Source of the DNA: Streptomyces cathayae
Lineage (GTDB): Bacteria; Actinomycetota; Actinomycetes; Streptomycetales; Streptomycetaceae
Assembly (NCBI RefSeq): GCF_029760955.1
Contig: NZ_CP121682.1
Coordinates: 7,334,501 to 7,398,500, forward strand
Direction: 5' to 3'
Length of the DNA: 64,000 bases
The notes beneath the pieces were generated by a model. It was not told the DNA's origin. It did not search any database and saw only the letters and a program-made list of their open reading frames with translations. Positions 1-64,000 of the stretch are shown piece after piece (positions within the stretch are counted from its first letter, which is position 1; each line of letters starts with the position of its first letter). Both the position numbers and the translations under genes were made by a program.

Positions 1-1651
1 CCACCAGGTCGCCCTCCTGGACCTGCTGGCCCTCCTCGACGGCGATCTTGACGATGGTGCCCTGCATCGGGGAGGCCAGGGTGTCGCCGGAGGCGGCCGG
101 GCCGGACTTCCTGGCCGCCCGCCGCTTGGGCCGGGCGCCGGCCGCCAGCCCGGTGCGGGCCAGCGACATGCCCAGCGAGGCGGGCAGCGAGACCTCCAGG
201 CGCTTGCCGCCGACCTCGACCACCACGGTCTCGCGGCCCGCGTCCTCCTCGTCGGCCTCGGCGTCGGTGCCGGCCGTGAACGGCTTGATGTCGTTGACGA
301 ACTCGGTCTCGATCCAGCGGGTGTGCACGCTGAACGGGCCGTCCTGGCCGTGCAGCTCGGGGGCAAAGGCCGGATCGGCCACCACCGCGCGGTGGAAGGG
401 GATGGCGGTGGCCATGCCCTCGACGGTGAACTCGTCCAGGGCGCGGGCGGCGCGCTGCAGGGCCTCGGCGCGGGTGCGGCCGGTGACGATCAGTTTGGCC
501 AGCAGCGAGTCCCAGGCCGGGCCGATCACGCTGCCGGACTCCACCCCGGCGTCCAGGCGCACGCCGGGTCCGGTGGGCGGGGCGAAGGCGGTCACCGTGC
601 CGGGGGCGGGCAGGAAGTTGCGGCCCGGGTCCTCGCCGTTGATGCGGAACTCGAAGGAGTGGCCGCGCAGCGGCGGGTCGTCGTAGCCCAGCGGCTGGCC
701 GTCGGCGATGCGGAACATCTCGCGGACCAGGTCGAGGCCGGCGACCTCCTCGGTGACCGGGTGTTCGACCTGCAGGCGGGTGTTGACCTCCAAAAAGGAG
801 ATGGTGCCGTCGGCGCCGACCAGGAATTCCACGGTGCCGGCGCCGACGTAGCCGGCCTCCTTGAGGATGGCCTTGGAGGAGGCGTACAGCTCGGCCACCT
901 GGGTGTCGGAGAGGAAGGGGGCGGGGGCCTCCTCGACGAGTTTTTGGTGGCGGCGCTGCAGCGAGCAGTCGCGGGTGGAGACGACCACCACGTTGCCGTG
1001 GGTGTCGGCCAGGCACTGGGTCTCCACGTGCCGGGGTTGGTCCAGGTAGCGTTCGACGAAGCATTCGCCGCGGCCGAAGGCGGCGGTGGCCTCGCGGACC
1101 GCGGAGTCGTAGAGCTCGGGGATCTCCTCCAGGGCGCGGGCGACCTTCAGGCCGCGGCCGCCGCCGCCGAAGGCGGCCTTGATGGCGATGGGCAGGCCGT
1201 GCTGCTTCGCGAAGGCGAGGACCTCCTCGGCCCCGGTGACCGGGTCGGGGGTGCCGGCCACCAGGGGGGCGCCGGCGCGTTGGGCGATGTGCCGGGCGGC
1301 GACCTTGTCGCCCAGGTTGCGGATGGCGGCCGGGGGCGGGCCGATCCAGGTCAGGCCGGCGTCCAGGACGGCCTGGGCGAAGTCGGCGTTCTCGGAGAGG
1401 AAGCCGTAGCCGGGGTGGATGGCGTCCGCGCCGGACTCGGCGGCGGCCTTGAGGACCTTGTCGCTGTCCAGGTAGCTGGTGGCCGGGGTGTCACCGCCCA
1501 GGGCGAAGGCCTCGTCCGCGGCGCGGACGTGCAGAGCGTCCCGGTCCGGGTCGGCGTAGACGGCGACGCTGGTGAGGCCGGCGTCCCGGCAGGCCCGGGC
1601 CACACGGACAGCGATTTCGCCACGGTTGGCGATGAGCACCTTGGTCAGCAT
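1..1651 (-). CDS. accA: Acyl-CoA carboxylase alpha chain (biotin carboxylase plus biotin carrier), cut by window edge
   Basis: This is the alpha chain of an acetyl/propionyl-CoA carboxylase, which carboxylates biotin with ATP and bicarbonate and carries it to the beta chain. The start ATG at 1651 opens with [20 protein letters not shown], the standard first beta-alpha unit of biotin carboxylases. The frame stays open to base 1, about 550 residues. The last visible residues read [20 protein letters not shown], the lipoyl-like domain just before the biotinylated AMKM motif, so only about 40 residues, including the biotin lysine, lie outside the window. Actinomycete AccA proteins are about 590 residues, which fits. 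The start overlaps the end of the cobalamin-chain gene by 7 bases, so translation is probably coupled. The neighbours (PccB, epsilon chain, mutase) point to propionyl-CoA as substrate. Confidence 0.93.
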
Positions 1652-2106
1652 GCCGTCTCCTGTACGTCCGTCCGGTCGGCACTGAGCGCGTCGACGGTCT
1701 CGACGATGCGGCGGATGTTCGCACCGGGGGTGAACACCGCGGCGACGCCCATGGCTTCGAGCGCGCGGACGTCGGCGTCCGGGATGATGCCGCCGACCAG
1801 GATGCGTACGTCGCTCGCGTCTTCCCGTGCCAGCAGTTCGATCACGCGCCCCACGATCGTCAGGTGGGCGCCCGAGAGGACGGAAAGCCCCAGGACGGGC
1901 GCGTCCTCGGCGATGACGGTGGCGACGATCTGCTCCGGGGTCTGGTGCAGTCCGGTGTAGATCACCTCGTGCCCGGCGTCGCGCAGCGCGCGGGCGATCA
2001 CCTTGGCGCCGCGGTCGTGACCGTCGAGCCCGGGCTTGGCGATCACCACACGCAGCCGGGGCGGCGCCGCACCGCCGAGATCTGCGCGCTGTCGCAGGAC
2101 GTTCAT
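1645..2106 (-). CDS. Methylmalonyl-CoA mutase cobalamin-binding chain (stand-alone B12 domain)
   Basis: This 153-residue protein is a free-standing B12-binding domain that completes the mutase large chain encoded upstream in the operon. The motif GLDGHDRG holds D28-x-H30-x-x-G33, in which His binds cobalt from below; SVLSG and LVGGIIP further along are the other B12-fold loops. Chains of this size (about 136-150 residues) occur in isobutyryl-CoA mutase and in archaeal methylmalonyl-CoA mutase. The ATG at 2106 is preferred: an upstream in-frame extension to 2217 exists, but it is proline-rich and unlike the family. The stop lies inside the start of the carboxylase alpha gene. Which reaction it serves is decided by the large chain, whose residues favour methylmalonyl-CoA. 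Confidence 0.9.
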
Positions 2107-2125
2107 GGTCTCTCCGTTCGGAAAT

Positions 2126-2320
2126 TCACTGGGGGAGGGCTGAGGTGCGCCAGCCGGCAGGGCCGTATCCCTGTGGCGTGCGCAGGAGCAGGCGAGGGGA
2201 GGCCCAGGCACCGGCACGGAGGGGAGCGGGCCCGGGATCCGGTGCGCGGACGGCGGAGAGCAGCGCGACCATGGCGGCGAGCTCCTCCGGGGTGGGGTTG
2301 CCCCGTACGACCTTGATCAC
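2126..2320 (-). CDS. pccE: Propionyl-CoA carboxylase epsilon subunit
   Basis: This 64-residue protein begins MIKVVRGNPTPEELAAMVAL and ends in WRTSALPQ, the pattern of the small epsilon subunits (PccE/AccE) found with actinobacterial acyl-CoA carboxylases. Epsilon subunits bind between the alpha and beta chains and raise activity. It sits 73 bp after pccB and 19 bp before the mutase cobalamin chain, all on the same strand, so it belongs to the operon. The middle region is charged and alanine-rich, as usual for the family, and only the two ends are conserved. Its small size makes it easy to miss, but position and end motifs agree. Confidence 0.88.
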   Translation of the reverse strand: MIKVVRGNPTPEELAAMVALLSAVRAPDPGPAPLRAGAWASPRLLLRTPQGYGPAGWRTSALPQ

Positions 2321-2393
2321 AGCGGCTCCTGGGGGGGCGAGAAGGCGGGCTGGAAGAGGCGGGTTGGAAGAGGGCTGGGGGGGTCGGCGGGGG

Positions 2394-3992
2394 TCAGAGG
2401 GGGATGTTGCCGTGTTTCTTGGGCGGCAGCGTCTCGCGTTTGGTGCGCAGCTGGCGCAGTCCGCGGACCAGGTGGCGGCGGGTCTCGGAGGGCATGATCA
2501 CCGCGTCCACGTAGCCGCGCTCGGCCGCGGCATAGGGGTTGAGCAGGGCGTCCTCGTACTCCCGCATCAGCTGGGCGCGGGCGGCCTCGGGGTCTTCGGC
2601 GCCGGCGATGGTGCGCCGGTGCAGGATGTTGACCGCGCCCTGGGCGCCCATCACCGCGATCTGCGCGGTGGGCCAGGCCAGGTTCAGGTCGGCGCCCAGG
2701 TGTTTGGAGCCCATCACGTCGTAGGCGCCGCCGAACGCCTTGCGGGTGATGACCGTGATCAGCGGGACGGTGGCCTCCGCGTAGGCGAAGATCAGTTTGG
2801 CGCCGCGGCGGATGATGCCGTCGTGTTCCTGGTCCACCCCGGGCAGGAAGCCGGGCACGTCCACGAAGGTGATCACCGGCAGGTTGAAGGCGTCGCAGGT
2901 GCGCACGAAGCGGGCGGCCTTCTCGCTGGCGGTGATGTCCAGGCAGCCGGCCAGCTGCAGCGGCTGGTTGGCGACGATCCCGACGGGGCGGCCCTCGATG
3001 CGGCCGTAGCCGGTGAGGATGTTCGGGGCGAACAGCGGCTGGGTCTGGAGGAACTCGCCGTCGTCCAGCACGTGCTCGATGACGGTGTGCATGTCGTAGG
3101 GCTGGTTGGCGGAGTCCGGGACCAGGACGTCCAGTTCCCGGTCGGTGCCGGTCAGCTCCAGGTCGGCTTCCTGGGGGAAGGCGGGCGCCTCGGCGAGGTT
3201 GTTGGAGGGCAGGTAGGACAGCAGCTGCTGGACGTACTCGATGGCGTCCTTCTCGTCGCCGGCCAGGTGGTGGGCCACCCCGGAGGCGGTGTTGTGGGTG
3301 CGGGCGCCGCCCAGCTCCTCGAAGCCGACGTCCTCGCCGGTGACCGTCTTGATCACGTCCGGTCCGGTGATGAACATGTGCGACGTCCGGTCGACCATGA
3401 CGGTGAAGTCGGTGATCGCCGGGGAGTAGACCGCGCCGCCCGCGCACGGGCCCAGGACCAGGGAGATCTGCGGGATCACGCCGGAGGCGTGGGTGTTGCG
3501 GCGGAAGATCTCGCCGTAGGCGCCCAGTGAGGCCACGCCCTCCTGGATGCGGGCGCCGCCGGAGTCGTTGATGCCGATGACGGGGCAGCCGGTCTTCAGG
3601 GCGAAGTCCATCACCTTGACGATCTTCTGGCCGTAGACCTCGCCCAGGGCGCCGCCGAAGACGGTGAAGTCCTGGGAGAAGACGGCGACGGGGCGGCCGT
3701 CGACGGTGCCGTAGCCGGTGATGACGCCGTCGCCGTAGGGGCGGTTGGTCTCCAGGCCGAAGCCGGTGGAGCGGTGCCGGGCGAACTCGTCCAGCTCCAC
3801 GAAGGAGTCCTCGTCCAGCAGCAGGGCGATCCGTTCCCGGGCGGTCAGTTTGCCCTTGGCGTGCTGTTTCTCCACCGCGCGCTGCGAGCCGGCGTGCGTG
3901 GCCTGGTCGATACGTTGTTGCAGGTCCGCGAGCTTCCCCGCGGTCGTACGCATGTCGATGTCGTTCACTGGTTGTTCCACTCCGGGGCTCAC
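2394..3992 (-). CDS. pccB: Propionyl-CoA carboxylase beta subunit (carboxyltransferase)
   Basis: This 532-residue protein transfers the carboxyl group from biotin to propionyl-CoA to give methylmalonyl-CoA. It closely resembles Streptomyces PccB as I recall it, including the start region TTAGKLADL, the oxyanion loops GGARIQEGV and GGAYDVMGS, and the C-terminus KKHGNIPL. Asp425 in GGAYDVMG corresponds to the residue (Asp422 in S. coelicolor PccB) reported to set acyl-CoA preference, and Asp fits propionyl-CoA. The start is a GTG at 3992, three bases past the mutase stop; GTG codons further in are possible, but the total length then falls below the family's 530. It forms the carboxylase with the alpha and epsilon chains of this operon. 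Confidence 0.95.
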
Positions 3993-3995
3993 TGG

Positions 3996-5582
3996 TCAGA
4001 AGGTGTCGTGGGGGACGTGTACGCCCCAGACGTCGCGCAACGCGTGGGAGACCTCACCGACCGTGGCGTGCCCCCGCAGGGCCTCCCGTATCGCGGGGAG
4101 CACGTTCTCGGTGCCCTGGGCGGCGGTGCGCAGGGCGTCGAGGGCTCGTTCGAGGGCGTCGTTGTCGCGGTCCCTGCGCAGGGCGGCGAGGCGTTCCCGC
4201 TGGTCGAACTCGATCTGGGGGTCTACGCGCAGCGGCTCGTACGGTTCCTCCTCGTCCAGAACGAACGTGTTGACGCCGACCACGGTGCGTTCCTTGTTGT
4301 CGATCTCCTGAGAGATCAGGTAGGCGGAGCGCTCGATCTCGGACTTCTGGAAGCCCTGCTCGATGGCCGCGACGGCACCGCCGCGGTCCTCGACGGCCTG
4401 CATCAGCTCCAGCACCGCCGCCTCGATCTCGTCGGTCATCGACTCCATGAAGTAGGAACCCGCGAAGGGGTCGACGGTCTTGGTCACATCGGTTTCGTAA
4501 GCGATGACCTGCTGGGTGCGCAGGGCCAGTCGTGCTGCCTTCTGGGTGGGCAGGGCGATGGCCTCGTCGTAGGAGTTGGTGTGCAGGGACTGAGTCCCGC
4601 CCAGGACCGCTCCCAGGCCCTGCAGCGCGACCCGGACCAGGTTGACCTCCGGCTGCTGGGCCGTCAGCTGCACACCGGCGGTCTGCGTGTGGAAGCGCAG
4701 CATCTGTGACTTCGGATTCCGGGCGCCGAACTCCTCGCGCATGACGCGGGCCCAGATGCGGCGGGCGGCGCGGAACTTCGCGACCTCCTCCAGCAGCGTG
4801 GTGCGGGCGACGAAGAAGAAGGACAGGCGCGGAGCGAAGTCGTCGACGTCCAGGCCTGCGGCGAGCGCGGCGCGCACGTACTCCCTGGCGTTGGCGAGGG
4901 TGAACGCGATCTCCTGCGCGGGCGTGGCCCCGGCCTCGGCCATGTGGTAGCCGGAGATGGAGATCGTGTTCCAGCGCGGCAGCTCTCGATGGCAGTAGGC
5001 GAAGATGTCACTGATCAACCGCAGCGACTGCTTCGGCGGGAAGATGTAGGTGCCGCGGGCGATGTACTCCTTGAGCACGTCGTTCTGGATCGTCCCGGTC
5101 AGCAGGTCGCCCGGGACGCCCTGCTCGGCGGCGACCAGCTGGTACAGCAGGAGGAGCGTCGAGGCCGGTGCGTTGATCGTCATCGACGTCGACACCTTGT
5201 CGAGCGGCAGACCCCGGAACAGCGTGCGCATGTCCTGGATCGAGTCGATCGCCACACCGACCTTGCCGACCTCGCCCTGGGCGATGGCCTCGTCGGAGTC
5301 GTAGCCCATCTGGGTCGGCAGGTCGAAGGCCACGCTCAGGCCCCCGGTGCCGGCGCCGACCAGCTCGTGATAGCGCTCGTTGGACTCCTTCGCGGTGCCG
5401 AAGCCGGCGTACTGCCGCATCGTCCACGGCCGGCCGGTGTACATCGACGGATACACGCCCCGGGTGAACGGGAACCGTCCCGGCGCGCCCAGTTTGGCGT
5501 TCGCGTCGAAGCCCGCCGGTGTCCCGGCGTCGTAGACCGGCTGGATCGGCAGCCCGGACTCGCTGCGTGCGAGAGAACCCAC
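3996..5582 (-). CDS. Methylmalonyl-CoA mutase large (catalytic) chain, split type
   Basis: This 528-residue TIM-barrel chain of a coenzyme-B12 acyl-CoA mutase lacks a fused B12 domain, which is encoded two genes downstream. The architecture is that of isobutyryl-CoA mutase (IcmA/IcmB), but the substrate residues differ. The motif TMRQYAGF has Tyr59 (Tyr89 in Propionibacterium mutase, Phe80 in IcmA), and [13 protein letters not shown] has Arg177 (Arg207, versus Gln198 in IcmA). Tyr plus Arg binds the free carboxylate of methylmalonyl-CoA, so (R)-methylmalonyl-CoA to succinyl-CoA is the likely reaction. The start is a GTG at 5582, preceded by AGGAGGT (5587-5593). An ATG far upstream would overlap the regulator's operator and lacks family similarity. 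It is the first gene of the operon. Confidence 0.9.
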
Positions 5583-5612
5583 GATGACCTCCTGTGGTAC
5601 TCCATCTCTTTT

Positions 5613-5633
5613 GAACGGTACGCAGTACCATTC
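5613..5633. promoter_or_regulatory. Palindromic operator between mutase operon and tetR
   Basis: GAACGGTAC and GTACCATTC form an inverted repeat (8 of 9 positions match) around a 3-base GCA centre. It lies in the 100-bp gap between the divergent mutase and TetR-family starts. A further GGTAC half-site lies at 5596-5600, close to the mutase ribosome-binding site. The size and place suit a TetR-family dimer that represses both directions. The assignment is by position only. Confidence 0.6.
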
Positions 5634-5682
5634 CATTGGGCAAGTGGCCCCCGAAGGACGAGACAGGGAAGGATGGGTGATC

Positions 5683-6369
5683 ATGAGCAAGCCAGCCGCG
5701 CGGATCCGGCTCTCGGAAGCCGCCTTCGCCCTGTTCGACGAGCGCGGATACGAGCAGACCACCGTCGATGACATCGCCGAACGCGCCGGTGTGGGCCGCA
5801 CCACCTTCTTCCGGCACTACCCGGCGAAGGAAGACGTCATCTTCCCCGACCACGACCGGATGCTGGACCAGATCAAGGACCGCCTGGCCACCTCCAACCA
5901 CGAGACCGCCCTGGCCGCCGTCTCCGACGCGGTCCGCCTGGTGCTGCTGCACTACCTCGACGAGGGCGATCTCGCCCGCCGGCGGTACCGGCTCACCAGC
6001 AAGGTCGCCGCGCTCCGCGACCGCGAGATCGCCAGCGTGGCCCGCTACCAGCGCCTGTTCCGCGAGTTCATCTCGAACTGGCTGGGAGACTCCGGCGAGT
6101 CGACCTCGCTCAGGTCCGAGCTCATGGCCGCGTCCGTGGTCGCGGCCCACAACCACGTGCTGCGCCGGTGGCTCCGGGGCGAGTCCCCCGACCCCGTCAA
6201 AGAGGTCGACGCCGCGATGCGTGAGGTGCTCGCCCTGTTCCCGGGTCCGCAGTCCCGCTCGGAGACGGACACCGGCGGCACCACGGTCGTCGCCTTCCGG
6301 AGCGGACAGGACATCGACGCGTTGCTCCCCTCACTGCGGCGCCTCCTCGAGGGCCACCCCGAGCAGTGA
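5683..6369 (+). CDS. TetR-family transcriptional regulator
   Basis: This 228-residue repressor-type protein has an N-terminal helix-turn-helix ([20 protein letters not shown], then [20 protein letters not shown]), the classic TetR DNA-binding region. The C-terminal ligand domain starts near residue 75 and has no specific match I can name. The ATG at 5683 was chosen because the helix-turn-helix begins soon after it; an upstream extension to 5584 crosses the operator. It is divergent from the methylmalonyl-CoA operon with a palindrome between them, so it most likely controls that operon and itself, perhaps in response to an acyl-CoA or acid. The ligand is inferred, not shown. Confidence 0.9.
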
Positions 6370-6482
6370 ACACGTCCGGCATGCCCCGTGCCCCTCGATG
6401 AGGGCGCCTGCTCACGTCGAGGTGACCGCTCCGGCCACGGGACCGGGCCCCACGCAGGGGGAAGATCCGAAAGCGCGGCCTG

Positions 6483-7682
6483 TCAGGGGCGCCGCCGGGT
6501 GTTGAGCCGGGCCGCCTGACGTGTCAGGTGGTCGCGCTCGGCGAGGTCGGGTGCCTTCAGGGCTGCCTCGGCGTACAGCCGGGCCGCCGTCGCCAGGTCG
6601 CCGTCACGCTCGTGGAGGTACGCCGCCACCGCGGTGTGGCGGGGCAGTGAGACGTCCAGTTCCGCGAGCGCCGCCAGTCCGGCGCGCGGCCCGTCGGCCT
6701 CGCCGACGGCCACCGCTCGGTTGAGCCGGACGACCGGGCTGCCGGTCAGGCGCGTGAGTTCGTCGTACCACTCGACGATCTGCACCCAGTCGGTCTCCTC
6801 GGCGGTGGGCGCGTCGGCGTGGAGCGCCGCGACGGCGGCCTGGGCCTGGAACTCGCCCAGTCGGTCGCGGGCGAGGGCCGCCTGAAGGATCTCGACGCCC
6901 TCCGCGATCAGAGCGGTGTCCCATCGGCCACGGTCCTGTTCGGCGAGCGGCACCAGGCTGCCGTCGGGCGCGGTCCGGGCGGCGCGCCGGGCGTGATGGA
7001 GCAGCATGAGGGCGAGCAGCCCCGCCACCTCGGGGTGGTCGATCGTGGCCGCGAGCTGCCGGGTGAGCCGGATGGCCTCGGCGGCGAGGTCGACGTCGCC
7101 GGAGTAGCCCTCGTTGAAGACCAGATAGAGGACGCGCAGTACGGTCGCGACGTCACCGGGCTGACCGAACCTTCCCCGAGCCCTCGGCTTCTCCCCATGA
7201 GCAGGGGAGACCCCACTGCCGGCCACGGTGCGCTTGGCCCGGCTGATCCGCTGCGCCATGGTCGCCTCAGGCACCAGATAAGCCTGGGCGATCTGGCGGG
7301 TCGTCAGCCCGCCGACGGCGCGCAGCGTGAGCGCGACGGCGGACGACGGCGTCAGCGACGGGTGGGCGCACAGGAAGTAGAGCTGGAGGGTGTCGTCCAC
7401 CGCGGACGCGGGCCCGGGTGCCGGCTCCTCGTGGACGAGGTCCTCCCGCCGGCGGCGGGAGGCGTCCGCCCGCCTCGCGTCGAGGAACCGGCGCCAGGCC
7501 ACGGCGACCAGCCAGCCCTTCGCATCCCGCGGAGGACTGGCCGGCCAGACGCGGAGCGCCTCGACCAACGCGTCCTGCACGGCGTCCTCGGCCGCCGCGA
7601 AATCGGCTCCCCGGCGGACGAGGATTCCGAGCACACTCGGCGTGAGGCTCCGGAGCAGGACCTCGTCCATGGACGAGGTCAC
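6483..7682 (-). CDS. ECF42-type RNA polymerase sigma factor
   Basis: This ECF sigma factor of about 399 residues has sigma-2 and sigma-4 regions (RGADFAAAEDAVQDALVEAL; LTTRQIAQAYLVPEATMAQR) followed by a long C-terminal extension of helical repeats (VLYLVFNEGYSG, AIRLTRQL, VVRLNRAVAVGEADG). That extension defines the ECF42 group, which has no anti-sigma factor and is regularly paired with DGPF/YCII proteins, as here. The GTG at 7682 overlaps the partner's TGA by 4 bases; an ATG at 7670 is the alternative. In known members the extension is needed for activity. Targets often include the partner gene itself. Confidence 0.9.
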   Translation of the reverse strand: MTSSMDEVLLRSLTPSVLGILVRRGADFAAAEDAVQDALVEALRVWPASPPRDAKGWLVAVAWRRFLDARRADASRRRREDLVHEEPAPGPASAVDDTLQLYFLCAHPSLTPSSAVALTLRAVGGLTTRQIAQAYLVPEATMAQRISRAKRTVAGSGVSPAHGEKPRARGRFGQPGDVATVLRVLYLVFNEGYSGDVDLAAEAIRLTRQLAATIDHPEVAGLLALMLLHHARRAARTAPDGSLVPLAEQDRGRWDTALIAEGVEILQAALARDRLGEFQAQAAVAALHADAPTAEETDWVQIVEWYDELTRLTGSPVVRLNRAVAVGEADGPRAGLAALAELDVSLPRHTAVAAYLHERDGDLATAARLYAEAALKAPDLAERDHLTRQAARLNTRRRP

Positions 7683-8086
7683 TCCGTGATGGTGGGCGGC
7701 GCGGCCAGGAACGGGCGTACCTCGAGCCACTCGTGGATCGGCTTCCCGCCCGCCCCGGGGGCGGCCGACAGTTCCCCGGCCAGCTCGAGGGCACGTTCGT
7801 AGGTGTCGACGTCGATGACCATCCAGCCGGCGATGAGGTCCTTGGTCTCGGCGAACGGGCCGTCGGTGACCGGAGGGCGCCCCTCGCCGCCGTACTGGAC
7901 GAAGGCCCCCTCGGGGGCGAGCGCCTGGCTGTCGACGAACTCGCCGGTCTTCTCGAGCCGGGCCGCGAAGTCGTTCATGTACTGCACGTGGGCCGAGATC
8001 TCCTGTGGCGTCCACCGGTCCATGGGCACGTCGTTGACCGGAGCCGGAGCGCCGCGGTAGTGCTTGAGCAGCAAGTACTTGGCCAT
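7679..8086 (-). CDS. YCII-related DGPF-domain protein
   Basis: This 135-residue protein of the YCII/DGPF family begins MAKYLLLKHYRG and contains the signature DGPFAETKDLIAGW. Such proteins form small ferredoxin-like barrels, are co-transcribed with ECF42 sigma factors and are often their regulon members; their biochemical role is unknown. The stop codon overlaps the sigma-factor start (GTGA), showing coupling. The ATG at 8086 has a purine-rich GGAGAGA just upstream. It is divergent from the CapA-like gene at 8266. Confidence 0.9.
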   Translation of the reverse strand: MAKYLLLKHYRGAPAPVNDVPMDRWTPQEISAHVQYMNDFAARLEKTGEFVDSQALAPEGAFVQYGGEGRPPVTDGPFAETKDLIAGWMVIDVDTYERALELAGELSAAPGAGGKPIHEWLEVRPFLAAPPTITE

Positions 8087-8265
8087 CGTGTCTCTCCTCG
8101 GTCCTGGTGCGCCCCATTGTGGGCGCGTTCACTGCGGGGACGTGGCCGGCCAGGGGTTCTCGACATCGACGTCCGTTTTTTTGGCTCTCGTGGACGAGCC
8201 CGGCGGAGGGTTCGCCCGATGCGTGGCCCGGCCCGCCTCGGCAGGCGCGCGTCTACCGTGGTGGT

Positions 8266-9390
8266 ATGCGCGGCGACGTGGTGACGCTGTTCGTGTGCGG
8301 CGATGTGATGCTCGGCCGCGGCGTCGACCAGATCCTGGCCCGCCCCGGCGATCCGGTGCTGCGGGAGACCTGTGTCGCGGATGCCCGCACCTACGTCCGT
8401 ATGGCCGAGTCGGTCAATGGGCCGGTCCCGGCCCCCGTGCCCCCGTCCTGGCCGTGGGGTGAGGCACTCCGACTGCTGGCCGGGGCCGCCCCGGACGTAC
8501 GGATCGTCAACCTCGAGACCTCCGTCACGCGCAGTGACGCGTTCGCCCCCGGCAAGGCGGTTCACTACCGCATGCATCCGGCCAACGTGCCCGCCCTGAC
8601 GGTGGCCCGGCCCGACGTCTGCGTCCTGGCCAACAACCATGTGCTGGACTTCGGCCGGGAGGGCCTGGCGGAGACACTGGAGACGCTCGACCGCTCGGGC
8701 CTGCGGGTGGCGGGCGCCGGGCGAGGTGCCGCCGAGGCGTACCGGCCGGCGGTCGTCCCCGTCAGGACCGGCGGCCGTGTCCTCGTCCTCGCGCTGGGAG
8801 CGGGCTCCAGCGGTGTCCCGTCCGGCTGGGCGGCGACCGCGGCCCGCTCCGGCGTCGCCCGTCTCCCCGATCTGTCGGCCGGCACGGCCGCCGCGGTGGT
8901 GGAACGTATACAGCGGGCGAAACGTGCGGGCGACACCGTGGTCGTGTCCGTGCACTGGGGCTCCAACTGGGGCTACCACGTCCCCCGCGAACAGATCCGT
9001 TTCGCGCACGCCCTGGTGGACGGCGGCGCCGCCCTCGTCCACGGGCACTCCTCGCACCACCCCCGCCCCATCGAGGTGTACCGGCAGAGGCTGGTGCTGT
9101 ACGGCTGCGGCGACTTCATCGACGACTACGAGGGCATCAGCGGGTACGAGGAGTACCGCGACGACCTCCGGCTCGCCTACTTCGTCACGGTGGCGGCGGA
9201 CACCGGCCGGTTTTTGGGCCTGCGCATGATGCCCCTGTGTTCCCGGCGTATGCGGCTGGAGCCCGCCTCGCGCCAGGACGCCGCCTGGATGCACGCGACC
9301 CTCGACCGTGTCAGCGCTCCCGTGCACCCGGCCCTCGAACCGGACGGCACACTCTCACTGGAGCCGAACCGCCAACGCCCGGCGCTCTGA
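8266..9390 (+). CDS. CapA-family protein (PgsA/CapA metallophosphatase-like fold)
   Basis: This 374-residue protein has the motif series of CapA (poly-gamma-glutamate synthesis) proteins: FVCGDVMLGRG near the start, VNLETSVT, LANNHVLDFG, SVHWGSNWGYHV and HGHSSHHPRPIE. These match the metal-binding loops of a calcineurin-like phosphoesterase fold. CapA proteins act in polyglutamate export or in cell-surface metabolism, but many actinomycete members stand alone, as here, with no CapB/CapC neighbours, so making polyglutamate is unlikely. No signal peptide is visible from the chosen ATG at 8266. An upstream in-frame start at 8107 adds about 50 residues with no family similarity. Confidence 0.85.
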   Translation: MRGDVVTLFVCGDVMLGRGVDQILARPGDPVLRETCVADARTYVRMAESVNGPVPAPVPPSWPWGEALRLLAGAAPDVRIVNLETSVTRSDAFAPGKAVHYRMHPANVPALTVARPDVCVLANNHVLDFGREGLAETLETLDRSGLRVAGAGRGAAEAYRPAVVPVRTGGRVLVLALGAGSSGVPSGWAATAARSGVARLPDLSAGTAAAVVERIQRAKRAGDTVVVSVHWGSNWGYHVPREQIRFAHALVDGGAALVHGHSSHHPRPIEVYRQRLVLYGCGDFIDDYEGISGYEEYRDDLRLAYFVTVAADTGRFLGLRMMPLCSRRMRLEPASRQDAAWMHATLDRVSAPVHPALEPDGTLSLEPNRQRPAL

Positions 9391-9432
9391 GATCCCGCCT
9401 CCCGGTCCCTCCATCGCCGCACCGCTCGCACA

Positions 9433-9465
9433 GGCGGGGCCGGCCACTTCACGGCCGGCCCCGCC
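9433..9465. terminator. Strong hairpin terminator after the capA-like gene
   Basis: GGCGGGGCCGGCC (9433-9445) pairs perfectly with 9453-9465 around a 7-base loop. It lies 43 bp after the capA-like stop and 170 bp after the end of the opposing secreted-protein gene, so it can serve both. There is no T-run, as is common in Streptomyces. Confidence 0.8.
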
Positions 9466-9636
9466 GGTCGGGCCTCGACTCAGTCGGCGATCACCGAGAC
9501 CTCGTGTGCCCGGAGTTCACCCAGGTCCGAGCGGACCTGGTGATTGCCCGTCCCGATGTGCGAAATTCCCGCGTGAGGGGGTTCTCCCGCGGTCAGGCTA
9601 CGAGTGCCTGGACGACCGGATGGACGCCGGGAGATT

Positions 9637-10119
9637 TCAGACGCACAACCGCGTGTATCCGATCGCGGCATTGGCCGACTGATGGAAGTACTGGTTCCCC
9701 TCTGGATCCGAAATGCGTGCTCCGAACAACACGCAGTCCTGACCGTCGTGCTCCCACGCTGTCTCACGGGACGGGCCGAGCGCGTACAGGCTCGGGCCGG
9801 ACAACGAATTTCCCTTGTCGGCCGTACCAGACGCCCCCACCGTGGCGACATGCATGTCCGTCGCCACACCCACCCACCTGGATTTCACCGCGAAACCGCA
9901 GAACGAGCGAGTGGAGGAATTGTATTCCACGTACACGGTTCCTGCTGGCAGGAAACTTCCGGAACGCACCACGGGCTCCGCGTGGACGTATGCGTAACCC
10001 GCACCGCACACATCACCCACCATGCTCGGTGCCGATGGCGCGGCCGCCGCCGGTGACGCAGCGGAACCGAATGCGAGTGCTCCCAGAGCGACGCAACTCC
10101 ATAACCGCCGAATGCTCAT
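9637..10119 (-). CDS. Small secreted protein, possibly related to spore-associated protein SapA
   Basis: This 160-residue protein has a clear Sec signal peptide (MSIRRLWSCVALGALAFGSA, then ASPAAAAPS with an Ala-x-Ala cut site near residue 28). The mature part starts GDVCGAGYAYVHAEP and has GTVYVEYNSSTRSFCGFAV and a final TRLCV, with four cysteines that could form two disulfides. The pattern VCGxGY...GTVYVxYN...C resembles actinomycete spore-associated SapA-like proteins, but I place it there only tentatively. The ATG at 10119 is preceded by AGGAGGGGGAGAG. Function is unknown; a role at the cell surface is inferred from export. Confidence 0.75.
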   Translation of the reverse strand: MSIRRLWSCVALGALAFGSAASPAAAAPSAPSMVGDVCGAGYAYVHAEPVVRSGSFLPAGTVYVEYNSSTRSFCGFAVKSRWVGVATDMHVATVGASGTADKGNSLSGPSLYALGPSRETAWEHDGQDCVLFGARISDPEGNQYFHQSANAAIGYTRLCV

Positions 10120-10571
10120 TTCTCTCCCCCTCCTCGGACGACATGTGATCAGAACCTGTGGCTCCGGTGAGGAGTTTACCGGGGGTCGGTGCAGGAAAAG
10201 GGGAGCCACGGAATGGGCTGCATCACACTCCATTCTCGCGAACTGTTCTCGAACTGCACCGCCCCGGATAATTCAATGGGTTCCGTCGCCACAATCCAAC
10301 TTTTCTGTATGTGGATGTACGAGATGTGCCGGGGCAGGCGGTGGACGGCAGGGACTGCCGGCCCTCGCAGTGCGGCTTCGGCGCACTCGGCTGACGGGTT
10401 GCCTGACGGTTCGCCGTGTCGAGCGGGGTCTGATCCGAGACGGCACGGGCACCGGGAACGAGGTTTCGGGCGCGCCGGAACGTCTCGCCCAGGTCCCCCC
10501 CGCGTGACCGGCGCAGAGTGCGGCAGACGGCGTGATCGGCCCGAGCCCCTTCGGCGAACCGGTGGCCGGGC
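10120..10571. other. Intergenic stretch with no gene recognised
   Basis: About 450 bp between the secreted-protein start and the hydrolase stop. It includes an A/T-richer part near 10255-10330, unusual for this DNA, which could hold the secreted-protein promoter. I see no convincing reading frame, hairpin or repeat. Confidence 0.5.
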
Positions 10572-11393
10572 TCATTCCCCCTGTGCTAGCCGCTCGGCCA
10601 GGAAAGCGATGATCTCGTTCCGAGCCTGCAGGGTGGGGTGGCCGTCCTGGTCGACGAGGTGAGCCGTGACGACGCTGTGGGCGCAGCCGACGACGTCACG
10701 GAAGAAGGGCGGGGGGTCCGTGTTCGCCGTCTCGGCTTTGAGCACACGGCCGTCGAACGCTTCCCCGAGCAGTGCTCGGTAAGCCGCGAACCGCTGGCCG
10801 GTGCACCAGCTGTCGTCGTCGAAGCGGTAGGCGAGAACCTTCAGCCCGTCGCGCGCCACGCGCTCGGCGACGGCGGCGGCGTCTGCGTCGCTGATCTCCA
10901 GAGCACCGGGGTCGTCGAGCGGAAGCGACGGATGGTTGACCACTGGTGCGATGACGGACGGTTCCAGCGCCATGGTCAGGGCGAAGTTGCCGGTGAAACA
11001 CATGCCCACGGCGCCGACGCCGGGCCCGCCACGCTCGGTGTGCGCCAAGCGGGCGAGGCCGCGCAGCCATGTCACGACGGGACTGGTGCCACCACCGGCG
11101 AACGCCCGGAACTCGGCGCTGACGCACGCGCGTCGAACAACGGTCTCGCCTGCCCCGGCGAGCGGATAGGCGCCGTCGACGCCGAAAAGGGAGGGAAGGT
11201 ACACGGAGAAGCCGGCATCTCGCACCCAACGCGCGAACCGCGCGACGTCGGGGCTGATACCCGGCATCTCGGGCATGAGGATGACCGCCGGCCCTGCCCC
11301 GGCGACGTACACGGTCTTGTCGACGCCATCGACGCCGACGGTTCTCCGTGAGAAGTCGTCCAAGGGGTCGCTCTGTCCTCGCATGATGGTCAT
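10572..11393 (-). CDS. Dienelactone-hydrolase-family alpha/beta hydrolase
   Basis: This 273-residue alpha/beta hydrolase has the nucleophile elbow GAVGMCFTGNFAL with Cys in place of Ser, as in dienelactone hydrolases. VILMPEMPGISPDV supplies the early strand and oxyanion loop, and FRDVVGCAHSVVTAHLVDQ probably holds the catalytic His. No signal peptide is seen, so the enzyme is cytoplasmic. The ATG at 11393 gives the full length; an in-frame ATG at 11384 is nearly as good. It is divergent from the GlxA-type regulator at 11493 with 99 bp between them, the usual arrangement for a regulator and its target. The substrate is unknown; similar enzymes cleave lactones or small esters. Confidence 0.85.
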   Translation of the reverse strand: MTIMRGQSDPLDDFSRRTVGVDGVDKTVYVAGAGPAVILMPEMPGISPDVARFARWVRDAGFSVYLPSLFGVDGAYPLAGAGETVVRRACVSAEFRAFAGGGTSPVVTWLRGLARLAHTERGGPGVGAVGMCFTGNFALTMALEPSVIAPVVNHPSLPLDDPGALEISDADAAAVAERVARDGLKVLAYRFDDDSWCTGQRFAAYRALLGEAFDGRVLKAETANTDPPPFFRDVVGCAHSVVTAHLVDQDGHPTLQARNEIIAFLAERLAQGE

Positions 11394-11492
11394 GACCTAG
11401 AGGATGATGAGTGGTCGCCCTCCTGAGAAGCGGCGGCATCGCCACGTACCCCGGTAATATCGCCATTCGTTCAAGAGTGCCGGAGGGGCCGC

Positions 11493-12467
11493 ATGAGTCC
11501 GCTGCGAGTCGGTGTGCTGGCCTACCCCGGCTGCTTCGCGTCGGAGGTGTTCGGGGTACCCGACCTCCTCGCCATGGCAACTCACGTCGCCGCGGCGCAC
11601 GGGTCGCTTCAGCCCGCCTACGAGGTGTCGGTCGTCTCGCCCCGGCGGCGGGTGGTCGCGTCCGGCGGCTCGGCCCTCGACGTCTCGGCGATTCGCCCGG
11701 TGGACGTCCTGATCGTGCCGGGCTTCGAGCTTTCGCCCACGGTCGACCTCGACGCGACACTCGCACACCTGGGACCGGAAGCAGCGTCGATCCGGTCGCA
11801 GGCGGCCTCCGGGACCGCTGTCGTATCGATCTGCGTGGGTGCCTTCCTGGTCGCCGAAGCCGGGCTGCTCGGCGGGCGCGAAGCGACCACGTCCTGGTTG
11901 TTCGCGGATCGGTTCGCCGACCGGTACACCGACGTGCGCCTCCGCCCGGAGAGCCTGGTCGTGACCGACCGGGGAGTGACGACCACGGCGGCCTTCAGTG
12001 CCATGTACGACTTCGCGCTGCAGCTCATCCGAGAGCACGACGGCCCCCACATCGCCCGTAGTACCGCGCGTATCGCTCTTGTCGACGACGCACGTTCCAC
12101 GCAGGCTCCCTATGTCGATCCGGGGCTCATGCCCACGGTGGGCAAGGAGTTCTCGCTCGGCGTCAAGCGGTGGCTCGACCAGAACCTCAACGCTCGCTAT
12201 GACCTGGCCGCCCTCGCCCAGGAGTTCCACGTCAGCACAAGAACCATGCTCCGGCGCTTCGGTGCCGAAGCCGATGAGACACCGCTCGCGTACCTGCAGA
12301 CGGCCAGGGTGCGTCGAGCCACACACCTGCTGGAGACGACGGACAGGACCGTCGCCCGCATCGCCGCCGACGTCGGGTACCGCGACCCCGGGGCGTTCAG
12401 CGGCATCTTCGCCAGACACACGGGCCGGAGCCCGAGGGAGTACCGCGCGGTGTTCCGTCGTCGCTGA
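11493..12467 (+). CDS. GlxA-type AraC-family regulator (DJ-1/PfpI domain plus HTH)
   Basis: This 324-residue regulator has an N-terminal DJ-1/PfpI-like domain (residues about 5-190; VLIVPGFELSP, the elbow VVSICVGAFLVAEAGLLGGR) and a C-terminal AraC/XylS DNA-binding domain (FHVSTRTMLRRFGAE and VARIAADVGYRDPGAFSGIF, then GRSPREYRAVF). The amidase-like domain acts as a sensor in such regulators. The ATG at 11493 comes after GGAGGGGCCGC, a good ribosome-binding site. It probably activates the divergent dienelactone-hydrolase-like gene; the inducer cannot be told from sequence. Confidence 0.92.
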   Translation: MSPLRVGVLAYPGCFASEVFGVPDLLAMATHVAAAHGSLQPAYEVSVVSPRRRVVASGGSALDVSAIRPVDVLIVPGFELSPTVDLDATLAHLGPEAASIRSQAASGTAVVSICVGAFLVAEAGLLGGREATTSWLFADRFADRYTDVRLRPESLVVTDRGVTTTAAFSAMYDFALQLIREHDGPHIARSTARIALVDDARSTQAPYVDPGLMPTVGKEFSLGVKRWLDQNLNARYDLAALAQEFHVSTRTMLRRFGAEADETPLAYLQTARVRRATHLLETTDRTVARIAADVGYRDPGAFSGIFARHTGRSPREYRAVFRRR

Positions 12468-12524
12468 GACCCTCACGTGTCAACCTGACGAGCGGAGACG
12501 GCGCCTCCTCCTGATGGGGTGATC

Positions 12525-12899
12525 TTTTGGCTGTACGGGACGCGCTGGAGGCCAAGCTCCCCCAAGCAGCGGCCCACTTGGACGCCGCCCAGCACGACCT
12601 GCTGGCCTTCACCGCCTTCCCGCGCGAGATCTGGCGGCAGATCCGGTCGAACAACCCGCAGGAACGGCTGAACGAGGAGATCCTCCCCCACGGCTGCGCC
12701 GCGGAAGGTGCCCCAGCCGCGCCGACGTGGTCGGCATCTTCCCCGACCGCACCACTGTCATCCGGCTGGTCGGCGCGGTCCTGGCCGAACAGAACGACGA
12801 ATGGACCGAGGCCCGCCGCTCCGTGGGACTCGATTTCCTCGCCAAGGCCCGACTCCACCCGATCGAGTCAGAAGCCGCGTTCCCCACCGCACAAACATG
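12525..12899 (+). pseudogene. IS256/Mutator-family transposase, C-terminal remnant
   Basis: Only the C-terminal third of an IS256-type transposase remains. One frame reads VRDALEAKLPQAAAHLDAAQ, then FPREIWRQIRSNNPQERLNE. After about 30 foreign bases (roughly 12683-12715) the same protein continues in another frame as RADVVGIFPDRTTVIRLVGA and WTEARRSVGLDFLAKARLHP, ending at a TGA near 12899. The catalytic DDE region is missing and the frame is broken, so it is inactive. It marks an old insertion next to the protease-nuclease gene. Confidence 0.85.
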
Positions 12900-13006
12900 A
12901 TCAGCCATCAGGAATCCGACACCTTGTCGTCAACCGTGCACGAGCTTCGGCGTCGTGGCATGAAGTTGCCGGGCGATGAGGGTGCGAGGAGACTGGCAGA
13001 GAAAGG

Positions 13007-13309
13007 GTGTTCCTCGGGCTGCGGGTCCGAGAACCGGCTCGACCGGGCCCAGGGAGCCGGATCGGCACCGCTCGTGAACATCACCGCGGCGCCCCCGGTC
13101 TCGACGTGGTGCGGGGGCGGCCGTACAGCGGCACGGGCGAGTTCATCACCGACCCGGCCGCCACAAAGATGTTCGGCTGCACGATCGAGCGCGGCGACAC
13201 GTTCCCACCGGTGTCGAGCGAAGCCGAACAGGTGATCCCAAAGGTCTCGGCGGCGCTGCCGGCACTCGCGCTCGACTCTGCCGAGACCACGGACGGCTCG
13301 GTGGAGTGA
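13007..13309 (+). CDS. Short unrecognised reading frame, perhaps a truncated gene
   Basis: From about 13095 the frame shows Streptomyces-like codon use and reads GTGEFITDPAATKMFGCTIE, then RGDTFPPVSSEAEQVIPKVS, ending at TGA 13307-13309. The first third, before that point, has poorer coding character. I recognise no family. It lies between a transposase remnant and the protease-nuclease gene, so it may be the tail of a gene cut by the insertion. A frame on the opposite strand covers the same bases but looks less like coding DNA. Confidence 0.3.
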   Translation: MFLGLRVREPARPGPGSRIGTAREHHRGAPGLDVVRGRPYSGTGEFITDPAATKMFGCTIERGDTFPPVSSEAEQVIPKVSAALPALALDSAETTDGSVE

Positions 13310-13500
13310 CCGCCGACGCGGCAGGACCGCCTCCGAGCCCAAGGCACGCGTCGAACGCTGCCACCCTCGTCAACAGAGCGCGAACGACAACTGCATACCG
13401 TGGTGGAAGGTGGTTGTCCGAGGGGTCGTTGCCGGCCGTCGACCGGGTCATGGGCGCGCCTCACGTACGCCGCCTCCTTCGGTGAAGGGATGAGCCTGCC

Positions 13501-15372
13501 ATGGCCACCAAGACCAGGAAGAAGAGCACTTCGCCGGCCAAGAAGCCGGCGCCCTCGGAAGAGGAGCTGATCGCCTCGCTGCGACGTTACATCCGCACCC
13601 GTGGGCCTGAGCTGCTGGAGGATCCGAACATCAACTCCGTGGGCATCGGCCGCAAGTTCACCGGCGGGCGGCGCGGCAAGCAGGTCGCGCTGCAGTTCAC
13701 GGTGGACAGCAAGGCCGAGCCGGAGGTGCTGGAGACGCTGGGCACCACACTGATACCCGGGACGATCACGGTGGACGGTACCGAGGTGCCCACCGACGTC
13801 ATCGAGCGCAGCTACACACCGCAGTTCCGAAGGGTGGCCGAGGCCGAGAGCCCGGTGCGCAAGACCCGCCTGGACCCGATCGAGCCCGGGGTGAGTGTCG
13901 GGTCGGTGACGGTCTCGGCGGGCACGATCGGCTGCATCGTCTACGACAAGACCGACGGCGCCCCCTACGTGCTGAGCAACTGGCACGTGCTGCAGGGCCC
14001 GCGCGGCGAACTGGGTGTGGAGATCGTCCAGCCCGGACCGCACGACGACAACCGCGTCCACCGCAATCGGCTGGGCACGCTCAAGAGGTCCCACCTGGGC
14101 GTGGCCGGGGACTGTGCGATCGCCACCATCGAGGACCGCGCCTTCATCCAGGAGATCTTCGAACTGGGCGTGGCCCCCAGGGAGCTGGGGGAGCCGGAGC
14201 TCGACGACAAGGTCGTCGCCAGCGGACGGACCACCGGCGTCACCCACGGCATCGTCCGCCGCATCGAAACCATCGCCAAGCTCAACTACGGCGGCCAGGT
14301 CGGGAACAAGGCCATCGGCTGCTTCGAAATAGGTCCTGACCCCGACCGCCCGCCCGAGACCGGGGAGATCAGCAGCGGTGGCGACTCCGGCGCGGTGTGG
14401 CTCTTCGAACAAGGCGGCCGCCCCGGTATGGTCATGGCCGGGCTGCACTTCGGCGGTGAGGCCGCGGGCGACCCGGACGAGCACGCACTGGCATGCCTGC
14501 CGGCCTCGGTGTTCGAGAAGCTCGAGATCAGCCTGACCCCGCCGGCCCCGGAAGACATCCGGGCCATCGCCGGATACGCCCCGGACTTCCTCGACGAGCG
14601 GATCGACGTCCCGCAGCTGGACGTGGACCTCGCCCGCGACGCGGTCCGCCTCAACGGTTCCGAGGTGGTCTCCTACACGCACTTCTCGCTCGCCCTGAGC
14701 AAGAAGCGGCGCTTCCCCTTCTGGGTGGGCTGGAACATCAACGGTGGCACCTTGAAGAAGCTCAGCCGCAACGGCATCCCGTTCGTCAAGGACCCGAGGC
14801 TGCCCGCCACCGCACAGGTGGGCAACGAACTGTACGAGAACAACCGGCTCGACCGCGGGCACATAGCCCGCCGCGCCGATCTGCTGTGGGGCAGTCTGCC
14901 GGAAGCCGAGAAGGCCAACACCGACTCGTTCTTCTACACCAACATCACTCCGCAGATGGACGACTTCAACCAGAGCTCCAAGCACGGGCTGTGGGGCGAA
15001 CTGGAGGACGCCGTCTTCGCCGACACGGAGGTCGACGACCTCAAGATCAGTGTGTTCGGCGGGCCGGTGTTCCAGGAGGACGACCGGACCTTCCGCGGGG
15101 TGAAGATCCCCCGCGAGTTCTGGAAAGTCATCGCCTTCACCGAGCACGGCAAGCTGAAGACCAAGGGGTTCCTGCTCACCCAGAACCTCGACCGGCTCGA
15201 GAGCCTGGAACTCGATGAGTTCCGCGTCTTCCAGGTCACCCTCGGCGAGCTCGAGAACCGCACCCGGCTCGGCTTCCCGGCCGTCCTGCACAAGGGGGAC
15301 ACCCTTCAGGTGCCCGAAGCCGTCGCCGACCGGGCCCCCTTGGAAGTCCTGTCCGACATCCAGTGGGACTGA
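13501..15372 (+). CDS. Trypsin-like protease fused to DRGH-type DNA/RNA non-specific endonuclease
   Basis: This 623-residue two-enzyme fusion has a lysine-rich N-terminus (residues 1-20) and then a helical and beta segment (about 21-130). A trypsin-like domain follows (about 131-345) with the triad readable as His162 (VLSNWHVL), Asp204 (AGDCAIATI) and Ser296 (SSGGDSGAVW). From about 385 comes an endonuclease of the NUC/EndoG family with DRGHIARRAD (catalytic His454) and YTNITPQMDDFN (metal-binding Asn481). No signal peptide is visible, so both enzymes would act inside the cell unless exported by another route. Neighbour evidence: the convergent gene downstream has the same design with a different second enzyme. 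A damage- or phage-triggered effector is possible; processing of its own nuclease is another option. The start ATG follows GAAGGGA. Confidence 0.88.
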   Translation: MATKTRKKSTSPAKKPAPSEEELIASLRRYIRTRGPELLEDPNINSVGIGRKFTGGRRGKQVALQFTVDSKAEPEVLETLGTTLIPGTITVDGTEVPTDVIERSYTPQFRRVAEAESPVRKTRLDPIEPGVSVGSVTVSAGTIGCIVYDKTDGAPYVLSNWHVLQGPRGELGVEIVQPGPHDDNRVHRNRLGTLKRSHLGVAGDCAIATIEDRAFIQEIFELGVAPRELGEPELDDKVVASGRTTGVTHGIVRRIETIAKLNYGGQVGNKAIGCFEIGPDPDRPPETGEISSGGDSGAVWLFEQGGRPGMVMAGLHFGGEAAGDPDEHALACLPASVFEKLEISLTPPAPEDIRAIAGYAPDFLDERIDVPQLDVDLARDAVRLNGSEVVSYTHFSLALSKKRRFPFWVGWNINGGTLKKLSRNGIPFVKDPRLPATAQVGNELYENNRLDRGHIARRADLLWGSLPEAEKANTDSFFYTNITPQMDDFNQSSKHGLWGELEDAVFADTEVDDLKISVFGGPVFQEDDRTFRGVKIPREFWKVIAFTEHGKLKTKGFLLTQNLDRLESLELDEFRVFQVTLGELENRTRLGFPAVLHKGDTLQVPEAVADRAPLEVLSDIQWD

Positions 15373-15471
15373 CCGGAGGAACTGCTTGTCGTCGGAGTCG
15401 GGAGTGTCGTCGAACGCCGTGAGCGCCTCCGCGCGAGTCCTGCCGGAGCCGTGCGACCGGCCCGCCGTCGC

Positions 15472-17547
15472 TCAGCCGGCGAGGTGGCTGCCGATCGACC
15501 GGGCGACACCGGCGTGAGCGAGATACTCCGTGATGCTGTGGGCCCGGTCGCGGGCATTGACGACGGCCAGGTCGGTCAGGCCGTCCGCCCAGTCGTCGGC
15601 CAGGGGACATCCGATGGCCACCGCGTCGGTCGGACACCATGCGTTGAGCCAGTCCACCACCTTCTCCGGGCGTTTCGGCCCACCGGACAGGAGCCGGTTG
15701 TACACGCTGTCCATCCCGAGGGGACTGCCCACCGTGGTCAGGTGGACGACCTCCACACCGGGAGACAGCCGAGTGATGAGGTCCATGCCGACGACCGTGC
15801 CCAGGCTGTGGCTGACGAGGACCATCTCGCCCGCGGCCGGCACGGTCTCGAGCACGCAGCCCAGGATCTCCTCGCGGATCCGCTGGTCGTCGAGGTACGC
15901 GGCCACGTCACGGAAGACGAGGGAGATGGCCCACGTGTCGAGATCGCTTCTGGCGGCCAGCCAGCCCAGATGCCGCCACACGGCGCCGACCGCGGGGTCC
16001 AGGTTCAGCCCTTCGGCGGCCTGCTGCGACTCGGGCGGCACGTACCACTGGGCGGCCGCCTCACCGATGATCTCCTCGTACACCGCGCGAGTGGTGGGGG
16101 AGCCGGGTGCGACGACCGCCGGCGCCTCGGCGGCCAAGGGAACGGACTCCTGCGTCCCGAGAGCCCGCACCAGACGGTCTCCGTAGAACGGGAACCAGAT
16201 GTCCGCCGGGTCGATTGTCGCCAGCCCGGCCCGGACGAGCCCCTGGTTGAGCCCCGAGGCCCATTCGCGGCGCAGCGCCTCGGGGTCCTTGCCCTGCTGG
16301 GCGCGACCGTGCAGGAAGACCAGGTGCCGCCCGCCGCCGAACGCGCCGTCCCGGGCGCGCAGGCCCGTTGCACGCGGGGCGACCGCCTCGGTGGGCGCCC
16401 GTTTGACGGGAGCGGAAGGAGCGGCCGGCCCGGCGACGGCACCCGTGGTCGCGAGGGCCGGTCCGGCCACGGAACCGGTGGCCCCGACGGCAGCCAGGGG
16501 ACCGCCCAGCCCCGACTCCGGCCCCATGCCGGCCAGCAGTGCCCGCTGCCCGGTGCTGAGCGGCAGCGACGCGAGATGCCTCAGGACGGAACTGATACGC
16601 ACCCCCTCGTTGGACACCCAGTCGATGGTGTCGTCGCCGTCGCCGGGCTGCCAGACCCGGCCGTCGCGGCGCAGGAGGCGGCCCTGTTCATCGGTCCTGG
16701 GCACACCGCTGTGGTGGAGGGCGATGACCTCCCACTGGTCGTTGAAAACGGGGGAGCCCGAGTTCCCGGGCTCGGTGTCCGTGCGGTAGTGGAGGAAGTC
16801 GTCCAAGCGCACCTGCAGGGCGTTGTCGCGTACGGCGATCTCTTTCAGACGCCCCATCGGATGGCCGATGATGTTGACCGGCTCGCCGATCACCAGCTTG
16901 CCCCGCTGGGCGCTGAGCCGGTGCCAGCCGAAAGCCTCACCCGGTGCCCTCCGGTCGGGACCGGGGGACACCAGGACCAGGGCGAAATCGAGACGCTTGT
17001 CCGCCGTGAAGAACCCGTCCGGGGCGAACTCCAGCCGTGTCGGCGGCTGCGGGGTGTTGTCGACGGTGACCTGAGCGTCGAACTCCACGAAGCAGTGCCG
17101 AGCGGCATCAGCGTCGGGAAGGACGTGATGATTGGTCATCAGCAAGCTGGGAGACACCAGGAAACCGGTGCCGATCGGCAGCTCGCGGCCGTTCTCCCGT
17201 GCCGAGATCCGGGCGATGCTGCGTGCGGCCCGGGCGCCGCGCGGCAGGAAACTCCATGCCTGCAGTTCCTTGGAGACACCGAGAATCCGCTCGAACGCGG
17301 CGGACGGCGCCAGCGGTTCGGCGCGGACCGCCTCCACCACCATGGCGGCCGGTACGGCCTGCCGGTCGAGCAGACGGGCCGCCCGCACCGCCAGTGCTTC
17401 CGGTGAATCGGGGAAGCTGACCCCGGCCTCCTGCTGCCGCTCGACCTCCCGGCGCTGCTCGCTGGTCTCGTCGTACCGGGCGGCGGCGGCCGCCGCCTGG
17501 TGTTCCCGCTCACCGCGGGACCTGCCCGTGACGTCCATGACCTCCAT
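15472..17547 (-). CDS. Trypsin-like protease fused to alpha/beta hydrolase
   Basis: This protein of about 691 residues opens with a charged helical region (1-45). A trypsin-like serine protease follows (about 100-330) with His141 (MTNHHVLPDAD), Asp187 (RLDFALVLVS) and Ser263 (EPGNSGSPVF). After an Ala/Pro linker (about 340-400) there is an alpha/beta hydrolase with an HG oxyanion turn (VFLHGRAQQG) and the nucleophile motif VSHSLGTVVG (Ser581), ending in a likely His (RAHSITEYLAHAG). No signal peptide or membrane segment is seen. The ATG at 17547 is one of three close starts (GTG 17556, ATG 17538). It converges with the protease-nuclease gene 99 bp away. The shared protease-plus-effector layout suggests one functional theme, but no direct partner evidence exists. 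Confidence 0.85.
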   Translation of the reverse strand: MEVMDVTGRSRGEREHQAAAAAARYDETSEQRREVERQQEAGVSFPDSPEALAVRAARLLDRQAVPAAMVVEAVRAEPLAPSAAFERILGVSKELQAWSFLPRGARAARSIARISARENGRELPIGTGFLVSPSLLMTNHHVLPDADAARHCFVEFDAQVTVDNTPQPPTRLEFAPDGFFTADKRLDFALVLVSPGPDRRAPGEAFGWHRLSAQRGKLVIGEPVNIIGHPMGRLKEIAVRDNALQVRLDDFLHYRTDTEPGNSGSPVFNDQWEVIALHHSGVPRTDEQGRLLRRDGRVWQPGDGDDTIDWVSNEGVRISSVLRHLASLPLSTGQRALLAGMGPESGLGGPLAAVGATGSVAGPALATTGAVAGPAAPSAPVKRAPTEAVAPRATGLRARDGAFGGGRHLVFLHGRAQQGKDPEALRREWASGLNQGLVRAGLATIDPADIWFPFYGDRLVRALGTQESVPLAAEAPAVVAPGSPTTRAVYEEIIGEAAAQWYVPPESQQAAEGLNLDPAVGAVWRHLGWLAARSDLDTWAISLVFRDVAAYLDDQRIREEILGCVLETVPAAGEMVLVSHSLGTVVGMDLITRLSPGVEVVHLTTVGSPLGMDSVYNRLLSGGPKRPEKVVDWLNAWCPTDAVAIGCPLADDWADGLTDLAVVNARDRAHSITEYLAHAGVARSIGSHLAG

Positions 17548-18509
17548 GACCTTCACCGTTCTTCGAGGGCGCGGAACTGCACGAAGGAGTTCACCGGCCC
17601 GGTGGGAAAGGCACCCGGGCCGTCCGGCGTTCGCCCCGACGCAGGACACCGTGAGGCACGCGATCGCGGGCTCGTCTCCGTGTTCCTCTGAAAGCCCTTG
17701 AGGGAACGCGACGGGGCGGCGAGGCCGTGCCGGTTCCGCGCGGCCGTCGGGGCGACCAGCCCTCACGGGCGATCGGTAAACGCCGAGGCCGGCCGGTCGC
17801 ACCCCCGCTCACTTCCATGGTGCGCCTCATGGGGAACCACGGCGACCCGTGGCCGTGAGCCGAAAACCGTCCCCGGGCCGGCGCGCCCTCCGGCCCGGGG
17901 AGAGCTGAGCCGGGCAGTCGCCACGGCACACTCGTCGCCCGGATTTCTCGCCTGGCGTGGAGTCCGCGACAGCAGGTCAGGGAATCCGGGTGCCCGCCTG
18001 GTGCCGGGTTCGCGTGCGACTTCCCTCGGGCGCGTGGTGGAACCAAGGGTGACTGCGGCGGTAAGTGGCGCGCGGCCCCGGGAAGGGGTGCGAAGCCGTC
18101 CGGCAGGTGCGTCGCCGTGCCGCCCGACAGGCTCACTCCTCGGCGGCCTCCAGTGCTCGGGAGGCACGATGGTCGCTCTTTCCCACGTGCGGTTCGGCAA
18201 GCGCAACGATGAGGTCAAGGCCACTGGGAAGGCGCTCGTCGCAGTCGGAGCGGACATCCCCGCGGGAGCCACCGGTTCTTCGGCGAGCAGACGAGATCGG
18301 CCTACGCGGCGTGGCAGCGCATGCCGGGACTCACCGGTTCGGCTGCCGTCTCGGAACTCCTTGCTCTTCCGGTACTTCTGTGCGGACTGCTCCGGTACCC
18401 GGAACATGTCCCGTGTCTTTGCTCCCCGTTCGGAGGAAACCCAGCGCACGGCAGAGGACCCGCTTCGGTGGGACGGCTGATCCAGGACCGTCCCACCGGA
18501 CGGCGTTCG
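17548..18509. other. Gene-poor stretch holding one gene remnant
   Basis: About 960 bp lie between the protease-hydrolase start and the end of the diaminopropionate operon. Overlapping open frames on both strands look like artefacts of high GC: they are rich in Arg, Pro and Gly and have no domain. The one supported item is the broken peptidoglycan-binding segment at 18169-18389. Promoter elements for the protease-hydrolase gene should lie near 17550-17700, but I cannot point to them. Confidence 0.5.
18169..18389 (+). pseudogene. Peptidoglycan-binding domain remnant, frameshifted
   Basis: The first frame reads MVALSHVRFGKRNDEVKATG, then KALVAVGADIPAGATG; the text continues in another frame as FFGEQTRSAYAAWQRMPGL. 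Joined, this is the tail of a PG_binding_1-like repeat as found at the C-terminus of Streptomyces wall hydrolases (VRYGKxNxxVKxxQxALI...GxTGxFGxxTxxAY). The frameshift lies near 18270. Neither a catalytic domain nor a signal peptide is found upstream. It marks recombination next to the NRPS operon. Confidence 0.65.
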
Positions 18510-19616
18510 TCACCGCCGCCGTCGCCGCTTCGTGGGCGGACGGGGCGGACGGGGCGGGCGGCTCCCCTGGAATGTGGGCACGGGGTCGGCTGCCCAGGGG
18601 CCGGCGGCCGTCTCATCGGAGTCGAGCAGGTCCTCGCCGTAAAGATCGTGCAGCCAGTTGGACTGGTAGATGGTGTCGAGGTAGCGCTCGCCGAGATCCG
18701 GGGCGATGGCCACCGCGGTGAGTTCACGCGTGTCGTGGTCGTCCAGCCAGCGCATCGCGCCGCTGACGACCGTGCCGGTGGAGCCGCCGAAGAGGAACCC
18801 CCGTCTGGCCAGGCGATGGCACATACGGATGGTGTCCGTCTCCTCGACGCGTACCACCTCGTCCACGTAGGACTCGTCGAGCAGCGGCGGAGGCATGCTC
18901 ATGCCGAGCCCGGGAATCATGCGGCGGCCCGGCGCGCCACCGAAGGTCACCGAACCGACGCTGTCCACCGCGACGATCCGTACCGGCCGGTGCCACTGGC
19001 GGAAATAGCGTGCGCAGCCCATCAGAGTTCCGGTGGTGCCGGCGCCGACGAACAGCACGTCCAGGTGCGGGAATTGCTGGGCGATCTCCGGCGCCGTTTT
19101 GCGGTAGTGCGCCTTCCAGTTGCCCGGATTGGTGTACTGACTGAGCCACACATACCGGTCATCGGAATCGCACAGCGCACGGACGTAGTCGATCCGCGCG
19201 CTCAGAAAGCCGCCTTCGGCGTCCGAGCCGGCGATGATGTGCACCCGGCTGCCCAGTGCCTCCATCAGAAGCCTGGTCGACAGGTTGCAGCGTGAGTCCG
19301 TCACGCACAGGAACCGGTAGCCCTTGCTCGCCGCGATCATGCTCAGCGCCACGCCTAGGTTGCCGGACGAGGACTCGACCAGGATCGAATCCGGTGTGAG
19401 CTCTCCGTCCCGTTCGGCGGCTTCCACCATCTCGGTCGCGGCCTTCAGCTTGATCGAGCCGGCGAAGTTGAAACCCTCGCACTTCAGGAACAGGGGACGC
19501 CCGAAGAGAGGCTCGAGGCCGACGTAGAGCTGGGATTCGTTGAAGGCGTGGGGAGAGGATACGACAGGCACGACGGCCTCCTCCTCGTCTGCGGCAGGGC
19601 GCTCCCGGCCGGTCAT
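18510..19616 (-). CDS. sbnA: SbnA-like N-(2-amino-2-carboxyethyl)-L-glutamate synthase
   Basis: This 368-residue PLP enzyme of the cysteine-synthase fold has the PLP lysine Lys56 in FNFAGSIKLKAA, the substrate loop VESSSGNLGVALS and the PLP-phosphate glycine loop VGAGTTGTLMG. It matches SbnA-type enzymes, which join O-phospho-L-serine and L-glutamate to ACEGA, the first step to L-2,3-diaminopropionate. The last 30 residues are a Pro/Arg-rich tail (PPRPPRPPTKRRRRR) beyond the usual family end. The start ATG overlaps the SbnB-like stop (ATGA). It is last in the operon. Plain cysteine synthase is the alternative, but the SbnB partner settles it. Confidence 0.92.
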   Translation of the reverse strand: MTGRERPAADEEEAVVPVVSSPHAFNESQLYVGLEPLFGRPLFLKCEGFNFAGSIKLKAATEMVEAAERDGELTPDSILVESSSGNLGVALSMIAASKGYRFLCVTDSRCNLSTRLLMEALGSRVHIIAGSDAEGGFLSARIDYVRALCDSDDRYVWLSQYTNPGNWKAHYRKTAPEIAQQFPHLDVLFVGAGTTGTLMGCARYFRQWHRPVRIVAVDSVGSVTFGGAPGRRMIPGLGMSMPPPLLDESYVDEVVRVEETDTIRMCHRLARRGFLFGGSTGTVVSGAMRWLDDHDTRELTAVAIAPDLGERYLDTIYQSNWLHDLYGEDLLDSDETAAGPWAADPVPTFQGSRPPRPPRPPTKRRRRR

Positions 19617-20683
19617 CCGTGACGGCGCAGTTCGTGGAAGAAGTCATCGACGACGTGCAGTTCTCCCGAGCGGACCAGTTCGTCGTAGACGTACTTGCCG
19701 ACCGCGAGGTCGAGCACCCCGAGGCCGAAGGGTGAGAACACCACCGGCCGGCCCGTGGGCACTGTCACCCGCCCGGCCATCACGTCGTCCAACGTGCCCT
19801 GCAGGAAGTCCCGGTTGCCCGTGAGCTGCTCGGCCAGATGCGGCGAGGTGCCGGCCTTCAGGCAGTGCTCGACGTCATCCACGACATTGGTCGAGGCGAG
19901 AACGATCTCCGGCGCGAGGTCGCGCAGCGACACGTGCAGAACCACGGGATTGTGCGAGAACCACGTGAGGTCGCTGACGTGCGGCTCACCGGCGACGGTG
20001 GCGAAGACCACCAGGTCGCTGCCGCGGATCAGCTCCTCGGCACTGTGGTGCACCGTGATCCGGCCTGTGGTGCCCGACTGCCCGAGGTAGTGGCGGAACC
20101 CTGCCGTGCTGTCGGCGGACAGGTCGTACAGGCCTGTCTCGTCGAACGACCAGCCGTTGCCGACCAGGAACGTGTGGATGTAGCGGGCGATCAGGCCCGT
20201 CCCGAAGAACCCGACGCGCGTGGGCCGTGGCCGGTCCCGGCTGAGGCGATCCGCGGCCAGCACCGCGGACGCGGCCGTCCGGGTGGCGCTGATGATGGAA
20301 CTCTCCAGGCAGGCGAACGGGTAGCCGGTCTCCTGGTCGTTGAGGATCAGCACGGCGGACGCCCGGGGGATGCCGGCCTGCACGTTCTCCGGGAAACTGG
20401 AGATCCACTTCACGCCGTCCACCTGTACGTGCCCGCCGATCGAGGCCGGCAGCGCGATGATCCGGGAGGTCGGACGGTCGGGAAACCGCAGGAAGTACGA
20501 CGGCGGGTTCACCGAGTCACCGGCACCGTGCAGCCGGTAGGTGACCTCGGCCAACTCGACGAGCTGCTTCTCGCGCCCCTCCAGCACCTGCTGGACCTGG
20601 GCACCGGAGATCACCGCGAAGGGCCGCACGCTGTGCGGTCCGCCTGTCGCGGACGCCGTCACGGAGGCGGGGACGCCGGTCAT
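19613..20683 (-). CDS. sbnB: SbnB-like N-(2-amino-2-carboxyethyl)-L-glutamate dehydrogenase (Dap-forming)
   Basis: This protein of about 356 residues belongs to the ornithine cyclodeaminase/mu-crystallin family. The Rossmann motif is GFFGTGLIARYIH; VKWISSFPENVQAGIPRASA and NDQETGYPFACLE are the SbnB-type substrate loops. SbnB oxidatively splits ACEGA with NAD to give L-2,3-diaminopropionate and 2-oxoglutarate. With the SbnA partner this provides Dap for the NRPS genes just upstream. ATG 20683 overlaps the oxygenase stop (ATGA) and its own stop overlaps the sbnA start, so three genes are translationally coupled. A longer upstream start to 20830 would run into the oxygenase gene. Confidence 0.93.
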   Translation of the reverse strand: MTGVPASVTASATGGPHSVRPFAVISGAQVQQVLEGREKQLVELAEVTYRLHGAGDSVNPPSYFLRFPDRPTSRIIALPASIGGHVQVDGVKWISSFPENVQAGIPRASAVLILNDQETGYPFACLESSIISATRTAASAVLAADRLSRDRPRPTRVGFFGTGLIARYIHTFLVGNGWSFDETGLYDLSADSTAGFRHYLGQSGTTGRITVHHSAEELIRGSDLVVFATVAGEPHVSDLTWFSHNPVVLHVSLRDLAPEIVLASTNVVDDVEHCLKAGTSPHLAEQLTGNRDFLQGTLDDVMAGRVTVPTGRPVVFSPFGLGVLDLAVGKYVYDELVRSGELHVVDDFFHELRRHG

Positions 20684-21687
20684 CGGGCGGTCACCTCGAA
20701 GGCCGGCGAACAGTCGGACATCCGTACCGGGTCGGCCATCGCGACGAGCACGTCGCGCGGTCCCTCGAAGGGCTCCCGGCTGTGCGCGGTGCGCAGGTTG
20801 TCGACGATCATCAGATCGCCGGCCCGCCACGGCTCGCGTGCGGTGTGGATCTCGTAGACCTTGTTGAGCAGTTGCACCACGTCCTCACCGATCGGGTCGC
20901 CGCTTCCGAAACGGGTGTTGAACGGCAGCCCGTCGGCTCCGTAGACCTCGACGAGGTACTCGCGGACCTCGGGGGCCAAGGTCCACTCGTTGAGGAACGC
21001 GACCTGGTTGAACCAGCAGCGCCGCCCGGTGACCGGATGGCGCATCACGGCGCTGCGGCGCTGCCTGGTGCGCAGGGTCCCGTCGGGCTGCCATGCGAAC
21101 TCGATGGCGTTGGCGCGGCAGTACCTCTCGACGGCATCCCGCTCGTCGGTGCCGAACGCCTCGACGAGGGAGCACCCGATCTCGTCGTTGTAGCTGCGGG
21201 TGAGCAGCCAGCCCTCCCGCTCGAACCGCTCGGTCAACGCGGTGGGCAGTTCCTCGAGCACACTCGCCGCGTCGGCCACTCCGGTCGCCCCGCCCCGGTC
21301 GGGCGCGGTGAGGCAGGCGAACAGCATCAGACCGGGGAACTCGAGCGTGTAACTCTGTTCGTGGTGCATGCACATCGGCTGGTTCGGCGGCCACTGCGCC
21401 GAGGAGTACACGCCGTCGGCATAGGTCCGCCGAGGTGCGAAAGCCTCCCGCTCGGCCATCAGACCGGTGCTCAGCCGCTCGAAGACGGCACCGGCCCCGG
21501 CCACATCACGCAGCCCGAGGCCGCGGATCAGGAGGCAGCCGTGCTCGGCGACGACGGCGCGCAGCGCCTCCCGGTGCTCGGCTGCCCAGCGTGGCGCGTC
21601 GCCGGTGATCTCGGTGAGCAGTACCGGAGGCCGTCCGGGCTGGAGTTCGACCTCGTCGAGCAGCGACGCCGGGGAGATGAAGGACAT
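20680..21687 (-). CDS. TauD/TfdA-type Fe(II)/2-oxoglutarate oxygenase (SyrP-like)
   Basis: This 335-residue non-haem iron oxygenase has an HxE metal motif in MCMHHEQSYTLEFPG (His108, Glu110) and the distal His302 in DNLRTAHSREPFEG; Arg311 or Arg322 could hold 2-oxoglutarate. The motif and length match SyrP-like and clavaminate-synthase-like hydroxylases, which hydroxylate amino acids, sometimes while bound to a carrier protein. In this operon the likely substrate is Dap or the NRPS-bound residue, so a beta-hydroxylated or otherwise oxidised monomer is possible. Another option is hydroxylation of the finished product. The gene follows the NRPS by 36 bp and overlaps sbnB by 4. Confidence 0.88.
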   Translation of the reverse strand: MSFISPASLLDEVELQPGRPPVLLTEITGDAPRWAAEHREALRAVVAEHGCLLIRGLGLRDVAGAGAVFERLSTGLMAEREAFAPRRTYADGVYSSAQWPPNQPMCMHHEQSYTLEFPGLMLFACLTAPDRGGATGVADAASVLEELPTALTERFEREGWLLTRSYNDEIGCSLVEAFGTDERDAVERYCRANAIEFAWQPDGTLRTRQRRSAVMRHPVTGRRCWFNQVAFLNEWTLAPEVREYLVEVYGADGLPFNTRFGSGDPIGEDVVQLLNKVYEIHTAREPWRAGDLMIVDNLRTAHSREPFEGPRDVLVAMADPVRMSDCSPAFEVTAR

Positions 21688-21723
21688 CCTGATTTCCTTT
21701 CAGTGTGCAGCTGGGTGTGCCGC

Positions 21724-24700
21724 TCAGGAGGCAGGCAGTAGTTCGACGGTGCGCAGCACGGCCTGCGCTGCCTCGGACGGACGGCTGCGCAGGAAGTAGT
21801 GGCCGCCCGTGGCGAGTTCCTGCAGATCGACGTGGACCGCGAGGAGCTCCCAGTCACGGTGGCGTCGCGGGTGATCAGCCGTGATCGGGTCGTCGGTGGC
21901 GACGACCACGGTGACCGGCACGGACAACTTCACCGCCGGGGGAGCGTCGAGGAGATCTGCGAAACAGCGGTGCGCGGACACGCAGTCGTGCCGGTAGGCC
22001 GCACCGATGTGCTCGGCGCGCCGCGCGTCCAGCTCATGGAGCTCGGCGTAGCCGCTGTCCGCACTCAGCCTCGCGGCGATCTCGGCGTCGCTCAGCCCGG
22101 TCAGCTCGGTGACCGCGGCGCGCCGGTCGGCGGCATCGCCGAGCAACTGCGCGCCGATGAAGACCCGCCGGACTTCCACCCCGTGCGCGTCCAGCTGTCC
22201 GGCCGTCTGCACGGCGAAAGCCGCGCCCGACGAGTGCCCCCACAACAGGACTCCGCGCAGGCCACGTTCAGTGATCTCGGCGACGACCTGAGCCACCACA
22301 TCCGCCATCGACGCGAAAGGCTCGCTCGGGGCGGCCACGTCGTGACCGGGCAGCTCGACGGCGTAGACCGCGAGCCCGCTGCCCTGCAGGGCCCTGGCCA
22401 TCGGCTGGAAGTTCACCGCGTTGCCGCCGGCGTAGGGGAAACACACCAGGGCACCAGCCGGCGCACCGTCCGGTTCGTACAACGGCTGGAGCAGTCCGGA
22501 ACGCCGATCGGACCTGCCGTCGACCAGCGCGGCCAGATCGGCGAGGACCGGATGACGGGTCACGTCCTTGAGCGACACCGCGCGGTCCAGGCTGATCGCC
22601 AGCTTCACAGCCGACAGCGATGTGCCGCCCCGGTCGAAGAAGTGGGCCCGTCGGTCGATCTGAGCCTGCGGGATGCCGAGCACCTCCGCCCAAGCCGCCG
22701 CCAGCCGCCGCTCGGTCGGCGTACCCGGCATGGGGGAGTCTTCTTCACCGTCCTCGACGACGTCCGGTTCGGCCACGAGTGCTGCCAGTGCCCTCTTGTC
22801 GGTCTTGCCGTTGGCGGTCAGCGGCAGCCTTTCCCGCCAGTGGAAGGCCGACGGCACCATGTACTCCGGCAGCGACTCACCCAGCCGGCCCCGCAGGTCC
22901 TCGACGGGGAGCGGCGTCGGGCCGGAGTAGAAGGCCACAAGGCGCTTGCCCCGGCCGGGCGGCTCGGTGACCACCACCGCACCGTCGCGGACGCCGGGGA
23001 CCTGCAGCAGGGTGTTCTCGATCTCGCCGATCTCGATCCTGAAGCCACGGATCTTGACCTGGGTGTCGCGGCGTCCGAGGAACTCCAGCTTGCCCTCGGG
23101 CAGCCAGCGGCCGTGGTCGCCACTGCGGTAGAGCCGGGCTCCCTCGCGGTGCGGATCGGGCATGAAAGCCTGCTTGGTGCGGTCGGGGTCGTTGACGTAT
23201 CCACGACCCACGCAGACGCCGGAGAAGACGATCTCGCCGGGGGCGCCGAGCGGTACCGGTGACAGCTGTTCGTCGACGACGTAGACGTGCACATTGGCGA
23301 CGGGGGGACCGAGCGGGACCCGTTCGCGGTCCGGCACCCGGTCCAGGACCTCGTGGTTGGTGTCGTCGCAGGTCTCGGTCAAGCCGTAGGCGTTGACCAG
23401 CTTGATGCCGGGCTGGGCCGCGAACCAGCGCTGCGTGAGCTCCTTCTTCAACGCCTCACCGGTGACGGACACGCACCGCAGGCCGGGCAGCTCGCGCGGG
23501 TGCTGCTCCAGATAGGTCAGGACGACTTCGAGGTACGACGGCACGACCTGGAGCACGGTGACCCGACCGCGGTCGATCCTGTCGACGAACCGCTGGACGT
23601 CCAGGATCACCTCCTGCTCGACCAGCAGGGTCCGCCCACCCACCAGAAGGGCGGACAACAGTTGCCACAACGAGATGTCGAAGCACTGCGGGGCGGTCTG
23701 GGCGACCACCTGTCCCTCGTGGACATCGAGCTCCAGGTCCTCGATCTTGGCGTAGAGGTGGTTGAGCATCCCCGCGTGTTCGCACATCGCGCCCTTGGGC
23801 TCTCCGGTGGAGCCGGAGGTGAAGTAGATGTAGGCGAGTCGGTCCGGTGCGACGGCGATGCCCAGGTCGTCGTCGCGGCCACCCTCGTCGTACGCCGTAG
23901 CGATGAAGAGCTTCTGGACTCCCGGCAGCGAGTCCAGGGCCTGGTCGAGGGAGTCGGTGCTCGTGGGTTCGGTGAGCACGAGCCCGCACGCGGCACGGGA
24001 GAGCATGGCCGCGATGCGATCGGCCGGGAAACGCGGGTCGACGGGCAGGTACACGCCTCCGGCCTTGAAGACCGCGAGGACGGAGGCCATCCAGTCCAGG
24101 TTCCTCCCGGTCACCACCGCGACGACCCCCTCACGGCGCAGCCCCCGCGCCAGCAGGGCTCGTCCCAGCCGGTTGGCACGTGCGTTGAGCTCCTGATAGG
24201 TCCACTCCCGGTCGCCGTGCACGGCGGCGACGGCCTTCGGGTGCAGCCTCACCCGCTGTTCGAACAGCTCGTGCATCCGGGCGTCCGGCAGGGTACGGCG
24301 CGGCCCGGACAGCCCTTCGAGCTGGAACCGGAACTCCTCGTCGGAGAGCAGGCTCTGCCGCGCGTGCTCGGCATCCGGATCCGCGGCGATGAGCGCGAGC
24401 GCGGTGAGGTGGTAACCGGCGATCCTGGCGGCGTGGTCCGCGTCGAGTACGTCGGTCCGGTACCGCAGTCGCAGCGTGGGCCGGCCACTGTGCTCGGAGA
24501 ACGCCGTCCACAGCACGGTGCCTTCGGCGAGATCGCCGGCGACGTCCGTCGGGCGGGGACCGGGGACCGGATGCGGATCGAGGACGGTCTCGGCCGACGG
24601 TTCGGCGAGGTCCAGCTCGCGTCTGAGTCCGTCGACCGGAAAGTCCTTGTGCGACAGCAGTTCCGATACGACGCGATGGGTGTCGGCCAGGAGCGCCCGC

Positions 24701-25014
24701 CACGATGCCGGTGCGGTCGTCAGCCGGCAGGGCAACGGCCGGCCGCCCTCCTCCACGACGTGGCCGGTCATGACCTCGTGCTCGCCCGACAGTGCGGCGA
24801 GTACCTTGGCGTGCGCGGCCAGCATCACGGAGCCGAGAGGCATCGTGAGGTCCTCCGCCAACCGGCGCAAGGCGTTCATGACATCGTCCGGAATCGTGGC
24901 CTCGTGCTCGTCGACACCCGCCACCGGACGGAGCGTCCACCGAGGGATCGTGGTGGATCCGCCGGTGACGAGCACACCGCGCCAGAATTCCCGGTCCGCC
25001 CATCGCGTTGCCAT
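21724..25014 (-). CDS. Single-module NRPS: half-condensation, adenylation, PCP, thioesterase
   Basis: This 1096-residue enzyme starts with only the C-terminal half of a condensation-type domain (about 1-240; no HHxxxDG motif). The A domain (about 250-740) shows YFTSGSTGEPKGAM, CFDISLWQLLS, NAYGLTETCDDTNHE and YRSGDHGRWLPEG, with the A10 lysine in LTANGKTDKRAL. A PCP follows (FFDRGGTSLSAV), then a type-I-like TE (LLWGHSSGAAFAVQ; GHSSG). Aligned by eye to PheA, the specificity residues read D-I-W-Q-S-T-A-D-D-K; the paired Asp residues suit a basic side chain such as Dap, which is an inference. The ATG at 25014 follows GAGAGGGA. The gene supplies the only A domain in the operon and so must also be considered the loader for the A-less Pls-like protein. 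Confidence 0.92.
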   Translation of the reverse strand: MATRWADREFWRGVLVTGGSTTIPRWTLRPVAGVDEHEATIPDDVMNALRRLAEDLTMPLGSVMLAAHAKVLAALSGEHEVMTGHVVEEGGRPLPCRLTTAPASWRALLADTHRVVSELLSHKDFPVDGLRRELDLAEPSAETVLDPHPVPGPRPTDVAGDLAEGTVLWTAFSEHSGRPTLRLRYRTDVLDADHAARIAGYHLTALALIAADPDAEHARQSLLSDEEFRFQLEGLSGPRRTLPDARMHELFEQRVRLHPKAVAAVHGDREWTYQELNARANRLGRALLARGLRREGVVAVVTGRNLDWMASVLAVFKAGGVYLPVDPRFPADRIAAMLSRAACGLVLTEPTSTDSLDQALDSLPGVQKLFIATAYDEGGRDDDLGIAVAPDRLAYIYFTSGSTGEPKGAMCEHAGMLNHLYAKIEDLELDVHEGQVVAQTAPQCFDISLWQLLSALLVGGRTLLVEQEVILDVQRFVDRIDRGRVTVLQVVPSYLEVVLTYLEQHPRELPGLRCVSVTGEALKKELTQRWFAAQPGIKLVNAYGLTETCDDTNHEVLDRVPDRERVPLGPPVANVHVYVVDEQLSPVPLGAPGEIVFSGVCVGRGYVNDPDRTKQAFMPDPHREGARLYRSGDHGRWLPEGKLEFLGRRDTQVKIRGFRIEIGEIENTLLQVPGVRDGAVVVTEPPGRGKRLVAFYSGPTPLPVEDLRGRLGESLPEYMVPSAFHWRERLPLTANGKTDKRALAALVAEPDVVEDGEEDSPMPGTPTERRLAAAWAEVLGIPQAQIDRRAHFFDRGGTSLSAVKLAISLDRAVSLKDVTRHPVLADLAALVDGRSDRRSGLLQPLYEPDGAPAGALVCFPYAGGNAVNFQPMARALQGSGLAVYAVELPGHDVAAPSEPFASMADVVAQVVAEITERGLRGVLLWGHSSGAAFAVQTAGQLDAHGVEVRRVFIGAQLLGDAADRRAAVTELTGLSDAEIAARLSADSGYAELHELDARRAEHIGAAYRHDCVSAHRCFADLLDAPPAVKLSVPVTVVVATDDPITADHPRRHRDWELLAVHVDLQELATGGHYFLRSRPSEAAQAVLRTVELLPAS

Positions 25015-25155
25015 CGATCAGTCCCTCTCCACTCGCCGTGGCCACCCTGTCCGTCGCCGCCGACCAGGCCGGCTCCTCCGCCTTCGCCGCTGTCGGCAGA
25101 CCGCCGGGCCTGACTGCCCGGCCGGTCGAGCCGACTCGACCAAGAGGGTCCTGTG

Positions 25156-27738
25156 CTACTCCTGCCGCGTCAGCGCCGGCGGCCGACCGGGGGCGTCGCT
25201 CGTCTCCGTGGCCGGGTTGCCACCCCACCGCGCGTACGGCGGGACTTCCTCGCCCTTCATGAGGAAGGAGTCGGGCGCGAGTACCGAGCCGTCACCCATC
25301 GTCACTCCGTAGTGGACGTGGGAGCCGACACCGAGGGTGCATCCGTCCCCTATCGCGCTGCGGTCGGACTTGAAGGTGCCGTCCTCCTGCGAGTGGCATT
25401 GGATCTTGCTCCCCGCATTGAGGGTGCAGTCGTCCCCGATGGTGGTGAGCATCCGCTCCGTCAGATAGCAGCCGTCGTCGAAGACCCTGCTGCCGAGACG
25501 GACCCCCAGGAGCCGCCAGATCACGTTCTTGAAGGGGGTGCCGTTGAAGATGTTGAGGTACTCGTCAGGGACCTTCCACAGACGCTCGTGCCACCAGAAG
25601 TACGGGTCGTAGATGGAGCACAACTGCGGCCGCAGCCCGCGGAAAGCCACGATGGCGCGCTCCACCAGTACGAAATAGAGGGGAGTGAGTACCAGACTGA
25701 CCACCAGGAACGCCGCGATCGCCACATGCCCGAAGGAGTCGTACACTTCGACATTCGCGAGGGCGAGCACGGTGATGACGAAGAGGAAAAACCACCGTAC
25801 GAGCAGGAAGAGGAGCATCGAGCGGATATTGAAGCGGTTCTTGGCAGCGAGGTTGCGATACAACTCGGTTCCGGTCCGCATGTGGTCGAACCGCAGGTCG
25901 CGCTCCACCGAACGGGGAATCTCGAAGCACGGCGAGCCGAGCAGACCCACCCCCTCACGCACCTCGCCGTCGAGGGGAACCATCACCTTCGTCGCGAGAA
26001 GGCAGTTGTCGCCCGTCTTCGCCCCGGACGGATACGCGATGTTGTTCCCGAGGAAGTTGTGCCGTCCGATCGACGTCCGGGACACCCGGAAAGACGTACT
26101 CGAGAAGTCGGCATTGACGATCGACAGACCGTCAGCAATCATCGTGCCGCTGCCGACGGAGGACAGATACGGGGTCTCGTGCTGTACTTCCGTGCCGAAG
26201 TTGGACCCCGTCTGCTCCACCTGCGACAGGTTGTATCCGAGGCCGCGCAGGTAGTGGACGATGTAGGAGCTGTCACCGAAGAGCCATGTGAAGAACTTCA
26301 CGTTGGTGATGCGCGCGATCGCCCGGTGCATCGAGTAGTGAAAGCCGTACAGCGGATATATCTTGTCCGGCTCGATCAGCAGATTCAGCAGGCGCGGCAC
26401 GGTGAACAGGGCGACGATGCCCACAACGGCGAAACCGAGGAACAGGACGCAGGACGCGATCAGCGCGTCGGCATAGAGCTCCGCCGACACGAGCCCCGTC
26501 GTGCCCGGGGCCAGTCGGTCGTTCAGTGCCGGGACTTCCGTCAACAGCATGTACAGGCCCCCGACGGCCAACGGCACGGAGAGGAAGAACAGCTGACCCA
26601 CTGTGGCGAGGCCGAAGCCGGCCCGGCGCAAAGTGCCGCACCTGGCGGGCGGGATCCGCACGTAGTCGAACTCTGTGCGCTGCGCCGGAGAACCGTGCCA
26701 CCGCTGGTCGTCGGGGACCGCCTGACCGCTGTGCAGTGATGACGTATGACCGAGTTGCGCCCCGTCGCCCATCGACGTGGCGATGTCGAGCACGGTCTTC
26801 TCACCGATGAACACATTCCGGCCAAGGGTGACCGGGCCCGTCTGGATACGGCCGGCGTGCGCCCGGTAGCAAGAGAAGAACGACTCCTTGCGGATCACCG
26901 TGCCGGCGCCGATCGTGAGCAGGTCGGTGCAGACCGGAACGTTGCGCGAGAGGATCGTGACACCCGTCCCGATGCGTGCGCCGAGTGCCCTCAGGTAGAG
27001 CACATACAGGGGATTGCCGACGAAGAGGACCATCGGGTTGGCGTGGAGCAGTACCTTGACGGTCCAGAAGCGCAGGTAAGTCAGACCCCAGACCGGGAAC
27101 TCGCGTTCTTTCCATCGGCCGATGAGGATCCATTTGGCCGCGATCGGGAAAGCGCACATGCCGATGAAGCCGGCACCGCCGAAGACGACCGATCGCAGGT
27201 AGATGTCCGTCACGCTCGAGCCGGTGGATATCCATGCATAACCATGTGCGGCAAGGAGTGCGGCGAGGAAGGAATATCCCAGGAAAAGCAGAAACTGCAG
27301 CACTCCGCAAAGGGCGTACTGCAGCGTGCCGACCGAAGTCGTGGGTCCAGAGGCCGACGGGTCCGGCGAGCCGGCGGGAGCGGGTGCGGCAGCGATGCCG
27401 GCTCCGGCGTCGGCACTGGTGTCGGTGAGTGCCGACGCCAGACCGCGGATCGTCCGGTGAAGGTAGACGTCCTTTATCGAAACCGACGGTAGATCCGCCC
27501 TTTTCCTGACGCGTGCACAGAACTGTGCCATCACCAGTGAATTGGCGCCCAGGTCGTCGAAGAAGTTGGCGTCGACCGAAACCCGCTCCACGCCCACGAC
27601 ACCGGCGAGAACCTCGGCGAGATCCCTTTCCGCGGCTGTCGACGGACTGTTTTCTTTCGACGGGCCGTGCGTCCTGTGCTTGGCGGATCCAGATCTATCC
27701 GGCACGCCCGTCAGGGACTCGGCAGACTTCTCCAGCAT
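25156..27738 (-). CDS. Pls/PosA-type membrane NRPS body lacking an adenylation domain
   Basis: This 860-residue protein has an N-terminal PCP (about 35-110; FFDDLGANSLVMAQF, Ser67 as the phosphopantetheine site). Six membrane segments then alternate with three cytoplasmic domains rich in hexapeptide-like turns (IGTGVTILSRN, IGEKTVLDIA, IGRHNFLGNN, IGDGCTLGVG). This is the exact body plan of epsilon-polylysine synthetase (A-T-TM-C1-TM-C2-TM-C3, the TIGR02353 terminal domain) without the A domain. In Pls the three domains string amino acids together through side-chain amines. The start ATG 27738 has AAGGAG six bases upstream; a GTG 21 bases earlier is less likely. It is the first gene of the operon. 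The missing A domain must act in trans, probably from the NRPS gene downstream. Confidence 0.93.
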   Translation of the reverse strand: MLEKSAESLTGVPDRSGSAKHRTHGPSKENSPSTAAERDLAEVLAGVVGVERVSVDANFFDDLGANSLVMAQFCARVRKRADLPSVSIKDVYLHRTIRGLASALTDTSADAGAGIAAAPAPAGSPDPSASGPTTSVGTLQYALCGVLQFLLFLGYSFLAALLAAHGYAWISTGSSVTDIYLRSVVFGGAGFIGMCAFPIAAKWILIGRWKEREFPVWGLTYLRFWTVKVLLHANPMVLFVGNPLYVLYLRALGARIGTGVTILSRNVPVCTDLLTIGAGTVIRKESFFSCYRAHAGRIQTGPVTLGRNVFIGEKTVLDIATSMGDGAQLGHTSSLHSGQAVPDDQRWHGSPAQRTEFDYVRIPPARCGTLRRAGFGLATVGQLFFLSVPLAVGGLYMLLTEVPALNDRLAPGTTGLVSAELYADALIASCVLFLGFAVVGIVALFTVPRLLNLLIEPDKIYPLYGFHYSMHRAIARITNVKFFTWLFGDSSYIVHYLRGLGYNLSQVEQTGSNFGTEVQHETPYLSSVGSGTMIADGLSIVNADFSSTSFRVSRTSIGRHNFLGNNIAYPSGAKTGDNCLLATKVMVPLDGEVREGVGLLGSPCFEIPRSVERDLRFDHMRTGTELYRNLAAKNRFNIRSMLLFLLVRWFFLFVITVLALANVEVYDSFGHVAIAAFLVVSLVLTPLYFVLVERAIVAFRGLRPQLCSIYDPYFWWHERLWKVPDEYLNIFNGTPFKNVIWRLLGVRLGSRVFDDGCYLTERMLTTIGDDCTLNAGSKIQCHSQEDGTFKSDRSAIGDGCTLGVGSHVHYGVTMGDGSVLAPDSFLMKGEEVPPYARWGGNPATETSDAPGRPPALTRQE

Positions 27739-27899
27739 GCAAGCTCCTTGAGCACTCACGGAACCATCACGCTCCAGTCTCTGTCGTCCACCGACGGGGT
27801 GCCACTCGAATCGACTACGCAGCGCGACATCAGGAGTCGTCGATGCCGGGGATCCGGCCGCAACGGCCTGGCGCCCGGTCCGCGGAGCCGGTGTGTGCT

Positions 27900-27925
27900 G
27901 TGGACCCGAAGCGCTTCGGGTCCAC
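27900..27925. promoter_or_regulatory. Perfect 26-bp palindrome upstream of the Pls-like operon
   Basis: The arm GTGGACCCGAAGC (27900-27912) is followed directly by its exact reverse complement. It sits 162 bp upstream of the Pls-like start, in the gap before the TetR/MMPL pair. With no spacer it is a poor RNA hairpin, so a protein-binding operator for the biosynthetic operon is more likely. No regulator gene within the operon is evident; the nearby TetR protein has its own, different palindrome. Confidence 0.55.
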
Positions 27926-28106
27926 GCTCGTCGGCCGTGCGTGAGTGCTCTGGTGAGGGATGCGCGAACCGGTCGCCGGACGCGGCGAGAGGTCCCGTGG
28001 CGCCGTCCGTCACGAGGGCCGGCGCTTCCCCGCGCGAGCCGGCGAAGTCCGCGTGTGCCCTCTCCGGGACCCGGACGGGAGGGGTGACGCAGGCCACAGT
28101 GGCGTG

Positions 28107-28140
28107 CTGTCCGATCGGTCAGTCCTGACCGATCGGACAG
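28107..28140. promoter_or_regulatory. Perfect 34-bp operator for the TetR/MMPL operon
   Basis: The arm CTGTCCGATCGGTCAG (28107-28122) and its exact inverse (28125-28140) flank two bases, TC. It ends 13 bp before the TetR-family ATG at 28154, so a bound repressor would block transcription start or elongation. Each arm also contains the inner palindrome CCGATCGG. The size suits two TetR dimers or one dimer with extended contacts. Autoregulation is the obvious reading. Confidence 0.8.
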
Positions 28141-28153
28141 TTATGGTGGGGGA

Positions 28154-28702
28154 ATGGCCCGCTCAGCCTCCGCCATGCGCGGGCAGATCCTGAAGTCGGC
28201 ACTGCGACTGTTCGCCGTGCACGGCTTCCGAGGCACCTCATTGCAGGACATCGCCTCGGACGTGGGCTGCTCGAAGGCATCACTGCTCTACCACTTCGCC
28301 GGCAAGGAGAAGATCCTCACCGAGCTGCTGACCCCGACCCAGGACGCCCTCGCCGCGCTGCTCGACCGCGTGGCCGGACTGGAGGGCGGTCGGCTGGTGG
28401 AGGAGACCGTCGTCGGATACGTCGACCTGACGCTGCGGTTCCGCTGCGAGATCAGGCTTCTCTTCGAGGACATCACCGAGATGTCCTGCCACCAGGACCT
28501 CGACGTCATGGAGTTGGCGGACGGCCTGCTGGACGCGCTGGCCGGCCGCTCGCAGCGGACGCTGGCCCGGGTGGCGGCGTGGATGGTACTGGGCGCCGTC
28601 TTCGTCACCGGTGCCGCCGACGACGAGGTGGCGCCGGACGAGGTGCTGCGCGCCGAGATGATCCGCAGCGCGCTGCGGACGCTTGACCACACTCCCAGTT
28701 GA
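28154..28702 (+). CDS. TetR-family regulator of the MMPL exporter
   Basis: This 182-residue protein has the TetR helix-turn-helix near residues 10-55 (GQILKSALRLFAVHGFRGTS; IASDVGCSKASLLYHFAGKE). The C-terminal domain is shorter than average, with Cys and Met residues in LTLRFRCEIRLLFEDITEMS, and has no namable ligand. The ATG at 28154 sits 7 bp after a GGTGGGGG purine stretch and 13 bp after a perfect palindrome. The MMPL gene follows 25 bp after its stop. Local control of drug or metabolite export is the natural role. It may also respond to the product of the adjacent NRPS operon, which is transcribed away from it. Confidence 0.92.
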   Translation: MARSASAMRGQILKSALRLFAVHGFRGTSLQDIASDVGCSKASLLYHFAGKEKILTELLTPTQDALAALLDRVAGLEGGRLVEETVVGYVDLTLRFRCEIRLLFEDITEMSCHQDLDVMELADGLLDALAGRSQRTLARVAAWMVLGAVFVTGAADDEVAPDEVLRAEMIRSALRTLDHTPS

Positions 28703-28727
28703 CCCCTCACGGAAAGACCCCTCCTCC

Positions 28728-30908
28728 ATGGCGACCTTGCTGTACCGGCTCGGGCGGTTCTCCTTCCGCAGAAGAGGCCGAATAGCCGCGGTCTGGCTGC
28801 TCCTGCTGACTCTGCTGGGTATCGGAGCCGCCACCCTGATGGGCCCGACCAGCGACAAGTTCTCCATGCCGGGCACCGAGTCCCAGCGGGCGCTGGACGA
28901 TCTCGACCGGCAGTTCCCCCAGGCCGGCGGAGCCACCGGCACCATCGTCCTCGCCGCGCCCGAGGGTGCGAAGCTGGACCCCGCCGCGGTGGCACCCGTG
29001 GTGGAGGAAGCCTCCGGGATCGACGGCGTCACCGCCGCCATGGACCCGTTCCAGACCGGCGCCGTCTCCCAGGACGGCCGGTACGCCCTGATCCAGGTGC
29101 AGTTCGACAAGGTCGTCGACGAGGTCACCGACGAGCAGAAGTCGGCCTACGAGGCCGTCGGCGCCGAGGCCGGGGACCTGCGGGTCGAGCACGGCGGCGA
29201 GGTCATGGGCGGTGAGGTGGAGGTCGGCTCCACCGAGGCGCTCGGAGTGCTGGTCGCCGCGGCGGTCCTGGTCGTCACCTTCGGCTCGCTGGTCGCAGCC
29301 GGCATGACCCTGCTGAACGCGCTGATCGGCGTCGCGGTCGGCATGGCCGGCCTCTTCTCCCTGACCAGTGTCATCGAACTGACCTCCACCGCCCCCATCC
29401 TGGCGCTGATGCTGGGTCTGGCCGTCGGCATCGACTACTCGCTCTTCATCACCTCCCGCTACCGCCAGTACCTCGGCGAGGGCCTCGAACCCGAGGAGGC
29501 CGCCGGCCGTGCGACCGGCACCGCCGGCTCCGCCGTCGTCTTCGCCGGCGCCACCGTCGTCATCGCCCTGGCGGGCCTCTCCGTCGTCGGCATCCCCTTC
29601 CTGAGCGTGATGGGCCTGGCCGCGGCGGGCACCGTCGCCGTCGCCGTCCTGGTCGCCCTCACCCTGCTGCCGGCCTTCCTCTCCTTCGCCGGCCGGAAGA
29701 TCCTGCCGCGCAAGCAGCGCCGGGCGGCCGGGAAGGGCGCCGAGGAGCCCGCCGGGAAGGGCGCCGTCACCGAGGGCTTCGGCTTCACCTGGGGCCGCCT
29801 CGTCACCAAGCTGCGCGTCCCGCTCCTGGTCGTCGGGGTCCTCGGGCTGGGCGCGCTCACCCTTCCGGCCCAGGACATGCGCATGGCCCTGCCGGACGCG
29901 GGCACCGCCGCCGAGGGCTCCCCCGCGCGCGAGGCGTACGACCTGACGTCCGAGGGCTTCGGCGAGGGCTTCAACGGCCGTCTCATCGCCGTCGTCAACG
30001 GTGAGGACGCGCAGTCCACCGCGGCGGCCGCGGAGCAGGCCACCGCCCTCATCCAGGACACCGACGGCGTCCTGGCCGTGGCCCCGCCGCAGCTGAACGA
30101 ACAGGGCACCACCGCCCTGCTGGCCGTCATCCCCGAGGCAGGCCCGACGGCCGCCGCCACCGAGGACGCCGTCCACGACATCCGCGACCGGGTCGCGGAC
30201 ATCGAGGGGGCCGACATCGCCCTCACCGGCGCGACCGCCCTGGGCATCGACGTCTCGGAGAAGCTCGCCGACGCCCTGCCGGTGTATCTCCTCCTGGTGG
30301 TGGGCCTGTCCATCCTGCTGCTCATGCTGGTCTTCCGGTCGGTCCTGGTACCGCTCAAGGCGGCCCTGGGCTTTCTGCTCACCGTGGGCGCGACCTTCGG
30401 CATCACCGTCGCCATCTTCCAGGAGGGCCACCTCGCGAGCCTGGTGGGCGTCGACACCCCCGGCCCGCTGGTGAGCTTCCTGCCGATCCTCCTCATCGGC
30501 ATCCTGTTCGGCCTCGCCATGGACTACGAGGTCTTCCTCGTCTCCCGTATGCGCGAGGACTTCGTCCACGGCGCCGACCCGCAGGCGGCCATGGTCAGCG
30601 GCATGGGCCACAACGCCCGTGTCGTCACGGCCGCCGCGCTCATCATGACGTCCGTGTTCGGAGGCTTCGTCCTGATGGACGACCCGATCATCAAATCCAT
30701 CGGCTTCGCCCTCGCCGTCGGCGTGATCATCGACGCCTTCGTCGTCCGCATGGCGCTGGTCCCCGCGGTGATGTCACTGCTCGGCCGTGCCGCGTGGTGG
30801 CTGCCCAAGGCCGTCGACAAGGCCCTGCCCGACCTCGACATCGAGGGCGAGAAACTGAACCGGCTGCCGTCCCCGCAGACGCGCGACGAGACCCCCGTCT
30901 CGGTCTGA
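28728..30908 (+). CDS. MMPL-family RND transporter
   Basis: This 726-residue membrane protein has the two-fold MMPL layout: a first membrane helix (RIAAVWLLLLTLLGIGAATL), an extracytoplasmic loop, a bundle of five or six helices with GLAVGIDYSLFITSRYR, a charged cytoplasmic stretch (RKILPRKQRRAAGKGAEEPA), and a repeat of the plan with GLAMDYEVFLVSRMRE. Such proton-driven pumps in actinomycetes export lipids, siderophores or antibiotics. The ATG at 28728 starts the family-typical MATLLYRLGRFSFRRR. It is co-transcribed with the TetR gene and closed by a hairpin at 30940-30974. It could export the Dap product made next door, but the divergent orientation and separate operator leave that open. 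Confidence 0.93.
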   Translation: MATLLYRLGRFSFRRRGRIAAVWLLLLTLLGIGAATLMGPTSDKFSMPGTESQRALDDLDRQFPQAGGATGTIVLAAPEGAKLDPAAVAPVVEEASGIDGVTAAMDPFQTGAVSQDGRYALIQVQFDKVVDEVTDEQKSAYEAVGAEAGDLRVEHGGEVMGGEVEVGSTEALGVLVAAAVLVVTFGSLVAAGMTLLNALIGVAVGMAGLFSLTSVIELTSTAPILALMLGLAVGIDYSLFITSRYRQYLGEGLEPEEAAGRATGTAGSAVVFAGATVVIALAGLSVVGIPFLSVMGLAAAGTVAVAVLVALTLLPAFLSFAGRKILPRKQRRAAGKGAEEPAGKGAVTEGFGFTWGRLVTKLRVPLLVVGVLGLGALTLPAQDMRMALPDAGTAAEGSPAREAYDLTSEGFGEGFNGRLIAVVNGEDAQSTAAAAEQATALIQDTDGVLAVAPPQLNEQGTTALLAVIPEAGPTAAATEDAVHDIRDRVADIEGADIALTGATALGIDVSEKLADALPVYLLLVVGLSILLLMLVFRSVLVPLKAALGFLLTVGATFGITVAIFQEGHLASLVGVDTPGPLVSFLPILLIGILFGLAMDYEVFLVSRMREDFVHGADPQAAMVSGMGHNARVVTAAALIMTSVFGGFVLMDDPIIKSIGFALAVGVIIDAFVVRMALVPAVMSLLGRAAWWLPKAVDKALPDLDIEGEKLNRLPSPQTRDETPVSV

Positions 30909-30939
30909 CCCGCGCACCGGCCGGACCGGACCACACCCC

Positions 30940-30974
30940 GGAGGACGGGACCCGCGACAACGGTCCCGTCCTCC
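30940..30974. terminator. Hairpin terminator after the MMPL gene
   Basis: GGAGGACGGGACC (30940-30952) pairs perfectly with 30962-30974 around a 9-base loop, 32 bp after the MMPL stop. It ends the tetR-MMPL transcript. Confidence 0.8.
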
Positions 30975-31293
30975 CTCCGTTCCTTCCCGCTTCCCTCACC
31001 CTTTCCGACTCCCCCCGGGGGGAGTCACGCGGACCGTCGTTCTTCGAACCGCGCGGTGTCCCGGGTGTCCCGCTGCCCCCGGTGCGCCGGAGGCTCACCG
31101 CGGAGCCCTGAACGGCTTGTTCTTCGCACACCCGCGTCCGGGGTTGAGGGGTTACCGGCAGACAGGGACGGGCCGGCGGTGGGGACGCCACCGGCCACGC
31201 CAGGCACCTGGTCGGCGGAACACCCGCACCCCGTTGTCAGAGGCCTGCCCTACAGTTCCCGTCACTTGATCAGTGTGGATGCGGGAGGCACGC
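30975..31293. other. Intergenic stretch before the MoxR/vWA operon
   Basis: About 320 bp with no credible gene. It should contain the promoter of the five-gene operon that starts at 31294, but no clear -10/-35 pair is visible. The only structured element, CCCCCCGGGGGG near 31011-31022, is a short GC palindrome of uncertain meaning. Confidence 0.45.
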
Positions 31294-32148
31294 ATGGGGT
31301 GGGTGTCGGCCGGCGACTACGAAGTCGCCCTCGACGACGGCAAGGTGGTGTGCCGCAACGCGACGGGACGACGGCTGAAGTCCGTACCGTCCAAGATCGC
31401 CGACGATCCGGCGGTGGTGGGGCTGCGCCAGCTCGTCGAATGGCTGGAACGGCACGAACGACAGTGCCTCGCCGACGTCGAGCGGTGGATGGTGCGCTCC
31501 CTGCCGGTGCCGTTCGCGGTCCTGGCGCGGGTCTGGCCGGACCCGGCCTGGCAGGCCGCCCTGCGCGACCTGGTGGTCACGGGCACGGACGGCGTGGTGG
31601 CCGGGTTCCTGCGGGACGCCGACCCCGAGCGGGGCCTCGGCCTCGTCGACCTCGATGGCGACACCGTCCGGATCACTCCCGGTCTGCTCTGCCTGCCGCA
31701 CCCGGTGCTGCTCGACGAGCTCGAGGACCTGCGCGAGTTCGCCGTCGAGATCGGCATCGAACAGCGCGCCCAGCAGCTCTTCCGCGAAGTGTGGCACCGG
31801 CCCGCGGCCCTCGACGCCGAAGCCGGCTCCGTCGAGGACCACGCGGGCGGCGCCTTCAAGGAACTGAGGTTCCTGCACGGCCGCGCGTCCCAGCTGGGAT
31901 ACCGCGTGCGCGGCGGCCACGCCGTGTGCTCCGTACTCGAGGACGGCCGCGGTGTCGAGGCCCGGGTATGGGTCGGCGACTACGACGGCTACTCCGAGAC
32001 GGAGACCGGCCCGCTCGTCTTCACCGACCCGGCCGGCCGGGCCCTGAAACTCGGTCAGGTCGGTCCGGTGGCCTGGTCGGAGGGCATGCGTATGGCAGCC
32101 GCACTGTACGCCGGACGCGACATCGAGGACGAGGAGCGTGCGGCATGA
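31294..32148 (+). CDS. DUF4132-domain protein, small form
   Basis: This 284-residue protein has the DUF4132 core: EIGIEQRAQQLFREVWHRP followed by FKELRFLHGRASQLGYRVRG, which corresponds to the FKQ-(L/V)FR-xVY and (R/H)xxxAxxLxxRGW pattern of that family. In Enterobacteria the large DUF4132 protein (YehI) neighbours the YehL MoxR ATPase, as here. The ATG at 31294 has GGGAGG seven bases upstream and is preferred over an ATG at 31279 and a GTG at 31273. It overlaps the next gene by ATGA. The function of DUF4132 is unknown. At 284 residues it is far shorter than the 1200-residue YehI type, so it carries little more than the conserved domain. Confidence 0.8.
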   Translation: MGWVSAGDYEVALDDGKVVCRNATGRRLKSVPSKIADDPAVVGLRQLVEWLERHERQCLADVERWMVRSLPVPFAVLARVWPDPAWQAALRDLVVTGTDGVVAGFLRDADPERGLGLVDLDGDTVRITPGLLCLPHPVLLDELEDLREFAVEIGIEQRAQQLFREVWHRPAALDAEAGSVEDHAGGAFKELRFLHGRASQLGYRVRGGHAVCSVLEDGRGVEARVWVGDYDGYSETETGPLVFTDPAGRALKLGQVGPVAWSEGMRMAAALYAGRDIEDEERAA

Positions 32149-35100
32149 CGACCCACGAACACGACGGATTCACCTTCGACGAGACCACCTCGGCCGCGCT
32201 GCTCGACGCCGGCGCCGTACTGCCCCCGGCCGCCACGGACCGCGAGGACGCCGACGTCCTCACCGCCCGCACGTACACCCACACCGCGCTGGACGGGCGC
32301 AAGGTCGTACGACTGGTACCGGGCACGCTCGGTGAAGCCGAGGATCTCGCCCTGGACTTCCTCGGTCTCGCCCGGGAGCCGGAAACCCCCGAGGTCGGCC
32401 AGGTGCGCCGGGAAACCCTCGGCTTCCCCGCCTGGGCGCTCGTCAACGACCCGGCGAACGGACACCACGCCCTGGCACTGGTCAGGGACGTCGAGCGGCT
32501 CGCCCGGCAGGCCAAGTCCCGCCCCGGCACCGCCAAAGACGGCTTCGAGGCGCTCGGCGGGCAGCTCGGCCGGGCCGTGCCGCACTTCCTGCCCACCTTC
32601 TACGAGCAGGCCGCCCGCGTCTTCCTGCAGCACGAGAACACCACCTACGCGGCGGCCTTCTTCGGCAAGGCCCGCGAGGCGGAGCGGGTGCACGCGCTGA
32701 CCGTGGACGAGGAGCGGCAGCGGTCCGTTTTCCTGGAGTTCGCCTTCGCCGGGGCATTGACCGTCAAGGCGCTCAAGGAGCATGTGAAGGCGCTCGCGGC
32801 CCGGCTCGCCCCGGCCGAGGCGTGGGCGCAGTTCCGGCAGCTGACCGTGGAGCGCTGCGCCGCCGGCATGCCGCCGTACGCGTCGCTGCCCCAGGACGCG
32901 CGCACCCTGATCAAGGCGGCGGGGCTGGACCGGGTCACCGAGGAATGCGCCCTGGTCGCGGACCTGCTCGCGTCGCCCGCGGCCGTGCGGGCGCCCGCCT
33001 CCTTCTGGAACACCTACCGGCCGACGCTCGTCGTCCTCGCCGAGCGGCAACCCGACGTACGGGCCCGGCTGCTGGAGATCATGCCGGCCGGACTGGGCCG
33101 CTCCACGAAGGACGACGAGTTCTGGCTGGCGCTGCTCGCGGAGACCGGCGCCGACCGGCTGCTGGCGGGCGAGAGCGCGGACGGGACCGACGCGGCGGAC
33201 TGGCTCAGTCGCTGGGCACTGCACCGCAAGCACGGCGGCACGGTCAGCGACCGCTCACCGGCCACCCTCGCGCTCGTGGAGCGCATGGCCCCGTCCCTGC
33301 GCGCACACGGCCGCGCCGTGGACCTCTTCACGGGCCGCTGGCACGCCGGCGCCGATCTCGACCTGCTGGACCTGTGCGTGGCCGAGAACGTACCGCTGAC
33401 CCGGCCCGGGTCCGGCACGGACGTCCACCTCTCCCTCGGCCGGTGGATGGAGGACACCGGAGCCGGGCGACGTGACCTGATGGCCGTCGCGGCGGACCCG
33501 CGCGGCCGGCGCATGCTGTACGACGCCGTCGGCAACCTGCAGCGTCAGCGGACCGGCACCGGGCTGCTGGAGCAGATCGCCGGCCATCCCGTCCTCGCCG
33601 ACGTGCTCCGCGAGTGGCTGGAGGACGCCGCCGACGAACTGGACGGCGCCACCGGTCCGGCGGGCGCCCGCGCCGCGCTCGAACGGCTGCGTCCCTTCCG
33701 CACGGTCGCCGCCCGGATCAGCCGGCAGGCCGTCGCCAAGGCCGCCGCGTTCGACATCGCACCGCTGCTCGGCAACACCCTGCGCGCCGGCATCCCGGAC
33801 GAACTGGGCTGGCCGGCCCTCGAGGAGGCGGTGCGCCGACTCGAGGCCGGGACCCGGCGCGGTCATGACGACACCCTCGCTGTCCAAGAGTGCTGGCCGG
33901 CCCTGATCCTCTCCCGCCGGCACAAGGCGATCGTGGTGGGCCCCCAGGACATCCTGCTGGAACACGACCTGCGGCTGCCGGCCGAACCGGACCGCTGGCA
34001 GCGGCCCTCGTTCCGCTACACGGACGGCGAACTGCTGGTGATGTGGCGGCAAGGCGCCAAGAGCCACGGCTACTGGTCGGCCCGCCCGACCGAGGTGTTC
34101 CCGCTCGGCGGCGAGCAGCTCCCGTCCTGGTACAGCAGCGGCGACGCGGGCGAGACCTCGATCCCGATCCCGGACGGCGGCCGCGCCACCGGCGGGCGCG
34201 CCCTGCACGCCGGCGACACGGTCCTGCCGCCCGGCCGCCCCGTCATCGGGGACGGCACCTCCTACTGGCGCCAGGGACGGCAGGGCGTGCGGCAGGTGTG
34301 GCTCGAGTACGACCCGGCCACCGGCACCCACGGTCGTGCCTCGCTGCCCGCGTTCCTGCGCTCCGGCATCCAGGACGGCGCCACCCTGCTCCAGCAGCAC
34401 TGCACCGTGCTGCCCCTGCAGCCCGGTCTGGAGCACAGCCCGTTCGGCACCGACGGCACGGTCCTCGGCCGCTGGGTGCGCACCGAGGGCGAGGGCGACG
34501 AGACCCGCACCACCGTCGGCACACCGGACGGCCGAACCGCCACCCTGTCGGCGGACAACCGGATACCGGGCATACCGCTCGGCGTACTGCGGCTGCCCGG
34601 CGGCGTCGAGCCCCTCGTCGTCGCCCAGCACCGCCAGGTCACGCTGTACACCACGGACGACACCACCGGTGTGCGGGAACTGGGCCGGCTGACACCGCTG
34701 CAGCGCGGCGGCGAGTTCGCGGCCGGTACACCACTCGTTCCGCCGGTCGACTTCTGGCACGCGCTGCGCCCGCGCGACGAGAGCGCTTCGGCGATCCTGC
34801 GGACCCTGAGCGACGAGAAGGCGGAGGAGCTGCTGCGCGCCGGGGCCCGTGTCCTGGCGGAGCGGCAGGCCGAGGTGGCGGCGGCCGAGCGGGCGAACGC
34901 GGCCTCCGGGAACGGGGGCGGGGGCGGCCAGGCGGCCACCACCGGCAACCCCGCCGTCCCGAGCGCCCAGGAGGTCCTGCGCAAGGCCGTCTCCCGCGCC
35001 CTGCCCGACCTCACCGAGCCCCGGGTGCTCACCGGCGTCACCTCCCTGGTGCACGCGGTGCTGCGACTCGCCGAGTCCGTCGCCGCGTTCGTCGAGCCTC

Positions 35101-37199
35101 CGGCGGAGCGGCCCAGGGCCCGGTCCCAGTGGGTTCTGGGCATGTTCGCCGACTACCGTCCCGAGGACGGCGACGACCAGACGCTGCGCGAGGCGACCGC
35201 CGGCCTCGCCGGGCAGTACGGCTGGTGGGGTGGCGGACAGCGGTGGAGCGTGCTGCGCCAGATCCGCGCCGTCAACCACGTCCTGACCGGGAAGCCCGCC
35301 GACGGCAAGGCCCTGCCCGGCAACGCCCGCCTCACCGGCCCCGACGACGGATGGCGCAGCGACGAGCGCACCGTCCCCGCCGGAGGCCCCGCCTGGCCTT
35401 CCCTGCTCGACGCGCTGCGCCCGCTCGCCTACCGCGCCGCCGCCCCCACCCTGACAGAGGCACACCGCAGAGCACTGCTGCTGCTCTTCGAGGCGATCAC
35501 GGAGGGCCCGCTGGCCGCACCCGGAGCCGCGCTGCGCGAGGTCGTGCTGAGCGAGCCGCGCGGCAAGCAGGACCGCGCCGGTCAGGTGCTGCGCCGCGAC
35601 GGCCGCACCGTCGTCGTCCTCGGCTGTCAGAGCGTCGACCACCGCCACGACCGCGTGAACTGGCTGGCCCTGGACCACGATCCGGCGGGCACGTTCGGCG
35701 CCGTGGCCCACTTCACCTCGGCCCGGGAGGCGGCACACCCGCCGGTGTTCCCGGCCGACACGCTGGCGGCGGTGACGGGGCTGATCCGGGACAAGGGCCC
35801 CGCACCCTGGCAGCCGGAGGCACCCGCCGCGCTGGCCGCCGCCACGCGGGGCGGCCTGGGGCCGGTGCAGGCCGCCCTGCTGCTCGCGGGGAAGCCGACG
35901 CAGCTCACCGACGAGGTGAGCGCCGCGACAGCCCTGAAGCCACGGCAGAAGCAGCTCGGCGACGCGCTGCTGAGCTCGCTGGAGCCCGGCGACCGGGCGG
36001 CCCTGGTCGGCGCCCTGCTGCCGGCGAACCCCGGTGACCTGTGGACGACCGGACCGGACACGGGCGCGGCGGGCCGGGTGTGGGCCGAGCGCCTCGACGG
36101 CGTCGTCCGTCTCCCCGAGGACCTCGTCGGCGACATCGCCCTGCCGGGAGTGCCGACCGGATCCGTCGAGGAGATGCTCAACCCGCGCCGCACCCCCTGG
36201 CTCAGCCGCACCACGGTGCAGCGGCTCGACAAGGACGGCAACCTCGTACCGGAGGACCCCGCGGCGCTGCCCGGACGGTACGACCTGGCACGCGCCGTGT
36301 CCTCCCTGGCCGGGCTCGCCTACTCGCTGCCGTACGGGCACCCGCTGCGCGCCACGCTGCCGGAAGGACTGGCCGCGCTGCGCCGCCGCCTCGCGGACCC
36401 CGGGCTGCTGCTCGACCTCGGCCTGGAATGGACCGAGAAGGGCTCGTCGACCGCCGTCGAACTGCGCAAGGCGTACGGACTGCCCGCCACCGGCGGCGCC
36501 GGCGCAGACGGCCTGACACCCGTCGGCGAGGCGCTGGTACTGCGTCCCTGGCACGGCGACCAGGAAACCGTCCTGGTCCGCTCCGCCGCCCTCGTCCGCG
36601 CGGACGACCCCGTGTTCGGTCTCGTCGAGGGACTCGTCGGAACCGCGCGCGGCGACGGAATGCGGGCACTGCGGGCGGTCCTGGACGACGAACTCGCCCG
36701 CGCCGTCGCGGCCGGAACGGACCCGGCGGACCCCACCGGGTACGCCCATGCCCCGTCCGTCAGCGTGCCCGAACTGGTCACGGAGGTCGCCGAGGCCAAC
36801 GGCCTGGGCGAGGACGCGGCGGGGCTCTACCTCCAGCTGCTCGCCCTGCCCGACCCGACGGACCGCAACTGCGTCCGCCGGACCGGCTGGAAGCCCGCCC
36901 GCATGAAGAAGGCACGCGCCGAACTGGCGGCGGCCACCGGGCTGGTCGTCGAGGCGAAGCGGTCCCGGGCCGGCCGCACCCTCTTCCTGCCCTGCGGCTG
37001 GCTGGACCTGAAGTCCCCCGCCCTGCCGGTGGAGATCTGGAAGCAGGACCTCTACCCGGTGCGCGGCAACGCCCCCGCGGTGCCGCTGCTGCCGGTACCC
37101 GAACTGTTCCGGCGCGCATGGGACCGCGTCCGCGCCAACGACGCGCCCGCCTACGAGGAACTCACCACCCGCGCCACCCGCAAGGGCCGCCGCCGATGA
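32145..37199 (+). CDS. Very large (1684-residue) protein of a MoxR/vWA operon, function unknown
   Basis: I recognise no catalytic domain. The N-terminal 650 residues look alpha-helical with Leu/Ala-rich repeats (about 100-450 resembling ARM/TPR-like packing). The middle (about 650-900) is richer in beta-strands, with WRQGAKSHGYWSARP and TVGTPDGRTATLSADNRIPG. A Gly-rich hinge (NAASGNGGGGGQAATTG, about residue 920) separates a helical C-terminal half. The last 100 residues are conserved-looking (NCVRRTGWKPARMKKARAEL; FLPCGWLDLKSPALPVEIWK). The end is basic (RATRKGRRR). It overlaps the DUF4132 gene by 4 bases and precedes the MoxR gene by 40 bp. It is probably the client or scaffold of the MoxR-vWA machine; this is inference from position only. 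Confidence 0.85.
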   Translation: MTTHEHDGFTFDETTSAALLDAGAVLPPAATDREDADVLTARTYTHTALDGRKVVRLVPGTLGEAEDLALDFLGLAREPETPEVGQVRRETLGFPAWALVNDPANGHHALALVRDVERLARQAKSRPGTAKDGFEALGGQLGRAVPHFLPTFYEQAARVFLQHENTTYAAAFFGKAREAERVHALTVDEERQRSVFLEFAFAGALTVKALKEHVKALAARLAPAEAWAQFRQLTVERCAAGMPPYASLPQDARTLIKAAGLDRVTEECALVADLLASPAAVRAPASFWNTYRPTLVVLAERQPDVRARLLEIMPAGLGRSTKDDEFWLALLAETGADRLLAGESADGTDAADWLSRWALHRKHGGTVSDRSPATLALVERMAPSLRAHGRAVDLFTGRWHAGADLDLLDLCVAENVPLTRPGSGTDVHLSLGRWMEDTGAGRRDLMAVAADPRGRRMLYDAVGNLQRQRTGTGLLEQIAGHPVLADVLREWLEDAADELDGATGPAGARAALERLRPFRTVAARISRQAVAKAAAFDIAPLLGNTLRAGIPDELGWPALEEAVRRLEAGTRRGHDDTLAVQECWPALILSRRHKAIVVGPQDILLEHDLRLPAEPDRWQRPSFRYTDGELLVMWRQGAKSHGYWSARPTEVFPLGGEQLPSWYSSGDAGETSIPIPDGGRATGGRALHAGDTVLPPGRPVIGDGTSYWRQGRQGVRQVWLEYDPATGTHGRASLPAFLRSGIQDGATLLQQHCTVLPLQPGLEHSPFGTDGTVLGRWVRTEGEGDETRTTVGTPDGRTATLSADNRIPGIPLGVLRLPGGVEPLVVAQHRQVTLYTTDDTTGVRELGRLTPLQRGGEFAAGTPLVPPVDFWHALRPRDESASAILRTLSDEKAEELLRAGARVLAERQAEVAAAERANAASGNGGGGGQAATTGNPAVPSAQEVLRKAVSRALPDLTEPRVLTGVTSLVHAVLRLAESVAAFVEPPAERPRARSQWVLGMFADYRPEDGDDQTLREATAGLAGQYGWWGGGQRWSVLRQIRAVNHVLTGKPADGKALPGNARLTGPDDGWRSDERTVPAGGPAWPSLLDALRPLAYRAAAPTLTEAHRRALLLLFEAITEGPLAAPGAALREVVLSEPRGKQDRAGQVLRRDGRTVVVLGCQSVDHRHDRVNWLALDHDPAGTFGAVAHFTSAREAAHPPVFPADTLAAVTGLIRDKGPAPWQPEAPAALAAATRGGLGPVQAALLLAGKPTQLTDEVSAATALKPRQKQLGDALLSSLEPGDRAALVGALLPANPGDLWTTGPDTGAAGRVWAERLDGVVRLPEDLVGDIALPGVPTGSVEEMLNPRRTPWLSRTTVQRLDKDGNLVPEDPAALPGRYDLARAVSSLAGLAYSLPYGHPLRATLPEGLAALRRRLADPGLLLDLGLEWTEKGSSTAVELRKAYGLPATGGAGADGLTPVGEALVLRPWHGDQETVLVRSAALVRADDPVFGLVEGLVGTARGDGMRALRAVLDDELARAVAAGTDPADPTGYAHAPSVSVPELVTEVAEANGLGEDAAGLYLQLLALPDPTDRNCVRRTGWKPARMKKARAELAAATGLVVEAKRSRAGRTLFLPCGWLDLKSPALPVEIWKQDLYPVRGNAPAVPLLPVPELFRRAWDRVRANDAPAYEELTTRATRKGRRR

Positions 37200-37239
37200 C
37201 CACGAGCCTTGCGGGGCCCGCAGAAAGCAGGGTCCACCC

Positions 37240-38448
37240 GTGACCACCGTCCACCCGCGCCCGGAAGAACCCGCACCGATGACCACCGCCCTGCCCCCTT
37301 CCCCGGCCCGCCAGATCGTCCCGCCCGAGGACCGGTACGCGACCGAACTCGCCTTCCTCGCCGCCCACGACGACGGACCGCGCCCGCCCGCCTGGCGGCT
37401 CACCCCCCGCGCGGTCGTCACCTTCGTCATGGGCAGCGCCGGCGGCGCCCTGAAGCTGCCCGACGACGCCGAAGCGCCCGACGGGGTGCCGCGCCGACTG
37501 GTGATCGAGGACAAGTTCGTCGGCGACCGGGCGCTGGTCGAGCGGTGCGTGGTGACCCTCGCCGGTGAGCGCGGTCTGCTGCTCGTCGGCGAACCCGGTA
37601 CCGCCAAGTCGATGCTGTCCGAACTGCTCTCCACCGCCGTGTGCGGCACCAGCGGCCTGGTCGTGCAGGGCACGGCCGGCACCACCGAGGACCAGCTCAA
37701 GTACGGCTGGAACTACGCGCTGCTGCTGGCGCAGGGCCCCACCCGGCAGGCACTCGTGCCCTCGCCCGTGCTGACCGCCATGTCCCGGGGCGCCGTCGCC
37801 CGCGTCGAGGAGATCACCCGCTGCCTGCCCGAAGTGCAGGACGCGCTGGTGTCGCTGCTCTCCGAACGGCGGATCGCCGTCCCCGAACTGGCCGGCGGCG
37901 AGGACGCCCTGGCGCACGCCGCGCCCGGCTTCAACCTCATCGCCACCGCCAACCTCCGCGACAAGGGCGTCTCCGAGATGTCCGCGGCCCTCAAGCGCCG
38001 CTTCAACTTCGAGACCGTCGGCCCCATCGGGGACCTCGACGCGGAGACCGCACTGGTGCGCGGCCAGGCGCGGGCGTCCGTGGAGCGGGCCGGCGCACCG
38101 TTCCAGGTGGACGACGCCGTCCTGGAGGCCCTGGTCACCGCGTTCCGGGACCTGCGCGAGGGCCGGTCGGCGGAGGGCTGGGAGGTGGAGCGGCCCTCGA
38201 CCGTGATGAGCACTGCGGAGGCCGTGTCCGTGGCCGGCGCGCTCGCCCTCGCCGCGGCGTACTTCCCCGGCGACCGCGACGTGCTCGGACTGCTGCCCGG
38301 CCATCTGCTCGGCGTGGTCCGCAAGGACGACCCCGCCGACGCCGCCCGGCTGCGCGGCTACTGGGACGGACCCGTCCGGCGCCGCGCCGAACAGGGGTCC
38401 GCCACCTGGCGCACCCTGTGGGACCTGCGTACGGTCCTGGAGGGCTGA
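37240..38448 (+). CDS. MoxR-type AAA+ ATPase, YehL subfamily
   Basis: This 402-residue ATPase has Walker A GEPGTAKS (residues 117-124) and an unusual Walker B, VARVEEITR (Glu190-Glu191 in place of Asp-Glu). It also has the sensor-like ATANLRDKG and the arginine-finger region ALKRRFNFE. The VEE(I/L)TR form followed by PEVQDALVSLLSERRIAVPEL is, as I recall, normal for the YehL branch of MoxR, so the Asp-to-Glu change is not a defect. MoxR ATPases act as chaperones with vWA proteins, often loading metal into or remodelling a client. The vWA partner is encoded next (5 bp gap). The start GTG 37240 gives the full length; ATG 37279 is the alternative. Confidence 0.93.
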   Translation: MTTVHPRPEEPAPMTTALPPSPARQIVPPEDRYATELAFLAAHDDGPRPPAWRLTPRAVVTFVMGSAGGALKLPDDAEAPDGVPRRLVIEDKFVGDRALVERCVVTLAGERGLLLVGEPGTAKSMLSELLSTAVCGTSGLVVQGTAGTTEDQLKYGWNYALLLAQGPTRQALVPSPVLTAMSRGAVARVEEITRCLPEVQDALVSLLSERRIAVPELAGGEDALAHAAPGFNLIATANLRDKGVSEMSAALKRRFNFETVGPIGDLDAETALVRGQARASVERAGAPFQVDDAVLEALVTAFRDLREGRSAEGWEVERPSTVMSTAEAVSVAGALALAAAYFPGDRDVLGLLPGHLLGVVRKDDPADAARLRGYWDGPVRRRAEQGSATWRTLWDLRTVLEG

Positions 38449-38453
38449 CCGCC

Positions 38454-41400
38454 GTGTCCCTCTCCCACCGGGCCGCCCACGAGGGCCCGCCCGTCCCGCC
38501 CGACGAGGCGCTCGCCGCCCTCACCGGCCCGTCCGCGCCCTACCTCGTCGGCGTACGGCACCACGCGCCCTCCCTGGCCGCGGCCCTGCCCGCGCTGCTG
38601 GACGAGGCGAAGCCACAGGTGCTGCTCGTCGAACTGCCCGCCGAGATGCAGCAGTGGCTGCCCTGGCTGGGACACGAGGAGACACGGGCCCCGGTGGCGC
38701 TCGCCGCCGCCCCCGTCGACGGGGGCGGGGGCGGCGGGGGACCGGCGTTCTACCCGTTCGCCGACTTCTCGCCCGAACTGGCCGCCGTGCGCTGGGCCGC
38801 CCGGCACGACGTACCGGTGGTCGCCTGCGACCTGCCGCTCGCCGACCCCGCCTGGGCCGAGGGACGGCGGGCCGCCGCGACGGGGGCCGGCGGCCCCGGG
38901 CTCGCCACCGCGGTGCGTTCCCGCCTGACGGGCCGCCCGGGGGACGACCTGTGGGACCGGCTCGTGGAGGCGACCGCCCCCGGTTCCCCGCCCGAGGCGC
39001 TGCGCCGGGCCGCCCTGCTCACCGGGTGGGCCCTGCGGGAGGACGCGGCCGCCTCGGGCGGCGTGCCGGAACTGGACCTGCGGCGTGAGAGCTGGATGCG
39101 GGCCCGGCTCGCCGAAGCCACCGCACGGGGCGAGCGGGCCGCCGCGGTGGTGGGAGCCTTCCACGCCCCGGCGCTGCTGCGGCCGGACGCCGGCGAGGAC
39201 ACGGCACCGGACCGGGACCCGGGGAGGCCCGGGTGGACCACCTCGCTGATCCCGTACACCTACGCGCTCCTCGACGAGCGGTCCGGCTACCCGGCGGGCA
39301 TCCGGGACCCCGAGTGGCAGGACATGGTCCTGCGCGCGGGGGGAGACCCGGAGGCACTCGAGGAGGCGCTGACCCGGGCGGCCGTACGCATCTGCGCCGA
39401 ACTGCGCGGACTCGGACACCCCTCCGGACCCGCCGACGCACGGGAGATCAGCCGGCTCGCCTCGGACCTCGCCCGGCTGCGCGGCCTGCCCGCGGCCGGC
39501 CGGGGCGAACTGGTCGAGGCCGTACAGACGGTGCTCGCGCAGGGGGAGCCGTACGGGAGGGGACGGGCCGTGGCGCGGGCGATGGAACGCGTCCTCGTCG
39601 GCACCCGCAGCGGGCGCCCCGCCGCGCGGGCGCCGCGCAGCGGCCTCGCCCCCGCGGTCGAGGCCGAGGCGGCGCTGCTGGGCCTGCCCGGCCCGGAGAC
39701 GGACGGCCACAGCCCCGGTCCCGCACGGGACCTGCGGCTGGACCCGCTGCGCTCCGACCTGGACCGGCGCCGTGAACTGCTGCTGCGCCGGCTGGCGGTG
39801 TGCGGGGTTCCCTACGGGGAGGCCAGGGAGGTCGTCGGCGCGGGCGGCGCCGAAGCCCGCACCTCCCGCTGGGAGGTGCGCTGGACACCCGCCACGGCGG
39901 CCGTGCTCACCGCGGCCGGCATCCGCGGAGTCACCGCCGCGCAGGCCGCCGAAGGCGTGCTGCGGGAACGGAGGCACCAGGAGCGCGACGAGGGCGGGCC
40001 GACGGCCGCGCAGGCCCTCGAAGGGCTCGTACAGGCGGCGGAGTGCGGCCTGAACGGGCTCGCGGACGAACGGCTCGGCGATGTCGCCGACGTCCTGCCA
40101 GGAGCCGGAACCCTGCCGGAACTCCTCGCCGGCCTGGCCCTGCTCGACCGGCTGCGGGCCGGTCATGTACCCGGCCTCGGCTGCGACACGGACCGTGAGG
40201 CCCGGGCGGCCGCCGTCGGGCAACTGCTCACCGCGGCGGCGGTACGGCAGGTGGACGGCCTGACCGGATCCGAGGACCTGGCCGACGCCCACGCCCTGCT
40301 CGAACTCGCCCACCGGGCCGACCTGCTGGGCGGCATCCGGCTCGCCGACGCCCTGGACCGCCTGTCCGCCGACGGCTCCCCGCTGATGCGCGGCGCCGCC
40401 GGAGCCGTCCGCGTCCTGCTCGGGCACGAGGACGCGCGGACCTTCGGCGACCGCGTGGCCTCCTGGATCGACGGGGCCACCGACCCCGACTCCCGTACCG
40501 CGCTCACCGCCCGGATCGGCGGACTGCTGTCCGCCGCGGGCCCGCTGCTGGAGACGGCGGAGCCCGCGCTGGAGCCCCTGCTCACCCGGGTGACCGAGCT
40601 GCCCGACCGGGAGTTCCTCGACCGGCTCCCCGCGCTGCGCGGCGGCTTCGACACCCTGAGCCCCGCGGCCCGCGACCGGCTCCTCGCCGCCGTCGACGAG
40701 CGCCTCGGCACCGCGCACATCGCCGACACCGACGGCGTCGACCCGGCCGCACTCGCCGCCTGGACCGCGGCGGACTTCACGGCCCGCGAGAGGCTGCGGT
40801 CACTGGGCCTGGTGACGGATCCCTCCCCGGCTCCGGCCGAAGACACCCCGCCGGACGGCACACCGCGGAACCCGGGGAGCGACGCCCCGCAGCAGCACAC
40901 GCCGAGCGCTGTGCCACAGCCCCCGCCGGAGCCCGGACGGGCGCCCGAACCGGGTGTCACAACCCGCCCCGCAGCGGCTGCCGGCCCCGAACCGGACACC
41001 AGGCCCGGCCCCGCGGCGCGGCCGGGACCGCAAGGGACCGCCCGGCCTGGTGCGGAAGACACTGCGCATTCGCCCGGAACGGGCCCCGGGGCGGATGCGG
41101 TGTCCGAACCCGGGGTGCGTCCCACGGCGCCGTCCGGGACACGGGGCGCGGTGCCGTCGGGGCCGGCCGTCACGGCGCCACGAGGACAGGGGCGCGACGC
41201 GCGCACCGCACCGGGTGCCGTGGTGCGGCCCGGACCCGGGGGCGCCCTGGTGGGCGGGGTCCACCCGGCGGGGGCCGGGGACACCTTCCTTGCTCCCGCC
41301 GACCGCTGGCGCCTCCTCCTCGGCCGTCGTACCGACACGCTGCCGTCGTCCGCCGCGCCGCTCGCGACCGCGCTGGACGAGCTGTACGGCAGCGGACGCG

Positions 41401-42392
41401 GTGAGGGCAGCCGGGGCAGTCTCGCGGGCCGGGGAACCGGCGGGGGACGCCAGGCGCCGTATCCCGGGGTGCGGGAATGGTCGGAGGAACTGGCCGCGCT
41501 GTTCGGGCCGGGTATCCGCGAGGAGGTCCTGGCGGCGGCCGCCGCGTCCGGCCGCACCGACGTCCTCACCGAACTGGACGCGGACGCGGCGCGCCCCTCG
41601 GTGGACCTGCTGCGCACCGTACTGCGGCACGCGGGCGGCCTGCCCGAGGCCCGGCTGGCCGCACTGCGTCCGCTCGTACGGCGGTTGGTCGACGCGCTGG
41701 CCCGGCAACTGGCCACCCGGCTGCGCCCCGCCCTGCACGGCACGACCCTGCCCCGCCCCAGCAGACGGCCCGGCGGCGGCCTGGACCTGCCCCGCACCCT
41801 GCGGGCCAACCTCGCCACCGCGCGCCGCGGCCCGGACGGAACGGTACGGGTGATCCCCGAACGGCCGGTCTTCCGCACCCGGGGCCGCCGGGCCGCCGAC
41901 TGGCGGCTGATCCTGGTCACGGACGTGTCGGGTTCCATGGAGGCGTCCACGGTGTGGGCCGCGCTGACCGCCTCGGTGCTGGCCGGGGTGCCGACCCTCT
42001 CCACCCACTTCCTGGCCTTCTCCACGGAGGTCATCGACCTCACCGGGCACGTGGACGATCCGCTGTCCCTGCTGCTGGAGGTCAGCGTCGGCGGCGGTAC
42101 CCACATCGCCGCCGGCCTGCGGCACGCGCGTGAGCTCGTCACCGTGCCGTCCCGCACCCTCGTCGTGGTCGTCAGCGACTTCGAGGAGGGCTATCCGCTC
42201 GGCGGTCTGCTCGCCGAGGTCCGCGCGCTGGTCTCGGCCGGCTGCCACGTCCTGGGCTGCGCGAGCCTCGACGACACCGGCCGGCCCCGCTACTCCACGG
42301 GGGTCGCCGGTCGGCTCGTCGCCGCGGGCATGCCCGTCGCCGCCCTTAGTCCGCTCGAACTCGCCCGCTGGGTAGGGGAGAAGATCGCATGA
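38454..42392 (+). CDS. DUF5682 protein fused to a von Willebrand factor A domain
   Basis: This 1312-residue fusion opens (residues about 20-280) with a DUF5682/TraB-like domain: YLVGVRHHAPSLAAALPALL and PQVLLVELPAEMQQ. Helical repeats fill the middle. A Pro/Gly/Ala-rich low-complexity linker follows (about 790-940), then a vWA domain from about 1145. The MIDAS motif is intact: DVSGSMEAS, the Thr in GGGTHIAAGL and the Asp in VVVVSDFEEGYPLGG. It should therefore bind a metal and a partner. In E. coli the equivalent pieces (YehM and YehP, by my recollection) are separate genes; here they are joined. GTG 38454 starts 5 bp after the MoxR stop, and the stop overlaps the SWIM gene (ATGA). Confidence 0.88.
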   Translation: MSLSHRAAHEGPPVPPDEALAALTGPSAPYLVGVRHHAPSLAAALPALLDEAKPQVLLVELPAEMQQWLPWLGHEETRAPVALAAAPVDGGGGGGGPAFYPFADFSPELAAVRWAARHDVPVVACDLPLADPAWAEGRRAAATGAGGPGLATAVRSRLTGRPGDDLWDRLVEATAPGSPPEALRRAALLTGWALREDAAASGGVPELDLRRESWMRARLAEATARGERAAAVVGAFHAPALLRPDAGEDTAPDRDPGRPGWTTSLIPYTYALLDERSGYPAGIRDPEWQDMVLRAGGDPEALEEALTRAAVRICAELRGLGHPSGPADAREISRLASDLARLRGLPAAGRGELVEAVQTVLAQGEPYGRGRAVARAMERVLVGTRSGRPAARAPRSGLAPAVEAEAALLGLPGPETDGHSPGPARDLRLDPLRSDLDRRRELLLRRLAVCGVPYGEAREVVGAGGAEARTSRWEVRWTPATAAVLTAAGIRGVTAAQAAEGVLRERRHQERDEGGPTAAQALEGLVQAAECGLNGLADERLGDVADVLPGAGTLPELLAGLALLDRLRAGHVPGLGCDTDREARAAAVGQLLTAAAVRQVDGLTGSEDLADAHALLELAHRADLLGGIRLADALDRLSADGSPLMRGAAGAVRVLLGHEDARTFGDRVASWIDGATDPDSRTALTARIGGLLSAAGPLLETAEPALEPLLTRVTELPDREFLDRLPALRGGFDTLSPAARDRLLAAVDERLGTAHIADTDGVDPAALAAWTAADFTARERLRSLGLVTDPSPAPAEDTPPDGTPRNPGSDAPQQHTPSAVPQPPPEPGRAPEPGVTTRPAAAAGPEPDTRPGPAARPGPQGTARPGAEDTAHSPGTGPGADAVSEPGVRPTAPSGTRGAVPSGPAVTAPRGQGRDARTAPGAVVRPGPGGALVGGVHPAGAGDTFLAPADRWRLLLGRRTDTLPSSAAPLATALDELYGSGRGEGSRGSLAGRGTGGGRQAPYPGVREWSEELAALFGPGIREEVLAAAAASGRTDVLTELDADAARPSVDLLRTVLRHAGGLPEARLAALRPLVRRLVDALARQLATRLRPALHGTTLPRPSRRPGGGLDLPRTLRANLATARRGPDGTVRVIPERPVFRTRGRRAADWRLILVTDVSGSMEASTVWAALTASVLAGVPTLSTHFLAFSTEVIDLTGHVDDPLSLLLEVSVGGGTHIAAGLRHARELVTVPSRTLVVVVSDFEEGYPLGGLLAEVRALVSAGCHVLGCASLDDTGRPRYSTGVAGRLVAAGMPVAALSPLELARWVGEKIA

Positions 42393-44164
42393 GCCCGGAC
42401 CTCCCTCCGGTCGTCCCGTCCGTCACCGCCGAACTCGTCGGGGCGCTCTCGGCCCGGCTCCGCAAGCGCCTCGACGCGGGCGTCACCAAGCTCCTGGCGC
42501 GTCCGGTCACCCGGGACGGCGACACCGTACGGATCTCCGTCGACGACGAGACCGACGTCGTCCTGCACGCACCCAGTGGAGCGGTCACCGGCGCGGACGC
42601 GATCCGCTGCGGATGTCTGCTGGCCCCCGCCTGCCTGCACCGCGCCGCGGCCGCCTCGGCGGCGCCGGTCGCCGACGGCACCGCGGACCGGGACCCGGAT
42701 CCCGACGGGGCCACCGGCACCCGGGACGGGACGGCACAGGCGGACCGTCCGAACGCGGAGTCCGAACCCGAGACCGCGACCCCCGCCCAGCACGCCGCCG
42801 CCCGCGCGGTGTTCGACGCGGCCGCCGCCGTCCTGGAGGCCGGTACGGACGGCTCCGGTGCCGTGCTCCAGGCGGAGCTTCTGCACGCCGCGCACACCGC
42901 CCGCCTCGCGGGTCTCCCACGGGCCTGCGCCGCGGCCGTCTCCGTGGTGAGTGCGGTCCGGGCGGCCCGCACCGCCGACCCCGCCTACCGGCTCACCGGC
43001 CTCGCCGACGCGCTCGCCGGTGTCCTCGGCGTCGCCCACCGCCTCCCGCACGCCACCGGCCGCGAACTGACCGACCTGCGGGGCACGGCCCGGCAGCCGT
43101 ACCGCCCCGACGGCTCCCTGCGCCTGTACGGGATCTTCTCCGAACCCGTCCTCACGGCCACCGGCTACGCGGGCGCGGTCACCTGGACCGCCGACGCCGA
43201 CGGACGCCTGTACACGGTGTCCGACGTGGCACCCGGCGGACCCGCCCGGGCGACCGGCGCCGCCGACCGGGCCGTACGCATCGGCGACACCGCCCTGACC
43301 CACCGTGAACTGTCCCGTGCCGGGCTGGCCGTGTCCGGCGCCACCGTCTCCCCGGCCGGCCGCCTCGGCGCGGGCGCCGGCGTACGGGCGGTCCGCGCGT
43401 CCGGCGCGGCCTGGCGCGACGCACCGCTGGACCGGCTGTGGGCCGTGCCCCCCGCCGAACAAGTGACCCGGGCACTGAGCGGCGCGCAGGACCTGCTGTT
43501 CCTCGAGGTGACCCTCACCGGCACGGTGCGCGAGGCGACGGGCGACTGTCTGCTCGCCGACTGCGCGGGCGTGCCCCTGCGCCTGACCACCGCCCACGAC
43601 GACCCCGCACTGCCCTGCCGCGACAACCTCCGCCTGCTCGCCGCCGCCGGTGGCAGCCGGCTGCGGATCGTCGCACGCCTGGTGCCCGGACCGCATCCCC
43701 GTGCCCTGCTGCTCGCCACCGAACACCCCACCGACCCCGCGGCCCGGGTGGACCTCGGCCTGGACCGCCTCCAGCACGCCGATCTGCCCCCTGGGGCCCT
43801 CGCGCCACCGGCCACGGACGCCGCCACCGGGGACGAGGCCCCGCTGCACCTGCTGCGCCGCCGCGTCCACCAGGCGGTGCCGGGGGGCCGCCGGGTCCTC
43901 ACTCTCGCCGGGAACGCACCGGGCGATTCCGCCCGACTGCGCCGTCTCGGCCTCGCCACGGCGGCCGACCTCCTCGACGACCTCCACGCCGCCGCCGCGG
44001 ACCGCGCCCGAGACACCTTCGGCCGTCTGCTCCCGGCCGACACGGGCCGCTTCGCCCGGTCCTGGCTCGCCGCGGCCGTCTACACCGACCTGGTCGAACA
44101 GGCACTGTGCGCCCACGCCTGGGGAGCCGCCGCCGACGAGGAGGCCCCACCGGCCAGGACCTGA
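42389..44164 (+). CDS. SWIM zinc-finger protein of the MoxR/vWA operon
   Basis: This 591-residue protein has the SWIM signature CxC-x5-CxH at residues 74-84 (RCGCLLAPACLHR), preceded by short beta-strands (TVRISVDDETDVVLHAPSGA) typical of SWIM domains. The rest is Ala-rich and has no named domain; two repeated motifs of the kind YxxxSDVAPGGPARA and LADCAGVPLRL suggest beta structure. SWIM domains bind DNA or proteins. A SWIM protein (YehQ) accompanies YehL-type MoxR systems. The ATG at 42389 overlaps the previous stop. It ends the operon; a hexanucleotide repeat begins two bases after its TGA. Confidence 0.88.
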   Translation: MSPDLPPVVPSVTAELVGALSARLRKRLDAGVTKLLARPVTRDGDTVRISVDDETDVVLHAPSGAVTGADAIRCGCLLAPACLHRAAAASAAPVADGTADRDPDPDGATGTRDGTAQADRPNAESEPETATPAQHAAARAVFDAAAAVLEAGTDGSGAVLQAELLHAAHTARLAGLPRACAAAVSVVSAVRAARTADPAYRLTGLADALAGVLGVAHRLPHATGRELTDLRGTARQPYRPDGSLRLYGIFSEPVLTATGYAGAVTWTADADGRLYTVSDVAPGGPARATGAADRAVRIGDTALTHRELSRAGLAVSGATVSPAGRLGAGAGVRAVRASGAAWRDAPLDRLWAVPPAEQVTRALSGAQDLLFLEVTLTGTVREATGDCLLADCAGVPLRLTTAHDDPALPCRDNLRLLAAAGGSRLRIVARLVPGPHPRALLLATEHPTDPAARVDLGLDRLQHADLPPGALAPPATDAATGDEAPLHLLRRRVHQAVPGGRRVLTLAGNAPGDSARLRRLGLATAADLLDDLHAAAADRARDTFGRLLPADTGRFARSWLAAAVYTDLVEQALCAHAWGAAADEEAPPART

Positions 44165-44166
44165 CC

Positions 44167-44202
44167 GACCCGGACCCGGACCCGGACCCGGACCCGGACC
44201 CG
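44167..44202. repeat. Tandem hexanucleotide repeat (GACCCG)6
   Basis: Six perfect copies of GACCCG start two bases after the SWIM-protein stop. Being a multiple of three, the tract would read through without frame change if translation continued. It may vary in copy number by slippage; no function is evident. Confidence 0.85.
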
Positions 44203-45094
44203 ACCGATGGGGCCCACCGGCCCTCCCGCTCCCCGACACCCACAGTTCGGCCTCGGCTTCGGCTTCGGTGCTCTCCGGGCCAGGCCGACCGCGGTACGGG
44301 TCCGATGGGAACCACTCAGTGAACACGTCCCACCACAGATACCGGATGGCCTCCGGGACCGGCCCCGAAGCGGTGAACACCGCCCAGGTGCCGACCGGGA
44401 CGGGCAGTACGGCCGCGCGCCCGGCTGCGCCCTCGCCGGGCCCCTCGCCGCCCCGGCCCCGCAACGAGGACGAGCAGGCGCGCGACTACGCCAAGGACAC
44501 CCTGCCGCAGGCGCTGCCGCTGCCCCTGCGTGACCGCCCCGGCCACCCCGCAGCGGCCCGGCGCGAACTCGAACCCGTGAAGGCGGTCGTGCCGCTCGGG
44601 GCGGAACCCCGAGCGTCCACCGACCCGGAAGGCGAGGCCCCGCCTGTCCGGCGGACAGGGAACGCGACACGGACGGTACGGGAGCACCCTGCTCCTCCCG
44701 CAGCAGTGGCCGGTCGGCGAGGTCCCGCAGCAACTGCCGGTCGTGCCTCGTCGAGCAGCCCGAGCGCCGAGAGGGAGGCGGCCCACGCGGCGGACGTCAG
44801 GGTGCCGACGGTCTCGCCCACCACGGCGATCCGTGACCGGGCAGCGACAAGGTTTCCGGGGTGGTGTCGGGATTCAACGGATGCTCCGCAGCTCGCGGCG
44901 GAGCCGGGCAGCGGAGAAAGCCCCCGGCGGGAACCGGAACGGCGAGCACGGGTTCAGCAGGAAGGACGCCGCCGTCAGCGGGCGGAGCGGACCTTCCACG
45001 ACCAGACAACCCCGTGCCGTACGGCCGGGCTGACAGGACCGGCTCCCTCGGCGCGTCCGGGTCACGGACCGGGGCAGCACGGGGCACCAGCAGA
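44203..45094. other. Stretch with no intact gene, perhaps a decayed one
   Basis: Nearly 900 bp with open frames on both strands but no domain. On the minus strand a plausible peptide can be pieced together only with frame changes: MVGETVGTLTSAAWAASLSA and LGLLDEA near 44740-44824, then RHDRQLLRDLADRPLLREEQ near 44675-44740. Such a pattern fits a decayed gene, but I cannot name it. On the plus strand, frames near 44460-44600 (DEQARDYAKDTLPQALPLPL) also look partly coding. Nothing here is firm. Confidence 0.35.
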
Positions 45095-45547
45095 ATGACG
45101 TCCATGGCATCCGACTTCCGAACCTCCGACGGCACCCAGGGCAATGCGATACGGAGGCGCCTCGCGGCGGCCGTGGCCGTGCCGGTCGTCATCGGCGCGG
45201 GACTGGGGCTCAGGGCCGTGGCGACGGGAGACGTGGCCAAGTACGGCGGGGACGCCCTGTACACCCTCCTGATGCTCGCCCTCGTCGTCCTGGTCGCACC
45301 ACGGACGACGCCGCCGAGAGCCGCCGGAGTCGCGCTGGCCGTCAGCTGGGGCATCGAATTCCTGCAACTCACCGGGCTGCCGGCGGAGCTCGCACGGCAC
45401 AGCACCGCCGCCCGTCTGGTCCTCGGTTCCACGTTCAACGCACCGGACCTGTTCTGGTACGCGGTCGGCGCGGCCGCCGGCTGGCTCGTGATGAGGGGAT
45501 GCGCGGCACCGCGGCGGGACGCGTCACTTGACGAGACCGACGCCTGA
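45095..45547 (+). CDS. DUF2809 membrane protein
   Basis: This 150-residue protein has four predicted membrane segments (LAAAVAVPVVIGAGLGLRAV; GGDALYTLLMLALVVLVAP; AAGVALAVSWGIEFLQLTGL; DLFWYAVGAAAGWLVMRG). The pattern KYGGDALYTLL, GIEFLQL and RLVLGSTFNAPDLFWYAVG is that of DUF2809 proteins, distantly VanZ-like. The function is unknown. Start ATG 45095 has a weak ribosome-binding site; ATG 45104 is the alternative. It is followed by a gap of about 280 bp holding a short CACCCT/AGGGTG hairpin near 45738. Confidence 0.8.
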   Translation: MTSMASDFRTSDGTQGNAIRRRLAAAVAVPVVIGAGLGLRAVATGDVAKYGGDALYTLLMLALVVLVAPRTTPPRAAGVALAVSWGIEFLQLTGLPAELARHSTAARLVLGSTFNAPDLFWYAVGAAAGWLVMRGCAAPRRDASLDETDA

Positions 45548-45829
45548 CCGCCTCCACGAGAAGCACCGCCATGCCCGCAGCGGCCCGCCACCGCCAGAGC
45601 GGCCGACGCAACCGACGCGGCCGGCACCGCGCCCGCCAGCCCCCCCACCCACCCGTACGAACGTCCTCCACGCGGAATGCCGGTCGCTGTCGTCACGGCC
45701 GCGAAGCCTTCCCTCCCCGTCGCCCCCGTCACGCACCCTCACAAGGGTGATGGAGTGTGCGCCCACCTGACGGGCGGGTCACCATGGCAAGGAGCGGGGG
45801 CCGTCTCGTCGTTCCGGAGGACTCCCACG

Positions 45830-47095
45830 GTGGACATCCTGCTGCCGGTCCTGTTCGCGGTGGGTGCAGCACTGAGCAACGCCCTCGCGACCGTCCTCCA
45901 GCGCAAGGCGGCCCTGGGCGTTCCACGCTCCGACAAGCTGCGGGCGGGACTCATGCTCGATCTGCTGCGGCGCCCCGTCTGGCTCATCGGCATCTCCGCC
46001 GTCATCACCGCGGCGGCCTGTCAGGCCGTGGCCCTCGCGACGGGACCGATGACGATCGTTCAGCCGCTCCTCGTACTGGAACTGCCGCTCGCCCTGGTCA
46101 TCGCCACGCTGCTGCTCCAAGGGGGGCTCTCCCGCTCCGGCTGGGCGGCGGTGTGCGCCGTGGTGACAGGGCTCGCCGTGGCCCTGCTCGCTGCTTCACC
46201 GGCGGGAAACCGCACCCATGCGCCCATGGACCGATGGCTCCCGGCACTCGCCGTGTGCACCGCCCTGCTCGTCGGCCTCGTACTCACCGGACTCCGCAGG
46301 CCGGAGGGCCGGGGGCGTGCCGCGTGCTTCGGGCTGGCCACCGCCGTCTCGTACGCGGTGACGGCGGCGCTGATGAAGACATCGATGCACACACTCGACG
46401 ACGGCGGTGTCACCGCCTTCCTCACCACTTGGCAGACCTACGGCTTCGCCCTCTTCGGCGCGGCCGCCCTGTTCTTCCTCGAGAACGCGATGCAGGCCGG
46501 ACCACTCGTCACGTCCCAGCCCGCGATCACACTCGGTGACGCCGGTGTGAGCCTGGCCCTCGGAATCACGATCTACGCCGAGTACGTGCGCGGGGGCTGG
46601 TGGCTCCCGCTCCAACTGCTCGGTGTCGCACTCATCGTCGGGGGCGTGCTGGCCCTCTCGAAGCTGCCGCTCGCCCGTGCCCTGAGCAGCGAGGACCGGA
46701 AGCCGCCCCCCGCCGAGACACCGCGAGGTGCCACATGGCGTCCATGGCGCGCCGGTACGCGGAGCGGGTGCCGAGGCGGTCGGGCAGGTGCATCAGGACG
46801 AACCGGGCGTGGATCAGATGCCACGGCGACGGCCGCCGCGGCCAGAGTCCGGGCAGCTCCGGACATATCGCGTCCGCGCCCACGGCACGGTCCACCGACC
46901 AGGAACCCGGGCCGGTCATCGCCAGGACCAGCGCCAGGGCCCGTACCGGAATATCCCGCCCGCCGACGCCGTTCCACCCCCATGCCGGCATGCCCGAGTC
47001 AAGCGGAAGGAGCACCTCATGGCACGCAGCACAGCGCGGCCCGTCGTCAGGCTGAAGTCGGCAGCCGGTACGGGAGTCACCTACGTGACCCGTAA
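45830..47095 (+). CDS. EamA/DMT-like transporter with an abnormal C-terminal extension
   Basis: About 290 residues form a DMT-family membrane protein with roughly nine or ten helices ([74 protein letters not shown]). The GTG at 45830 has GGAGG at 45816-45820. Residues after about 290 (from [11 protein letters not shown]) are Arg/Pro/Gly-rich, have no helices and run on over a decayed methyltransferase segment and into the first 77 bases of rpmG. The natural end was probably near residue 290, and the stop has been lost by recombination. Transporters of this form (with [16 protein letters not shown]) are common in actinomycetes; the substrate is unknown. Confidence 0.8.
46728..46825 (-). pseudogene. 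Methyltransferase fragment
   Basis: The minus strand reads [20 protein letters not shown], then [13 protein letters not shown]. The phrase [14 protein letters not shown] is characteristic of class I SAM-dependent methyltransferases after the acidic loop. No SAM-binding GxGxG motif or further domain is found on either side, so it is a short fragment. It lies inside the extended tail of the transporter gene. Confidence 0.5.
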
Positions 47096-47183
47096 GAACC
47101 GTCTGAACGACCCCGACCGGCTCGTCCTGCGCAAGTACGATCCGGTCGCCGGAGAGCACGTCCTCTTCCGTGAGGAACGATGA
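47019..47183 (+). CDS. rpmG: 50S ribosomal protein L33, cysteine-free (zinc-independent) form
   Basis: This 54-residue protein, [20 protein letters not shown] then [20 protein letters not shown], has the L33 pattern ([20 protein letters not shown]) but none of the two CxxC pairs that bind zinc in the standard form. Such C-minus paralogues replace the zinc form when zinc is scarce. The ATG at 47019 follows GGAAGGAG. It is 46 bp before the L36 gene, also cysteine-free. In S. coelicolor the comparable rpmG3-rpmJ2 pair is under Zur control. I saw no clear Zur box here; a CATGCCGGCATG palindrome at 46981-46992 is the only symmetrical element upstream. Confidence 0.93.
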
Positions 47184-47229
47184 CACCCGCCTCCCTCGCC
47201 CTCGTGCAGTCCCGCGGAAGGAGACCGTG

Positions 47230-47352
47230 ATGAAGGTACGCAAGTCCTTGCGCTCGCTGAAGTCCAGGCCCGGCGCCCAGGTGGTGCGCCGACGGGGCGT
47301 GACCTTCGTGATCAACAAGAAGGATCCGCGGTTCAAGGCCCGCCAGGGCTGA
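47230..47352 (+). CDS. rpmJ: 50S ribosomal protein L36, cysteine-free (zinc-independent) form
   Basis: This 40-residue protein has [20 protein letters not shown] then [20 protein letters not shown]. It matches the type-B L36 (YkgO-like), which lacks the CCHC zinc site of the main form. The ATG at 47230 follows GGAAGGAGACCGTG. It pairs with the zinc-free L33 just upstream and is closed by a strong terminator at 47372. Together they let the cell free zinc held in ribosomes. Confidence 0.94.
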
Positions 47353-47371
47353 CGAGCCACCGCACCACCCG

Positions 47372-47407
47372 GACGGCCCGGTACCGCGAGCGCGGTACCG
47401 GGCCGTC
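47372..47407. terminator. Terminator after rpmJ
   Basis: GACGGCCCGGTACCGC (47372-47387) pairs perfectly over 16 bp with 47392-47407 around a 4-base loop, 20 bp after the rpmJ stop. It separates the ribosomal pair from the NAD kinase gene. Confidence 0.9.
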
Positions 47408-47496
47408 GCGGCGTGGTGCGGCGCCCGGTCGACGCGCGCCTGGCCAGGATGGAGCCCCACGCCCCGTCGGGGCGAGCGGACGTCCAGGAGGCGGAG

Positions 47497-48561
47497 ATGG
47501 CGGTGGACCGGGTCGGCATGGTCGTACACGGCGGACGTCCCGAAGCCGCGGAGGCGGCCCGCACGGTCCGTGCATGGTGCGCCGAACATGCCGTCGCCTG
47601 CAAGGACATCGACGTGTGGAACGACGGCGAACGGCGCAGCGCCCGGCAGGAAGTGGCGGCGGCCGGCGACCCCGGCCTCGTCGTCACCCTCGGCGGGGAC
47701 GGCACCTTTCTGCGCGGGGCCCGGCTCGCCGCCGCCATCGACGCGCTGGTCCTCGGTGTCGACCTAGGCCGCGTGGGTTTCCTGACCGAGGTACCCATGA
47801 CCATGGTGCGTACGGCGCTGGACGCCGTGCACGACGACCGGCTCGACGTGGAGCAACGCATGCTGCTGACCATGCGTGCCTCGTGCCGCCTGGAGGTGCC
47901 CTCGGACATCGAGGCGCTCATGAGCTACGGCCGAGGCCCGCTCCTGCCCCCGACCGGCGTGCGCTCCGACTGCGAGACGGGCGGCGAGTGGGGCGTCCCG
48001 CTGGACGTGACCGCCCTCAACGACGTCGTACTGGAGAAACTCGCCAGGGACCGGCAGATCTCGGTCGGGGTCTACATCGCGGGCCGGCTGCTGGCCTCGT
48101 ACTCCGCCGACGCGCTGCTGGTGGCCACGCCCACGGGCTCGACCGCCTACAGCTTCGCCGCCGGCGGCCCCGTGGTCTCGCCGGGCACCGAGGCACTGGT
48201 CTTCACACCGGTGGCACCGCACATGACGTTCAACCGGTCGGTCGTCGCCGCCCCGGACGAGCCCGTCGGGCTGCGGGTGCTGGAGCGCTCGGGCCGTGCC
48301 GCCGTCAGCATCGACGGCCAGCTCCGCGGCGTGATCGGCCCCGGTGACTGGATCGGCGTCTACGCCGCACCGCGCAGACTGCGTGCCGTACGGCTCGGCC
48401 CGATGGACTTCTACGGCCGCCTTCGTGACCGTATGAACCTCACCGACGCGCCTGCCGCGGTCGCCGACGGCACGCCCGCACCGCTCTGGCCGGTCCGCAG
48501 CGCGCCGCCGGGAGACCTGGCGCACCTCGCCCTGCCGGACGACCCGACGGCATCCGGGTGA
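47497..48561 (+). CDS. nadK: NAD kinase
   Basis: This 354-residue ATP-NAD kinase makes NADP. Motifs: VTLGGDGTFLRGARLA (the GGDGT site), GVDLGRVGFLTEV, ALNDVVLEKLARDRQISVGV (NE/D motif; here ND) and LVATPTGSTAYSFAAGGPVV. The family norm is about 300 residues; the last 50 here are a loose tail (VADGTPAPLWPVRSAPPGDL) with no conservation. ATG 47497 is chosen for its AGGAGG-like site. This is probably an extra copy beside the housekeeping enzyme, as many Streptomyces carry two or three; an acidic insert near residue 150 (LMSYGRGPLLPPTGVRSDCE) is unusual. Confidence 0.93.
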   Translation: MAVDRVGMVVHGGRPEAAEAARTVRAWCAEHAVACKDIDVWNDGERRSARQEVAAAGDPGLVVTLGGDGTFLRGARLAAAIDALVLGVDLGRVGFLTEVPMTMVRTALDAVHDDRLDVEQRMLLTMRASCRLEVPSDIEALMSYGRGPLLPPTGVRSDCETGGEWGVPLDVTALNDVVLEKLARDRQISVGVYIAGRLLASYSADALLVATPTGSTAYSFAAGGPVVSPGTEALVFTPVAPHMTFNRSVVAAPDEPVGLRVLERSGRAAVSIDGQLRGVIGPGDWIGVYAAPRRLRAVRLGPMDFYGRLRDRMNLTDAPAAVADGTPAPLWPVRSAPPGDLAHLALPDDPTASG

Positions 48562-48574
48562 CGGGGCCCGTCAC
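48558..48574. terminator. Small shared hairpin between nadK and doxX
   Basis: GTGACGG and CCGTCAC flank three bases. The stop codons of the two convergent genes (48559-48561 and 48571-48573) lie inside the hairpin arms, so the same structure could end both transcripts. Confidence 0.5.
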
Positions 48575-49032
48575 TCCCTGCCCCACCTGGGGACCTCCCG
48601 CGCCCCCGGGGACGCGGCACTCGGCGCGGACTGCCGGCGGAGCAGGCCCGTCAGCGTCAGGGAGCCCGGCCCGAAGAAGACCAGGAGAAGGAAACCCCAG
48701 CAGAACAATGCCGGGGCCAGGCCGCCGTTCTGCAGAGGAAAGGCACCGTCCTTCTGATGTTCGGTGAAGTAGGCGAAAGCCATGGCCCCCGAGCTGAGGA
48801 ACGCCGCGCTGCGGGTCGCGACTCCGAGGAGAATGAGGGCACCGCAGACGAGCTCGATCACACCGGCGTACCAGAACGGCCAGTCACCCGTGGGGCTGGC
48901 CTGCCTGCCCAGTACACCGAAGAGCGTGGCGGCGCCCTCGCTGGTGAACAGCAGGCCGAGGACGATACGGAACAACCCCAGGACGAGAGGCTGGTGGCCG
49001 GCGAGCCGGTCGCTCAGTCGGTCGGTGCTCAT
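48571..49032 (-). CDS. DoxX-family membrane protein
   Basis: This 153-residue protein has four membrane helices: LFRIVLGLLFTSEGAATLFG; YAGVIELVCGALILLGVATR; AFLSSGAMAFAYFTEHQ; PALFCWGFLLLVFFGPG. The pattern (R-x-x-x-G-x-x-F...HGxxKLFG-like, then FxGxIELxGGxLLLxGLxTR) is that of DoxX proteins, where the role is unclear but sometimes linked to redox or thiol stress. The ATG at 49032 has AAGGAG ten bases upstream. It converges with nadK. Confidence 0.9.
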   Translation of the reverse strand: MSTDRLSDRLAGHQPLVLGLFRIVLGLLFTSEGAATLFGVLGRQASPTGDWPFWYAGVIELVCGALILLGVATRSAAFLSSGAMAFAYFTEHQKDGAFPLQNGGLAPALFCWGFLLLVFFGPGSLTLTGLLRRQSAPSAASPGAREVPRWGRE

Positions 49033-49262
49033 CGCTGCGTACTCCTTGCACGATTGGTGCGACGCAAATGGGCCGCCCGGGTGAGCGGCCGTCTGTTCTC
49101 CTCTACGCGCGGGGTGCTCCGACGGTTCAGCCGACCAGCACACCGGCCGAAACCGCCTGCCGGAAGGGGACGAGATACCCGGACCATGTCGCCCCCCCCA
49201 AGCCGCATTCTGATGCTGTCATGACAGCCCCTTCCGTGTGATGACGACGGGAAGGCGACCGG

Positions 49263-49570
49263 GTGGCCGTGCGCGGCTCCTCGGCCAAGGCGGTTCTCAC
49301 CACCGTCCTCCTGCCGGCGCCCGCTCCCGCGGACAACGGGACGGCGACACTCAGCACACGGGGCCGCCGGATCGTCGACGCGGACGGCGGCCGTTTCACA
49401 CTGCGGCCCGGCAACTGGATTGGAACCAGAAGCACTTGGAACGGAACCGGCACCGGCAGCACGGACGCCGACCACCACACGGAGATACCGCTCGGCCTCG
49501 ACCACGCCCCCATGCCCGAGAGCATCGCCGGCTTCCAGGAGAGCGGGATCAACAGCGTCCGGCGTGCTTC
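49263..49570 (+). pseudogene. Glycoside-hydrolase (GH5-like) N-terminal remnant
   Basis: The frame reads GRRIVDADGGRFTLRPGNWI, then GTRSTWNGTGTGSTDADHHT and PMPESIAGFQESGINSVRRA. The run IVDADGxxFTLRxxNWIG...I...F.xxGxNSVR is the start of secreted GH5-type cellulase domains (the first barrel strand, the conserved NxxR). After SVRRAS similarity stops and no catalytic Glu region follows before the next gene. The rest of the 49033-49937 gap holds a GCTGTC/GACAGC palindrome (49215-49228) and no other gene I can support. Confidence 0.55.
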
Positions 49571-49937
49571 TCGGCTTCCCGGGAACCGCCTTGCCGGTAC
49601 TGCTCTTCGCCGCTCCGGGCCCATCAGCGGGCCGGAGCCCTGCGAGGGCGCCCCGCGGCGGGCTGAGCAGTCGCTGGAAGTTCCCTGCGTGACTGTCCGC
49701 CCCCCGAAAGCCCCAGCATGACGACGCCGGCACTTTGTCTCACATGTGGAAGAAGACGAGGGATCGGACGCGAAAGGGGTTACGCGTTCGCGCGAGGCCC
49801 GCTAACTTCCTTGAAATGAACCGGTCATGAGCCCGTTCGGGTGAAGGGACCGGTGCTCGACGGCGCGACGGCGCGCGCCCGGACTCCTCACGGCAGGCCC
49901 TCGGGCCGCCGCAACCCCCATAGTCCTGGAGACTCCT

Positions 49938-52805
49938 GTGCGCACGAGATCGCTCGGACACAGACGTGTCCGTACGTTGCTGACAGCCATGGCCTGCGCG
50001 GTGGGCCTGGCTCTGCCCATGGGCCCCGCCGCAGCTGCCCCCGCGCCCGCCCCGGCCGGCGCGGGCGGCGCGGCCGAGGCCGCGGCAGCCGAAGACTTCC
50101 AACAGGTCACCCTCGCCAAGGGCGTCGCCGAAACGGGCGAACCCATGACCCTGGCCGTCCTGCCGGACCGCTCGGTGCTGCACACCTCGCGCGACGGCAC
50201 CCTGCGTCGGACCGACGCGGCCGGCACCACCACCGTCGCGGGCACGCTGGACGTCTACAGCCATGACGAGGAAGGCCTGCAGGGCGTGGCCGTCGACCCC
50301 GCCTTCTCCGCCAACCGCTTCGTCTACCTCTACTACGCTCCCCGGTCGGCCACCCCGGCCGGCGACGCGCCCGCCGACGGAACGGCATCCGACTTCGCCC
50401 CGTTCGACGGCGTCAACCGGCTGTCCCGGTTCGTCCTCAAGTCCGACGGAACCCTGGACACCGGCAGCGAGAAGAAGATTCTCGACGTGCCCGCCTCCCG
50501 CGGCCTGTGCTGCCACGTCGGCGGCGACATCGACTTCGACGCGGCAGGCAACCTCTACCTGTCGACGGGCGACGACACCAACCCCTTCGCCTCGGACGGC
50601 TACACCCCCATCGACGAGCGCGCCTCGCGCAACCCCGCCTACGACGCCCAGCGTTCCTCGGGCAACACCAACGACCTGCGCGGCAAGATCCTGCGCATCA
50701 AGGTGAACCCCGACGCGACCTACAGCATCCCGGCGGGCAACCTCTTCGCACCCGGCACCGCCAGGACCCGGCCCGAGGTCTACGCGATGGGCTTCCGCAA
50801 CCCCTTCCGGATGAGCGTGGACAAGGCCACGGGCACCGTCTACGTCGGTGACTACGGCCCCGACGCGGGCACCGCCAACGCCTCCCGCGGCCCCGCCGGA
50901 CAGGTCGAGTTCAACCGGATCACCAAGGCCGGCAACTTCGGCTGGCCCTACTGCACCGGCAAGAACGACGCCTACGTCGACCACGACTTCGCCACCGGAA
51001 CCACCGGGGCGACCTTCAACTGCGCGGCACCGAGGAATACTTCGCCGCGCAACACCGGACTGACCGAGCTGCCCCCCGCCCAGCCCGCCTGGATCCCCTA
51101 CGACGGCGGTTCGGTCCCCGAGTTCGGCAACGGCTCCGAGTCGCCCATGGGCGGACCCGTCTACCGGTACGACGCGAACTCCACCTCCGAGGTGAAGTTC
51201 CCCGCCGAGTACGACGGCGACTTCTTCGCCGGCGAGTTCGGCCGCCGCTGGATCAAGCGGATCGAGACCGGCGGCGACGGGACCGTGCAGTCCATCAACT
51301 CCTTCCCCTGGAGCGGCACCCAGGTGATGGACATGGCCTTCGGCCCGGACGGCGCCCTCTACGTCCTGGACTACGGCACCGGCTACTTCAACGGCGACGC
51401 CAACTCGGCCCTGTACCGCATCGAGCACGTGACCGGCGGGCGAGCCCCGGTGGCCCAGGCCAAGGCGAACGTCACCTCCGGCGGGGCACCCCTCGCCGTC
51501 GCCTTCTCCTCGGCCGGCAGTTCGGACCCGGACGGCGACGCGCTCGGCTACGCCTGGGCCTTCGGCGACGGCGCCACCTCGACGGCCCCCGACCCGTCCC
51601 ACACCTACACCACCAACGGCCAGTACACCGCGACACTGAAGGTCACCGACTCCACCGGCAAGTCCGCCACGGCCTCCGTCCAGATCACCGTCGGCAACAC
51701 CGCCCCGACCGTACGGCTCGACACACCCACCGACGGACGGATCTACGACTTCGGCGCCGCCATCCCGTTCAAGGTGACGGTCACCGACCCCGAGGACGGC
51801 ACGATCGACTGCGCCAGGGTGAAGGTCACCTTCATCATCGGTCACGACAGCCACGGACACCCGCAGACCTCGGCCACCGGCTGCACCGGCACCCTGCAGA
51901 CCCTGGCGGACGGCGAACACGACCCCAACGCCAACATCTTCGGCGTCATCGACGCCGAATACACCGACAAGGGCGCGGGCGGACAGCCCGCGCTCACCGC
52001 CCACGACCAGCACATCACCCAGCCCAGCCACCGCCAGGCCGAGCACTACGGCGACTCCGCGGGCGTCCAGGTCATCAACCACACGCCCGCGCACGGCGGC
52101 AAGACGGTCGGCGAGATCCACAACGGCGACTGGATCTCCTTCACGCCCTACAGCCTCGACAACGCCACCGGCTTCACCGCCCGGGTCTCCTCGGGCGGCA
52201 GCGGCGGCACCCTCGAGGTCCGCGCCGGCTCCCCCGCCGGCACCCTGCTCGGCACGGCCACCGTGCCGGTCACCGGCGGCTGGGAGACCTTCCAGGACGT
52301 CACTACGTCCCTGACCGGCCGGCCGGCCGGCTCCACCACCCTGTACCTCGTCTTCAAGGGCGGCAGCGGCGCCCTGTTCGACGTCGACGAGTTCTCCTTC
52401 ACCACCTCCACCGGCGGAGGCCCCCGTACGGGTGAGGTGAGGGGGGTGAACGGCAAGTGTCTGGATGTGGACAACGCGGGCACGGCGGACGGTACGGGTG
52501 TGCAGGTCTGGACGTGCAACACGTCGGCCGCGCAGCGGTGGACGGTCGCCGATGACGGCACGCTGCGGGCGCTCGGCAAGTGTCTGGACGTCTCCGGTGG
52601 GGGGAGTGCGGACGGCAGCCGGGTCCAGTTGTGGACGTGCAACGGCACGGGTGCGCAGAAGTGGGCGGCCCAGCCGGACGGGACGGTCCGCAATCCGCAG
52701 TCGGGCAAGTGTCTGGACGCCTCGGGCGGTACGTGGAACGACGGGACGCCGGTCCATCTGTGGACCTGCCACACCGGACCCAACCAGAAATGGACCCTGC
52801 CGTAG
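49938..52805 (+). CDS. Secreted sorbosone-dehydrogenase-like propeller with PKD, CBM6-like and ricin-B domains
   Basis: This 955-residue exported protein has a signal peptide with a twin-Arg-poor, Sec-type core (LLTAMACAVGLALPMGPAAA). A six-bladed PQQ-type dehydrogenase propeller follows (about 55-500; DIDFDAAGNLYLSTGDDTNP, YAMGFRNPFRMSVD, MDMAFGPDGALYVLDYGTGY), then a PKD repeat (about 505-585; AWAFGDGATSTAPDPSHTYT). A segment with HDxHxxP-like metal residues leads into a CBM6-like sandwich (about 690-820; FKGGSGALFDVDEFSF). The end is a ricin-B lectin domain with three QxW repeats (VWTCNTSAAQRW, LWTCNGTGAQKW, LWTCHTGPNQKW). It probably oxidises or binds sugars outside the cell. The next gene ends with the same lectin domain, 17 bp on. 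Confidence 0.92.
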   Translation: MRTRSLGHRRVRTLLTAMACAVGLALPMGPAAAAPAPAPAGAGGAAEAAAAEDFQQVTLAKGVAETGEPMTLAVLPDRSVLHTSRDGTLRRTDAAGTTTVAGTLDVYSHDEEGLQGVAVDPAFSANRFVYLYYAPRSATPAGDAPADGTASDFAPFDGVNRLSRFVLKSDGTLDTGSEKKILDVPASRGLCCHVGGDIDFDAAGNLYLSTGDDTNPFASDGYTPIDERASRNPAYDAQRSSGNTNDLRGKILRIKVNPDATYSIPAGNLFAPGTARTRPEVYAMGFRNPFRMSVDKATGTVYVGDYGPDAGTANASRGPAGQVEFNRITKAGNFGWPYCTGKNDAYVDHDFATGTTGATFNCAAPRNTSPRNTGLTELPPAQPAWIPYDGGSVPEFGNGSESPMGGPVYRYDANSTSEVKFPAEYDGDFFAGEFGRRWIKRIETGGDGTVQSINSFPWSGTQVMDMAFGPDGALYVLDYGTGYFNGDANSALYRIEHVTGGRAPVAQAKANVTSGGAPLAVAFSSAGSSDPDGDALGYAWAFGDGATSTAPDPSHTYTTNGQYTATLKVTDSTGKSATASVQITVGNTAPTVRLDTPTDGRIYDFGAAIPFKVTVTDPEDGTIDCARVKVTFIIGHDSHGHPQTSATGCTGTLQTLADGEHDPNANIFGVIDAEYTDKGAGGQPALTAHDQHITQPSHRQAEHYGDSAGVQVINHTPAHGGKTVGEIHNGDWISFTPYSLDNATGFTARVSSGGSGGTLEVRAGSPAGTLLGTATVPVTGGWETFQDVTTSLTGRPAGSTTLYLVFKGGSGALFDVDEFSFTTSTGGGPRTGEVRGVNGKCLDVDNAGTADGTGVQVWTCNTSAAQRWTVADDGTLRALGKCLDVSGGGSADGSRVQLWTCNGTGAQKWAAQPDGTVRNPQSGKCLDASGGTWNDGTPVHLWTCHTGPNQKWTLP
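52422..52798 (+). repeat. Ricin-B coding block, copy 1 of a near-identical direct repeat
   Basis: These 377 bases encode the ricin-B lectin domain and match 54206-54582 at every position but one that I can find (tgtctgg here, tgtttgg there, near 52713). The block is far more conserved than the flanking DNA, so it was copied recently or is kept identical by gene conversion. It begins at CCCCGTACGGGTGAGG and ends just before the stop codon. Confidence 0.93.
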
Positions 52806-52822
52806 AAAGGAGGCGACCCACC

Positions 52823-54589
52823 ATGCGTACCCCGCTCAAGACGGCGCTCAGCCTGTGTGCCGGCGCCCTGCTCTGCCTGACCCCCCAGGCCGCGGCCCCC
52901 TCCGCTGCCGCACCCGCCTTCGACCACGCCGCGCACGCCCCGGACCGTACGGTCACCACCACGGCCGACCCGGCGTACGAGATCCTCGTCTTCTCCCGTA
53001 CGGCGGGCTTCCGCCACTCCTCGATCGACGAGGGCATCGCGGCCCTGCGCGACCTCGGGGCGGCGAACAACTTCACCGTCACCGCCACCGAGGACCCGAC
53101 GGCCTTCACCACCGCCCACCTGGCCCGGTACCGGACCGTGGTCTTCCTGTCGACCACGGGCGACGTCCTCGGTCCCACCCAACAGACCGCCTTCGAGCAG
53201 TACTTGGGCGCGGGCGGCGGCTACGTCGGTATCCACGCCGCCGCCGACACCGAGTACGACTGGCCCTTCTACGAGGGACTGGCCGGCGCCCTCTTCCAGT
53301 CCCACCCCGCCATCCAGCCCGCGACCGTCAAGGTCGAGGACCGGGCGCACGACGCCACCGCGCACCTGGGCCGCACCTGGCAGCGCACCGACGAGTGGTA
53401 CAACTACCGCACCAACCCCCGCACCACCGCCCACGTCCTGGCATCGCTGGACGAGTCCAGCTACTCCGGCGGCACCATGTCCGGCGACCACCCGATCGCC
53501 TGGTGCAAGGACTACGCCGGTGGCCGCGCCTTCTACACCGGCGGCGGCCACACCGAGGAGTCCTACGCCGACCCCGCCTTCCGCAGGCATCTGCTCGGAG
53601 GGATCCGCTGGGCCGCCGGCACCACCCAGGCCGACTGCCGCCCGGAGACCGGCTACACGCCCCTGTTCGACGGCACCTCCACGACCGGCTGGAAGCAGGC
53701 GGGCCCCGGCGGCTTCACCCTGGCCGACGGCACCCTCACCTCGCACGGCGGACTGGGCCTGCTCTGGTACAACGCGAAGGAGTTCACCGGCGACTACTCG
53801 CTGAAGCTGGACTGGAAACTGAGCGGTGACGACAACTCCGGTGTCTTCGTGGGCTTCCCGGCGTCCGACGACCCGTGGTCGGCGGTGGACAACGGCTACG
53901 AGATCCAGATCGACGCCACCGACGCGGCCGACCGCACCACGGGAGCGGTGTACGGATTCCGCTCCGCCGACCTGGCCGCACGCGACGTCGCGCTGAACCC
54001 GCCGGGGGAGTGGAACACGTACGAGATCCGCGTCACCGGAGAGCGGCTCGAGATCTTCCTCAACGGCCGGAAGATCAACGACTTCACCAACACGGACCCG
54101 GCGCGCAGCCTGAAGCAGGGCCACATCGGACTCCAGAACCACGGCGACGGCGACGAGGCGTCCTTCCGCAACATCCGGATCAAACAGTCCGGATCACCGT
54201 CCGATCCCCGTACGGGTGAGGTGAGGGGGGTGAACGGCAAGTGTCTGGATGTGGACAACGCGGGCACGGCGGACGGTACGGGTGTGCAGGTCTGGACGTG
54301 CAACACGTCGGCCGCGCAGCGGTGGACGGTCGCCGATGACGGCACGCTGCGGGCGCTCGGCAAGTGTCTGGACGTCTCCGGTGGGGGGAGTGCGGACGGC
54401 AGCCGGGTCCAGTTGTGGACGTGCAACGGCACGGGTGCGCAGAAGTGGGCGGCCCAGCCGGACGGGACGGTCCGCAATCCGCAGTCGGGCAAGTGTTTGG
54501 ACGCCTCGGGCGGTACGTGGAACGACGGGACGCCGGTCCATCTGTGGACCTGCCACACCGGACCCAACCAGAAATGGACCCTCCCCTGA
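52823..54589 (+). CDS. Secreted ThuA-DUF1080-ricin-B protein
   Basis: This 588-residue exported protein has a signal peptide (TALSLCAGALLCLTPQAAAP). A ThuA-like (glutamine-amidotransferase fold) domain follows (about 50-265; ILVFSRTAGFRHSSIDEGIA, GGGYVGIHAAADTEYDWPFY, YTGGGHTEESYADPAFRRHL). Next is a DUF1080/LamG-like sandwich, found in 3-keto-glycoside hydrolases (about 275-455; YTPLFDGTSTTGWKQAG, NSGVFVGFPASDD, IHIGLQNHGD-like end). A ricin-B lectin domain (465-588) closes it, nearly identical to that of the previous gene. The ATG at 52823 has AAGGAGG about ten bases upstream and lies 17 bp from the previous stop, so the two are co-transcribed. Both are likely to process sugars or keto-sugars on plant or microbial glycans. 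Confidence 0.92.
   Translation: MRTPLKTALSLCAGALLCLTPQAAAPSAAAPAFDHAAHAPDRTVTTTADPAYEILVFSRTAGFRHSSIDEGIAALRDLGAANNFTVTATEDPTAFTTAHLARYRTVVFLSTTGDVLGPTQQTAFEQYLGAGGGYVGIHAAADTEYDWPFYEGLAGALFQSHPAIQPATVKVEDRAHDATAHLGRTWQRTDEWYNYRTNPRTTAHVLASLDESSYSGGTMSGDHPIAWCKDYAGGRAFYTGGGHTEESYADPAFRRHLLGGIRWAAGTTQADCRPETGYTPLFDGTSTTGWKQAGPGGFTLADGTLTSHGGLGLLWYNAKEFTGDYSLKLDWKLSGDDNSGVFVGFPASDDPWSAVDNGYEIQIDATDAADRTTGAVYGFRSADLAARDVALNPPGEWNTYEIRVTGERLEIFLNGRKINDFTNTDPARSLKQGHIGLQNHGDGDEASFRNIRIKQSGSPSDPRTGEVRGVNGKCLDVDNAGTADGTGVQVWTCNTSAAQRWTVADDGTLRALGKCLDVSGGGSADGSRVQLWTCNGTGAQKWAAQPDGTVRNPQSGKCLDASGGTWNDGTPVHLWTCHTGPNQKWTLP
54206..54582 (+). repeat. Ricin-B coding block, copy 2
   Basis: Second copy of the 377-base lectin block (see 52422-52798), with the same length and one base different. 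The two genes' upstream halves are unrelated, so the lectin was shuffled on as a module. Confidence 0.93.
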
Positions 54590-54665
54590 CGCGGGGCTCC
54601 TCCGGTGGTGTGTCGGCGTCGGACCGCTGATGCCCACCGGGCGGCACGGAGCCCACGGCTGAGCC

Positions 54666-54715
54666 CGACAGGCCCGGCGCACCGCCCTTCTCGGCGGTGC
54701 GCCGGGCCTGTCGGC
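54666..54715. terminator. Strong terminator between the ThuA protein and GH92 genes
   Basis: GACAGGCCCGGCGCACCGCC (54668-54687) pairs fully with 54694-54713 around a 6-base loop; two more C-G pairs extend it to 22 bp. It lies 76 bp after the plus-strand stop and 217 bp after the minus-strand GH92 stop, so it can act on both transcripts. The remainder of the 343-bp gap holds nothing else I can support. Confidence 0.92.
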
Positions 54716-54932
54716 CACGCAACGTGAACACGCGCTGTCCATGATCGTGAGGGAACTTCAAGGCGGTGTTCGCCCTTACCGAGGTCCAGGCCGAGGAAGA
54801 CGCCGGTGCCGTCGGTGTCGCCGGTGTCGATTCCGTTCGGAAACCTTCCGGACGCCGCCGTAGCGCCCCTTGAGCGTGGCCCGGGCACCACGAGGCAGGC
54901 AGCACTCCGCCTCGTTCACGAGGGAGAGCGAT

Positions 54933-57900
54933 TCAACTGAGAGTGATCGCGTAGACCTGTACCCGAGGATCGTTCTGCAGGCCGAGGGAACGCACGGTCT
55001 TCGAGGCGTCGAGCACCGCGGAGGAACCGAACAGACGCACCGGCGGGCCGTCCACACCCTGCCCGCGCTTGATCCGGTGCGGCATCTCCAGCGCCACGGA
55101 GTTGCCCTGCGGTGCCGCTCCCGCCCAGTCGCCCACGATGACCGGCACCTCGACGGTGGTGCCGTCGGTGTAGCGGACTGTGAGCAGGGTCGTCACCGGG
55201 CCGTGGTGGGCCGTGGTGACCAGGCGCAGCGAACTGTACGACCCGGCCGGGAGCAGCAGGGCCTGACCGCGGGCCTCGACGAAGTTCGAGGCAGTCCCGG
55301 ACGGATCGGGAGCGTGGTAGGTCACGCCGTCCCAGACGACCGGTCCTGCTGCGGGCAGCAGATCGCCGTCGTAGCTCCACCCCGATCCGTCGAAGTCGCC
55401 CTCGCCGGAAGCCGCGACGGTTGCGGTACCGTCGTGGTTCACCTCCTTGCCGAGGTCCAGGGCACACTCCTCACCGACGTCCGCCGCGCAGCGTGCCGCG
55501 GCGCGCACCTCGATGGTCGCGACGCGTTCCACGCTCTCCACACCGTTCGCGGCCGCCGTGATCCGCACGGTGTACGAACCCGGCGCGGTTTTGGCCGGGA
55601 GGGTCACGTCCACCGCCGCGGTCCGCTGGACCGGCAGCCGCCGGGACACGAGCGAGAAGGGCCTGGTGGTCTTCACGGTCCAGCCCCGGGGAACCTTCGC
55701 GCCGACGCCCACCCGTAGCGTGCCGGGGGACTGGCCCAGCACGTCCAGTCCCAGACGGACGTGCTGGGCGCTGTCGGCCGTCGGCAGGACATCGGATCCG
55801 GTACGGAGCGACGCGTCGAGGCGTCGGCGGGAATCGGCTGCCGCGCGGTTCACGGACGGCGGCTCCGCCCCCTTGCCCGTACCCCAGACCGACGGCTTGC
55901 CGGACATCTCGAAGACGAGGTCACCGCCCCTGGCGACCGCGTCCCAGTCCAGCCAGGTGGCGCGCAGGTTCTTCCCACCGAACTTCGCCCGCTTCACATA
56001 GCGTTGGGAGTCGCTCGTGCCCGGTGCCTTGACGGTCAGGGTGCCGCCCTGCTGGCCCCTGTAGTCGCCGATACGGATGACCGCCGACGGGAACTGGGGG
56101 CTGGAGACGGCGAGGAAGTCGCCACCGTTCGTCGTCGGATACAGGCCGAGGGAGGAGAAGACGTACCAGGCCGACATGGTGCCCAGGTCGTCATTGCCGG
56201 TCATGCCGTCGGGCCCGTCCGTGAACAGCGTCATCGCGGCGCGGACGACGGTGGCCGTCTTGGCAGGTGCGCCGGCCCACAAGTACATGTACGGGGAGTG
56301 CAGATCGGGCTCGTTGTTCGGGTTGTAGGTCGGCTTTCCGTAGTAGTCGTACGGTGCCGAGATCCAATCCTCGCGAGCGGTTTTGGCAGGGTCCTCGAGG
56401 AGTCTGTCGTACACGAAGAAGGCGTCGAGCCGCTTCTCGGCCTCCCGCTTGCCGCCCATCAGGGACACGAGCCCGGCCGGATCCTGGGGCACCAGCCACT
56501 GGTACTGGTAGGCGCCGCCCTCATGGAACTGATGGCCCGCCTCCACGGGATCGTACGGCGTCAGCCAGGTGCCGTCGGTCGTGCGCGGCCGGAACTGCTT
56601 GATGGAGGAATCCCACAGGTTCCGGTACCACTGGCCGCGTGCCGCGAACGTGCGGGCGTCCGCCGTGTGCCCCAGCTCCCCGGCCATCAGGGCCAGCGAC
56701 GCGTCCGCCGCCGCGTACTCCAGGGTCGCCGAAGCAGGATGACGGCAGTCGTTGTCGCCGCCCTTGTCCGGACAGTCCTTCCCCGGTTCCAGCCCGCTGG
56801 GGATGTAGCCACGCTGCTGGTAAGCGGCGATGCCCGCACGGCCGTTGTAGGGGGAATCGTCCGGCGGTGCACTGAGGGCGTTCTTTCTGAGAAGCGCGTA
56901 CGCCTCCTTCTCGTAGCCCGCGAGCAGCCCCTTGGACCACGCCTCGACGAGGAACGGAGTCACCGGGTCGCCCGTCATGATGTTGGCCTCGCTGTTGGCG
57001 AGCGACCAGCGCGGCAGCCAGCCGCCGTCCCGTCCGATCGCGACGACCGACAGCGCGACATCGCGGGCGACCTTCGGCTGCAGCATCTGGAGCAGTTGGT
57101 TCTGCGGCCGGTGGGTGTCCCACAGCGAAAGGTTCTGGTAGGGCGTGAACCCGGACGCGGCATGGGACTTCCCGTCGAAACCCGCGTACCGGCCGTCGAC
57201 GTCCCCGGCGAGGTTCGGGTGCAGTTGCGCGTGGTAGAGGGCCGTGTAGAACGCGCGTCGCCGCTCGGTGGACCCGCCGTCGATCTTCACGGCGGCGAGC
57301 TGCCGCTCCCAGGTAGCATGCAGCGCCGCGCGGGTGGCGTCGAAGTCGTACGAGTCGTCCGTCTCCGCCTTCAGGTTCTTCCGGGCGCCTTCGATGCCCG
57401 TGTAGGAGAGCCCCACCTTGACGACGACGTCACGGTCGGCGCCGGCGTCGAAGGTCACCCAGGCACCGTTCCCGCCCTCGCCGGCCGCGTTTCGCTCACC
57501 GGGGGCGCGGGTGGAGCCCCGCCAGGTGCCGTGCGAGGCGAACGGCCTGTCGAAGGTCGCTGTGAAGTAGACGGTGTGCCGGTCCTTGCCCGCGCAGAAG
57601 TTGCCCGCCTCGACACGCCCCTCGACCGTCCGGTCGCCGACGACACGCACCCCCGAGCTGTACACCCGTTGGTTGGCCTTACCCGTGTTGAACAGGACAT
57701 TGGCGCGGTCGGTCGAGGGGAAGGTGTAGCGCTGCCATCCCGTACGGGGCGTGGCGGTCAGCTCGGCGTCGATGCCGTACGTCTTCAACCCGACGCGGTA
57801 GTAGCCGGGTTCGGCGTCCTCGTCGTCGTGAGAATAGGCCGAGCGGTAGGCGTCGGGGTCGACGCTGTCGACCGCTCCGGTCGTCGGCATGAGCGGTAAC

Positions 57901-58217
57901 TCGCCCATGACGGAGCAGCCGACACCCGAGAGGTGGGTCTGGCTGAATCCGTGGATCTTGTCCTGCTGGTAGTCGTACCCTCCCTGGCCACCGGTGTCCG
58001 GGCTGACCTGGACCATGCCGAAGGGGGCACTCGCGCCGGGGAAAGTGTTGCCGAAGTTCTGTGTGCCGATGAAGGGGTTGACCAGGGAAGTGAGTTGAGG
58101 AGCGGCGGCAGGGGCCTGGGCGATGGCCGGCGCCGGGCCCAGGGCGCCGCCGGCAACGAGCAGTGCGGCAAGGACTGTCGATGCGCGGTGACGCAATCGG
58201 CGGAGGGGTCTGCGCAT
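54933..58217 (-). CDS. Secreted GH92 alpha-mannosidase
   Basis: This 1094-residue protein has a signal peptide (LRHRASTVLAALLVAGGALG, then PAPAIAQA) and a GH92 catalytic region with the family blocks VNPFIGTQNFGNTFPGASAP, GFSQTHLSGVGCSVMGELPL, LWDTHRPQNQLLQML, HEGGAYQYQWLVPQDPAGLV (general-acid Glu) and TGNDDLGTMSAWYVFSSLGL with the catalytic Asp pair. GH92 enzymes remove alpha-linked mannose from yeast or N-glycan mannans by inversion, needing calcium. C-terminal extras include a NEW3-like sandwich (about 870-950) and a final beta-domain (TYHAPDPSGTASNFVEARGQ). The ATG at 58217 has GGAG nine bases upstream; an upstream ATG at 58250 would hide the signal peptide. A LacI-type operator candidate lies upstream. 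Confidence 0.94.
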   Translation of the reverse strand: MRRPLRRLRHRASTVLAALLVAGGALGPAPAIAQAPAAAPQLTSLVNPFIGTQNFGNTFPGASAPFGMVQVSPDTGGQGGYDYQQDKIHGFSQTHLSGVGCSVMGELPLMPTTGAVDSVDPDAYRSAYSHDDEDAEPGYYRVGLKTYGIDAELTATPRTGWQRYTFPSTDRANVLFNTGKANQRVYSSGVRVVGDRTVEGRVEAGNFCAGKDRHTVYFTATFDRPFASHGTWRGSTRAPGERNAAGEGGNGAWVTFDAGADRDVVVKVGLSYTGIEGARKNLKAETDDSYDFDATRAALHATWERQLAAVKIDGGSTERRRAFYTALYHAQLHPNLAGDVDGRYAGFDGKSHAASGFTPYQNLSLWDTHRPQNQLLQMLQPKVARDVALSVVAIGRDGGWLPRWSLANSEANIMTGDPVTPFLVEAWSKGLLAGYEKEAYALLRKNALSAPPDDSPYNGRAGIAAYQQRGYIPSGLEPGKDCPDKGGDNDCRHPASATLEYAAADASLALMAGELGHTADARTFAARGQWYRNLWDSSIKQFRPRTTDGTWLTPYDPVEAGHQFHEGGAYQYQWLVPQDPAGLVSLMGGKREAEKRLDAFFVYDRLLEDPAKTAREDWISAPYDYYGKPTYNPNNEPDLHSPYMYLWAGAPAKTATVVRAAMTLFTDGPDGMTGNDDLGTMSAWYVFSSLGLYPTTNGGDFLAVSSPQFPSAVIRIGDYRGQQGGTLTVKAPGTSDSQRYVKRAKFGGKNLRATWLDWDAVARGGDLVFEMSGKPSVWGTGKGAEPPSVNRAAADSRRRLDASLRTGSDVLPTADSAQHVRLGLDVLGQSPGTLRVGVGAKVPRGWTVKTTRPFSLVSRRLPVQRTAAVDVTLPAKTAPGSYTVRITAAANGVESVERVATIEVRAAARCAADVGEECALDLGKEVNHDGTATVAASGEGDFDGSGWSYDGDLLPAAGPVVWDGVTYHAPDPSGTASNFVEARGQALLLPAGSYSSLRLVTTAHHGPVTTLLTVRYTDGTTVEVPVIVGDWAGAAPQGNSVALEMPHRIKRGQGVDGPPVRLFGSSAVLDASKTVRSLGLQNDPRVQVYAITLS

Positions 58218-58363
58218 GGAAACGGTCTCCGGTTCCTCATCCCTCATGCGCTGCGCGACATGAGAGATGATCTCCAAGGGACGGGCGGAGTGGGCACATC
58301 CGATCGGTCGCACGTGCAGTACTCGGAATCCTGGCTGGATGGAAGCGGACTAGATCACGCGTC

Positions 58364-58380
58364 TGACATCGTTGTCAATA
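58364..58380 (-). promoter_or_regulatory. Operator/promoter candidate of the GH92 gene
   Basis: On the minus strand TTGACA (58374-58379) is a consensus -35. A -10-like TCTAGT follows at 17-18 bp. The -35 overlaps TGACA-TCGT-TGTCA (58364-58377), a perfect 5-bp inverted repeat with a 4-base spacer, as read by LacI-type sugar repressors. The rest of the 58218-58581 gap is A/T-richer than usual but holds no gene. Confidence 0.5.
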
Positions 58381-58581
58381 ACTTTGGCGCCGACTGGTTA
58401 CCGGCACTTCGGCCCGACTCGGAGCAGGATCCGATCACCAACCGATCACCGGCGGGCGCGGCACCGGGCTCGCGGTCCTGCCGACCGGCGGTGATGGTGC
58501 GGATCGCAATGATCCGGGAGGCACTGTCACGTTGGCCGACGGGTGGGACGATCTTCTCGTTGATCAGGTTGGGGGGCGTCC

Positions 58582-59212
58582 ATGGACAGAGTGCCGTCGT
58601 ACCAGGGGCACCGGTACCCGGTCGAGGTGATCTCCCACTGTGTGTGGTTGTACTTCCGCTTCCCGCTGTCGTTCCGTGAGGTGGAGGAGCTGATGCTCCA
58701 GCGCGGCGTGCTCGTCTCCTATGAGACGGTCCGGCGGTGGTGCGCCACGTTCGGGCAGGCATACGAGAACGGACTGCGCCGCCTCCGGCCCCGGCCCGGG
58801 GACAAGTGGCATCTGGACGAGGTGTTCGTAAAGATCAACGGGGAACTGAAGTACCTGTGACGGGCCGTCGACGCCGGCGGCACCGTTCTGGACGTCCTCG
58901 GGCAGAGCCGCCGGGACAAGGCCGCCGCCCGGCGCGAGGTCATGCCCTCCGTGGAGCACCGCTCCCATAAGGGCCTGAACAACCGGGCCGAAAACAGTCA
59001 CCAGCCCACGCGGCAGCGCGAGCGCGCCATGAAAGGCTTCCATTCCGCAGGCGGGGCTCAGCGGTTCCTCGCCGCCTTCAGCGGCATCTCCCCCCCACTT
59101 CCGACCCCGCCGCCACCTGATGACCGCCGGCGAACACCGCCTCGAGATGATCATCCGCTTCACCATCTGGGACCAGGTCACCAGCAGCACCGGCCTGGCC
59201 GCGGCGGCCTGA
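58582..59212 (+). pseudogene. IS6-family transposase, inactivated by stop, deletion and frameshift
   Basis: The frame begins MDRVPSYQGHRYPVEVISHC and matches IS6-type transposases through WHLDEVFVKINGELKYL (the first catalytic Asp is present). There a TGA (58858-58860) replaces the Trp codon of KYLWRAVD. After RRDKAAARRE about 25 residues with the second catalytic Asp are deleted. The rest (PSVEHRSHKGLNNRAENSHQ, MKGFHSAGGAQRFLAAFSGI) ends in another frame (TIWDQVTSSTGLAAAA) at 59212. Three separate lesions show long inactivity. It separates GH92 from the PKS genes. Terminal inverted repeats could not be pinned down. Confidence 0.9.
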
Positions 59213-59366
59213 CCCAACACACCAGCCAGGCCACAACACGCCCCGGCACGCCGTCGGCCGCTCACACCCTCGCCAAGGTGACAACGCCTTTACGAGTCCC
59301 ACACCCGCACATGCGGGTTGATCTCTGCCTCCTGCTTCCGGCCTCGGGACCGGTGAGGCCGCATGT

Positions 59367-62300
59367 TCATGTGTCCCGTATTCCTCGATCATGCAGTCCA
59401 GCCTGTGACGCCAGTGTCTCCAGAGGGCCTGCCGGCGCGTCCCGCGACACCTGCGACCGGTGCAGGGCATCAGGGGTTCGTCGGTCCGGATCGGCCAGCC
59501 AGTGGTGGACTGCGAGCGCGGTGGTACGGGCATGCTCTTCCAGCATGGTGAAGTGGTCTCCGGGCACGGTGACTTCGGTGTGCGGAAGATCCCATACCGG
59601 GGCGGGCTCCGCGCCGGGCAGCGGGTCCCGGGCCCGTACGAAGAGGGTGGGGGAGGCGAGCCGCAAAGGCTTCCAGCCGGCGAAAAGCTCGAAGTACCCG
59701 GCCATGGCGGTGAGCCGGTCCGGGGCGGTCGGGAGGAACTCCGCCGCCCGGTGCAGCATGTCCGACGTCATTGCGGAGAGCGCCTGCCCATGGTCGTCGT
59801 CACTGCTGGGGTAGGTGTCCACCAGAACTACGGCGAGCGGGGCAAAGCCTTCGGCCTCCAGCCGCTCGGCCACGGTCTGGGCCACCCAGCCACCGGCCGA
59901 GCGGCCCAACAGGACCAACGGTCCGTCACCCGCGGCCGCGCGGACGGCCACGGCCTGGGCGGTGACGAGGGCGTCCAACGTGGCCGGCAGCGCCTCCCCG
60001 GGCCCGAACCCCGGGTGCCGCACCGCCGAGACCGGCCGCAGACTCCGCAGCCCGGCGCCGAAGCGCGCGTATTCCTGGGGTCCCGAGAGCGCACTGAGGG
60101 CGGGGAAGCAGATCAGCCGGGGCCCCGCGCCGTCCGGTGCGAGCGTCACAGGATCGAGTGCCGCACCGGGCGCCCCCGCGCTGTCGAAGGCCGGGCGGAG
60201 GCGTGCGGCGATGGTGAGCAGCGCCATGCCGTCCCAGGTCCGCTCCCGGTCGCAAGCGGCGCGGAAGAGCGCACCCAGGGAATCCGAAGCCCCTCCGGCG
60301 TCCGGTGCGTCCCCGGCCCGCGCCGGAACTTGCGGTGGCCCGGCCGTTCCCGGACCGCCGGGAACACCGTTGTCCGCCGTTCGGTCGGGGCCGCCCGGGC
60401 GGCCGATGGCATCCGGCCGTGCGAGGACGCCGGGGCTGCCGGGGGCACCGGTGACGCCGGGAGGAGTCGCCTCCTGGGCGTACCGTTCCGCCAGTTCGGC
60501 GGCAACCGTGCGCGGGGTCGGGAAGTCGAACAGCAGCGTGGGCGGCAGCGTCAGCCCCGTCGACGTCGCGAGCAAGTTGCGCAGGTCCACCGCGGCCAGG
60601 GAGTCGAGCCCCAGGTCTGCCAGCAGGTCGTCCCCGTCGATCGCGGCCGCCCCCTCCGGGTGACCCAGTGCCGAGGCCGCCAGGGCCCGCACCTCCGTGA
60701 GCAGCAACTCGCCCCGCTCGCCCGGGGAAGCGGCCGCCAGCCGTCGGCCGAACAGGGCCCCGCCCCCGCCGCCCGTTCCCGCCGCATCGGGGACGGGCGG
60801 CCGGGACCGCGCCGCTGGACCGCCGCCGCTCAGGACGGCCGGGGCGAGGCGGGCCGCCACCACCACCGGGTCGTCACCGGCCACGGCGGCGTCGAAGAGG
60901 GCCAGGCCCTCGTCCGCCTCGAGCGGGCCGAATCCCGAGCGGGTCATCCGCCGCAGGTCCGTGTCGGTGAGGTGCGCCATCATGCCCTCGCTCTGCCGCC
61001 AGGGACCCCAGACGATCGACGTACCGGGCAGACCGAGCCGTCTGCGGTGCCGTGCCAGGGCGTCCAGCACGCAGTTGGCGGCCGCGTAGTTGGCCTGACC
61101 GGCGGAGCCGAAGGTACCCGCCACCGAAGAGAACAGCGCGAACATCGCCAAGTCGCGTCCCCGGGTCAGCTCGTGCAGGGCGAGAGCGGCGTCCGCCTTG
61201 GGCCGCAGTACCCGCTCCAGACGGTCGGCGGTGAGCGCCGGGAGGGTGCCGTCGTCCAGCACCCCCGCGGTGTGCACCACACCGGTCAGCGGACGGTCCG
61301 CCGGCACCGAGCCGAGCAGGGCGGCGAGCGCCGTCCGGTCCGCGACGTCGCACGCCCGGACGGTCACCTCGGCGCCCGACTCGCCCAGTTCCGCGACGAG
61401 TTCGTCCACCCCTGGTACGTCCGGTCCGCGTCGGCCGGCAAGCAGCAGACGTCGGACGCCATGAGCGGCGACCAGGTGCCGTGCCACCAGCATGCCCAGG
61501 GAACCGGTACCGCCGGTGACCAGGACGGTGCCCCCCGGATCGAGCCGCCGCCGGGACTGCCGTTCCCCCGTCGCCCCGGCCACCCGGACCAGCTTCGGTA
61601 CGTACGCTGTTCCCCGTCGTACGGCTGTCTCCGGCGCCACGGCGGCCAGCAGGACGGGGAGGAGACGCACGGAGTCGGGGTGATCGTCCATGTCGACCAG
61701 GGCGAACCGGCCCGGATTCTCCCGCAGGGCCGAGCGGACCAGCCCCCACACCGATGCGTGGGCCGGTGCGGAAGCGCATCCACCGGATGCGCCGGAATCC
61801 CCGGAACCGGCACCATCGTCCGGGGTGACGGCGCCGGAGGTGACAAGAACGAGACAGGAGTCCGCCGGACGAGGTTCGGCGAGCCACTCCCGTACCAGCT
61901 TCAGTGCCCAGCCCGCCGCCCACCGTATCTGCGCCGCCGGGTCCTGTGCACCGTCGGCCGTGTCCGGTGGTGGTGGGCACGGTGCGACGAGGACGGCCGG
62001 TGATGCGCCGTCCGCCGCCAGGTCGGCGTGCACCGGAACGCCGGAACCCCGGGGCGCGAGCACATCCACCGGCCGGGTGCCCGCCGTGCCCAGGACGCCC
62101 CACGGGGGCACCACCGAAGGTACGGGCGGCTCGGGCAGAGGCACCCAGTCCATCCGGTGGAGAACCCCAGGGACCGGATCCACCGTTCCCGATCCGGTAC
62201 GCGGAAGGGGCCGGAGCATCAGCGAACGCACCGCGGCCACCGGCGCGCCCGCCGCGTCGGTCAACTCCACCCCGGCCCGCCCGTCCGGACCGGGAGTGAC

Positions 62301-64000
62301 CCGCACCCGCAACCGCCGCGCGCCGGCCGTGTGCAGGCGCACCCCGCCGAAGGCGAACGGCAGGAAAACCCCACCACCATCCGTCCTGTCCGTCCCGGCA
62401 CGGTCCGCCGTGCGCCCGTCGAGCGCCAGGACGTGCAGCGCCGCGTCCCACAGCGCCGGATGCAGAACGAATCCCGGGCCACCCGCGTCCGGGAGTGGGG
62501 CCCCGGCGGCCTCGGGCAGCGTGACCTCGGCATACAGCTCCTCCCCGAGCCGCCAGGCGGCGTGCAGGCCCCGGAAGGCGGGGCCGTAGCTCAGCCCGCT
62601 TTCGGCCAGCCGCTCGTACGGGTCGGCACCCGGATCGCCGGCGTACAGCGGCACCGCGTCCGGCGGCGGCCAGGGCGCGGCCCCGGCCCCTGCCCCGGCC
62701 GCTCCGCGGTCCGCCGGCTGCCGCTCCGGCACGAGTGTCCCGGAGGCATGCCGATGCCAGGGCCGGTCACCCGTCGGCGTGTGCGGCCGGGCGTGGAAGA
62801 GCACGGTCCGCCGTCCCGCACCGTCTGGCCCCGACACCTTCACCTGCAGCTCGACCGTGCCGTCCGCAGGCAGCGACAGCGGCGCGGTCAGGGCGAGTTC
62901 GTCCAGGACGGGCGCGCCTGCCGACTCACCGACGTGCAGGGCCATCTCCACGAAGGCGGCCGCCGGCAGCAATATCTTCCCCGCCACCACATGGTCGGCC
63001 AACCAGGGCTGGTCGTGCACCGAGAGCAGCCCGCTCAGCAACAGCCCGTCGTCGTCGGCCGTCGCGGTACGGGACGACAGCAGCGGGTGGGCCGGGGCGT
63101 CCGGTGGGGGAGCGGCCCGATGCCGCGGGGTGGCGTCGAGCCAGTACCGGCGGCGCTGGAAGGCGTACGTGGGCAGGGGGACGCGCCGACCGCCGCGCCC
63201 GGCGAAGACGGCCCGCCAGTCGACGGGCACGCCATGGGTGTGCAGCGCGGCCACAGCGTCGAGCAGGGCGTCCGCCTCCGGCCGCGCCCCCCGCAGCGTC
63301 GGCAGGACCAGCGGCGTCGGGGTTCGCTCACCGACGGGCGCTCCGTTCGCGCCCGGGCCCGCCGGAGCCGCTCCGGTCGCGGCGAGGCAGCTGCGGACCA
63401 GGCCGGTGAGCACCCCGTCCGGCCCCAGCTCGACGTAGTGTGCCGCGCCCCGGTCCCGGAGATACGCCACCGAATCGGCGAAGCGGACCGGGCGGCGGAC
63501 ATGGCCCACCCAGAACTCCGGTGAGCTCAGCTCCTCCTTGGTGGCGGCCCGGCCGGACACGGCGCTGACCAGGGGAATCCGCGGTGCGGCGAAGAAGAGG
63601 CGCCGCACCACGTCCGCGAAGTCGGCCAGCATGGGTTCCATCCGCGCGGAGTGGAAGGCGTGGCTCACCCGCAGTGGCGTCGTGGACCGGCCCCGCTCCT
63701 GGAAGTGCGTGACGGTCTTCCGCACTGCGGTCTCGTCCCCGGAGACGACCACCGAGGCGGGCCCGTTGACGGCGGCGACCTCCACCGCACGTCCCGTCCC
63801 GGCGAGTCGGGCGGCCACTTCGGCCACCTCGTCCGCGTCGGCGGCCACGGCGGCCATCGCACCGCCCGCAGGCAGCGCGTCCATCAGCCGGCCCCGGGCC
63901 GCCACCAGGGTGCAGGCGTCCGCGAGGGACAGCACCCCGGCGACATGCGCCGCGGTCACCTCGCCCACCGAGTGCCCGGCCACCAGATCCGGGCGCACAC
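59367..64000 (-). CDS. Type I modular polyketide synthase, terminal module (AT-DH-KR-ACP-TE), continues past the window
   Basis: At least 1543 residues in domain order. AT: active Ser in GHSVGEVTAAH near 63975 and specificity motif HAFH near 63665, which predicts malonyl-CoA. DH: intact HxxxGxxxxP as DHVVAGKILLP near 62985, with DAALH near 62435. KR: VTGGTGSLGMLV near 61530, the LDD motif in HTAGVLDDGTL (B-type, D-hydroxyl), and the active Tyr in SAGQANYAAAN near 61090. ACP: LGLDSLAAVDL near 60600. TE: LLGRSAGGWVAQ (Ser near 59905) and GDHFTMLEEH. No enoylreductase lies between DH and KR, so the last extension should leave an alpha-beta double bond before the TE releases or cyclises the chain. 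The KS and earlier modules lie upstream, beyond 64000. No tailoring genes are seen nearer than the IS remnant. Confidence 0.95.
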   Translation of the reverse strand, partial: VRPDLVAGHSVGEVTAAHVAGVLSLADACTLVAARGRLMDALPAGGAMAAVAADADEVAEVAARLAGTGRAVEVAAVNGPASVVVSGDETAVRKTVTHFQERGRSTTPLRVSHAFHSARMEPMLADFADVVRRLFFAAPRIPLVSAVSGRAATKEELSSPEFWVGHVRRPVRFADSVAYLRDRGAAHYVELGPDGVLTGLVRSCLAATGAAPAGPGANGAPVGERTPTPLVLPTLRGARPEADALLDAVAALHTHGVPVDWRAVFAGRGGRRVPLPTYAFQRRRYWLDATPRHRAAPPPDAPAHPLLSSRTATADDDGLLLSGLLSVHDQPWLADHVVAGKILLPAAAFVEMALHVGESAGAPVLDELALTAPLSLPADGTVELQVKVSGPDGAGRRTVLFHARPHTPTGDRPWHRHASGTLVPERQPADRGAAGAGAGAAPWPPPDAVPLYAGDPGADPYERLAESGLSYGPAFRGLHAAWRLGEELYAEVTLPEAAGAPLPDAGGPGFVLHPALWDAALHVLALDGRTADRAGTDRTDGGGVFLPFAFGGVRLHTAGARRLRVRVTPGPDGRAGVELTDAAGAPVAAVRSLMLRPLPRTGSGTVDPVPGVLHRMDWVPLPEPPVPSVVPPWGVLGTAGTRPVDVLAPRGSGVPVHADLAADGASPAVLVAPCPPPPDTADGAQDPAAQIRWAAGWALKLVREWLAEPRPADSCLVLVTSGAVTPDDGAGSGDSGASGGCASAPAHASVWGLVRSALRENPGRFALVDMDDHPDSVRLLPVLLAAVAPETAVRRGTAYVPKLVRVAGATGERQSRRRLDPGGTVLVTGGTGSLGMLVARHLVAAHGVRRLLLAGRRGPDVPGVDELVAELGESGAEVTVRACDVADRTALAALLGSVPADRPLTGVVHTAGVLDDGTLPALTADRLERVLRPKADAALALHELTRGRDLAMFALFSSVAGTFGSAGQANYAAANCVLDALARHRRRLGLPGTSIVWGPWRQSEGMMAHLTDTDLRRMTRSGFGPLEADEGLALFDAAVAGDDPVVVAARLAPAVLSGGGPAARSRPPVPDAAGTGGGGGALFGRRLAAASPGERGELLLTEVRALAASALGHPEGAAAIDGDDLLADLGLDSLAAVDLRNLLATSTGLTLPPTLLFDFPTPRTVAAELAERYAQEATPPGVTGAPGSPGVLARPDAIGRPGGPDRTADNGVPGGPGTAGPPQVPARAGDAPDAGGASDSLGALFRAACDRERTWDGMALLTIAARLRPAFDSAGAPGAALDPVTLAPDGAGPRLICFPALSALSGPQEYARFGAGLRSLRPVSAVRHPGFGPGEALPATLDALVTAQAVAVRAAAGDGPLVLLGRSAGGWVAQTVAERLEAEGFAPLAVVLVDTYPSSDDDHGQALSAMTSDMLHRAAEFLPTAPDRLTAMAGYFELFAGWKPLRLASPTLFVRARDPLPGAEPAPVWDLPHTEVTVPGDHFTMLEEHARTTALAVHHWLADPDRRTPDALHRSQVSRDAPAGPLETLASQAGLHDRGIRDT

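Follow-up and report, generated by a model that had tools for sequence, protein, structure and literature searches.

A group of five neighbouring minus-strand genes in Streptomyces cathayae is best explained, and we think probably correctly, as encoding a two-carrier isopeptide synthetase for L-2,3-diaminopropionate (Dap) whose adenylation (A) domain resides on a separate protein. The genes lie in a window of 64,000 nucleotides (the whole stretch of DNA analysed), have a coding-like codon composition, and encode a Pls-type polymerase body without an A domain, a non-ribosomal peptide synthetase (NRPS), a TauD-type oxygenase and homologues of SbnB and SbnA (Table 1). From the genes, domains, conserved active sites, co-inheritance and fusions – all read from sequence – we infer the following scheme. 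SbnA and SbnB would supply Dap, and the NRPS A domain would activate it and load it onto two PCPs, one within the NRPS itself and one on the A-less Pls protein. TauD would oxidise Dap on the NRPS PCP, by hydroxylation or desaturation, while the Pls body, with its three acyltransferase-like domains between membrane helices, would link Dap through side-chain amide bonds. The oxidised Dap could enter as a residue or, as a free acceptor, become the C-terminus, with the TE, where one is present, releasing it. A free acceptor is part of the Pls reaction model. β-Hydroxylation of free-amine Dap would give an unstable carbinolamine, which we counted against our scheme.

Table 1. Coordinates of the five genes and their domains in the window
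Feature	Coordinates	Strand	Basis or remark
A-less Pls body (PCP and three left-handed beta-helix (LbH) acyltransferase-like domains between long helices)	25156..27738	-	profile matches, domain search
Pls PCP (residues 46-111 of P0001; PF00550)	27427..27624	-	PPant Ser in 55/55 extracted relatives
First LbH domain of Pls body (about residues 260-361)	26677..26982	-	
Second LbH domain of Pls body (about residues 510-616)	25912..26232	-	
Third LbH domain of Pls body (about residues 750-853)	25201..25512	-	hexapeptide repeats found by Pfam
NRPS, half-C – A – PCP – TE	21724..25014	-	domain search
C-lobe of condensation domain, N-lobe absent	24310..24999	-	PF00668 and 8jbr alignment
NRPS A domain, ten-residue code DIWQSTADDK	22804..24264	-	
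NRPS PCP	22522..22707	-	PPant Ser in 50/50 extracted relatives
TE domain of NRPS (dispensable in relatives)	21859..22449	-	
TauD-type Fe(II)/2-oxoglutarate oxygenase	20680..21687	-	HxE...H and Arg in 49/49 extracted relatives
SbnB homologue (Dap supply)	19613..20683	-	TIGR03944, 411 vs cut-off 327 bits
SbnA homologue (Dap supply)	18510..19616	-	TIGR03945, 389.5 vs cut-off 350 bits

Domain and profile matches bear out the gene content of the original prediction – an A-less Pls body, a half-C/A/PCP/TE NRPS, an HxE oxygenase, SbnB and SbnA, all on the minus strand – together with its ATGA overlaps, which join TauD to SbnB and SbnB to SbnA; the gap between NRPS and TauD is 36 bp. The adjacent SbnA and SbnB genes both score above curated cut-offs. 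The Pls body, publicly named ‘Pls/PosA family’, scores 863 bits with TIGR02353 (NRPS_term_dom), for which the cut-off is 423. It is 867 residues long from the preferred ATG at 27738, though the reading frame is open from a GTG at 27759, and it shows the family pattern of a PCP with its phosphopantetheine serine preceding a membrane body. The condensing domains of this body resemble LbH acetyltransferases, and its long helices are taken as membrane-spanning by homology to Pls. Domain and profile searches detected no AMP-binding domain anywhere in the 867 residues. An intact Pls elsewhere in the genome had been named as a result that would undermine the prediction; a profile search of the rest of the genome returned no second TIGR02353 match above the cut-off. 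No docking motif looked for at the Pls N-terminus proved to be general.

In the NRPS, only the second half of a condensation domain is recognisable: residues 6–93 match positions 193–282 of PF00668, and McyA (8jbr) aligns from its residue 208. The catalytic His motif of condensation domains sits in the N-lobe, and this lobe cannot lie upstream of the NRPS, as the Pls gene stops just 141 bp before the NRPS gene begins. The oxygenase contains an HHE motif; in PF02668 oxygenases HxE...H forms the facial triad and Arg binds 2-oxoglutarate. The ten-residue code of the A domain was read with GrsA numbering.

This code begins with DIW and so departs from the A domains of cationic homopolymer synthetases, which conserve Asp and Glu at positions 1 and 3, respectively (PMC10522769); most Pls relatives with an A domain in cis read DFE or DAE, and a few DFW. 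In the A-domain tree, the trans A domain groups with NRPS A domains of loci L004, L005 and L006 on a starred branch (support 99), and 13 Pls A domains stand together on one side with support of 82 (not starred). On this placement in a separate NRPS lineage, we rejected fission of a poly-Dap synthetase gene, and the earlier picture of a Pls whose own A domain had been split off has to be abandoned.

That the trans A domain would use Dap, as originally proposed, is supported by the SbnA/SbnB genes that adjoin this A type in almost all complete loci and by the invariance of its code, which is identical in 50/50 Pls-linked loci and in 7/7 cassettes without Pls. The clusters of its tree neighbours also contain such enzymes: SbnA/SbnB in L005 and an SbnA-like enzyme in L004 and L006. 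It is very unlikely that the domain activates another residue, such as Ser or Dab, with Dap merely as a partner. A relative of TauD in L105 (56%) does adjoin an NRPS with two A domains, coded DVWHVSYVDK, which we take to be Ser-like, and DVRHFAL--K. Positions 1, 3, 4 and 8–10 of our code moreover match DVWQMIGDDK, listed for β-hydroxylated Dab (PMC12283262). However, the exact code is accompanied by SbnA/SbnB in complete loci both with and without Pls, and the 25 window ORFs that were scanned include none recognised as a Dab aminotransferase.

Natural fusions address whether this A type can serve the Pls carrier. Among 46 proteins shorter than 1,700 residues that join it to a Pls body, an NRPS-type PCP is present in five and the Pls-type carrier stands alone in 37, with its serine present (18 arranged A-PCP-body and 19 PCP-body-A). 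One of the latter 19 (P0306) ends within the A domain, which leaves 36 complete single-carrier fusions; there the A domain must charge the Pls carrier, as the chains hold no other carrier type. By sequence, then, the fusions imply that this A type is able to serve the Pls PCP, and the proposed charging of that carrier by the NRPS A domain gains support. Twelve longer proteins run PCP-body-halfC-A-PCP-(TE)-TauD. A further search for fusions within genomes, together with their gene neighbours, yielded none in the 3 genomes of the G162 class or the 66 of the G476 class. L112 (G476) was rejected as a second split system: its body is only 28% identical, and its A domain and body lie in two frames of an incomplete genome, likely through a frame break.

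The same fusions weigh on an alternative that we regard as unlikely, in which the task of NRPS, TauD, SbnB and SbnA ends with an oxidised Dap on the NRPS carrier, which the TE or a transfer step hands on; the Pls body would then take free or transferred units, its PCP being charged otherwise. The four genes do form a portable cassette that is also used without Pls: seven fetched regions carry NRPS-TauD-SbnB-SbnA complete while a Pls body is absent from the surrounding 20 kb, and in four of the genomes concerned a search at E 1e-30 gave no Pls match at all. Serving Pls is thus not the sole purpose of the A domain. Four halfC-A-PCP-TE-TauD chains without Pls fit the same idea, although they are known as proteins only and a Pls gene may adjoin. 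Against it stand the 36 complete fusions with the Pls-type carrier alone and the invariance of the Pls carrier serine; both carrier serines and the TauD metal ligands are in fact invariant among the extracted relatives. We prefer the two-carrier synthetase.

SyrP is an Fe(II)/2-oxoglutarate oxygenase that acts on a T-bound residue. Like the oxygenase here, SyrP and the TauD domains of siderophore NRPSs work beside an A domain; they act on Asp, whereas here the neighbouring A domain is linked to Dap. For the siderophore domains the Asp is T-bound (PMC8949500), and this precedent, together with the position of TauD after PCP or PCP-TE in the fusions, lends suggestive support to action on a carrier-bound residue, as had been predicted by analogy with SyrP. 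In the TauD tree of 36 rows, the database proteins P0302, P0304 and P0310 bear a Pls-free label from which we draw nothing, as they are known as proteins only.

It is distinctly unlikely that the operon instead yields unmodified poly- or oligo-Dap, with TauD acting elsewhere, for instance on a shunt product that the TE sets free. The single-carrier fusions do suggest a minimal Dap polymerase without a second PCP. P0359, in which A runs directly into SbnB with neither PCP nor TauD between them, would point the same way, but a frame shift seems to affect its A domain towards the end, and we rejected it as a genuine A–SbnB fusion. TauD, on the other hand, is present in 49 of 54 same-genus regions, retains its metal ligands in all 49 extracted sequences and is fused into the machine in the 12 long proteins. 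The TE is a different matter: it occurs in only 26 of 50 relatives, and the special role first given to it, in making a short, capped chain, is unneeded.

The closest known systems share parts of this design. PDAPs of Streptomyces albulus PD-1 (PMC4668381) and the Pls/PosA family (PMC10522769) likewise place a PCP ahead of a membrane body that contains three soluble domains in tandem, and they lack a classical C domain; PDAPs, too, relies on Dap from SbnA/SbnB-type enzymes. Here, by contrast, the A domain is on another protein, of another lineage and with DIWQSTADDK in place of D-x-E, and a second carrier, TauD and, in part of the family, a TE are added; the Dap genes share the operon, whereas those of S. 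albulus do not lie near pdaps (PMC4668381). For charging in trans, capreomycin biosynthesis provides a parallel: CmnA-A1 loads Dap onto its own carrier and onto the carrier of the A-less CmnI (PMC12400406). As here, a Dap-linked A domain on one protein is paired with an A-less carrier protein – transfer in trans being, in our case, a proposal by analogy – but an ordinary C domain is present in CmnI, and that pathway yields a cyclic peptide. Among open PubMed Central papers, a collection with most subscription journals outside it, our searches listed no title or abstract opening that reports a Pls without an A domain served by one in trans.

The dapdiamide cluster (L104) shares with our locus, in mirrored order, an SbnA-like enzyme, SbnB, TauD and an A-PCP protein (DdaA–DdaD), and it has a separate hydrolase gene; identities are 33% for DdaC, 45% for SbnB and 44% for SbnA. 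The Dap derivative on which DdaC works is tethered to DdaD (PMC12451424). A similar pathway, in which TauD would oxidise Dap that is N-acylated and bound to the NRPS carrier, with release of a small peptide antibiotic, nonetheless has only the slimmest chance of applying here. The dapdiamide cluster is without a Pls body, which is the conserved partner in our loci, and has extra ddaF, ddaG and asnB-like genes; among the 25 window ORFs scanned there were none of ddaF, ddaG or ddaH type, and no gene of ATP-grasp, fumarate-ligase or asparagine-synthase type. The DdaD A domain, moreover, is only 32% identical, carries the code DSEDIGVINK and falls outside the trans-A clade.

The system is common in Streptomyces: A-less Pls bodies occur in 48 of 150 same-genus genomes. 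All five genes are found in 46 of the 54 same-genus regions fetched (42 in identical order) and in 76 of 80 loci of the named-genome scan, where the remaining four run off their contigs; the genes thus form a conserved unit, and this conservation excludes chance. Pairwise distances across 48 loci co-vary (Pls–A 0.80, A–TauD 0.83 and Pls–TauD 0.70, each reached by 0 of 2000 permutations), as is also expected from shared descent. Departures from the common arrangement, which weigh against our scheme, include Pls bodies alone in their regions (L058, L067 and L069, with the operon elsewhere in their genomes) or on plasmids without a nearby cassette (L098 and L106), a Pls and TauD beside a different A-like gene (L066) and, in Pseudonocardia autotrophica, a TauD adjoining a Pls with its own, divergent A domain.

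Tentatively, then, a third of Streptomyces may encode a cryptic polyamino acid of mixed composition, namely a Dap isopeptide made with one carrier bearing Dap and the other TauD-oxidised Dap; the Dap polymer would then contain hydroxylated or dehydro residues, or else end in a special cap at its C-terminus. If so, the two-carrier design could also explain a comb-like Dap-on-Dap polymer reported from a poly-lysine-producing Streptomyces (Takehara 2021, as cited in PMC10522769 and PMC9606270, with no synthetase genes named there). In the polymer papers covered, each synthetase includes an A domain in its own chain and polymerises a single monomer; here a separate cassette that activates and modifies the monomer, and that could be exchanged, would serve a membrane polymerase. 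The natural fusions document ways in which the parts combine, and the operon suggests cassette swapping as a route to altered monomers in such polymers. Many Streptomyces carry the system under a name that recalls poly-lysine, and some antiSMASH ‘NAPAA’ calls may stem from it; its predicted cryptic cationic product becomes directly testable.

TetR and MMPL genes were considered as part of the system and rejected, none exceeding the threshold in the 54 same-genus regions or the 80 named loci. Weak MMPL relatives (28–31%) occur in L004 and L200.

The five genes form a single run on the minus strand, in the order Pls body, NRPS, TauD-type oxygenase, SbnB and SbnA, with only 141 bp between the Pls stop and the NRPS start and with ATGA overlaps joining the last three genes, as originally described. 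Also borne out were the A-less nature of the Pls body – family profiles match one PCP and no A domain – and the half-condensation (half-C) start of the NRPS, where residues 6–93 correspond to Pfam positions 193–282, the C-terminal lobe of a condensation domain; the alignment to McyA begins at McyA residue 208, and the N-lobe is missing. A second, intact Pls working with these genes would have told against such an arrangement, but a genome-wide profile search found TIGR02353 above cut-off only once, with two weak matches below it, while SbnB and the window-type TauD are each single in the genome at E 1e-40.

The five genes of the operon
Feature	Position in window	Strand	Basis
Pls body	25156-27738	-	TIGR02353 over curated cut-off
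NRPS half-C-A-PCP-TE	21724-25014	-	family matches
TauD-type oxygenase	20680-21687	-	
SbnB	19613-20683	-	TIGR03944 above curated cut-off
SbnA	18510-19616	-	TIGR03945 above curated cut-off

Described Pls systems carry the A domain in the same chain, according to the parts of PMC4668381 and PMC10522769 consulted, and a search of the open-access literature found no A-less Pls served by an A domain in trans. Many relatives are nevertheless already public, annotated 'Pls/PosA family', and the chemistry of the window system is still a prediction.

With the window Pls protein as query against 150 same-genus genomes (the window's included; best six candidates per genome scored), 59 gave a Pls match, and these fall into two populations: window-type bodies (56–100% identity; 48 genomes, the copy of genome G105 being fused) versus canonical Pls at 28–30% identity, the only type in nine. 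In genomes G060 and G096 the only match is to a related type (52–54% identity) whose chain starts with an A domain of its own. Outside the window there are 57 window-type places, of which 54 were taken, the other three being fragments of contigs in G139 and G142; the 54 comprise 53 A-less bodies and one fused protein (region L070). The predicted co-occurrence with SbnA, SbnB and the NRPS is found in 46 of the 54 regions, which hold all five genes, 42 in the window order. An A domain occurs in 50 regions and TauD in 49; where an A domain is present, half-C accompanies it in 49/50 cases and a TE in 26/50, one of the 24 NRPSs lacking a TE (L037) being truncated by the contig end. Among the eight incomplete regions, L034, L037 and L050 run into a contig end; L065 has Pls, NRPS and SbnA on site and TauD and SbnB elsewhere in the genome (L200); L066 combines Pls and TauD with a different A-like gene; and in L058, L067 and L069 the body stands alone, each of these genomes having an operon at another site (L027, L034 and L032, respectively). 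In L052, a single open frame of 1,190 aa spans NRPS and TauD.

Across the window and loci L017–L072 (57 loci), the phosphopantetheine Ser is conserved in all extractable sequences of the Pls PCP (55/55) and the NRPS PCP (50/50), as are the TauD metal ligands and 2-oxoglutarate Arg (49/49 extracted); of the 25 TE domains long enough for extraction, 23 retain the TE Ser. The ten-residue A code, its positions located by motif under GrsA numbering, is invariably DIWQSTADDK at the 50 Pls-linked loci.

The system extends beyond the genus. When named genomes were scanned with the NRPS as query – a design in which Pls bodies without the NRPS cannot be counted – the best 80 of 258 loci were taken. Of these, 76 have the complete set of five genes (74 in the window order) and four run off the contig; apart from Streptomyces, the hosts include Actinacidiphila, Pseudonocardia and MAGs labelled Nakamurella, Propionibacteriaceae and Pseudonocardiales. 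In a phylum survey, a Pls match turned up in 19/396 genomes and was almost always of the canonical type; window-type bodies outside the genus were in G157 and G162, each on a short contig.

It might have appeared that the A domain had simply split off from Pls, as the original prediction implied. However, when 41 A domains selected from 90 are placed on a tree, the trans-acting domains group with NRPS A domains of regions L004, L005 and L006 (support 99*) and away from the 13 Pls A domains (unstarred support of 82). Replacement of the Pls A domain, rather than splitting, is therefore the most likely reading of these sequences. L005 holds SbnA and SbnB. In L004 and L006 an SbnA-like enzyme (30 and 32%) is accompanied by a kinase and by a lyase that in L004 is argH-like; this set may constitute another route to Dap (L-2,3-diaminopropionate). 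On a second tree, built from 46 Pls bodies selected out of 81, a 100* branch separates the canonical type from the A-less bodies and their relatives with an in-chain A domain (L071, L072, L101, L103 and L107), which group together with L100 in poorly resolved order. The A codes of these five relatives start DF, whereas canonical L073–L076 have Ala at position 2, like Lys-activating members; Phe at this position is reported for PDAP/PDAB synthetases (PMC10522769). P0221 and P0223, relatives of the DF type, are fused to a Dab aminotransferase, and L103 adjoins ectB.

Natural fusions bear on which carrier the A domain serves. L070 is one chain of 2,323 aa, PCP-Pls body-halfC-A-PCP-TauD. With it as query, the best 120 of thousands of scored database proteins – without gene context and including metagenome entries – yielded 117 new, domain-mapped proteins: 44 canonical, 11 PCP-body-halfC-A-PCP-TE-TauD (2,267–2,374 aa), P0246 in the L070 form without TE, and four halfC-A-PCP-TE-TauD whose gene neighbours are not visible in these entries. 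In the chains that include TauD, it comes directly after the second PCP or after the TE of that PCP. Among the matches listed, 46 fusions below 1,700 aa join the trans-acting A type to a Pls body. A Pls-type carrier stands alone in 37 of them, its Ser always present (18 A-PCP-body; 19 PCP-body-A, including P0306, cut off inside A); four have two carriers (two Pls-type in P0285, one of each kind in P0258, P0295 and P0300); and five start within the body and so miss the stretch in which a Pls carrier would be seen, two of them (P0297 and P0307) having the NRPS carrier. DIWQSTADDK recurs exactly in 58/65 A domains over 55% identical to the window's among the matches listed. In the single-carrier fusions the A domain can serve only the Pls carrier, which supports loading of that carrier by this A type.

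The proposal that the NRPS A domain serves Pls gains support from these fusions, but there are also cassettes that lack Pls. The 150 genomes include sites where TauD and SbnB occur away from any Pls, and eight of these sites were taken; seven (L194, L195, L196, L197, L198, L199 and L201) hold NRPS, TauD, SbnB and SbnA with no Pls body within 20 kb, and the remaining one, L200, supplies the genes absent from L065. All seven NRPSs have the same A code and two keep the TE. Four of the genomes (G069, G080, G107 and G138) gave no Pls match in the 150-genome search; G020, G036 and G064 have both Pls system and Pls-free cassette. The 20 neighbours scanned, around L194–L197 only, include a methyltransferase-domain NRPS, a tryptophan halogenase, a P450, an AMP-binding-KR-PCP protein and a phosphoglycerate dehydrogenase, with a second TauD in L194 and L196. 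These cassettes are the main evidence against the NRPS being simply the missing A domain of Pls; perhaps they supply oxidised Dap as a unit from which other peptides are built.

A confident AlphaFold2 model of the Pls protein (92 sequences; pLDDT 83, pTM 0.86) shows a PCP followed by three beta-helix domains separated by long helices, taken by homology as membrane-spanning. HHalign recognises domains 1 and 3 as repeats (99%), domain 2 being a weaker one (88 and 67%); the PCP takes up most of the VIA-align rows. Foldseek ranks hexapeptide acetyltransferases highest, among them maltose O-acetyltransferase (E 1.1e-5), and by their fold the condensing domains thus look like acyltransferases that would use a carrier-bound aminoacyl donor. 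SbnA and SbnB would make Dap, and the NRPS A domain would activate it and load it onto the Pls carrier, as the single-carrier fusions suggest, and onto its own carrier, by normal NRPS logic; trans loading of Dap onto an A-less carrier has been demonstrated for CmnA-A1 and CmnI (PMC12400406). TauD would modify Dap on the second carrier, given its position in fusions and precedents acting on Asp (PMC8949500) and, for DdaC, on a Dap derivative bound to DdaD (PMC12451424). The Pls body would then polymerise. Conjecturally, systems that have a TE may use it to set oxidised Dap free as an acceptor, and those that lack one would hand the unit on directly.

Tandem PCPs (two or more) occur on Pls bodies of L069, L099, L100, L102, L106 and L108 and in P0251, P0285, P0308 and P0317, several without an A domain in the chain; a P. 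autotrophica Pls chain combines a divergent A domain (27%) with three PCPs. Two Streptomyces plasmids carry lone A-less Pls genes (L098, 8016–10556, amid the metal-transport genes CDF and CopC; L106, 8010–10745), with no A, TauD or Sbn matches nearby. On Pseudonocardia plasmids L099 and L100, Pls adjoins TauD; one strain was sampled from the ant Apterostigma.

Elsewhere in the window, a large ORF without family match, a MoxR-like AAA ATPase and a DUF5682 and VWA_CoxE protein (31056–42392, plus strand) look like a MoxR-vWA-beta-propeller type system. At 1645–5804 (minus strand), a B12-binding protein, a carboxyltransferase and a methylmalonyl-CoA mutase-like large subunit adjoin an MftR-type TetR regulator. 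At 49938–58313, two ricin-type lectin-domain proteins, one with GSDH/PKD/CBM6 and the other with ThuA/3-keto-disaccharide hydrolase domains, adjoin a GH92 glycosidase.
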